NCBI GenBank assembly: GCA_017436785.1
Contig: JAFSCK010000165.1
Coordinates: 1 to 32,065, forward strand
Reading direction: 5' to 3'
Length of the DNA: 32,065 nt
Source of the DNA: Oscillospiraceae bacterium
GTDB lineage: Bacteria > Bacillota > Clostridia > Oscillospirales > Oscillospiraceae
In this document: one piece after another, positions 1 through 32,065 of the stretch
Position numbering within the stretch: position 1 is the stretch's first letter
Layout: each line of letters begins with the position of its first letter
Position numbers and translations under genes: made by a program
Notes under the pieces: model-generated
What the model was told of the DNA's origin: nothing
What the model saw: only the letters and a program-made list of their open reading frames with translations
The model's database searches: none

Positions 1-1139
1 CGGAAGAAGTTGGCAAGGGTGAACTTGCTGTCGGGACGGCGGACCACCATGGGACGACCTTCGTCCAGGTGGGTCACGCCCTCACCTGCCATATAGTTGC
101 AGACCAAAATACCGCCGCAGTCGGGGTCGCCTTCCAAAGACTTTTCGTACAGTTTGGTGTAAACTTCACCGCTAGAAGGTGTTGCGCCGAATAACTCAGC
201 AGTTTCTTTCAGAACAGAAACCCAGGCATTGGAATCGTTGGTGCAGTTGTTGCAATGGACCATCGCCACGGGCTTGCCGGTAGGGGTGGTTACGAGGTCA
301 ATCTCCTCATAGACCTTCTTCAAAGGATGCTCCAGCACCACCATGGAGAAGATAGAGGTACCGGCGGACACATTACCGGTTCTGGGAGCAACTGCATTGG
401 TGGCAGTCATGCCGGTGCCTGCGTCACCTTCCGCAGGGGCAAAGGGAATACCGGGCTGGAGCAGGTTGTCCAGCAGAGTAGCGCCCTGCTCAGTTAGCTT
501 GCCTGCGTTCTCACCTGCAACCAAAACCGCAGGCAGGATATCGGTCAGGTTCTTCCAGGGAAGATTTCTGGAAGCAACCAGTTCATCAAACTTGGCAAGC
601 ATGGTTTCATCGTAGTAGTTCTTCTCACTGTCGATGGGGAACATGCCGGAGGCTTCGCCGATGCCGATGGCATTGACACCGGTCAGCATATAATGCACAT
701 AGCCTGCCAACGTGGTAATATGCACAATCTGGGGAATGTGTTCTTCACCGTTCAGAACAGCCTGATACAGATGGGCAACGCTCCAGCGCTGAGGGATATT
801 GAAGCCGAACAGAGCCGTCAGTTCCTCAGCCGCCTGACCAGTGATAGTATTCTGCCAAGTTCGGAAAGGCACCAGCAGGTTCCAGTCCTTGTCAAAAGCC
901 AGGTAGCCGTGCATCATGGCGGAAATTCCCATGGCCTGCACAGATTCCCGGTTTTCCACACCTGCAAGGGCGGTTTTCAGACCCGTCCAGACATCACGAA
1001 GCTGATAGGTCCAGATTCCATTCTCATAGGTACTTTTCCAAGTGTAGTCACCGGAAGAAACAGGAACATGGTTTTCGTTGATGGCCACCGCCTTGATTCT
1101 GGTAGAACCAAGCTCAATACCTAAAAATGTGGTTTCCAT
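1..1139 (-). CDS. FGGY-family carbohydrate kinase, N-terminal 379 residues (runs off left edge)
   Basis: This is a sugar kinase of the FGGY/ASKHA fold (xylulokinase/ribulokinase relatives), which would phosphorylate a pentulose, hexulose or polyol in the cytoplasm with ATP. The reading frame opens at the left window edge with no stop, so the C-terminal part is missing (FGGY kinases are usually about 500-540 residues). The N-terminal phosphate-1 motif reads [16 protein letters not shown] (with Glu where many kinases have Asp), and the second phosphate-binding segment is seen as [13 protein letters not shown] around residue 290. The start is the ATG at 1137-1139, seven bases after a GGGAGG site. 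An overlapping out-of-frame ATG just upstream is rejected. It lies downstream of, and on the same strand as, an AraC-type regulator but is separated from it by a hairpin terminator and has its own promoter. Family assignment is firm; substrate is not readable. Confidence 0.9.
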
Positions 1140-1186
1140 TTCATTACCTCCCGGATATAAAATTTTGGTTTTCCAAATACAGTATA

Positions 1187-1286
1187 GCGAATCAGATATA
1201 TGTTTTCTTTGACAAATGAACATGTTTATTATACTAGTTTTACTTTCATATCCAAATCAGCATTTTCGACAGTTTGCATGATTCGC
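1187..1286. repeat. Inverted 8-bp half-sites flanking the kinase promoter
   Basis: GCGAATCA occurs at 1187-1194 and its reverse complement TGATTCGC at 1279-1286, one on each side of the kinase promoter. They could be half-sites for the neighbouring AraC-type regulator. With only eight matching bases, coincidence is possible. Confidence 0.25.
1228..1255 (-). promoter_or_regulatory. Probable sigma-A promoter of the FGGY kinase gene
   Basis: On the minus strand a TTGGAT -35 box (1250-1255) and a perfect TATAAT -10 box (1228-1233) are separated by 16 bases. They lie about 90 bases upstream of the kinase start. Transcription would begin near 1221, giving an untranslated leader of about 80 bases. 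Confidence 0.6.
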
Positions 1287-1300
1287 CTTTGTTGAATATG

Positions 1301-1338
1301 ATAAACCCCGGTCAATCTTGAGATTGACCGGGGTTTAT
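1301..1338 (-). terminator. Hairpin terminator after the AraC-type gene
   Basis: An 18-bp perfect inverted repeat (1301-1318 with 1321-1338, core ACCCCGGTCAATCT) lies 11 bases after the stop of the AraC-type gene. It has a tiny loop and only a short U-rich tail on the minus strand. It separates the regulator transcript from the kinase promoter. Confidence 0.75.
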
Positions 1339-1349
1339 TGATTTGAATA

Positions 1350-2267
1350 TCAGAAAAGTTTATCAACTAACTTTAGACTTTCTTCTCTAGTATAGAACCT
1401 TTCCACAGAATGAAGGCTATGGCGCACAGAGGAAGTTTCCAGTTGCAGCTTCTGTGCATAATGGCTGTATTCCTCCGGGGTCATGCCATACTGCTGTTGG
1501 AATGCCCGTGAGAAATATCGATAGTCTGAAAATCCAGACTCCATACACACATCCAGCATCCGTTTCCCACCCGCTGCAATCAGTTTACAAGCGCAATTGA
1601 AACGCATAGACTTCACATAATCCTGAAAATTCTGATTCATGGTTTCTTTAATGAAGCGAGACAAATAGCTCATAGAGCAACCTTCTGCCTTCGCAAAATC
1701 CGCAAGGCGTATCTTATGCATGTAGTTCTCGTCAACAAAGTGGATGAGCCGCTGCAGCCGGGCATTTCGTTTATTGACGCTGGCAGTTTCTTCGGCAGTC
1801 AGTATATGGGAAGGAAGCCTTGTCAGCAGCTGGTGCAGCACCATACAACTCTGGCCAACACACCACAGTCCGTAATGGGCTTCACGGTGAAGATACGCTT
1901 TCAGAATGTTCAAAACAGAGTCCTTCAGTTGCGTAAGTTCCTGTTCTGACAAGTACTCATGGGGCAGTTTTTCATCTATCTTCATGTTTGGAAGTGCAGG
2001 CAAGATTGAAGAAGATATCTGCAAGCAGATGAATGTTGAACTATTTTCTTTCTTATGAAATTCATGAGGCTCATTGGGGCTGAAGAGAACCATCTGCTCC
2101 GGTTGCACAAGAAATTGATTCTGACTGCAGGTCACCACCAAGGGGTGATCTAGAACCCAAATCAGCTCCCATTCAGGATGGACATGGGGGGTGCGATAAT
2201 CTATGGTATCAAAAAAGATACTTAATCCATCGATCTGACGATGTTCTATGATTTCCAGTTCATTCAT
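1350..2267 (-). CDS. AraC-family transcriptional regulator
   Basis: This 305-residue cytoplasmic DNA-binding regulator has the standard layout of sugar-responsive AraC proteins. The N-terminal half is cupin-like (residues about 10-110; note HVHPEWELIWV near residue 28 and the PHEFHK segment), where a small ligand would bind. The double helix-turn-helix lies at about 165-265, with ADFAKAEGCSMSYLSRFIKE as the first HTH and the signature ACMESG/FSDYRYFSRAFQQQYG-type second HTH followed by the usual MTPEEY. The start ATG follows a GGGGAGGG ribosome site. The gene sits upstream of the FGGY kinase on the same strand, so the kinase or nearby sugar genes are its most natural targets. The C-terminal tail of about 35 residues after the HTH is slightly longer than usual. 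The family call is firm; effector and targets are inferred. Confidence 0.93.
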   Translation of the reverse strand: MNELEIIEHRQIDGLSIFFDTIDYRTPHVHPEWELIWVLDHPLVVTCSQNQFLVQPEQMVLFSPNEPHEFHKKENSSTFICLQISSSILPALPNMKIDEKLPHEYLSEQELTQLKDSVLNILKAYLHREAHYGLWCVGQSCMVLHQLLTRLPSHILTAEETASVNKRNARLQRLIHFVDENYMHKIRLADFAKAEGCSMSYLSRFIKETMNQNFQDYVKSMRFNCACKLIAAGGKRMLDVCMESGFSDYRYFSRAFQQQYGMTPEEYSHYAQKLQLETSSVRHSLHSVERFYTREESLKLVDKLF

Positions 2268-2588
2268 GTTCTTCCCTCCCCTTGTATTATAAACTCAAAT
2301 CAAAAAAGGTGCAAGCGCAATGCCCACGACGTACCCAAAACATTTCTTACGAAATGTCAAGTTTATTCAATCAGGCGTAGCGAAGCCAAGCGCCATGACT
2401 TGATTATATATTTTACATTGGTATTTCGTCTTCATTTTGGATTTCATTTGAATATTCATCAACTTTGTCTGGTTCATTCTTCATTTCCCCATCATTTTGT
2501 TGGCTATCAGGAATGTCGATTACCCGATAGAATAATAGTGCCGATAACAAATCCGATTGATTCACACATTATTAAAGGAGGAAAAAAC
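2268..2588. other. 321-bp intergenic region / long leader of the small gene
   Basis: This AT-rich divergent region lies between the AraC-type gene and the 70-residue protein gene. It holds a small perfect hairpin (ACATTTC/GAAATGT, 2340-2357) and the AAAGGAGG ribosome site of the small gene at its right end. No confident plus-strand promoter is visible. The frame of the small gene stays open through the region, but its translation there is not protein-like and has no good ribosome site, so it is treated as non-coding. Confidence 0.5.
2286..2291 (-). promoter_or_regulatory. Possible -10 box for the AraC-type gene
   Basis: A perfect TATAAT on the minus strand lies about 20 bases before the start codon. 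No convincing -35 box is seen at the right distance, and the resulting leader would be very short, so this is a weak call. Confidence 0.3.
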
Positions 2589-2801
2589 ATGGCATACTCT
2601 ATTGATTCCAAAGTGAAAGATCTAAGAAAGAGCGAAGCAGCAAGCGACATCATTGCGCAATATACCCCGGGCTTTAAGACTGATCCCCAGATGAAGCTGG
2701 TCGGTGCACTAACCTTCCGTAAGCTCTGCTCCTTCCCCCAGGCAGGCCTGTCTGCAGAACAGCTGGCTGAAATTGACGAAAAGCTGAAGGCACTGGGCTA
2801 A
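2589..2801 (+). CDS. Small stand-alone helical domain protein, 70 residues, function unknown
   Basis: The start ATG lies seven bases after a strong AAAGGAGG site and gives a 70-residue soluble, mostly helical protein beginning MAYSIDSKVKDLRKSEAA. The central part runs YTPGFKTDPQMKLVGALTF, and the end is LSAEQLAEIDEKLKALG. From memory, similar about 65-70-residue segments occur as C-terminal tails on clostridial glycosidases and esterases; here it stands alone. This resemblance is recollection, not a search. There is no signal peptide, metal-binding motif or DNA-binding motif. A strong hairpin follows directly, so it is monocistronic. An in-frame extension upstream to 2241 is open but lacks a ribosome site and reads as non-coding. 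That it is a real gene is well supported; its role is unknown. Confidence 0.8.
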   Translation: MAYSIDSKVKDLRKSEAASDIIAQYTPGFKTDPQMKLVGALTFRKLCSFPQAGLSAEQLAEIDEKLKALG

Positions 2802-2810
2802 CAACATATC

Positions 2811-2837
2811 AACGCCGCTGCATGATGCAGCGGCGTT
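2811..2837. terminator. Bidirectional hairpin terminator between small gene and PucR gene
   Basis: A perfect 13-bp inverted repeat (AACGCCGCTGCAT, then ATGCAGCGGCGTT) lies in the 39-bp gap between the convergent small gene and the PucR-type gene. It is followed by a T-rich stretch on the plus strand and probably serves both transcripts. Confidence 0.8.
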
Positions 2838-2840
2838 TCC

Positions 2841-4388
2841 TTATTCCCTGCCAATTTCCTGCTGAAGCTGCTCTGCTTTTAGAAGGATCTGAATACGTAG
2901 CCGTTCATCCGGATCTTCGAGATCGCAATTCAGTTCCCGTTTGATTCTGGATAGACGCTCAATCAAAGTACTCCGGTTAATAAACAACTTTGCAGTAGCC
3001 TTTGTTACGCTCATATTATTATCCAAATAGACACGCAATGTTTCAATATAGCTGACCGGTGATTTCTCGTCGTGCTGTTTCAATCGTCGCATTCCCTCAG
3101 TATAGTACATCTCCATAGGTAAGTTACCAATGGCATTGATCAGCAGTTCCCGCAGGGCATAATTCTGGAACGCGTAGAAGCCCTCACCTGGGTGAAACAG
3201 CTGGCCATTTTCCAAAGCAGCACAGGCCTGAAAATAGTAGGGCTGGGCTAGATAAATATCGTGAAAAGGGTCGCTGATGCCAACACAACAGTCGAATGCC
3301 CGAAGCAGTGGCGTCAGACGTTTTGTCAAAAGAGGCAAATAACTTTGATCTTCTGCCTGTTCTGCGGAAACCTCAATAAAGCAGACAATAGAACTATCGT
3401 ATTCAAACGCCACCGTTCGTCTGAATTCATCCTCGATAGCATTACACAAATACTTTACCGGAAGCTGAACCAATGGGCTTTGGAACTTGATTTTCACACA
3501 AATATGCTCCTGCTGCAGGTAAGAAGTATCAATGGTACGGCGCTGATTAAGGGAAACCTGGAGTCCATCAACAATATCCAGCAATGCCTGCCGAAGCTTG
3601 CTTTGGTCATTATCTAGAGCTGTAGAGTACCTGCGCAAAGCAAGCTGCATCATTTTTGCCAGGTACACCGCTAAAACATTATCGCTTTCACGATATCTAC
3701 GATTTCGGTAATCGATTGACATACAGCCGGAATATTCACCATTTTCAAAGAGATTGACATTCAACGTCGTACTTCCCGGAAGCTTCAGCAGCAGCGGTTC
3801 CTTTACATTCGTGGACAATTCATGCAATTCCATAAATTCGTTCAGTGACTCCAATGGAAGCCCTGTGCTTCCATTGCTGCCCCAGCTAATCCGATCCATC
3901 TTCGCCAATTCCATGAAACTGAAATCACTGTGTGCCAGATAATGAAAATTCGCATTGAGCACCACGATAGGATTATCAAAAATTTCTCGGCTGCATGTAA
4001 TCATCTCATTCAGATTGGCCGTACTGTCCAGAATCTCCCGCAATGCGTCGGACCAGCGGTCAAAGCGGTTATATATACGACTGACTATATTAAACACATG
4101 TGTGCTTCGCACATCGGCACGAATTTGTATTAGATTACATTTACCTAAATATCGCGGCAGGTAGACGCTGTCACCCAGCAAAATGAGCAGTGTGTCCTTG
4201 TCAATCCTTGGACGCAGAGGCAGATCCTGAGCCTTAATCAGGTAAACATGATCTGTCCGGAAACGATCCTGGGGTTTTTCGTAGAACTCCGGCCGCTGCA
4301 GATGCAATGCGGAATCTTTCTGTCCATGATAAACTGCATCCAGTTCACTTGGCAGGTTGTCCAAAATCATATTCGCGCTCAGCTTCAC
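2841..4388 (-). CDS. PucR-family transcriptional regulator
   Basis: This 515-residue cytoplasmic regulator has the PucR/CdaR architecture. The N-terminal 110 residues are a poorly conserved sensory part, the middle (about 115-430) is GAF/GGDEF-like as in other PucR proteins, and the C-terminal 60 residues are the PucR-type helix-turn-helix. That last part contains SYIETLRVYLDNNMSVTKAT, then KLFINRSTLIERLSRIK. Start is a GTG seven bases after GGAGG. The gene diverges from the three-gene operon that starts at 4644, and their promoters lie back to back, so it almost certainly controls that operon and probably itself. Members of this family often regulate catabolism of nitrogenous or aromatic small molecules (purines, glucarate, betaines). 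The ligand here is unknown. Confidence 0.92.
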   Translation of the reverse strand: MKLSANMILDNLPSELDAVYHGQKDSALHLQRPEFYEKPQDRFRTDHVYLIKAQDLPLRPRIDKDTLLILLGDSVYLPRYLGKCNLIQIRADVRSTHVFNIVSRIYNRFDRWSDALREILDSTANLNEMITCSREIFDNPIVVLNANFHYLAHSDFSFMELAKMDRISWGSNGSTGLPLESLNEFMELHELSTNVKEPLLLKLPGSTTLNVNLFENGEYSGCMSIDYRNRRYRESDNVLAVYLAKMMQLALRRYSTALDNDQSKLRQALLDIVDGLQVSLNQRRTIDTSYLQQEHICVKIKFQSPLVQLPVKYLCNAIEDEFRRTVAFEYDSSIVCFIEVSAEQAEDQSYLPLLTKRLTPLLRAFDCCVGISDPFHDIYLAQPYYFQACAALENGQLFHPGEGFYAFQNYALRELLINAIGNLPMEMYYTEGMRRLKQHDEKSPVSYIETLRVYLDNNMSVTKATAKLFINRSTLIERLSRIKRELNCDLEDPDERLRIQILLKAEQLQQEIGRE

Positions 4389-4454
4389 AACGGCACCTCC
4401 ATTTTGAGGGATATATCAAAATAGTATCCGAAATCCTCTGATTGATTTATTGTC

Positions 4455-4463
4455 ATTATATCA
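4455..4463 (-). promoter_or_regulatory. Extended -10 promoter of the PucR-family gene
   Basis: TGATATAAT on the minus strand is a perfect extended -10 element (TGn plus TATAAT) about 70 bases upstream of the GTG start. No good -35 is spaced correctly, which is usual for extended -10 promoters. Confidence 0.55.
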
Positions 4464-4481
4464 CATTCCTTCAGGATTTTG

Positions 4482-4510
4482 TTCAACAGTTTTTATTATT
4501 AGGTCATTAT
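4482..4510 (+). promoter_or_regulatory. Possible promoter of the 4644-7628 operon
   Basis: TTCAAC (4482-4487) and CATTAT (4505-4510) are separated by 17 bases; a TATATA follows immediately and could be an alternative -10. The promoter overlaps the -35 region of the divergent PucR-family gene, so one bound regulator could affect both. The boxes are weak matches. Confidence 0.35.
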
Positions 4511-4513
4511 ATA

Positions 4514-4554
4514 TACCCAACAAAATGTACGGTTTTTCACCCAATTACCCAACA
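4514..4554 (+). repeat. Direct repeat TACCCAACA, candidate PucR operator
   Basis: TACCCAACA occurs at 4514-4522 and 4546-4554, with a third ACCCAA core at 4539-4544. The copies lie just downstream of the predicted operon promoter and upstream of the operon start, a position suited to control by the adjacent PucR-type regulator. This is inference from position and repetition only. Confidence 0.35.
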
Positions 4555-4643
4555 CTTTGAAGTCTGCCATTCCAAGGAGATATTACCTAAAATGAACATT
4601 GACAAAATACCCGGTCAGCCGGCTAGATTAAGGAGGTCATTTC

Positions 4644-5849
4644 ATGCCATTGAACGACAAACTCGATAAAACCAAATGCGTTACAACCGTATGGGGAAAG
4701 CTGATCCCGGAACATGAGGCGTACAACTACGCCTTGCGCCATATCGCTGCTTTCACCGCAAACATTTTCCAGGTCATGCGAATTCTGGAACCTGATTTTG
4801 AAAAGAGAACCGAGGCAATTTGCGAAACATCTTATATGTTCAATATGGCCGCATGCAGTGACGAATACAAAGCTGCTTTCTACGAGGAATGGAGCATCCC
4901 AGAATTCTGTGAACGTTCTTCCTGGTTGGGCGGCATTGTTGGCGATTCCGGCGACGAGTATCAAAACATGGCCGGACGCGTTATTCAGTTTACCCGTGAC
5001 CGGGTAGAGAAGGAACTGGATACCTGCCCCTGGGATATTGTCGGTGCAGAGCTTTGCAACATGACCACTGCTATGTTCACCGCTAATTTCGATATTGAAG
5101 CCGCCATCCCCGGTGAAAACGAAGTATCTCTGAATATGTGCGAAGCCCGTGGCTGTGGTGACCGGAAGTGCCGTGTCGTAGCCGAGCGCCGCGATACCTT
5201 TAATCTTCCCAAACAGGGCTGGCTGGATCACATGGGAGCTCCTGTCATGCCTGTCCATAACACGCCTGAGGAGCGCACTGTGAAAGAATGCCAGTTTGTC
5301 CGTAACGGTGTTTACTCTCAGGCCTTTGGTGAAGAAAAGACCCTGGAATGGACTTACCGCTGGAGCATGGAGAAAGGCTGGGTCTGGTGTGTAGCCTTCC
5401 CCCTAATTGCCATTCGTGATATGGCAGAAACTGAAGAAGAGTTTGAGCGGATCTTCAAGATCGTCTTCGCTACCGCAGGTAAGAACGAGTTCATCGAACC
5501 CTTTGCGAAGGAAGGCCTGAGAAGCTGGCTGGGTGTTCCTCATGAGATTGGTTGGAACGACCCCCGGCTCATGGGTGGCTACATCAAGAACATTATGGAC
5601 ACCCAGCTGGTTCCCAACGAACTGGATGCTTTCACCAAGGATGAAGTCCGAATCAAGGTCAAGGTGGAAGACTTCACCGGGCGCTTCGAAATGGCTCCCA
5701 TTGACGAACTGATCCTGGGCTACGAGACCATGTGGCACAACATGGTCAAGACCATGGTTTCTCCTGAATGGTCATGCTGGTTCGAAGATAAGGAGGAAGA
5801 AGAAATGACCATCGTTGTCGGCAGAAAGATCGACAAGCGGATGGTATAA
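4644..5849 (+). CDS. V4R/ATC-hydrolase-like Cys-rich protein of unknown function
   Basis: This is a 401-residue soluble protein with no signal peptide or membrane segment. The N-terminal half (about 110-182) resembles the end of V4R small-molecule-binding domains and the related L-2-amino-thiazoline-4-carboxylate hydrolase group. It has DTCPWDIVGAELC (Cys128, Cys138) and then MCEARGCGDRKCRVVAE (Cys166, Cys171, Cys176), matching their 'C-x-A-x-GD-x-x-C' ending. The second half has no recognisable signature but carries a segment at about 335-392 that may be a Cys-poor copy of the first domain. Start is the ATG after AAGGAGG. It is the first gene of an operon with a GcvT-like transferase (18-bp gap) and a dehydrogenase, opposite a PucR regulator. 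It could be the substrate-binding or ring-opening/hydrolysing partner of that pathway. The fold resemblance is from motif reading only; function is not assigned. Confidence 0.8.
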   Translation: MPLNDKLDKTKCVTTVWGKLIPEHEAYNYALRHIAAFTANIFQVMRILEPDFEKRTEAICETSYMFNMAACSDEYKAAFYEEWSIPEFCERSSWLGGIVGDSGDEYQNMAGRVIQFTRDRVEKELDTCPWDIVGAELCNMTTAMFTANFDIEAAIPGENEVSLNMCEARGCGDRKCRVVAERRDTFNLPKQGWLDHMGAPVMPVHNTPEERTVKECQFVRNGVYSQAFGEEKTLEWTYRWSMEKGWVWCVAFPLIAIRDMAETEEEFERIFKIVFATAGKNEFIEPFAKEGLRSWLGVPHEIGWNDPRLMGGYIKNIMDTQLVPNELDAFTKDEVRIKVKVEDFTGRFEMAPIDELILGYETMWHNMVKTMVSPEWSCWFEDKEEEEMTIVVGRKIDKRMV

Positions 5850-5867
5850 GAAGGGAGGCTAAGCACT

Positions 5868-6863
5868 ATGTTATTTCGTGAAGATACCGTCGCCCGCGCC
5901 CAGCATCAGGCTGTCCGTGAAAACGCAGGCTGGTACCGCTGGACGCATGATCTGGTGGAAGTGAAGGGCACAGACGCGCTGAAATTCCTGGACCACCTGT
6001 TCGTGAACAACATTGCAAAGGCAGATATCGGCCGCACCAAGTATACTACCATGCTCAATGAGGATGGTAAAATCATTGATGACACCATTGTCATGCACAT
6101 GGGAGAAAATCTTTACTGGGTATCCACACTTTACGCACCTCAAATGATCAAATGGATGGATGCCCATAAGGGTGAAAATGATATCACATACAGAGACATG
6201 ACCCAGGACATGGATATGTATGCGGTTCAGGGTCCCAAATCCCCTGCCGTATTAAACACGCTTCTTTCTCATCCGGTGGATGCGCTGAAACGGTTCCAGG
6301 TCGCAGATAATAAGATTGGAGATATCCCCGTCATCATCCACCGCAGCGGCTTCACCGGTGAAAACGGCTTCGAAATTTACTGCGATATGAACGACTCCGC
6401 AGCCGTTAAAGAGGCTATACGCGATACCTGTGAGGTCCATAGTGCACCTGAACTGACCATCCTTGAGGTCTATGTCCGCAGTCTGCCTGTGGAAAAAGGA
6501 TTCGCTCTGCGGCAGGATATGTACCTAATGACTCCATATGAATGTGGTCTGGAGTGGTCTGTTGATCTGAGTAAAGATTTCATTGGCCGTGATGCGCTGG
6601 TAAAGGCTAAGGAGGAGGGTCCCAAATGGGTTCTGGTGGGTCTTGAGTATCTGGCAGAATCATATGAGGATATCGCCCAGATGGAAATTGTATATCACAA
6701 GGGTGTCCCCTGTGGTCGTGTGAAAGCAGCGATTTATGGTTATACCGTGGATAAGAACATTGGCTATGCAGTAATCGATGCCCGCAAGGCAATCATAGGA
6801 AGGGCCGTCACTGTTGGATGCAACAATTCTCCCGCCGTCATCGTAAAGAAAGGATGGATCTAA
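5868..6863 (+). CDS. GcvT-like tetrahydrofolate-dependent aminomethyl/methyl transferase
   Basis: This 331-residue cytoplasmic protein belongs to the GcvT/YgfZ/DmdA superfamily. Members bind tetrahydrofolate and move one-carbon groups from amine, sulfonium or methoxy substrates. The signatures are DALKFLDHLFVNN near the N terminus, FTGENGFEIY near residue 165, and YECGLEWSVDLSKDFIGRDA near 225, which matches the GcvT 'EAGLGWAVDLDK-FIGREAL' segment. It is slightly shorter than true GcvT (about 360), and no GcvH, GcvP or Lpd gene is nearby, so it is unlikely to be part of a glycine cleavage system. It is more likely a stand-alone demethylase or transferase, as DMSP demethylase and LigM are. It starts 18 bases after the V4R-like gene behind AGGGAGG and is followed 3 bases later by the dehydrogenase. 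Family is firm; substrate unknown. Confidence 0.88.
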   Translation: MLFREDTVARAQHQAVRENAGWYRWTHDLVEVKGTDALKFLDHLFVNNIAKADIGRTKYTTMLNEDGKIIDDTIVMHMGENLYWVSTLYAPQMIKWMDAHKGENDITYRDMTQDMDMYAVQGPKSPAVLNTLLSHPVDALKRFQVADNKIGDIPVIIHRSGFTGENGFEIYCDMNDSAAVKEAIRDTCEVHSAPELTILEVYVRSLPVEKGFALRQDMYLMTPYECGLEWSVDLSKDFIGRDALVKAKEEGPKWVLVGLEYLAESYEDIAQMEIVYHKGVPCGRVKAAIYGYTVDKNIGYAVIDARKAIIGRAVTVGCNNSPAVIVKKGWI

Positions 6864-6866
6864 ACA

Positions 6867-7628
6867 ATGAGACTGGAAGGTAAATCCATTGTTGTTACTG
6901 GCGCTTCTGCCGGTATGGGACAGGCAATCGTTACCCGCTTCGTCCAGGAAGGTGCCTATGTGGTGGCTGTTGCCCGCAGAAAAGAACGACTGGAAGAGCT
7001 CGCTGCAGAACTGAAAGATGCCCCTGGCAAGGTGATCATCTATGCTGGTGACGTCAGCAATCCTGCTGTATGTGAAGGCATGATTGATCTTGCAGTGAAG
7101 GAATTTGGACGGCTGGATGTCCTGGTAAATAATGCAGGCATCATGGATGACAACACCGCTGTAGGCGATATGTCCGATGAAATGATGGAGCGTATGTTCA
7201 AGGTGAATACATACGCACCCCTTTACTCCATGCGAAAAGCCATTAAGGTCTTCCTGGAGCAGGATGACGAAAGCGGCAACATTATCAATGTGACTTCCGT
7301 CGGCGCAGTTCATCAGACCGCAGGTGTTGCATACTGCGCATCTAAGGCAGCCATCGCTTCCGCCACGAAAAACACCGCCTTTATGTACATCGACAAGGGC
7401 ATTCGCTGCAACGCAATCGCCCCAGGCGGTGTGCTGACAGACATTCCCCTGGTCATGCCCACGGCAAATGAATTTGGTTTTAAGCGCACTAGCAGCCTGC
7501 TGACTCACTCTCCTGAGTTGGGTATGCCTGAGGACATCGCAAATGCCGCACTGTTCCTGGCCAGTGACGAATCTCTCTTCGTAAATGGCTCTGTGATCAC
7601 CTGCGACGGCGGCTGGACCTGCTTCTAA
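6867..7628 (+). CDS. Short-chain dehydrogenase/reductase (classical SDR)
   Basis: This 253-residue NAD(P)-dependent oxidoreductase has a complete classical SDR set. TGASAGMG (residues 11-18) is the dinucleotide-binding turn, followed by Arg37-Arg38 (suggesting NADP preference), NNAG (88-91), Asn114, Ser144, and Tyr156-x3-Lys160 in AYCASKAA. The C-terminal EDIANAALFLASDES and CDGGW segments are also typical. It would interconvert an alcohol and a ketone or aldehyde in the cytosol. It is the last gene of the PucR-linked operon, starting 3 bases after the GcvT-like gene and followed by a strong terminator. Linkage suggests it acts on the same pathway intermediate as its two partners. The many annotated relatives (3-oxoacyl-ACP reductase, glucose dehydrogenase, hydroxysteroid dehydrogenase) cannot be told apart by sequence reading. 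Confidence 0.95.
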   Translation: MRLEGKSIVVTGASAGMGQAIVTRFVQEGAYVVAVARRKERLEELAAELKDAPGKVIIYAGDVSNPAVCEGMIDLAVKEFGRLDVLVNNAGIMDDNTAVGDMSDEMMERMFKVNTYAPLYSMRKAIKVFLEQDDESGNIINVTSVGAVHQTAGVAYCASKAAIASATKNTAFMYIDKGIRCNAIAPGGVLTDIPLVMPTANEFGFKRTSSLLTHSPELGMPEDIANAALFLASDESLFVNGSVITCDGGWTCF

Positions 7629-7667
7629 GGCAATCTAGCGAGAATCAGATAAGACACCAATATGTGC

Positions 7668-7700
7668 AAAACTCCACCGCTGCGTGCGGTGGAGTTTTTT
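7668..7700. terminator. Bidirectional Rho-independent terminator
   Basis: A hairpin with 13-bp arms (AAAACTCCACCGC / GCGGTGGAGTTTT), loop TGCGT and a run of six T on the plus strand closes the PucR-linked operon. On the minus strand it is followed by TTTTG and can also end the GtrA-like gene transcript. Confidence 0.9.
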
Positions 7701-7722
7701 GATTCATAATAAAAATTGTAAA

Positions 7723-8295
7723 TCATGCCGATTTACTTCCAGTATTTCCCTCCGGGAAGATGATTTTGAACACAAAGAAGTAGATCACCATGCTGATGCC
7801 GCCGGTCATGACGATGGTCACGATATTGTAGATAAAGTCGGGCACCAGTGTTTTTGCGACAGCAACCCAAATGCAGTTAATAGAGTTAACCACAAATGTC
7901 ACTACTACCCATGCAACAAAATACCACATACCCTGCCACCAGGGATTTCCGTGAGAACGGAAGGTGATATTTCTCTGCAGGGGGAAATTGATGCACTGGG
8001 CGGTAAAGGTTGCAATTAAGAAGGCGATCAGATAAGCAAGGCCTCCCTCTTCCACACCGTAACCAATTACATTCCATGTAAAAGTCTGATCAAACAATGT
8101 AAGTTCAATATTGGGCCACCCCCAACCGATATTTGCGTATTGGGAGAACAGTCCTGGCAGGAACTGAAGCAGGACATACTGCCAAACCGTTACCAGATTG
8201 CTGAACAGGTAGAACATTCCACCTTCACGAACCCATTTAGAGATTTTCGGATATTTCTCAGTAAAGCGGCTCCACCATGTTTTGATTTTTTCCAT
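7723..8295 (-). CDS. GtrA-like four-helix membrane protein
   Basis: This is a 190-residue integral membrane protein with a short basic amphipathic N terminus and four predicted membrane segments (about 25-48, 82-104, 117-140, 150-175). The segment INFPLQRNITFRSHG before the third helix is the characteristic GtrA motif (FxLQRxxTFR). GtrA-like proteins are thought to move lipid-linked or cell-envelope sugars or to help in wall glycosylation. Its ATG follows the stop codon of the cytoplasmic GH3 gene with no intervening base, and its ribosome site (GGAGG) lies inside the GH3 coding end, so the two are translationally coupled. That coupling suggests a partner role, perhaps glycoside export or flipping next to the intracellular GH3. 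The family is well supported; the link with GH3 is inference. Confidence 0.85.
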   Translation of the reverse strand: MEKIKTWWSRFTEKYPKISKWVREGGMFYLFSNLVTVWQYVLLQFLPGLFSQYANIGWGWPNIELTLFDQTFTWNVIGYGVEEGGLAYLIAFLIATFTAQCINFPLQRNITFRSHGNPWWQGMWYFVAWVVVTFVVNSINCIWVAVAKTLVPDFIYNIVTIVMTGGISMVIYFFVFKIIFPEGNTGSKSA

Positions 8296-10713
8296 TTACT
8301 GTTCCTCCAGTTTCTTGACAAATGCGCTGTTGGCACTGAGGTTCTTGAAAAAGTCCACGATCAGGCGTCCCAGGCCACGGAAGAAGTGACCGTTAACGAT
8401 GAACAGAATATCATCCACCATCTTATCGCTAACCATGCCGCCTGCCATCTTTCCCATGGCACGGAAGGGCATATTGTAGATGAACAGAATATTCAGGTCA
8501 GGCTTGCCTTTCGCCTCCGCCTTCTCTTTCAGGGAAGTAAGTACTTTATATGCCAGACGGGCAACGGGACTCTTTGCATAGTACAGCTGGCAGATGGCAT
8601 CGTTTTTCTGAAGTTCACCGCTCCAGTGTCCGTCGGGGATGGGATGCCCCAGAAGCTTCCCGAACTCCGAATCACTTACATTCTCGATCTTTCCGCTTTC
8701 ATAGCTGGGCAAGCTTTCATAAGGCATAGGCGCAATATCGCCCACCACATGGATCGTCTGAGCCAGCTTCACGTCACTGACATTGGAGGCCACCATGATC
8801 TCATAGTCAGCAGTCTCCACTTCCCAGCGGTCCGTGATCACATTGAAGTAGCGGAAAGCCTTGTCGTCCAGTTGGATCAGCACCGTTTTACTCTCTCCAG
8901 CCTTTAGGTTCACCTTGGCAAAACCCTTCAGTTCCTTCCTGGGGCGAAAGATCTTTCCGTTCTTGCAGGACACATAGACCTGCACAACCTCTGCGCCGTC
9001 CATGTTGCCGGTGTTGGTGATGGTAAAGGTTACCGCATCCTTTGTAGCTTCGATATTGCTATACTCAAAAGAAGTATAGGACAGACCATAACCGAAGGGA
9101 TAGCGGACGGGTTTGTTCACGGTGTCATAATACCGGTAACCGATGTACAGACCCTCCCGATGCTCGCAGGTGCGCTCCTTGCTGGGATAGTAGGGATAAG
9201 AGGGATTATCCTCAAGCTTTTCAGGCCATGTCTCATTCAGCTTGCCACTGGGGTTGACCTTGCCGATGATGGCATCCACCATGGCGCCCGCGCCTGCCTG
9301 ACCACCAAGGTAACCGTTGATGGCGGCACGGTAGGTGCTTCTGTCGGGCATCACGAAGGGAGATCCGCCGGAGATCACCAGAACGATATTCTTGTTTACC
9401 TTAGCAACTGCTTCGATCAGCGCCTGCTGGCCCTTGCTCAGCTCCATAGACAGGCGGTCCATGCCTTCGGACTCGGCAATCTCATCCAAACCGATACACA
9501 GCAGGACGATTTCATTGCTTTGTGCCAGCTTTACCGCATCTGCGATCAGTTCCTGCTGGGGATGGGGGTCGAACCGGGAGAAGCCCTTGGCAAAGCCGGT
9601 AACTTTCAGGCCGGCTGCCTTAGCGCAGTCCAGGAAATTATCCAGCTTGGTGGGATTGACTTGGGAGGAACCTGCGCCCTGATAACGAGGTGTCTGGGCG
9701 AAGTCGCCAATGACAGCTACACTCGCATTGGGTTTCAACGGCAGGATACCGTCATTATCCAGCAATACGATAGAGCCTTCCGCGCACTTCCGGGCAATGT
9801 CATGGTGGGCATCCACATCAAAAGATTTACGGGCATTGGCAACAGCCTCAGTCCGCTCAAAAGCCACTTTCAGGAACTCTTTGACCCGGAGGTCCAGCTC
9901 CTTTTCGCTAATTTTACCAGCCTTTACATCCTCCACAAGGCCGATGGCACAGCCGGGGCCGGGAGCGGGCATCACCAGATTGGAGCCGGCTCGTACACCC
10001 TCGGTATGCTCATTGTCTCCGCCCCAATCGGTAACCACAAAGCCGTCAAATCCCCACTCGTTACGAAGAATCTCCGTCAGCAGATGGTAATTCTCGTTAG
10101 CATATTCACCATTGACCATATTATAAGAAGACATGATAGACTGGGCATGACCCTCCTGCACGGCGATCTCGAAACCGGTCAGGTAGATCTCCCGCAGGGT
10201 TCGCTCGTCCACCACGGAGTCCATAGCCATTCTCCGCAGCTCCTGAGAGTTGACGGCAAAATGTTTGGGGCAGGCAGACGGACCCTTAGACTGGATACCT
10301 TTGATGTAAGCGGCAGCCATTTTGCCTGCCAGATAGGGATCTTCTGAAAAATACTCAAAGTTCCGGCCGCAGAGGGGGCTGCGCTTCATATTCAGACCGG
10401 GACCAAGGACCACATGGACATCATTGGCAGCAGCTTCCTCGCCCAGCGCCTGACCCAGCTGCTCACCCAGCTCCAGATCCCAAGAGTTTGCCATGGTAGC
10501 AGAGGTGGGGAAACAGGTAGCGGGAACGGATGCATTCAGGCCAAGATGGTCACCTGCACCTGCCTGCTTGCGAAGGCCGGTGGGGCCATCGGACAGGAAA
10601 ATGGCAGGAATCCCCAGCCGCTTTACCTCCCGGGTGGTCCAGGTAGACCAGCCCTGCAACAGCGCGGCTTTTTCTTCCAGCTTTAATTGCTGGATATATT
10701 CATTGATTTCCAT
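8296..10713 (-). CDS. Cytoplasmic GH3 family beta-glycosidase (beta-glucosidase type)
   Basis: This 805-residue enzyme has no signal peptide and the normal GH3 order: a barrel domain, an alpha/beta sandwich, then a fibronectin-III-like domain. GRNFEYFSEDP (about 116-126) and Lys150-His151 bind sugar. VVTDWGG carries the likely nucleophile Asp229, and ESEGMDR (414-420) carries the likely acid/base Glu416. FGYGLSYTSFEYSN (about 565) opens the Fn3-like domain. About 120 extra C-terminal residues (from about 685) are helical and typical of intracellular Firmicutes GH3s. It would hydrolyse imported beta-glucosides or short oligosaccharides. The start ATG follows GGAGGG. It is coupled by its stop codon to the GtrA-like gene and probably has its own promoter 45-75 bases upstream, although read-through from the GDPD gene is also possible. 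Confidence 0.95.
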   Translation of the reverse strand: MEINEYIQQLKLEEKAALLQGWSTWTTREVKRLGIPAIFLSDGPTGLRKQAGAGDHLGLNASVPATCFPTSATMANSWDLELGEQLGQALGEEAAANDVHVVLGPGLNMKRSPLCGRNFEYFSEDPYLAGKMAAAYIKGIQSKGPSACPKHFAVNSQELRRMAMDSVVDERTLREIYLTGFEIAVQEGHAQSIMSSYNMVNGEYANENYHLLTEILRNEWGFDGFVVTDWGGDNEHTEGVRAGSNLVMPAPGPGCAIGLVEDVKAGKISEKELDLRVKEFLKVAFERTEAVANARKSFDVDAHHDIARKCAEGSIVLLDNDGILPLKPNASVAVIGDFAQTPRYQGAGSSQVNPTKLDNFLDCAKAAGLKVTGFAKGFSRFDPHPQQELIADAVKLAQSNEIVLLCIGLDEIAESEGMDRLSMELSKGQQALIEAVAKVNKNIVLVISGGSPFVMPDRSTYRAAINGYLGGQAGAGAMVDAIIGKVNPSGKLNETWPEKLEDNPSYPYYPSKERTCEHREGLYIGYRYYDTVNKPVRYPFGYGLSYTSFEYSNIEATKDAVTFTITNTGNMDGAEVVQVYVSCKNGKIFRPRKELKGFAKVNLKAGESKTVLIQLDDKAFRYFNVITDRWEVETADYEIMVASNVSDVKLAQTIHVVGDIAPMPYESLPSYESGKIENVSDSEFGKLLGHPIPDGHWSGELQKNDAICQLYYAKSPVARLAYKVLTSLKEKAEAKGKPDLNILFIYNMPFRAMGKMAGGMVSDKMVDDILFIVNGHFFRGLGRLIVDFFKNLSANSAFVKKLEEQ

Positions 10714-10758
10714 ATCGTCCCTCCTGCAAAACAGCGCACAGCTATTTCACATTTTATC

Positions 10759-10788
10759 TTATTATCATATCAAAACCACAGAATGCAA
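10759..10788 (-). promoter_or_regulatory. Possible promoter of the cytoplasmic GH3 / GtrA pair
   Basis: On the minus strand TTGCAT (10783-10788) and TAATAA (10759-10764) are separated by 18 bases in the 90-bp gap after the GDPD gene. No terminator hairpin is seen in this gap. Confidence 0.35.
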
Positions 10789-10803
10789 ATAAATGATGTA
10801 TAT

Positions 10804-12327
10804 TTACTCACCATTATTTTTAAAAATACTTTTACTGTCCATCTGGACCGTTTCCAAATCCACACAAATTCGGTTCATCGCCGTATTTGTGGTTAGAATA
10901 GTAATACCTTTCTGTGCCGCATCCAGCATATCCTCCGGGCCATCTACGGTCCACAGGTTCACCAGTATGCCCCGGTGCTGCATCGCCCGGATACCCTCTG
11001 CAGGAAAATTCTGATTAGGGCTATATGCACCGTTAAATCCGTCCGTCTGGGGGTAAGCAGAGCGTATCAACTTATCCGGAGAATTGATTCCAACATTAAC
11101 GATAAGAGATGCTCCTACCTCCGGCATTACTTCCCGGGAACGAGCCACCTGTTCCGTATGGAAGCTGATGATATTGATTCGGTCCAACATATCGTATTCT
11201 TCTGCCAAAGTACAGATTTTTTCGATGCAGTGAGGATTTTCCGATTTTACTTCAATGATCAAATGGACACTGTTTTCTTTCATCAGCGAGAAGAACTCAT
11301 CCAGAAAAGCAATTTTGCTGTTGCTATAAGCGCCCACCGGGTTTAGGGTATAGCACTTCAGTTCTTTCCTTGTTAGCGATTTAACAGATACATCGGCCTG
11401 TTCCACAGTTGAGTCTTTCAATGTGTAATCATGGTGAATAGCAATATGACCGTCTGCGGTCAGGAATACATCACATTCCACAGCATCCGCCCCTGCCTTG
11501 ACCGCCTCCAAAAATCCTTCCACAGAGTTTTCAGGGGCCAGGGATGCAATTCCGCCATGGGCAGCGATAAAGGGACGGCGGACAAATCTCTGGGTGTCAT
11601 CCACCGACTCATACAGCTTGTAAACTGCTTCAGAATCAGTTACCACCACATGGTTGGCACCGCAATCCACGGCGTCATAGCATGCCGCTTCTGTATCCAT
11701 ATTCGGGCAGAGCATCACGGAAATAAAGCGCAGCTGTAAATATTCCGCTTCTTCTCTCGTGGCAGTTGAAATTACCGCAATATCTGCACCTGCATGATGC
11801 ACTTGCTGCGCACAGGCTGCACCTTTTTCTTGCGTAATCAACCCCTTGCGAACACCCGACAACGAAACTTCTTTTAGAACATCCGGATCATCTGACACCA
11901 CCAGAAAATCTGTCGTTCTGCTCTTTTTTGAAAATTCCTGAAGATACTGCGCAGCAGAAATTGTATTCAGTTCAAAAACAGGAACAATTCTGCCATAACA
12001 GGAGAAAAAAACATCTGCAAGGGTAAGCTTTATATCCCCAACGACCACTTCCCTGCCCGTTTCATCTACCACAAACCAAGCAGCTTGAGGCGGCCGATCA
12101 GATTCCAGCATTTGATACTGTTCCTGCGTATCTACTTTCAGCACAACACTAGGCGGTGCAATCAATGCAGTCTCCGGTTCATAAACCGTACGAATGATGT
12201 CCGGTTGGGCCGTTTGCATTGGTGCGTGCGTTGCATCGGTGGGTTCTGTATGCTCATCTGCTGCGGCACAACCTGCTGTGAAAGCCAGCAGCAACACCAG
12301 CGCTGCCAGCCATCTGTATTTTTTCAC
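10804..12327 (-). CDS. Lipoprotein with glycerophosphodiester phosphodiesterase (GDPD) domain and a degenerate N-terminal copy
   Basis: This is a 507-residue surface lipoprotein. The signal peptide KKYRWLAALVLLLAFTAGC ends at the lipidated Cys20. The C-terminal half (about 250-500) is a GDPD barrel with AAHGGIASLAPENS (His257), AVECDVFLTADG (Glu284, Asp286), HHD (298-300), IIEVKSE, and the closing LVNLWTVDG segment. The usual HRG motif reads HGG, losing an Arg seen in most active enzymes. The N-terminal half (about 60-240) has the rhythm of the same fold (VPVFELNTISAA, DFLVVSDDPDVL, ANHVVVTDSEAV) but no catalytic residues, so it looks like a dead duplicate. The GTG at 12327 is chosen because it is eight bases after AGGAGG; the farther in-frame GTG at 12336 overlaps that site. 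It lies just after the GH43 gene, 16 bases downstream, and probably hydrolyses glycerophosphodiesters such as teichoic or lipid head groups. Confidence 0.88.
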   Translation of the reverse strand: MKKYRWLAALVLLLAFTAGCAAADEHTEPTDATHAPMQTAQPDIIRTVYEPETALIAPPSVVLKVDTQEQYQMLESDRPPQAAWFVVDETGREVVVGDIKLTLADVFFSCYGRIVPVFELNTISAAQYLQEFSKKSRTTDFLVVSDDPDVLKEVSLSGVRKGLITQEKGAACAQQVHHAGADIAVISTATREEAEYLQLRFISVMLCPNMDTEAACYDAVDCGANHVVVTDSEAVYKLYESVDDTQRFVRRPFIAAHGGIASLAPENSVEGFLEAVKAGADAVECDVFLTADGHIAIHHDYTLKDSTVEQADVSVKSLTRKELKCYTLNPVGAYSNSKIAFLDEFFSLMKENSVHLIIEVKSENPHCIEKICTLAEEYDMLDRINIISFHTEQVARSREVMPEVGASLIVNVGINSPDKLIRSAYPQTDGFNGAYSPNQNFPAEGIRAMQHRGILVNLWTVDGPEDMLDAAQKGITILTTNTAMNRICVDLETVQMDSKSIFKNNGE

Positions 12328-12343
12328 CCCCGGCACCTCCTGT

Positions 12344-13786
12344 TCACTTCAGCTCAAAGCTGTGAAAATTCACATACCCCTGGCCACAGAAGCGGAAGTA
12401 CAGTGGCTTTACTCCATCGTCCGCAGAAACATTTCCAGAGAAGCTTTTTTGTTTTCCCTCTAAGCGGACAACTATCACACTGTTGATTACGGAGAAATCA
12501 GGCGTGAAAGACAGCTCCATAACCCCCTCAGCACTTCCGCTTAACGCTACTTCTATCCGACGCAGATCAGAAAGAACAAAATATTTGAACCCCGCCACAC
12601 TTCCGTCACGTATATTGGCGATGAACTGGTCGCCATCTTTTTCCCGGTCTTTTCCGCTCTGGGTAAAGTAGGGATGGTTTTTCAGACGACCTTTGGGATT
12701 GCTTCCGTCATAGCGGCCCACGCCGTCCTTTGACCACAGGTTGCAGGCGATTCGGGCTTCATATCGTCCTTTCCCCTCCAGCGGTTTCCCATTCAAACCG
12801 CAGGAGGTGACCTCCGCCTGTAGAAAATGTCCATCCGGCGTCCGAATCAGCTTTTCCGCACAGGCCTGCCGGGAATAGGAGTGACGATTCGTTTGACGAT
12901 GGTAGAATATATACCAGTCATCTCCAATGTTCAGCATACCACCGTGGGTATTGCCCAGATAGTTAAGGCCATCTTTTTCCTCTTCCCTGCCGTCCATAAA
13001 CAAATCGCCCAGACTAACCAGCGTACCGCCATAGCGGAAACCACCGTCCGGCCTATCACTTACGGCATAGCACAACTCATGGTTATGGCGGGAGGAATAG
13101 ACAAATATGTATCTGTCTCCATCTTTGCGAATGGAGCTCGCTTCAAAAAATTCGTGATTTCTAAAAGAACCGAGACCCTCTTTTGGGAAGATCACCTTGG
13201 GTTCAGTCTTGATGGTGAGCATGTCCTTTTCCAACTCCATGACAGTTCCGCCGTCATTTTTTAGCTGGATTCCTCCGGTCACGATGGCCGGGGTTGGGGT
13301 ATAGAATCCGGAATACAGCCACACCCTGCCGTCATCGTCAACCAGAACACCGGGGTCAAAGGGGAACTGGTCACCTTTCCTTCTTCCCCAAAGGGTTCCA
13401 TCCGGATATTGGATATGACCTAAAAACTGAAATGGTCCAACAGGTGTCTCACTCACTGCCACACCCATGATCCCCATGAAATCGAAGGCATAGTACAAGT
13501 AGAACAGGCCATCTGTCCCCTGTACCACATCCGGTGCAAACAGCAGGCGAAGGCCCAGTTTATTTTTGGGATCCTGATTTTTTCGGTAAATAACTCCCTC
13601 ATATCGCCAGTCAGACAGGTCATCCTTAGGAGCGGACCAGCAGACATAGTCATTCATGCAGAAAATAGGCGCATTAAACCGGTCATGGGAGCCATAGACA
13701 TACACCCGGTCTCCAAACAATCTTGGCTCCCCATCCGGGATATATTCCCAACTGGGAAGATAGGGATTGAATGTCTGTGTTTTCAT
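12344..13786 (-). CDS. GH43 family glycosidase (arabinofuranosidase/xylosidase type)
   Basis: This is a 480-residue enzyme with a five-bladed propeller in the first 330 residues and a beta-sandwich (CBM-like) domain after it. The catalytic set is visible: Asp18 in EYIPDGEPRLF (base), Asp144 in FPFDPGVLVDDDG (pKa modulator) and Glu215 in HEFFEASSIR (acid). It would remove alpha-L-arabinofuranosyl or beta-xylosyl units, and related enzymes also include galactan hydrolases. There is no signal peptide, so it acts in the cytosol. The ATG at 13786 lies eight bases after AGGAGG; the in-frame GTG nine bases upstream overlaps that site and is rejected. It follows the GH2 gene by 89 bases containing a hairpin and precedes the GDPD gene by 16 bases. 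The family is firm and the linkage specificity is not. Confidence 0.93.
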   Translation of the reverse strand: MKTQTFNPYLPSWEYIPDGEPRLFGDRVYVYGSHDRFNAPIFCMNDYVCWSAPKDDLSDWRYEGVIYRKNQDPKNKLGLRLLFAPDVVQGTDGLFYLYYAFDFMGIMGVAVSETPVGPFQFLGHIQYPDGTLWGRRKGDQFPFDPGVLVDDDGRVWLYSGFYTPTPAIVTGGIQLKNDGGTVMELEKDMLTIKTEPKVIFPKEGLGSFRNHEFFEASSIRKDGDRYIFVYSSRHNHELCYAVSDRPDGGFRYGGTLVSLGDLFMDGREEEKDGLNYLGNTHGGMLNIGDDWYIFYHRQTNRHSYSRQACAEKLIRTPDGHFLQAEVTSCGLNGKPLEGKGRYEARIACNLWSKDGVGRYDGSNPKGRLKNHPYFTQSGKDREKDGDQFIANIRDGSVAGFKYFVLSDLRRIEVALSGSAEGVMELSFTPDFSVINSVIVVRLEGKQKSFSGNVSADDGVKPLYFRFCGQGYVNFHSFELK

Positions 13787-13820
13787 GGGGTACACCTCCT
13801 TATCCCCTTATATGCGTGAT

Positions 13821-13841
13821 GCCCCGGCACAAAGCCGGGGC
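13821..13841 (-). repeat. Intercistronic GC-rich hairpin between GH2 and GH43 genes
   Basis: GCCCCGGC and GCCGGGGC form an 8-bp perfect stem with loop ACAAA in the 89-bp gap. No T-run follows on the minus strand, so it is more likely an mRNA-stabilising or partial-attenuation hairpin than a full terminator. Confidence 0.55.
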
Positions 13842-13875
13842 CACCACTTATCAAGGAGGAGCAATGAACTCTAAT

Positions 13876-16281
13876 TTACTGAATGGAAGCATATGCCTTA
13901 GCGCAAAGCGTTCCATCCGAGACGGACACAGTCAGCTGATCGCCAGCCCCGGCCTGAACAACCGCCAGTGCCTCGCCAAAATAAGTGTCGGAAATTTCGT
14001 CCAAGTAGCTTACCTTTGGATCATAATAGGGGCATGCGCTGCCGAAACCCAGCAGTTTACCGCCGGATACTTCCACCTTCAGTGTACCGCGGCACAGAGG
14101 CTTCGTAATGCCTGCACCATCTGTATATTTCAGTCGAATGAACGCCAGTCCCCCGGGTTTTACCGACGGCTGCTCTGCCAGCGCACGCAGGTGGGTCTCA
14201 GGCCCAGCGCTGCGCAGGATAGACCTGCCAGTCTCCTTGCCGTTTGCATCGTAGGATACGGCTTCGAGCTTTCCGCGCTGATAAATGCAGCTGAATCTGG
14301 CAATACAGTCATTCTTCATTTCTTTTTTGCCAACCAGCTGACCATTGACATACAGCGCCACACTTGCTGCCCGGGCATAGACCTCCACATTGGCCTTTTT
14401 GCCCTCACAGCCTTCCCAGCTCCAGCTTTCCATAGCATTGGACATCTTCCATGCGGAAGGAGAATGCTTTTCCCCTGTATGATTCACAGGGCATACAGCA
14501 ATTCTGGGGCCCTGCTCCAGTTCAAAAGCCACACGGGTATAAAGCGCCTCACCCAAAGGCTTACCTGTCAAATCAAGACGTCCGCTGCCTGCGGAGATCC
14601 AGCCTACGCCATGATCGAACTGCGGCGCATAATCCTGATACTCCCAACTGCCGATGCCCACTTCGCCAAGATAGTCCATGCCTGCCCAAACAAAGTCTCC
14701 TACTAAGCGGGGCTCCTGCTTGGCCTGCTCCCAGAATCGGTAAGCATCATTGCAAAAGGTCTCACTGCCAAGGATCAAGCGGTCTGGGTATTTTTTCAAA
14801 TCATGGGCATAACGGTAGGCACCATAATTGTAGCCTGCGATATCCATATTGGCAAAAGCATCTCGGGTCTTCCAGTCGCAGAAAGGAAGGGTTGCTCCCA
14901 TCTTCATAAACTGGTCGCCCATAAGACCCGCCAGGTTGTTGAAAAATTCACTGCCCACAGCAGATGCCTTCTTGGCCTGTTTTCCTGCAGCGCGGGCTTT
15001 TTCCGCTTTTGCAGCTTCCTTTTTCGCTTTGTCATCACTGTAAACGCCAAAGCCAACAGAGCTGAGGAAATTGAAGAAAATATTGACACCGCAGGTAACC
15101 GGACGGGTTCCATCCAGCTGGTGCAGATACTCCGTCATTTCTTTCGTCAGTGCAATACCCTTTTGCTGAGCGGTCTCGCTGACCTCATTGCCGGTGGAAT
15201 ACATGATGACACAGGGATGGTTATAGTCCTTCTCCACCATATCCAGCATATCCTGCTTCCACCAGTCAGAGAAGTAAGTTACATAGTCATACTCCGTCTT
15301 GTGGATATACCAGTGGTCGATATATTCATCCATCACCAGAACACCCAGACGGTCACAGGCATCTAGCAAAGCCTTGGAACAGGGATTGTGGGCACTGCGG
15401 ATAGCGTTGTAGCCATTTTCCTGCAGCAGACGCACCTTCCGTTCCACAGCATCCGGCCAGCAGGCCGCACCAAGGACACCGTTATCATGGTGGATGCAGG
15501 CACCCCGAATGATCACCCGCTTGCCGTTGATCAGAATGCCATCCTTGCCCCAGCTAAGGCTGCGAATGCCAAAGGTAACTGTTTCTTCATCCGTTCCAAA
15601 ACGAACCTTGCAGGTATACAGCTTAGGGTTCTCCGGGCTCCAGAGGCCGGCATTGGGGACATCCACATCCACGCAGATATTCCCATCTGTTTCGATTTCA
15701 CGGGTAGCAACGGCTTCAGCGCCGTCCAGAATGTCAATTGTAACCGTTCCTGCACCGGTAGTTTTCACGGAGATCTCAACCTTCGCGGGATCAGTGGAAA
15801 TGGTTCGCACACGGACACCATTGAGCATAATGTGCTCCTGATCCGCCACCCACAGATTGACAGGGCGGTAAATACCTGCGCCGGAATACCAGCGGGAATT
15901 GGGCTGATCCGCATTCCGGGCGATGACCTGAATGAGATTATCCTGACCGTTTTTCAGGTGGTCGGTCACATCCACATAGAAATTGGTATAGCCGTAAGGA
16001 CGGAATGCCAGTTTCTCACCGTTGACCAGAACCTCCGCCTTCCGGTAGACACCCTCAAATTCCAGAATCAGCTTCTTATTTGCCAGTTCCGGACCGGGAG
16101 TAAAATGCTTTTCGTAGAGGTAATCATGGCCCTCAAACCATGCACCGTTGATGCCACAGGCCGCAAGCTCTGTGCGAGGCTCTGCCAGCATGGCATCGTG
16201 TGGGATCAACACCGGTGCTCCCATTTCGGGAGCACCTAGGTGTTTACAAGTCCAATCGGAGCAGAAGGAAAATTTACGCAT
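13876..16281 (-). CDS. GH2 family beta-galactosidase-like enzyme, cytoplasmic
   Basis: This is an 801-residue enzyme with the GH2 layout: a jelly-roll sugar-binding domain (about 40-150), an immunoglobulin-like domain (150-245), a barrel (250-590) and C-terminal beta domains. The barrel has IRGACIHHDNG (about 258-268), IRSAHNP (294-300), the acid/base Glu366 in STGNEVSE, and the nucleophile Glu507 in LGSETF. There is no signal peptide, so it works on imported beta-galactosides or related glycosides. An unusual Lys/Ala-rich stretch (about residues 416-441, with KAKKEAAKAEKARAAGKQAK) is inserted in the barrel between the two catalytic glutamates. The ATG follows a GAGAGGG site. It begins 23 bases after the surface GH3 gene, within the same transcript. 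Beta-glucuronidase or mannosidase activity cannot be excluded by sequence reading. Confidence 0.94.
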   Translation of the reverse strand: MRKFSFCSDWTCKHLGAPEMGAPVLIPHDAMLAEPRTELAACGINGAWFEGHDYLYEKHFTPGPELANKKLILEFEGVYRKAEVLVNGEKLAFRPYGYTNFYVDVTDHLKNGQDNLIQVIARNADQPNSRWYSGAGIYRPVNLWVADQEHIMLNGVRVRTISTDPAKVEISVKTTGAGTVTIDILDGAEAVATREIETDGNICVDVDVPNAGLWSPENPKLYTCKVRFGTDEETVTFGIRSLSWGKDGILINGKRVIIRGACIHHDNGVLGAACWPDAVERKVRLLQENGYNAIRSAHNPCSKALLDACDRLGVLVMDEYIDHWYIHKTEYDYVTYFSDWWKQDMLDMVEKDYNHPCVIMYSTGNEVSETAQQKGIALTKEMTEYLHQLDGTRPVTCGVNIFFNFLSSVGFGVYSDDKAKKEAAKAEKARAAGKQAKKASAVGSEFFNNLAGLMGDQFMKMGATLPFCDWKTRDAFANMDIAGYNYGAYRYAHDLKKYPDRLILGSETFCNDAYRFWEQAKQEPRLVGDFVWAGMDYLGEVGIGSWEYQDYAPQFDHGVGWISAGSGRLDLTGKPLGEALYTRVAFELEQGPRIAVCPVNHTGEKHSPSAWKMSNAMESWSWEGCEGKKANVEVYARAASVALYVNGQLVGKKEMKNDCIARFSCIYQRGKLEAVSYDANGKETGRSILRSAGPETHLRALAEQPSVKPGGLAFIRLKYTDGAGITKPLCRGTLKVEVSGGKLLGFGSACPYYDPKVSYLDEISDTYFGEALAVVQAGAGDQLTVSVSDGTLCAKAYASIQ

Positions 16282-16304
16282 CGTCTTCCCTCTCTATCTA
16301 TTTT

Positions 16305-19256
16305 TTATGCTGTCTTTTTCTTGCTGCGAATCATCATGAATGCACTGCCTGCGGTGGCAACTGCCAGAACGCCGATCAGGATGTACAGTGCCATCTGCCA
16401 CCAGGGAGTGACAGCAACAACGGTAGCATTGCCCACATTCATAGCATGACTATGGGTAATAGAGTAAGCAATGTTCTTGGTTGCTCTCTGTACTGCGGTG
16501 ACAATGGCAGGATCCTTATCCAGACCGTCCAGCGTTGCCATACCCATGGAGTAGCCGTCCCACAGGTCCTGGCCAGCCAGAACACCCATACGGTAATCCA
16601 TGTAGTTTGCCATGACAGAGCAGTCGGTGATGGCCGCGCCGGTCATGCCCCACTCATCGCGCAGGATGCCGGTCATCAGGCCGTAATGAGCGCCTGCCCA
16701 AACGACACCAATGCGGTTGAAGGAGCTCATGACGCCCATGCCGCCGCCTTCCACGATGCTGCCCTCGAATCCTTCCAGATAGACTTCGCGGATAGCCTGC
16801 TCGTTGGACCAGGTGGAGATGCCGTAACGGCCTTCCTCCTGATCGTTCAGTGCAAAGTGCTTGGTAAAGACATATACGCCTCTGTCCTGAATGCCCTTGA
16901 CCTCAGCGGCAGCCATCTTGCCGGACAGCCAGCCGTCTTCGGAGTAGTACTCAAAGTTTCTGCCGGAGTAAGGCGTTCTATGAATGTTGGCGCCGGGGCC
17001 ATAGATGCCGGAGAATGCGGTGCCGGAGCCATCTGTGGCATGCATGAAGTCCTCGCCGATGCACTTGCCCACTTCGTTCAGCAGTTCCAGATTAAAGGTA
17101 GCTGCCATCACATCCTCAGAGGTGTAAGCCATGGCACTGTTGCCGCCTACAAGGCTCTTGGTAAAGCCCTGAGGTCCGTTTTCATCATTGGTGCCGGGCA
17201 GATTGATGGAAGGAACAGGCTGGGTCAGATGGAAGCCGTTATAGATCAGATTGGTCATCTCGGTGTAAGGTACCTGGCTGATCAGATCTGCCCAAGCAGG
17301 ATCATCCACTGCTGCGGTTGCAAAATCACCTGCAGTCAAGGTTCCGGAAACACCCATTGCAGGAACAGTGGTGACATCGGAGTAGTACTTCTGCTTCATC
17401 TTCTCGACGATAGCAACTCTGCCGCTCTCTTCGTGGGTCAGGCCGTCTGCCCACATGGTTTCGGTAATACGCAGGGTTGCGGTGGTGGGCCAGGTGCCTT
17501 CCCAGTCGTTACGGGACAGATAGGTAATTGTCTGACCCTCTGCACCCTCATAGAAATTCAGGTTTGCATCATCAAACAGGTTGGTAATGGCGTTGCCGGT
17601 CGCAGAGGATACAGCATAGGTGGTAGTATCCATCTCTGCCAGAGTCCACTTTGCAGTCAGGGAAGCGTCACCGGTGCCGCTCATACGGGAAGCATCAGCA
17701 CCCTTAGCCATCAGGATGTTGTTGATAGCGTCATGAGCATCACGGCCCACAGTGAAGTAGTAGTCACCTGCATCCAGAATGTAGGTCTTGGCCTTCATGT
17801 AATCGTAGGAAGTCAGATCTTCCTTATCCACAGTAATGGTAAAATGCTCTGTTGCGCCAGCTGCGATCATCTTCTTATCGAAGCCACAGATCTCAACAGC
17901 AGCCTTTTCCACCAGATTGTCGATGTCATACTGGGTGTAAGGAGACTGGAAGTAGATCTGAACAGTATGCTTTCCGTCAACATCACCTACATTTTTGACA
18001 TCCACATCGACTTGAATGGTCTCGCCCTTATCTTCAACGGAGAAGTTGGAATACTCAAATTCGGTGTAGCTCAGACCATAACCAAAGGGGAACGCAACAT
18101 CATCATCGTAGACATATTCGCCTGCGTTGCCCTGATTCAGGACATAGTCCTCATAACGGGTCTCAAAGTAGCGGTAACCAACATAGATGCCTTCGGCATA
18201 GACCAGATAATCAGAGTTACACTTGCCAATACCGGCATCAGTATTATTCTGTGCAGTGGCAGTGTCGTAATTGGCTGCATTGGTATACTTGTATGCACCA
18301 AAGTTCTGCATTGCAGGAGAGGAATGGTTGTCCTTCAAGAAAGTATCCACAATACGGCCGGAGGGGTTGATGTCACCGACCAGAATATCAGCGACTGCGT
18401 TGATGCCGGTCATACCCACGTCGCCGATCCACAGGACTGCATCGATGCCGTAGTCGTCAACAAAGTCCAGCTGCAGCGCATTGGAGGAGTTAAGCAGCAC
18501 AACGATCTTTTTGAAGGTACCCTGCTCCTTCAGCTGCTCCAGATTCTCGAACATCTCGATTTCTTCCTTGCAAAGGCGCAGGTAATCACCGTCAGTCATG
18601 TACTCTTCCAGTTCAGGAAGACCGCTGGGCAGGTCAGCACCTTCACCACCGGAACGGGCCAGCACAACAAGGGCCACATCGCCGTAGTTTGCCCAGGTGC
18701 CCTTCAGAGCATCGCTATACTTTTCCCAAGGAACTTCATTGATTCGATACTGTGCCTGATTGCCGCCGGTGGTATCCGCGTTGACGCGCTTATAGCCAGC
18801 AGTAGCATAGAATTTCCACTGGTCAGGATTCACAGTACCCTCGCCGAAGGATGCTTCCAAAGCCGCCTTCAGGGAAACTGCATCAGCAGCAGATACCTGA
18901 CCGGAACCGGTGCCACCATACATCAGGTTAAATGCAGACTGGGAGAAGGGGGTGATCTTGCTGCCCTTCGCCAGAGGCAAGGTGTTGTCGCGGTTTACCA
19001 GCAGGGCTGCACCCTCACCTTCAACCGTTTCACATAGCTGCTTTTCATAAGCAACCAGATCTTCTTCATTTTCGTAATTAGTCCAGAAATAGATTTCTGC
19101 ATTGGGATCCGCAATGATCTTCTGAGTGGTTGCACCCAGAGTAACATTGATAACGGTTGCGAATGCGTTGGTCACCGGGATCGCTATGATCGAGATAACC
19201 AAAAGCACTGCAAGAACGGCTGTCAGGATCGTCCAAAGCTTATTAGGTTTCTTCAT
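16305..19256 (-). CDS. Membrane-anchored GH3 family glycosidase with reversed domain order
   Basis: This is a 983-residue exported enzyme. The hydrophobic N terminus (about 7-30, followed by an AFA site) is a signal peptide or anchor. The C terminus has a membrane helix at about 954-976 preceded by TPWWQ and followed by the basic tail RSKKKTA. The domain order is reversed from usual GH3. The alpha/beta sandwich comes first (RSGGEGADL with likely acid/base Glu205, FPFGYGLSYTEFEYSN near 400), then Fn3, and then the barrel. The barrel carries GRNFEYYSED, FTKHFALN and AAITDCS with likely nucleophile Asp878. Such reversed order has been described for some clostridial beta-glucosidases. The enzyme would trim beta-glucosides at the cell surface. 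ATG follows AAGGAGG by nine bases. It leads a transcript with GH2, GH43 and GDPD genes, and a close paralogue is at 29434-32065. Confidence 0.94.
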   Translation of the reverse strand: MKKPNKLWTILTAVLAVLLVISIIAIPVTNAFATVINVTLGATTQKIIADPNAEIYFWTNYENEEDLVAYEKQLCETVEGEGAALLVNRDNTLPLAKGSKITPFSQSAFNLMYGGTGSGQVSAADAVSLKAALEASFGEGTVNPDQWKFYATAGYKRVNADTTGGNQAQYRINEVPWEKYSDALKGTWANYGDVALVVLARSGGEGADLPSGLPELEEYMTDGDYLRLCKEEIEMFENLEQLKEQGTFKKIVVLLNSSNALQLDFVDDYGIDAVLWIGDVGMTGINAVADILVGDINPSGRIVDTFLKDNHSSPAMQNFGAYKYTNAANYDTATAQNNTDAGIGKCNSDYLVYAEGIYVGYRYFETRYEDYVLNQGNAGEYVYDDDVAFPFGYGLSYTEFEYSNFSVEDKGETIQVDVDVKNVGDVDGKHTVQIYFQSPYTQYDIDNLVEKAAVEICGFDKKMIAAGATEHFTITVDKEDLTSYDYMKAKTYILDAGDYYFTVGRDAHDAINNILMAKGADASRMSGTGDASLTAKWTLAEMDTTTYAVSSATGNAITNLFDDANLNFYEGAEGQTITYLSRNDWEGTWPTTATLRITETMWADGLTHEESGRVAIVEKMKQKYYSDVTTVPAMGVSGTLTAGDFATAAVDDPAWADLISQVPYTEMTNLIYNGFHLTQPVPSINLPGTNDENGPQGFTKSLVGGNSAMAYTSEDVMAATFNLELLNEVGKCIGEDFMHATDGSGTAFSGIYGPGANIHRTPYSGRNFEYYSEDGWLSGKMAAAEVKGIQDRGVYVFTKHFALNDQEEGRYGISTWSNEQAIREVYLEGFEGSIVEGGGMGVMSSFNRIGVVWAGAHYGLMTGILRDEWGMTGAAITDCSVMANYMDYRMGVLAGQDLWDGYSMGMATLDGLDKDPAIVTAVQRATKNIAYSITHSHAMNVGNATVVAVTPWWQMALYILIGVLAVATAGSAFMMIRSKKKTA

Positions 19257-19366
19257 TGCATATTTCCTCCTTAACAGGCTATTTTACAGTTACAATATAC
19301 AATTTATTTTCATGTCTTCCTAGTGAAACATCGCAAACTTACCAAATGATAGCATAAGTTTATAGG

Positions 19367-19396
19367 AAGAGCGCCGGACAAATGCCCGGCGCTCTT
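19367..19396. terminator. Hairpin terminator after the lipoprotein gene
   Basis: An 11-bp perfect inverted repeat (AAGAGCGCCGG / CCGGCGCTCTT) with an 8-base loop lies 28 bases after the stop of the 440-residue lipoprotein gene, in the 168-bp gap before the next GH3 gene. Its U-tail on the minus strand is weak, so partial read-through to the downstream genes is possible. Confidence 0.7.
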
Positions 19397-19424
19397 GTTG
19401 GTTTATAGCGGGATCTTAAATTGC

Positions 19425-20747
19425 TTATTCAGCCTTGGTGGCAGTGTTGCCATCAACAGTCCAGTTCTCAGCGCCAACGCCAGTCCAGATCTGAGCGAAG
19501 GCGCCCAGAGTCTCAGCATCGGGAGCGGTAACGGTCAGAGCGTTGTCGGTCAGGGTGTAGGTGAAGCCCTCACGGGACATGCCGTATGCGGGGAATTCGA
19601 CCTTCATGTTGGTCTCATCCAGGCACAGCAGAGCCAGATCGCCAGCGTTATAAGCATTGACGATACCGGTCATGCTGTGGTCCTCGTTCAGGATATATGC
19701 ATGCTTCACAGCCATCCAGATCTGTGCGCCATAGCCTTCCAGCTCGCCAGCGGGAGTCAGGACAACTGCGCTGCCGATCTTCTCATAGGTGCAGGGAATG
19801 TCAGTGAAGACCTTCAGGTTTGCGGTACCATCGTCCTTCAGGGTCAACTCACCGGTGGTAGCGTTGCCGCCCAGATCCACGGAAACGGTGTAGGGAGCAT
19901 CAGCACTGACCTCAGCGCTGGGCAGAACGGAAACATCCTCGCAGACATAGACATAGTCGGTGGTGTAGTTGCCATCAAGGCTGCGGCTGTAGGTGAAGGA
20001 AGCCTTGTTGCCGTCCATGGTGACTTCAACAGCCTCACCGCCCACGGAAATGGTCACGCCGTCAGCAGTCTTGGTCCACTTGCCGTCTGCGAACTGGTCG
20101 TAGCCAGCATACAGCAGCAGGGTGCCGTCAGCCTGCAGGTAAGCAGTGCCGTTCTTCTCAGCATCCACGAAGGTACCAACATGCTCGGGAGCAGTGAAGG
20201 TAATGGCATAAGCCTGAACAAATGCATTGTCATCGGCATAGGTCTTCTCTTCCTTGCCTTCCATGGTAGCTACACGGGTGTAAGCCTGGCCAGGAACCAC
20301 GGGGAAGGTCATGTCGAAGCTGTAAACACCGGCCACGTCATAAGCATAGCAGGTCTGTGCGTTAGCCTCAGCACCGTTGCTGTCGATATATGCCAGCTTG
20401 ATCTGCAGGCAGGGAACGCCGTCCTTCTCAACTTCCTTCCAGGTACCGGACAGGTAGCTCTGAGTGTAGGACTCGTTAGTAGCCACATCGGAAGCGTCAT
20501 AGCTGCCGAAAGCATACTTGTCGCAGACAGCAGTGCCATCGGCGTTCAGTTCCAGCAGGAAGGCTGCGTTCAGGAAGGAGGAGAAGCCGCCGCTTTCCTC
20601 AAACTTGCCGTAGAACTGATAGGACTTGGTTGCAGCGGGAGCAGTGGTCTCCTTGGGAGCAGTTGTCTCGTTGTCGCCGCCACCGCAGGCTGCCAGCATG
20701 CCGACCAGCATCATAGCTGCCAGCACCAGAGCAATGATCTTTTTCAT
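19425..20747 (-). CDS. Lipoprotein of unknown function with repeated beta-rich units
   Basis: This is a 440-residue exported lipoprotein. The signal peptide MKKIIALVLAAMMLVGMLAA is followed by the lipidated Cys21 and a Thr/Ala/Pro linker. The mature protein is acidic and beta-rich, with repeated 'LxADGTAxxDxY...GTWK' style strands (for example ELNADGTAVCDKYAFG, YLQADGTLLLYAGYDQF, TLKDDGTANLKVF). This suggests three or so similar META/lipocalin-like or beta-sandwich modules. No catalytic signature is seen. Its gene is the last of a four-gene unit (lipoprotein, surface GH3, small membrane protein, this lipoprotein), with a hairpin after it. It could be a glycan-binding or scaffold partner of the surface GH3, which is inference from position only. 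ATG follows AGGAGG. Confidence 0.85.
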   Translation of the reverse strand: MKKIIALVLAAMMLVGMLAACGGGDNETTAPKETTAPAATKSYQFYGKFEESGGFSSFLNAAFLLELNADGTAVCDKYAFGSYDASDVATNESYTQSYLSGTWKEVEKDGVPCLQIKLAYIDSNGAEANAQTCYAYDVAGVYSFDMTFPVVPGQAYTRVATMEGKEEKTYADDNAFVQAYAITFTAPEHVGTFVDAEKNGTAYLQADGTLLLYAGYDQFADGKWTKTADGVTISVGGEAVEVTMDGNKASFTYSRSLDGNYTTDYVYVCEDVSVLPSAEVSADAPYTVSVDLGGNATTGELTLKDDGTANLKVFTDIPCTYEKIGSAVVLTPAGELEGYGAQIWMAVKHAYILNEDHSMTGIVNAYNAGDLALLCLDETNMKVEFPAYGMSREGFTYTLTDNALTVTAPDAETLGAFAQIWTGVGAENWTVDGNTATKAE

Positions 20748-20764
20748 TTGTGTTTTCCTCCTAG

Positions 20765-21175
20765 TTACTTTTTGTTATGTTCCATAAAGGCAGCCACAAC
20801 TATGCAAACAGTCGCAACGCCAAAAATTATGGCAAAGATCAGCGCGAGGGTAAAGTTTCCGCCAAAGAAAGGAACGCCGGTCAGGACATCCGCCAGCGGA
20901 TAGGCAGATTCCACCAGATGGTTGGCAAAAGCCAGGCTGAGGCAAGCACCTGTGACCAGCGGTCCAAAGCGCAGCCGCAGTGCTTCCGTTGCGATTCCAG
21001 CCAAGCCACCTGCGATCATGAATCCAAAGGTCATCCAGTTAAATACACGATCGACACTGTCACCGGCAGTGATCATGTACACCGCTACAAATGCAACGGC
21101 GCCCACAATTGCAAGGACACTTGCGAAGAAGGACAGGTAGAATCCAAGCTTTCTGTTCTCAAAGAGCTTTTTCAT
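20765..21175 (-). CDS. Small four-helix membrane protein, unknown function
   Basis: This is a 136-residue integral membrane protein with four predicted helices (about 12-35, 45-66, 72-92, 108-131). It has a basic N terminus (MKKLFENRK) and a short basic tail (EHNKK), so both ends probably face the cytosol. No transport or enzymatic motif was recognised. Its start codon lies one base after the stop of the surface GH3 gene, and the AAGGAGG site lies in that gene's end, so the two proteins are made together. The 440-residue lipoprotein follows 17 bases later. A role in anchoring or organising the C-terminal membrane helix of GH3 is possible but not shown by sequence. Confidence 0.8.
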   Translation of the reverse strand: MKKLFENRKLGFYLSFFASVLAIVGAVAFVAVYMITAGDSVDRVFNWMTFGFMIAGGLAGIATEALRLRFGPLVTGACLSLAFANHLVESAYPLADVLTGVPFFGGNFTLALIFAIIFGVATVCIVVAAFMEHNKK

Positions 21176-21176
21176 C

Positions 21177-24056
21177 TTACTTCTCCTCCTTCTTCTTTTT
21201 GCAGGTAGTCAGCAGGAACATTGCCACACTTCCCACATACAGCGCAGCTACACCAACATTCAGACCTATCATCGCAGGCTTCCACCAGGGCGTGTAATTC
21301 TCTACGACCACTTCCTTGGACAGGCCGTTGATCAGGTTGGAACGGCTCATAGTATACAGGTAATACTTCGCAGTCTCGCGGAGCTTACCCCAGATGTGTC
21401 CGTCCTTATTCTTGGTCACCAGGCTTGTAGCCTCAGCTACACGGCCGGGATCGTTGTTGAACTGGTTGGTACCTGCATGGAGGCTATCAGGAGTACCCAT
21501 ATAGGATGCAGAGTCCTTAGATGAGTCGGTCATATTGATGCCGTTAAAGCCCCACTCATTACGCAGAACCTGAGTCTGAATCTCATAGTCCGCAGCGGAG
21601 GGAACACAGCCTACGCGGTTGAAAGCAGTCATGGTAGCCAGAGAGCGATCCTTCTGCAGCGCGCCCTCAAATCCCTTCAGCGGGCCCTGACGCAGTGCCT
21701 GCTCAGTCATAAAGGTTGCAACACCATGACGGTTGGTTTCCTGATCATTGCCGCAGAAGTGCTTGATGGTGCCCACACAGCCCTTCTTTGCCATAGCAAG
21801 TGTCTGGACCTCACCACAGAGATAGGACATAATTGCGTCCTCGGAGTAGTACTCGAAATTACGGCCAGAATAGGGAGTTCTGTGAATATTGGCACCGGGC
21901 GCATAGATCTGACGGAAGCCGATCCAGTAGCTTTCCTCCGCGATAAAGTCGCCGCGCTTTTCCAGCATTTCCTTGTTGAAGGTGGAAGAGGCAACCATTT
22001 CCGCATTGAACAGCGTGCCCTGCTGGTGACCGTCAGGGCCATCACCGCCGGCATAGGCAGGCAAATCGATGGATTCAATCATATCCATGCCCATCTTATC
22101 GCCGGTAATCTGTGCCAGCTCGGTAACGCTCATCTGGTCAATGAACTCATCCCACTTGGGATCGTCAAAGGGAACATCCTTCATATCAATGAAGCTGATG
22201 CCATTGTCCTGCTTGTGCTTGTACACAGAGATATCAGGGGCATCCGAAGGTTTTTCGTACTGATAGTTCTCCATCAGATCCTTGATCTCATCTGTTGCAG
22301 TCAGATCAGTGACAGCAGTGGGGAAGGTATTCCAGTCAGCGCGGGTCATATAGGTCACTGCATCTTCGATGAAGTAGTTGATATCCCGATCCTCAAAGAT
22401 GTTAGAAACCAGATTTCCGGTGCGCTGAGAGGTTGCGTAGGTGGTATTGTCCAGTGCAGTCAGCGTATCCTTGACAGTCTTTGCAGCATCGCCGTCTACA
22501 GGGTTACCCTCTGCATCGTACATACCGGTGATACCCTTGGCAGCCATCACATTATTCAGTGCGTCATGGGCATCGTCACCAATAGCAAAGTAGTAGTCAC
22601 CAGCATCGAAAACATAGCAGCCCTGCTTGGATGTATCCGCACCATTGACCGCATTGCTGTCATAGGTAGCAAAGATGTAATCGGAGAACTGGATGGTAAC
22701 AGTCTCACTCTCCCCTGCTGCCAGAGCAGAGGTCTTTGCAAAGTCTACAAGCTGGATAGCGCTCTTTTCCGCCTGTCCTGCTTCATAGGGCAGCTGCACA
22801 TAGAGCTGGACTACATCCTTGGACTTGCCGGTGTAAGTTTCATCACCGTTATTGGTGACCTTTACCTGGGCAGTGACCATGTGGGTGGTCTTGTCCCACT
22901 CCACACTCAGAAGCTCCTGCGTAAAGTCAGCATAGCTCTGGCCTGCACCAAAGGTGAATACCATTTCGTCCGCATAGTTCCATGCGCCATTCTGGGAGGC
23001 ATAGACGCCCTTAGCGCTGGTTGCATTATTGATGCCCAGGATCTCGTCCTGATAGCGGGTCTCATAGTACTTGTAACCCACATAAATACCCTCGGCATAG
23101 ATCAGGTACTTATTCTTATACAAGCCAGTCAGATTGGTAAAGGTGTAATCACCCATATTCTGCATAGCTGCACTGGACAGAGAATTGGTTGCATAAGTGA
23201 TGACATTCCGTCCGGAGGGGTCAGCCTTACCGGTCAGAATATTGACTACGCCGTGCATGCCATAGTTACCGGTGTAACCGATCCACAGGCAGGCATCCAC
23301 GCCGTATTCCTCCAGCCAGCCCAGTTCCATGGCATAGCCGGAGTTCAGGACCACGATGATCTTATCGAACTTACCGGAGTCCCGAATCATGGTCAGGGTA
23401 TCGATCTCCTCCTGATGCAGCGCCAGCTCGGGAACGCCCACAGGACCTTCCTGCCAGTCGCCCTGAAGGCCGTGGTTCAGGTCGCCCTCTTCGCCGCCGT
23501 AACGGCTCATGACATAGATCGCAGCGTCGCCGTAATCAGCAAACGAGTTTTCTGTTCCAGCATAGGCAGAGGCGGGGAGCTCACCGATCAGGCCGGTCTT
23601 AGTACGCTGAGAGGGGGTATTTACGATTGCGTTGTACACCGTCTCGTTAACCTTGACACCGGCTTCCTTCAGTGCGTCATACAGGTTGATGCCTGTATTG
23701 GCAGGGCCGCCGGAGCCACCGTGGTAAACCGGTGTTGCCGCGGCATAGCCAAAGAGGGTGACGCTGGCAGTCTCGGACAGGGGCAGTGCATTGTTCACAT
23801 TTCTCAGAAGGACAGAACCTTCCTCCTGGCTTTCGATCAGATATGCCTTCTGGGCGGAGCGCATTTCCTCCATGGAGGCATAGTCGGATTTATAGTATGT
23901 AGTATCATCAGTTGCGGAAATAGCGGGGGGCAGTGTTCCCAAGAAGAGATTGACATCGCCCTCACGGGTAAATGCCAAGCTTGTACCAAAGCTGGTCAAG
24001 CACAGCAGCAAAGACATTACAGCTGCCAAACCCCGCCAAAGGTTACTTTTTTTCAT
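21177..24056 (-). CDS. Membrane-anchored GH3-like glycosidase, divergent paralogue
   Basis: This 959-residue protein has an N-terminal signal peptide (to about residue 29, SLAF) and a C-terminal membrane helix (about 927-951) after YTPWWKP, ending CKKKKEEK. It has the same reversed GH3 order as its neighbour. The alpha/beta sandwich is first (SRYGGEEGDL, acid/base region; VFTFGAGQSYADF), then an Fn3-like part, then the barrel with GRNFEYYSED, TIKHFCGNDQ and NMTDSS (likely nucleophile Asp844). The acid/base motif differs from the other two anchored GH3s (GGEEGDL instead of GGEGADL), and it lacks their usual 'MDYRMGVLAGQD' segment after the nucleophile, so its specificity probably differs. ATG follows CGGAGGG. 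It is co-transcribed with a lipoprotein upstream (32-bp gap) and a four-helix protein downstream (1-bp gap). GH3 membership is firm; activity is untested. Confidence 0.92.
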   Translation of the reverse strand: MKKSNLWRGLAAVMSLLLCLTSFGTSLAFTREGDVNLFLGTLPPAISATDDTTYYKSDYASMEEMRSAQKAYLIESQEEGSVLLRNVNNALPLSETASVTLFGYAAATPVYHGGSGGPANTGINLYDALKEAGVKVNETVYNAIVNTPSQRTKTGLIGELPASAYAGTENSFADYGDAAIYVMSRYGGEEGDLNHGLQGDWQEGPVGVPELALHQEEIDTLTMIRDSGKFDKIIVVLNSGYAMELGWLEEYGVDACLWIGYTGNYGMHGVVNILTGKADPSGRNVITYATNSLSSAAMQNMGDYTFTNLTGLYKNKYLIYAEGIYVGYKYYETRYQDEILGINNATSAKGVYASQNGAWNYADEMVFTFGAGQSYADFTQELLSVEWDKTTHMVTAQVKVTNNGDETYTGKSKDVVQLYVQLPYEAGQAEKSAIQLVDFAKTSALAAGESETVTIQFSDYIFATYDSNAVNGADTSKQGCYVFDAGDYYFAIGDDAHDALNNVMAAKGITGMYDAEGNPVDGDAAKTVKDTLTALDNTTYATSQRTGNLVSNIFEDRDINYFIEDAVTYMTRADWNTFPTAVTDLTATDEIKDLMENYQYEKPSDAPDISVYKHKQDNGISFIDMKDVPFDDPKWDEFIDQMSVTELAQITGDKMGMDMIESIDLPAYAGGDGPDGHQQGTLFNAEMVASSTFNKEMLEKRGDFIAEESYWIGFRQIYAPGANIHRTPYSGRNFEYYSEDAIMSYLCGEVQTLAMAKKGCVGTIKHFCGNDQETNRHGVATFMTEQALRQGPLKGFEGALQKDRSLATMTAFNRVGCVPSAADYEIQTQVLRNEWGFNGINMTDSSKDSASYMGTPDSLHAGTNQFNNDPGRVAEATSLVTKNKDGHIWGKLRETAKYYLYTMSRSNLINGLSKEVVVENYTPWWKPAMIGLNVGVAALYVGSVAMFLLTTCKKKKEEK

Positions 24057-24088
24057 AAAGATCCCTCCGGGAGATTGTTGACTATTTC

Positions 24089-24709
24089 TTATTCGGGAAA
24101 TACCAGCTCGGTGAAGTCGAAGCTAAAGGTCTTCTGATTGGCCTGAATGGTGACCTCAGAGAAAGCCATGCTCTTCAGATACTGCTCAGCAGTCCAGGGC
24201 TCGGCATTCTCGTCGTAAATGGGTGCGCCAGTGGTCTGGTCATAACCAGTTGCAGGAACTACCAGCTTACCCATCTGATCAGTCCAATTGTCAGTATCCA
24301 GCCAGTAGGTCTGATCATAGGTCTTCACAACACGGGTAGGAGCAGAGATGGTGATGTCCAGCAGATCCTCATCCAGCTCGTTGACCTGGCTGGTGTAGGT
24401 GCCGTAGTACTTGGTGATAGAGTTGGTGCGCTCGTTGCCCTTGGCATCGTTGGTGGATTCTGCCAGCTCCAGAGCGGAGAAGGTGGACTCAGAAACGATC
24501 AGGCAGTAGGTATTGTCGTCCAGAATGGTCAGTTCCTGATGTGCGAAGGTGGTCAGGTAGTAGTTATAGGTGGGTCTCATGTTCTGGTAGCTCAGCTTTG
24601 CAGGGGACAGATACATGCCGGTAACCTTTGCTTCCTCCGCTGCACCGCAGGCGGTAAACAGACAGGCGACCAGAACGACGGTCAGAATGATGGACAGTAG
24701 CTTTTTCAT
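24089..24709 (-). CDS. Small lipoprotein, first gene of the surface GH3 unit
   Basis: This 206-residue exported lipoprotein has the signal peptide MKKLLSIILTVVLVACLFTA followed by the lipidated Cys21. The rest is soluble, acidic and beta-rich, with no recognised domain or catalytic motif. A YYGTYTSQVN segment and strands such as TILDDNTYCLIVSES resemble the beta units of the larger lipoprotein in this cluster. It is the first gene after the divergent regulatory region shared with the two-component system, so it would be the first product when that region is active. ATG follows AAGGAGG. It could bind substrate at the surface or hold the following GH3 enzyme in place; neither is shown by sequence. 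Confidence 0.85.
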   Translation of the reverse strand: MKKLLSIILTVVLVACLFTACGAAEEAKVTGMYLSPAKLSYQNMRPTYNYYLTTFAHQELTILDDNTYCLIVSESTFSALELAESTNDAKGNERTNSITKYYGTYTSQVNELDEDLLDITISAPTRVVKTYDQTYWLDTDNWTDQMGKLVVPATGYDQTTGAPIYDENAEPWTAEQYLKSMAFSEVTIQANQKTFSFDFTELVFPE

Positions 24710-24730
24710 TGTTTTTCCTCCTTTGATTTA

Positions 24731-24744
24731 TGGGACAATTCCCA
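24731..24744 (-). other. Short hairpin in the leader of the lipoprotein/GH3 transcript
   Basis: TGGGA-CAAT-TCCCA forms a 5-bp stem about 10 bases upstream of the AAGGAGG site of the first lipoprotein gene. It may affect translation or stability, but it is short and could be chance. Confidence 0.3.
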
Positions 24745-24754
24745 CATTTTTACG

Positions 24755-24760
24755 ATTCTA
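24755..24760 (-). promoter_or_regulatory. Possible -10 box of the minus-strand glycosidase transcript
   Basis: TAGAAT on the minus strand lies about 45 bases upstream of the lipoprotein start. The -35 position (24778-24783) reads AAACAA, far from consensus. This fits a promoter needing an activator, and the nearest copy of the 21-bp-period repeat ends 11 bases upstream of that -35 position. Confidence 0.35.
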
Positions 24761-24794
24761 TCTTAGGTTTTTTCTGTTTGTTTCGCAATATAAA

Positions 24795-24847
24795 CCGCGT
24801 AACCTTATCCCCCTACCGCACAACCTCAAGTTTTAACAGCATAACCT
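24795..24847. promoter_or_regulatory. Three direct repeats at 21-bp period: candidate LytTR response-regulator binding array
   Basis: An 11-bp element with pattern C[C/A]GC[G/A][T/C]AACCT occurs at 24795-24805 (CCGCGTAACCT), 24816-24826 (CCGCACAACCT) and 24837-24847 (CAGCATAACCT). The period is exactly 21 bases, two helical turns. LytTR regulators such as AgrA bind direct repeats spaced about 21-22 bp, usually just upstream of a promoter. Here the array lies between the two divergent promoters: the last copy ends 14 bases before the TTGACT -35 box of the two-component operon, and the first lies 11 bases from the minus-strand -35 position. The binding assignment is inference; the repeats are seen directly. 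Confidence 0.7.
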
Positions 24848-24861
24848 ATCCCCCAGCTTCA

Positions 24862-24890
24862 TTGACTTAATTTGGCGAAAATGCTATACT
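24862..24890 (+). promoter_or_regulatory. Sigma-A promoter of the two-component operon
   Basis: TTGACT (24862-24867) and TATACT (24885-24890) are separated by 17 bases, with a TGC extension before the -10 box. Transcription would start near 24897, giving a short leader before the AGAGGGTG ribosome site. Confidence 0.75.
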
Positions 24891-24914
24891 TATCCTAAGA
24901 AAGAGGGTGACAAA

Positions 24915-25625
24915 ATGGTTAACATTGCCATCGTAGAGGATGACAAGCTGCAAGCCTCCCAGTTGGAGAACGCACTAAAGCGTTACAGCGAAGAATTTCG
25001 CACGCCCCTAAGAACCACTGTCTTCCATAACGCCATGTCCTTTCTGGGAAAGTATGCCGCAGAATACGATATCATTTTCATGGATATCCTGATGCCCATG
25101 ATGAACGGCATGGATGCCGCCCGTGCATTACGGGAAAAGGATGACAAGGTGATGGTCATTTTCGTCACCAACATGCAGCAGTACGCCATTCAGGGCTATG
25201 AGGTAGGTGCCTTTGACTACATCCTTAAGCCAGTCAATTATCCGGAGTTCAAGCTAAAATTCACCCGCGCCCTTGGCAAGCTGATGCCACAAAAGAAAGC
25301 AGCCAGTGTGCTGATCAAGTCTGAGTCCGGTGTGGTCCGCCTCACCCCGGAGCAGATCATTTATGTGGAAGTCCAGCAGCATCATTGCATCTACCACACC
25401 AAGCAGGGCGACTACCGGCAATATCAGACCATGAAGAGTGTTGAAACCCAGCTTGCAGAATACGGCTTCGCCCGGTGCAATAACTTCCTGCTGATCAATC
25501 TTGCCTATGTCAGCAAGATAGAGGGAATGAATGTCTATGTGGATGGTCAGGTTCTTCCTGTCAGCTATCCCCGTAAGAAGCAGTTCTCCGAAAAATTCTC
25601 TGAATTCATGGGGGCAGGTGTGTAA
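24915..25625 (+). CDS. LytTR-family response regulator (AgrA/LytR type)
   Basis: This 236-residue response regulator has a receiver domain (1-120) and a LytTR DNA-binding domain (about 130-232). Phosphoacceptor Asp57 is in IIFMDILMP, with acidic residues Glu8-Asp9-Asp10, Thr85 and Lys105 (YILKPVN) completing the site. The LytTR part has the typical ESGVVRLTPEQIIYVEVQQH, RCNNFLLINLAYVSKI and GQVLPVSYPRKKQF segments. It would bind direct repeats in promoters once phosphorylated by the partner kinase. Its stop codon overlaps the kinase start by one base. It is divergent from the minus-strand glycosidase genes, with three 21-bp-period repeats in between, so autoregulation plus control of the glycosidase genes is the natural model. 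Family is firm; the target set is inferred. Confidence 0.95.
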   Translation: MVNIAIVEDDKLQASQLENALKRYSEEFRTPLRTTVFHNAMSFLGKYAAEYDIIFMDILMPMMNGMDAARALREKDDKVMVIFVTNMQQYAIQGYEVGAFDYILKPVNYPEFKLKFTRALGKLMPQKKAASVLIKSESGVVRLTPEQIIYVEVQQHHCIYHTKQGDYRQYQTMKSVETQLAEYGFARCNNFLLINLAYVSKIEGMNVYVDGQVLPVSYPRKKQFSEKFSEFMGAGV

Positions 25626-26974
25626 TGGAATTCTTGTATAATTTTCTTGGCCCATACACCTGGGAAGGGTATGCGCTGGGCCTTACCTTTCTGGAAACCC
25701 AGATCTGCATTATGTTTTTCGCCCGTTCGCTAAAAAAAGGTACATGGTTTCCCCTGCGGGTCATTCTTTCTTTTATTCTCGGTTTTTTAGGTTGCTGTTT
25801 GCTGGCTGTATGGAAGACCACTGTTGATACTTTGCCGGTACGAGTCATTTGCTACCTGATCATTACACTTATCAACATGGTAATCACGCTCATCTGCTAT
25901 CGCGATACCACCGTCAATGAGCTTTTGGTATTTTGCTCCGGCAGTGCCGCCTATCAGGTGGCCGGCAAGTTCTATCCCCTGCTCCAAAATCTTTTGGGTA
26001 TCAATGACCGGGAAACCATTTCTCTGTTTCATAACGGTTCAACGAAGATTCAGGATTGGGAATGGGTGCTGTTCATTGCACTTCTTATCTTCATGTACTG
26101 GCTGCTATCAATTGTTTTCCGGCCCAAAACAAGGCTGATTGAAGATCAAACTACCACCCGGAATGTGGTCATGCTTTCTATCTCTGTTGTGTTGATTGTC
26201 AATGTTCTCATCTGCATTTCCCGGGTTTATGAAGCTGAAAGCTTCGCGCTGAACATCGTCGTAAAGCTGTTCAGCATCGGTTTTGGCTTTGTGGTGCTGC
26301 TGACCTGCACAGGTATCCTCTCCCGTAATGAGCGCGAGCAGCAAATGAGCATTCTTCAGCAGCTTTGGAAACAAGATCTGTCCCAGTTTGAGTCGGTCAA
26401 AGCCAACATGGATGTGATCAACATGAAGTGTCACAATCTGAAGCACATCATTGGCAAAATCGAGGGAAAGCTGACTGAAGAAGAAGTGGCATCACTGCAG
26501 GAAGCCATTCAGTTCTACGATTCCAACATCAAAACCGGCAACAAGGTACTGGATGTGGTACTGTGCGAAAAGGCCATGCTATGTCAAAAAAATGGCATCA
26601 AGTTTTTCTGCATGGCTGACGGCGAAAAGCTCAATTTCCTCACCCCTGTGCAAACCTACACCCTCTTTGGCAATATCATCGATAATGCAGTAGAGGCTGT
26701 ACAGCTGGTGGAGAATCCCGACAATCAGATGATCAGCCTGCTCTGCCGGGAGAACAATGGGTTCCTTGAAATTGAGGAATCGAATTACTTCGATGGTCCC
26801 CTGCTTCTGGAGGATAATCTTCCCACCACCACAAAAGAAGATCCCAATCAGCACGGTTTCGGCATTAAATCCATTAAATACATTACCGAACAGTATGGCG
26901 GCAAGCTTGCCGTCAGTGTGGAAGATAATATGTTCTTCCTGAAAATCCGCTTTCCGCTGGCGCAAGAAAAGTAA
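25625..26974 (+). CDS. AgrC-like GHKL sensor histidine kinase
   Basis: This 449-residue membrane sensor kinase has six or so predicted helices in residues 10-230, with no large extracellular domain. A short linker leads to the dimerisation helix with HNLKHIIG (phospho-acceptor His270) and a GHKL ATPase domain (NIIDNAVEAV at 350-359, HGFGIKSIKYI at 410-420). This is the AgrC/NatK/VirS-type arrangement, which senses peptides or membrane-associated signals and phosphorylates a LytTR partner. No AgrB/AgrD-like peptide-making genes are visible in the window, so the ligand is unlikely to be a locally encoded autoinducer and may be a glycan fragment or membrane cue. ATG overlaps the regulator stop (TAATG) for coupled translation. 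A strong terminator follows. Confidence 0.93.
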   Translation: MEFLYNFLGPYTWEGYALGLTFLETQICIMFFARSLKKGTWFPLRVILSFILGFLGCCLLAVWKTTVDTLPVRVICYLIITLINMVITLICYRDTTVNELLVFCSGSAAYQVAGKFYPLLQNLLGINDRETISLFHNGSTKIQDWEWVLFIALLIFMYWLLSIVFRPKTRLIEDQTTTRNVVMLSISVVLIVNVLICISRVYEAESFALNIVVKLFSIGFGFVVLLTCTGILSRNEREQQMSILQQLWKQDLSQFESVKANMDVINMKCHNLKHIIGKIEGKLTEEEVASLQEAIQFYDSNIKTGNKVLDVVLCEKAMLCQKNGIKFFCMADGEKLNFLTPVQTYTLFGNIIDNAVEAVQLVENPDNQMISLLCRENNGFLEIEESNYFDGPLLLEDNLPTTTKEDPNQHGFGIKSIKYITEQYGGKLAVSVEDNMFFLKIRFPLAQEK

Positions 26975-26984
26975 ATAAAAATTC

Positions 26985-27020
26985 AGCTGCAGGCCTCACT
27001 TTCGAGGCCTGCAGCTTTTT
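26985..27020. terminator. Rho-independent terminator after the two-component operon
   Basis: AGCTGCAGGCCTC and GAGGCCTGCAGCT form a 13-bp perfect stem with loop ACTTTC and a T run at 27016-27020 on the plus strand. A T-rich stretch also follows on the minus strand, so it can end the convergent GH78 transcript as well. Confidence 0.93.
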
Positions 27021-27028
27021 CATATGGT

Positions 27029-29437
27029 TTATTCTGCTGTAATGGTATACTCCGCGGCTTCTGTCAGCTTGATGCTTCCATCCTCCAGCAGTTCGTATGC
27101 ACCGCCGGTTACCGTGATCTGAGTACCTATGGACTGGGGAAGTCTGACAATTCCCTCACTGTCAATGGCTTTGACAGTCATGACGGTCTTCCCTTCCGTC
27201 TTATTCAGGCTGACTGAGATATTTCCCTTGGGCGTATAGACCGTGCATTCTACACTGTCCAGCACATCCGCCGGAGCGATCTCGTACTTAGTAAAGCCAG
27301 CTTCCGTAGGCGCAATACCTGCAACATACTTGGAAAGGATGTACATGGGTGCTGCAGTCCAGCCGTGGTTGATGGTGCCGATATCATCGGTAAACTGCTC
27401 CCACAGGGTATCGTACTCGTCCTTCAGCATACAATCATAACGGTCCAGCATACGCTTTAGCGCCAGATCTTCTTTACCCATCACGCATAGGGCTTCCAGA
27501 ACATACTTTTCACAGAAGGGGCTGGCCTCATAGATATTGGACAGCACCATGCTGATCAGGTCGTAGTCTTCTTCCGTAGCCAAGCCAGACAGCGCCAGCA
27601 TGGCGTTGGCACGGTCATCGATGTACTTGCTGTCCAGATCCTTGAAGCCAAGGGGGGTATAGTAAGCATCGTGCCAGTTTTCCTCAATGGAGGTCATCCG
27701 CTCAGACAGGAACTGCGCATCGGTGGTGATTCCCAGATCCTCTGCCAGCTGGCTGGTCAGGTTGAGTGCATAATAGTAGAAGCCCACTTGAAGCAGCTGC
27801 GCATCGATTTTTTCACCCCAATCGTTCCAGGTCCAGGAACCGGGACGGTAGACAGGCAATCCATTTTCCATTTCAAACAGCTTCAGATAAGAAACGAAAG
27901 CTTCATAGTATGCGGTCATTGTTTCCACATCGCCGGAGTGGAGCCAGTAATGGTAAGCACTGGTCATAAATGCCAAGCTCTGATTAGGGATCTCCTGGGG
28001 TTTCACACTGGGCGCGCGGCTGGGAATGGCGCCGGAATCGGTGGTCCAGCCAATGCAGGCAAGGATAGCCTTCTTGGTCATGGCAAAACCTTCCGCATCA
28101 TAGCCATACAAAGCTGCGTCGATCTGATTGGATGCATCGCCCATATAGGGGCCCCGCTCCCGTTCCGGACAGTCCATGTAGGTATCACGCATGCAGATGG
28201 CGATGGTGTTCAGGCTCTCCTGCCACAGCTGATTGAGCTGCGCATCGGAGGAGGTGAAGTAGCCTGCCCATTCACCGTTGAATTCGCTCTTGCGGTAAGC
28301 CAGCTTTGTAAAAGTCACACCGGCTTCTGCCTCGATGATCAGCTTGGTACCGCTGCGCCAGGGGTAATTTTCATAGGTCTGGGTACCTTCACTGGTCACA
28401 TAGGTATCCTTAAAATTCTCGTGTCCTTCTTTGTCTGTATAAGTGTCAGTATACATGGTCAGCCGCTTACCGGCAGGAGCATCCAGCTCAAAATAGGTGG
28501 TAAACTGAATATTTCCGGGCAATTCCAGCACCAGGGTGGTATCTTCCGTCAGAGTCTTACCCACATAATCTGCCGCATTGGCAAAATCTGTGATCTCATA
28601 GAACTTGATGGGCTTGATCATGGCGGCGTACAGGTCGCCAAAGGGCAGGTCGCCAGCATTGGCCACCAGCGTTGCATTCTCCCATGCACTGTCATCATAC
28701 TGTACGGCAGTATAATCACCAATATTATCAGAAGCCACATAGTAGACATTCCGTTCCGCCAACATAGATGTCTGATTATACTTGGGATACTCCGCTCCGC
28801 CGGTGACACGATTTTTGTAAGCATTATGCCGCTGCACCTTCCAACTGCTGTCAGATTTGATCACCTGACCACCTGCGTTCATCTCAAAGATCATACCCGC
28901 CTGGGTGTACTCGTCACCCAGTTCGTCGGTGACCACAGGGACAATGGAGCTGTCACCGGAGCGGCCATTGAAGGCCACCAGCAGAACGATCACATTTTCA
29001 CCCTTCTGGAGATTGGTGATCTTAATAGAATCGTAGTACGAGTCATAGGGCGTGGGGCCACGCTTCAGGCTGCCATCCAGAACCAGCATCTCGCCATTGA
29101 CCCACAAAACATATTTGTCAACAGCGGAGATATATGCTGTTGCGCTTTCTACGGCCTCATCCAGGGTAAAGGTCTTGCGGAAAGCTACATAGCTATCCTC
29201 GCTGCAGCTCTTGGTCCAGATCCACTGGCCAGTCCAGTCGGTCTTTTTGTAGTCTTCAATCGCATCGGTATACAGCAAATTAGACTTGTCCGGTGTTCCC
29301 CGATCAGGAACCGTCGCTTCTGTCGGTGCTGCTGTGGTCTTGTTGGGTACATCTGGCTGACCGCAGCCCGCCATCGACAGCACGGACACTGCCACCAGAA
29401 GTATGGCGATAAGTCTGAGAATCGATTTTTTCATCAT
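27029..29437 (-). CDS. Surface lipoprotein GH78-like alpha-L-rhamnosidase
   Basis: This is an 802-residue lipoprotein with the signal peptide ending SMAGC (lipidated Cys25) and a Thr/Ala/Pro linker. It has GH78-type beta domains (about 70-390), then the (alpha/alpha)6 catalytic domain (about 395-710) and a C-terminal beta domain. DCPERERGPYMGDA (422-435) holds Asp422, Glu427 and Asp434 at the spacing of the GH78 acid motif, and Glu680 in TLWEQFTDD matches the general base, with NHGWTAAP following. The usual ERLGWTGD reads ERGPYMGD, so substrate fit may differ from standard rhamnosidases. It would remove terminal alpha-L-rhamnose (or a related sugar) at the cell surface. Its ATG overlaps the preceding GH3 stop by four bases (ATGA), and a second in-frame ATG three bases in has the better ribosome-site spacing (8 versus 5), so the true start may be 29434. 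Confidence 0.9.
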   Translation of the reverse strand: MMKKSILRLIAILLVAVSVLSMAGCGQPDVPNKTTAAPTEATVPDRGTPDKSNLLYTDAIEDYKKTDWTGQWIWTKSCSEDSYVAFRKTFTLDEAVESATAYISAVDKYVLWVNGEMLVLDGSLKRGPTPYDSYYDSIKITNLQKGENVIVLLVAFNGRSGDSSIVPVVTDELGDEYTQAGMIFEMNAGGQVIKSDSSWKVQRHNAYKNRVTGGAEYPKYNQTSMLAERNVYYVASDNIGDYTAVQYDDSAWENATLVANAGDLPFGDLYAAMIKPIKFYEITDFANAADYVGKTLTEDTTLVLELPGNIQFTTYFELDAPAGKRLTMYTDTYTDKEGHENFKDTYVTSEGTQTYENYPWRSGTKLIIEAEAGVTFTKLAYRKSEFNGEWAGYFTSSDAQLNQLWQESLNTIAICMRDTYMDCPERERGPYMGDASNQIDAALYGYDAEGFAMTKKAILACIGWTTDSGAIPSRAPSVKPQEIPNQSLAFMTSAYHYWLHSGDVETMTAYYEAFVSYLKLFEMENGLPVYRPGSWTWNDWGEKIDAQLLQVGFYYYALNLTSQLAEDLGITTDAQFLSERMTSIEENWHDAYYTPLGFKDLDSKYIDDRANAMLALSGLATEEDYDLISMVLSNIYEASPFCEKYVLEALCVMGKEDLALKRMLDRYDCMLKDEYDTLWEQFTDDIGTINHGWTAAPMYILSKYVAGIAPTEAGFTKYEIAPADVLDSVECTVYTPKGNISVSLNKTEGKTVMTVKAIDSEGIVRLPQSIGTQITVTGGAYELLEDGSIKLTEAAEYTITAE

Positions 29438-32065
29438 TTATTCCTCCCACTATTTTTCTTATCCGTCCGTACCATCATAAAAACACATCCTGCCGCCAGG
29501 ATAACCATAACTGCCGTTACGGCAAACAGTGCAATCTGCCACCACGGCGTGACTGTGACCACTGTGGCATCGCCAATGTTCATGGCATGGGTCCTTGTCA
29601 CCGAATAGACCACATTCTTAACGCTCCTGTGGACTGCGCTGGTGATTGCAGGATCATTTTCGCTGCCATCCAAGGTGCCCATGTTACCCTTCTGTCCGCA
29701 CCAGTAATCCTGGCCTGCCAGAACACCCATCCGGTAATCCATCCACTTGGCATTCATGGCCATATCAGTGATTGCAGCACCTTCCATGCCCCATTCATCC
29801 CGGAGGATTCTGGTCATCAGCCCATGGTGCGCACCTGCCCACACAACACCGACCCGGTTGAAGCTGGACATCACATTCATTGCGCCACCCCGGATGGCGC
29901 CTTCAAAGGCTTCCAGATAAATCTCACGAATAGATTGCTCATTGGCCCAGACGGAAATACCGTAACGGCCTTCTTCCTGATCATTCAGTGCATAATGCTT
30001 CACAAAGGCTAGGACACCTTTGCTACGAATGCCCTGCACCTCCGCGGCGCAAATTTCGCCGGAGAGCCAACCATCCTCGGAGAAGTATTCGTTATGTCTG
30101 CCGAGATACTGGGTTCTGTGGATATTTGCACCGGGTGCATAGATTCCAGCAATGGCAGAAGCGTTTGCGCCCTGATTTCCGTGGAGCATATCCTCAGCAA
30201 TGCACTGACCTACCAACGAGACCAGTTCCCGGTTGAAGGTAGCTGCCATCACATCTTCAGAGGTGAATGCCATGCCGCTGCCGCCACCCATCAGGCTCTT
30301 GGTAAAGCCCGTTGGGCCGTCCATTTCCTGTGTAGCAGGAAGATTGATGGCAGGCAGCGCAGGTGTATTGTAGGCACCGTTATAAACCAAATTAAGCTGG
30401 TCCTCATAATCGATCTGGCTGACAAGCGCATCCCAAGAAGGATCATCATAGTCGATGCCAACAAAGTCGATGGCTTTCAGTGATCCCGTCTTGCCGCTAT
30501 CCGCCACTGTAGTCACATCCGACCAATACTGCTGCTTCATGCTCTCCACGATGGCAACCCGGCCGCTTTCCTCATGGGTCAAACCATCAGCCCACATTTT
30601 ATCTGTCACATATAGCAACTGTGCTGTAGGGTAGGTACCCTGCCAATCACTGCGGCTGAGGTATGTAACTGTCTGACCTTCCGCACCCTCATATTTATTC
30701 AGGTCAGCGTTGTCAAACAGATTGGTGATAGAGTTTCCTGTATAGGCAGAGACAGAATAGGTAGTTGTATCCAGCGTATCCACAGTCCATTTGGCCGTCA
30801 GTGAAGCATCGCCGCTGCCGGTCATCCGGGCAGCATCCGCACCTTTCGCCGTCAGAATATTGTTCACGGCGTTATGGGCATCGGTAGCAACGGTAAAATA
30901 GTAGTCACCGGCGTCCAGAATATAGGTCTTGGCATTATTTGCATCGTAGCTGGTCAGATCATCCTTCAAAACATTGATGGTAAACTGCTCGGTACTACCT
31001 GCGGTGATCAGCTTCTTGTCAAAGCCACAGAGCTCAACTGCTGCCTTTTCAATACCGTTGTCCTTATCATACTGCGTGTAAGGAGACTGGAAATAGATCT
31101 GTACGGTGTGCTTGCCATCCACTGCGGAAGTGTTGGTCACATCTACCGTCACATCAATAGAATCGCCCTTATCTTCGATGGCAAAGTTTGAGTATTCGAA
31201 GGTGGAATAGCTTAATCCCGCGCCAAAGGGGAACGCAACCTGGGATGCATAGTTGTAATCTCCCGCATTCCCCTGCCCCAAAACGAAATCTTCGTAGCGG
31301 GTCTCAAAATAGCGGTAGCCCACATAGATGCCTTCCTGATAGACCACATAGTTCATATTACATTTGTCAATTCCGGCATCCTGATTGTTCTGGGCTTCAG
31401 CCAATCCCCATTCTGCAGCATTGGTATAGGGAAAGGCGTCGTAGTTTTCCATGGCAGGTGACGCATGGTTGTCCTTCAGGAAAGTATCCACCAGCCGCCC
31501 AGAGGGATTGACCTTACCGGCCAGAATATCTGCAACTGCGGGGATACCGTTCAGGCCCAAATTACCCACCCACAGCATGGCATCAAAATCGTAATCGTCG
31601 ACAAAGTCTAACTGCAGTGTGCTGGAGGAATTCAGGAGCACCACCAGCTTCTTGAATACGCCTTCCTTTTTCAGCGCATCAAGATTCTGAAGCAGTTCCT
31701 TTTCCTCGGCACAAAGCTGAAGATAATCGCCGTCAGTCATGTACGGCTCCAGCGCCTCCAACCCGCTGGGCAGATCCGCGCCTTCACCGGAGGAACGGGA
31801 CAGCACCACCAGCGCCACATCGCCATAGGCTGTAAAAGTAGATTTCAGTGCGTCAGAATATTTCTCCCACGGCACCTCATTGATCCGATATTGATCCGGG
31901 TTGCCGCCGGAAAGCTTGGCATTTTCACGCTTATAACCGGAGGTAATATAGAATTTCCACAGATCTATGTTAACACATCCGGGAGCAAAGCTTGCTTCCA
32001 GTGCGCTGTAAAGAGAAGTCGCATCGCCGGTGGACATAAAGGCAGAGCCCGTTCCCGTCAACACA
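29434..32065 (-). CDS. Membrane-anchored GH3 glycosidase, N terminus missing at right edge
   Basis: 876 residues of a GH3 enzyme with reversed domain order are visible; about 107 N-terminal residues (including the signal peptide) lie beyond the window edge, judged from its close paralogue at 16305-19256. The alpha/beta sandwich (LSRSSGEGADL, FPFGAGLSYSTFEYSN) precedes an Fn3-like part and then the barrel. The barrel ends with FVKHYALN and AAITDMA (likely nucleophile at visible residue 767). The C-terminal helix after TPWWQ and basic tail RTDKKNSGRNK anchor it in the membrane. The conserved GRNFE substrate motif reads GRHNE here, a change at a usually invariant Asn. Translation is coupled to the GH78-like gene by a four-base overlap. 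A surface beta-glycosidase working with the rhamnosidase is the likely role; the first visible codon is internal, not a start. Confidence 0.93.
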   Translation of the reverse strand, partial: VLTGTGSAFMSTGDATSLYSALEASFAPGCVNIDLWKFYITSGYKRENAKLSGGNPDQYRINEVPWEKYSDALKSTFTAYGDVALVVLSRSSGEGADLPSGLEALEPYMTDGDYLQLCAEEKELLQNLDALKKEGVFKKLVVLLNSSSTLQLDFVDDYDFDAMLWVGNLGLNGIPAVADILAGKVNPSGRLVDTFLKDNHASPAMENYDAFPYTNAAEWGLAEAQNNQDAGIDKCNMNYVVYQEGIYVGYRYFETRYEDFVLGQGNAGDYNYASQVAFPFGAGLSYSTFEYSNFAIEDKGDSIDVTVDVTNTSAVDGKHTVQIYFQSPYTQYDKDNGIEKAAVELCGFDKKLITAGSTEQFTINVLKDDLTSYDANNAKTYILDAGDYYFTVATDAHNAVNNILTAKGADAARMTGSGDASLTAKWTVDTLDTTTYSVSAYTGNSITNLFDNADLNKYEGAEGQTVTYLSRSDWQGTYPTAQLLYVTDKMWADGLTHEESGRVAIVESMKQQYWSDVTTVADSGKTGSLKAIDFVGIDYDDPSWDALVSQIDYEDQLNLVYNGAYNTPALPAINLPATQEMDGPTGFTKSLMGGGSGMAFTSEDVMAATFNRELVSLVGQCIAEDMLHGNQGANASAIAGIYAPGANIHRTQYLGRHNEYFSEDGWLSGEICAAEVQGIRSKGVLAFVKHYALNDQEEGRYGISVWANEQSIREIYLEAFEGAIRGGAMNVMSSFNRVGVVWAGAHHGLMTRILRDEWGMEGAAITDMAMNAKWMDYRMGVLAGQDYWCGQKGNMGTLDGSENDPAITSAVHRSVKNVVYSVTRTHAMNIGDATVVTVTPWWQIALFAVTAVMVILAAGCVFMMVRTDKKNSGRNK

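Follow-up and report, generated by a model that had tools for sequence, protein, structure and literature searches.

Does the short repeat between a LytTR regulator gene and a divergent cluster of surface glycosidase genes act as an operator, and if so, which protein would bind it and which genes would it serve? We examined this in the window, i.e. the whole 32,065-nt stretch of Oscillospiraceae DNA that was analysed, and in related loci and genomes (features in Table 1). Our main reading, held at a probability of roughly 0.85 from sequence comparison, is that the array is a LytTR-type operator through which the neighbouring regulator would bind and activate the lipoprotein-GH3 operon and a small glycosidase regulon.

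The repeat array and its geometry

Three exact copies of CMGCRYAACCT (AGGTTRYGCKG when read on the minus strand) start at 24795, 24816 and 24837 in a pattern match of the window, with a strict period of 21, as had been predicted from the letters. A whole-window search for further exact copies found none, and matches with at most one mismatch numbered 8 against 3.3 expected; 1 of 100 shuffles had as many. The exact pair was unique to this array within its own genome (3.05 Mb, 174 contigs, 91% complete), and allowing up to three mismatches added two sites, on contigs C168 (1 mismatch) and C89 (3 mismatches); the reversed control gave 0 in both cases. The array is real and non-random, and does not show the random frequency that the original prediction had named as its counter-case. 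The C168 site lies at a paralogous GH3 locus, where a secreted-looking alpha/beta-hydrolase lipoprotein (L058:892-2033, G000:C168) has the own genome's best operator match outside the window.

Table 1 Features of the repeat array, its presumed promoters and the surrounding genes, in window coordinates.
Feature	Position	Strand	Remarks
Repeat copy 1, promoter-proximal half-site for glycosidase operon	24795..24805	-	plus CCGCGTAACCT, minus AGGTTACGCGG
Repeat copy 2, distal half-site	24816..24826	-	plus CCGCACAACCT, minus AGGTTGTGCGG
Repeat copy 3, extra copy	24837..24847	-	plus CAGCATAACCT, minus AGGTTATGCTG
-35 TTGCGA of leftward promoter	24783..24788	-	by eye; 6 nt from copy 1
-10 TAAGAT of leftward promoter	24760..24765	-	by eye; 17-nt spacer
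-35 TTGACT of regulator promoter	24862..24867	+	by eye; 14 nt past copy 3
-10 TATACT, extended TGC, of regulator promoter	24885..24890	+	by eye
Lipoprotein-like protein, 206 aa	24089..24709	-	function unassigned; first gene of proposed operon
GH3 glycosidase, swapped domain order	21177..24056	-	signal-peptide-like N-terminus, C-terminal membrane anchor by eye
136-aa protein	20765..21175	-	hydrophobic by eye; gene order kept in relatives
440-aa lipoprotein-like protein	19425..20747	-	
Possible weak second element	19317..19362	-	60 nt before second GH3; score 11.3
Second GH3 glycosidase, swapped domain order	16305..19256	-	
Response regulator, receiver + LytTR domain (PF04397)	24915..25625	+	proposed binder
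Sensor kinase, GHKL ATPase domain HATPase_c_5 (PF14501)	25625..26974	+	
GH78 rhamnosidase	27029..29437	-	relatives in other loci carry element
Third permuted GH3	29434..32064	-	promoter beyond window

In the permuted GH3 proteins, the C-terminal GH3 domain precedes the N-terminal domain. Three window GH3 proteins are swapped in this way (16305-19256, 21177-24056 and 29434-32064), and the one at 8296-10713 has the usual order. Comparison of the regulator with solved structures gave receiver-domain matches among the 60 of 138 matches listed.

LytTR direct repeats are described as usually separated by 12 bp and as strongly favouring a position 10 bp before the -35 (PMC6193735, available text), a rule derived from systems of a LytTR regulator and a membrane protein, not from two-component pairs; a second source states a 9-12-9 rule plus a 10-11-10 variant (PMC2766830, available text). 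The operators of AgrA, VirR, SilA and HdrR/BrsR likewise consist of two 9-bp direct repeats ~12 bp apart (PMC6193735, PMC2766830, available text), and the two VirR boxes stand right before the -35 on one helix face, as does the window pair (PMC2838878, available text). Placed in the 9-mer frame TAAGGTTAC, the window half-sites have 12 bp between them and lie 10 bp before the leftward -35. Direct half-sites with a period of ~21, a repeat ~10 bp before the -35 and a LytTR-domain regulator (PF04397, E 5.1e-15) were all found. The targets differ, being toxin, bacteriocin or competence genes in the available text of those LytTR papers and glycosidases here. Further differences from the AgrA, VirR, SilA and HdrR/BrsR operators are the letters (AAGGTTRYGCGG) and the third in-register copy in this lineage. 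Presumably, the window letters are similar to AgrA or VirR sites.

Judged by geometry, the array is a putative LytTR-type operator of ordinary kind, with one extra copy and an uncommon target set. The claim that a LytTR-type direct repeat stands beside a LytTR regulator and next to glycosidases agrees with both this geometry and the conservation in relatives described below. Distances of 11-14 bases to both -35 regions had also been claimed; reading by eye, the rightward distance is 14 as stated and the leftward one is 6. We presume TTGCGA-17-TAAGAT to be the lipoprotein promoter. The regulator -35 was similar, by eye, in the upstream sequences of L050-L052.

In the mechanism we propose, the GHKL kinase would phosphorylate the neighbouring response regulator (24915-25625), which would then, most likely as a dimer, bind the two promoter-proximal copies and recruit RNA polymerase to the lipoprotein-GH3 promoter, TTGCGA-17-TAAGAT. 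A few other glycosidases would be under the same operator, forming a small regulon that trims a glycan outside the cell. Binding is probably made stronger by the third copy, through which the regulator may also contact its own promoter. We infer the neighbouring regulator as binder, activation as the outcome, the co-regulation of the targets and what the kinase senses.

Conservation of the pair and the status of the third copy

The 206-aa lipoprotein was used as a marker of the locus. At E 0.001 it had matches in 14 of 136 genus genomes (7 full-length, 7 short N-terminal), and a wider contig scan yielded 39 named loci, nearly all from MAGs, under the labels Oscillospiraceae, Clostridiales, Bacilli and others. 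The comparison covered 41 rows, equating to 40 distinct loci, one contig being present as both L076 and L102. A search for the element in the intergenic region of related genomes, proposed with the original prediction, found a pair with no more than 5 mismatches across its two 11-mers (22 positions) in 21/40 lipoprotein loci, which are not independent events and include close relatives (L087, L088, L089, L106). Spacing 21 was the best of 14-32 in all 21 pair loci, with 0/200 shuffles as good, and a TTG stood exactly 6 nt past the pair in every one of them. A LytTR regulator gene was divergent within 360 bp in 19/21; L094, which starts close to a contig end, had no regulator match, and in L122 the regulator was 1.3 kb away.

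In the remaining 19 loci, mostly distant, the best pair had 6-10 mismatches. Seven of these nevertheless had a TTG 6 nt after the weak pair (L099, L100, L101, L103, L104, L112, L113), among them L099, L101, L103 and L104, where a regulator match was absent from the stretch examined. No clear pair was found in L110, L116, L118 and L119, yet each has a LytTR regulator (32-39% identity) in divergent orientation. Across the 19 lipoprotein promoters without a clear pair, the spacing-21 peak was weak (8.53 vs ≤8.05). The conserved part of the putative operator is the pair facing the glycosidase operon.

At spacing 21, copy 3 was found in two of the 21 pair loci, namely the window and its closest relative L085 (the same contig as G031's), and was absent from the other 19 (22 rows, with L076/L102 as one locus). 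We regard the third copy as having been added in register in this lineage. It had been predicted that one three-copy array drives both directions. In this reading the regulator would also control its own promoter, by activating or blocking it, and we regard this as rather unlikely. Several observations are consistent with it: copy 3 sits 14 nt from the regulator -35, near-copies stand 23 bp upstream of the pair in L091, L093, L098 (2 mismatches) and L108 (3 mismatches), with that of L091 abutting the presumed regulator -35 by eye, and L105 and L107, loci with longer gaps, have an additional pair in the opposite orientation, towards the regulator gene, with 5 mismatches in each locus. However, each of the three window copies is oriented towards the glycosidase operon, copy 3 at this spacing is missing in 19/21 pair loci, within the 41 rows only L105 and L107 had a regulator-facing pair with at most 5 mismatches, and TTGACT-17-TATACT with its extended -10 looks strong unaided (by eye). 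As L105 and L107 do carry the regulator-facing pair, autoregulation is possible in some lineages of the family. For the window itself, a pair directed at the glycosidase operon, with copy 3 added, is the reading we prefer.

A different arrangement was seen in L086 (1717-1800), where two back-to-back operator pairs point away from each other, one towards a GH78 gene, the other towards a GH3 gene. Each direction has a pair of its own here, and the arrangement is genuinely two-directional.

Other sites, the candidate regulon and the identity of the binder

A 46-bp profile comprising the pair and the -35 was built from 17 rows and scanned over 43 loci (681 kb), giving 60 matches above 11. Mononucleotide shuffles gave a first maximum of 10.4 and, in ten more scans, maxima of 5.0-14.5 with 4 matches above 11 altogether; single matches of 11-15 are therefore weak on score alone, since shuffled maxima reach 14.5. 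Five of the 60 lay on duplicate contigs (L052 = L087, L102 = L155), leaving 55, with 24 at the lipoprotein promoter. Because the 17 training rows were scanned too, only matches off the lipoprotein promoter are independent of the profile. These numbered 31, although they are not 31 independent events, as L051 and L087 are near-identical species and some other loci likewise. The original prediction had also proposed looking for the element before other glycosidase genes, and 20 of the 31 preceded GH3, GH78 or GH2 genes (blastp of the downstream frame). A further seven preceded genes for lipoproteins, six of them related to the 440-aa protein and one a hydrolase, and three preceded genes without identification (L093, L108, L122:8829). 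The remaining match, L050:6665, lies within the kinase gene and was rejected as false.

The second and third GH3 genes of the window were compared with their relatives in this respect. The score of 11.3 at 19317-19362 is within chance (shuffled maxima to 14.5, 10 scans), so that only its position supports an element there, and a GH3 gene in L155, 80% identical to the window's second GH3, has a strong element (41.3). In the nearest relative, an element precedes the GH3 that is 88% identical to the window's third GH3 (L050:14258, score 30.6), and another precedes the relative of this third GH3 in L051 (35.2). The same operator thus appears to stand before a few other glycosidase genes (permuted GH3, GH78), which looks like a small regulon.

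Identical 46-bp elements ~3.1 kb apart were also observed before neighbouring GH3 genes in L051 (279 and 3394) and L087 (16382 and 19497). The two GH3 genes of each pair start nearly alike, one being nearest the window's third GH3 (76%) and the other nearest the second (66-81% across the portion compared), which looks like the outcome of promoter copying or homogenisation.

We also searched the 136 genus genomes for the pair with at most 2 mismatches. This gave 35 matches in 24 genomes, compared to 3 in 3 for the reversed pattern, and the pattern was present in 7/7 genomes with the full-length lipoprotein versus 17/129 others. Re-scoring with the profile covered 28/35 matches, leaving out 3 from the own genome, 2 from G131 and 2 from G157. 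Genomes with profile scores above 11 were G031, G131, G155, G036, G023 and G157, plus G148 and G002, the latter two being the only ones among the 17 without the full-length lipoprotein. In G148 (64% complete) the site precedes a GH78 gene; G002 scored 16.2, and the remaining 15 genomes scored at most 10.9, the value of G128. Many 2-mismatch matches, e.g. AGGATGTGCTG pairs, had a profile score below 4 and were set aside. An open frame across the site gave no discrimination, the GH78 promoter sites in L147-L149 crossing frames of 559-603 aa.

Other LytTR regulators encoded in the genome might also be the binder, among them a 41% identical paralogue at C168 near the 1-mismatch site. In favour of such a protein as the main binder of the array are the 1-mismatch pair before the hydrolase lipoprotein at C168 and a degenerate pair, visible by eye only, before that locus' own GH3, which escaped the automated test (L058 ranked 13 of 22). 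We consider this improbable, given that the pair and a divergent regulator co-occur in 19/21 loci, which argues for the neighbouring regulator. That the repeats are chance or a functionless remnant, as the narrow conservation of copy 3 might suggest, is scarcely credible when pair, spacing and -35 distance are kept in 21/40 loci and the site, rare in its own genome, also precedes other glycosidases.

Paralogous systems, precedents and the Agr question

Regulators 33-41% identical to the window's are numerous in some genus genomes. We compared 32 loci at ≥33% identity (L033-L038, L044-L069), orthologues included. GH3 genes matching the permuted queries (tblastn) were found in 19/32, with L056 having a contig-end piece only; L057 has a weak GH3 piece besides (tblastn). 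Pfam was used to check the domain order of L058, L035 and L053, the N-terminal domain of L053 being below the cut-off. GH78 was identified by Pfam in L033, L034 and L062, with weak GH78-like matches in L065 and L068. Neither GH3 nor GH78 was found in L039-L043, which have less similar regulators.

A motif-free comparison was made of 15 paralogue-side glycosidase promoters. Their self-match at spacing 21 averaged 9.07 of 12, compared to 7.0-7.93 at 21 other spacings and 7.25 in dinucleotide shuffles (sd 0.23, max 8.13 of 300). With ties counted, spacing 21 ranked first in 10/15 promoters (the best match of L059 lying inside the gene) and was not first in L033, L038, L058, L063 and L067. When L033 and L062 were dropped as likely L034 orthologues, it ranked first in 9/13; 100 shuffles gave 1.4 on average and never more than 4. 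A smaller peak was seen in 45 paralogue promoters that included those of regulator genes (7.98 vs ≤7.38). The half-site letters vary by locus, e.g. CAGTTTGTGCAA in L035 and GTTTGCGAA in L053, and this suggests that the paralogous systems may have separate DNA specificities. By eye, 33 regions upstream of other genus LytTR genes held no window-motif array beyond orthologues, the sole exception being a single half-site at C168. The paralogue set could provide a test of how LytTR proteins separate their DNA specificities. More tentatively, and at somewhat less than an even chance, gut Firmicutes would have a large LytTR/GHKL family in which each system has its own surface glycosidase (permuted GH3 or GH78) and its own 21-bp-period operator variant. 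This would be a one-sensor, one-enzyme set directed at external glycans, and the anchored enzyme or its partner lipoprotein may contribute to making the signal. One paralogous regulator gene (L049:3568-4262, G034:C28) has an in-frame TGA, which marks either a pseudogene or an error in the assembly.

Control of glycosidases by an Agr-type system had been predicted to be unusual. The target set is indeed uncommon, but the coupling of LytTR regulators to a secreted GH3 is not wholly new, as Butyrivibrio proteoclasticus B316 was reported in 2010 to have three LytTR response regulators beside secreted GH3 enzymes with a C-terminal transmembrane helix (PMC2914790, available text). That neighbourhood is of the same kind as the window's, where a LytTR regulator likewise lies near a secreted GH3 with a C-terminal membrane helix (signal peptide and anchor by eye). 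B316 is another organism, and the available text of PMC2914790 gives no operator or regulon. The polysaccharide utilisation locus gpPUL Ros-7 of Roseburia intestinalis lists RR[LytTR] and HK, a pairing of LytTR regulator and kinase like the window's, although its enzymes differ (GH25, GH43 and GH51) and the available text gives no operator (PMC5320581). Among the matches listed for the open-access literature, no operator or regulon for LytTR-glycosidase systems was recognised by title and abstract start. The switch looks conserved and largely textbook in kind, applied to an unusual gene set. For the LytTR/GHKL systems located next to surface glycosidases in uncultured gut Firmicutes, it provides a concrete putative operator together with a short list of targets, and the operator sequence allows target finding in genomes of organisms that cannot be cultured.

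The LytTR regulator class is best known from quorum sensing and virulence, and would by these findings be linked to glycan foraging. The original prediction labelled the system Agr-like. AgrC carries a GHKL ATPase domain, and both the LytTR regulator and the GHKL (HATPase_c_5) kinase of an Agr system are found in the window. However, Agr systems have AgrB, and no AgrB (PF04647) was found at the window locus. The sole match in the genome (C119:3437-3964) is on another contig beside a different LytTR regulator, leaving the label, and with it Agr membership of the window system, unsupported. On C119, AgrB adjoins that other LytTR regulator (2176-2886) and a GHKL kinase (region G000:C119:2176-3964, L039), and this locus is probably a real agr-type system.
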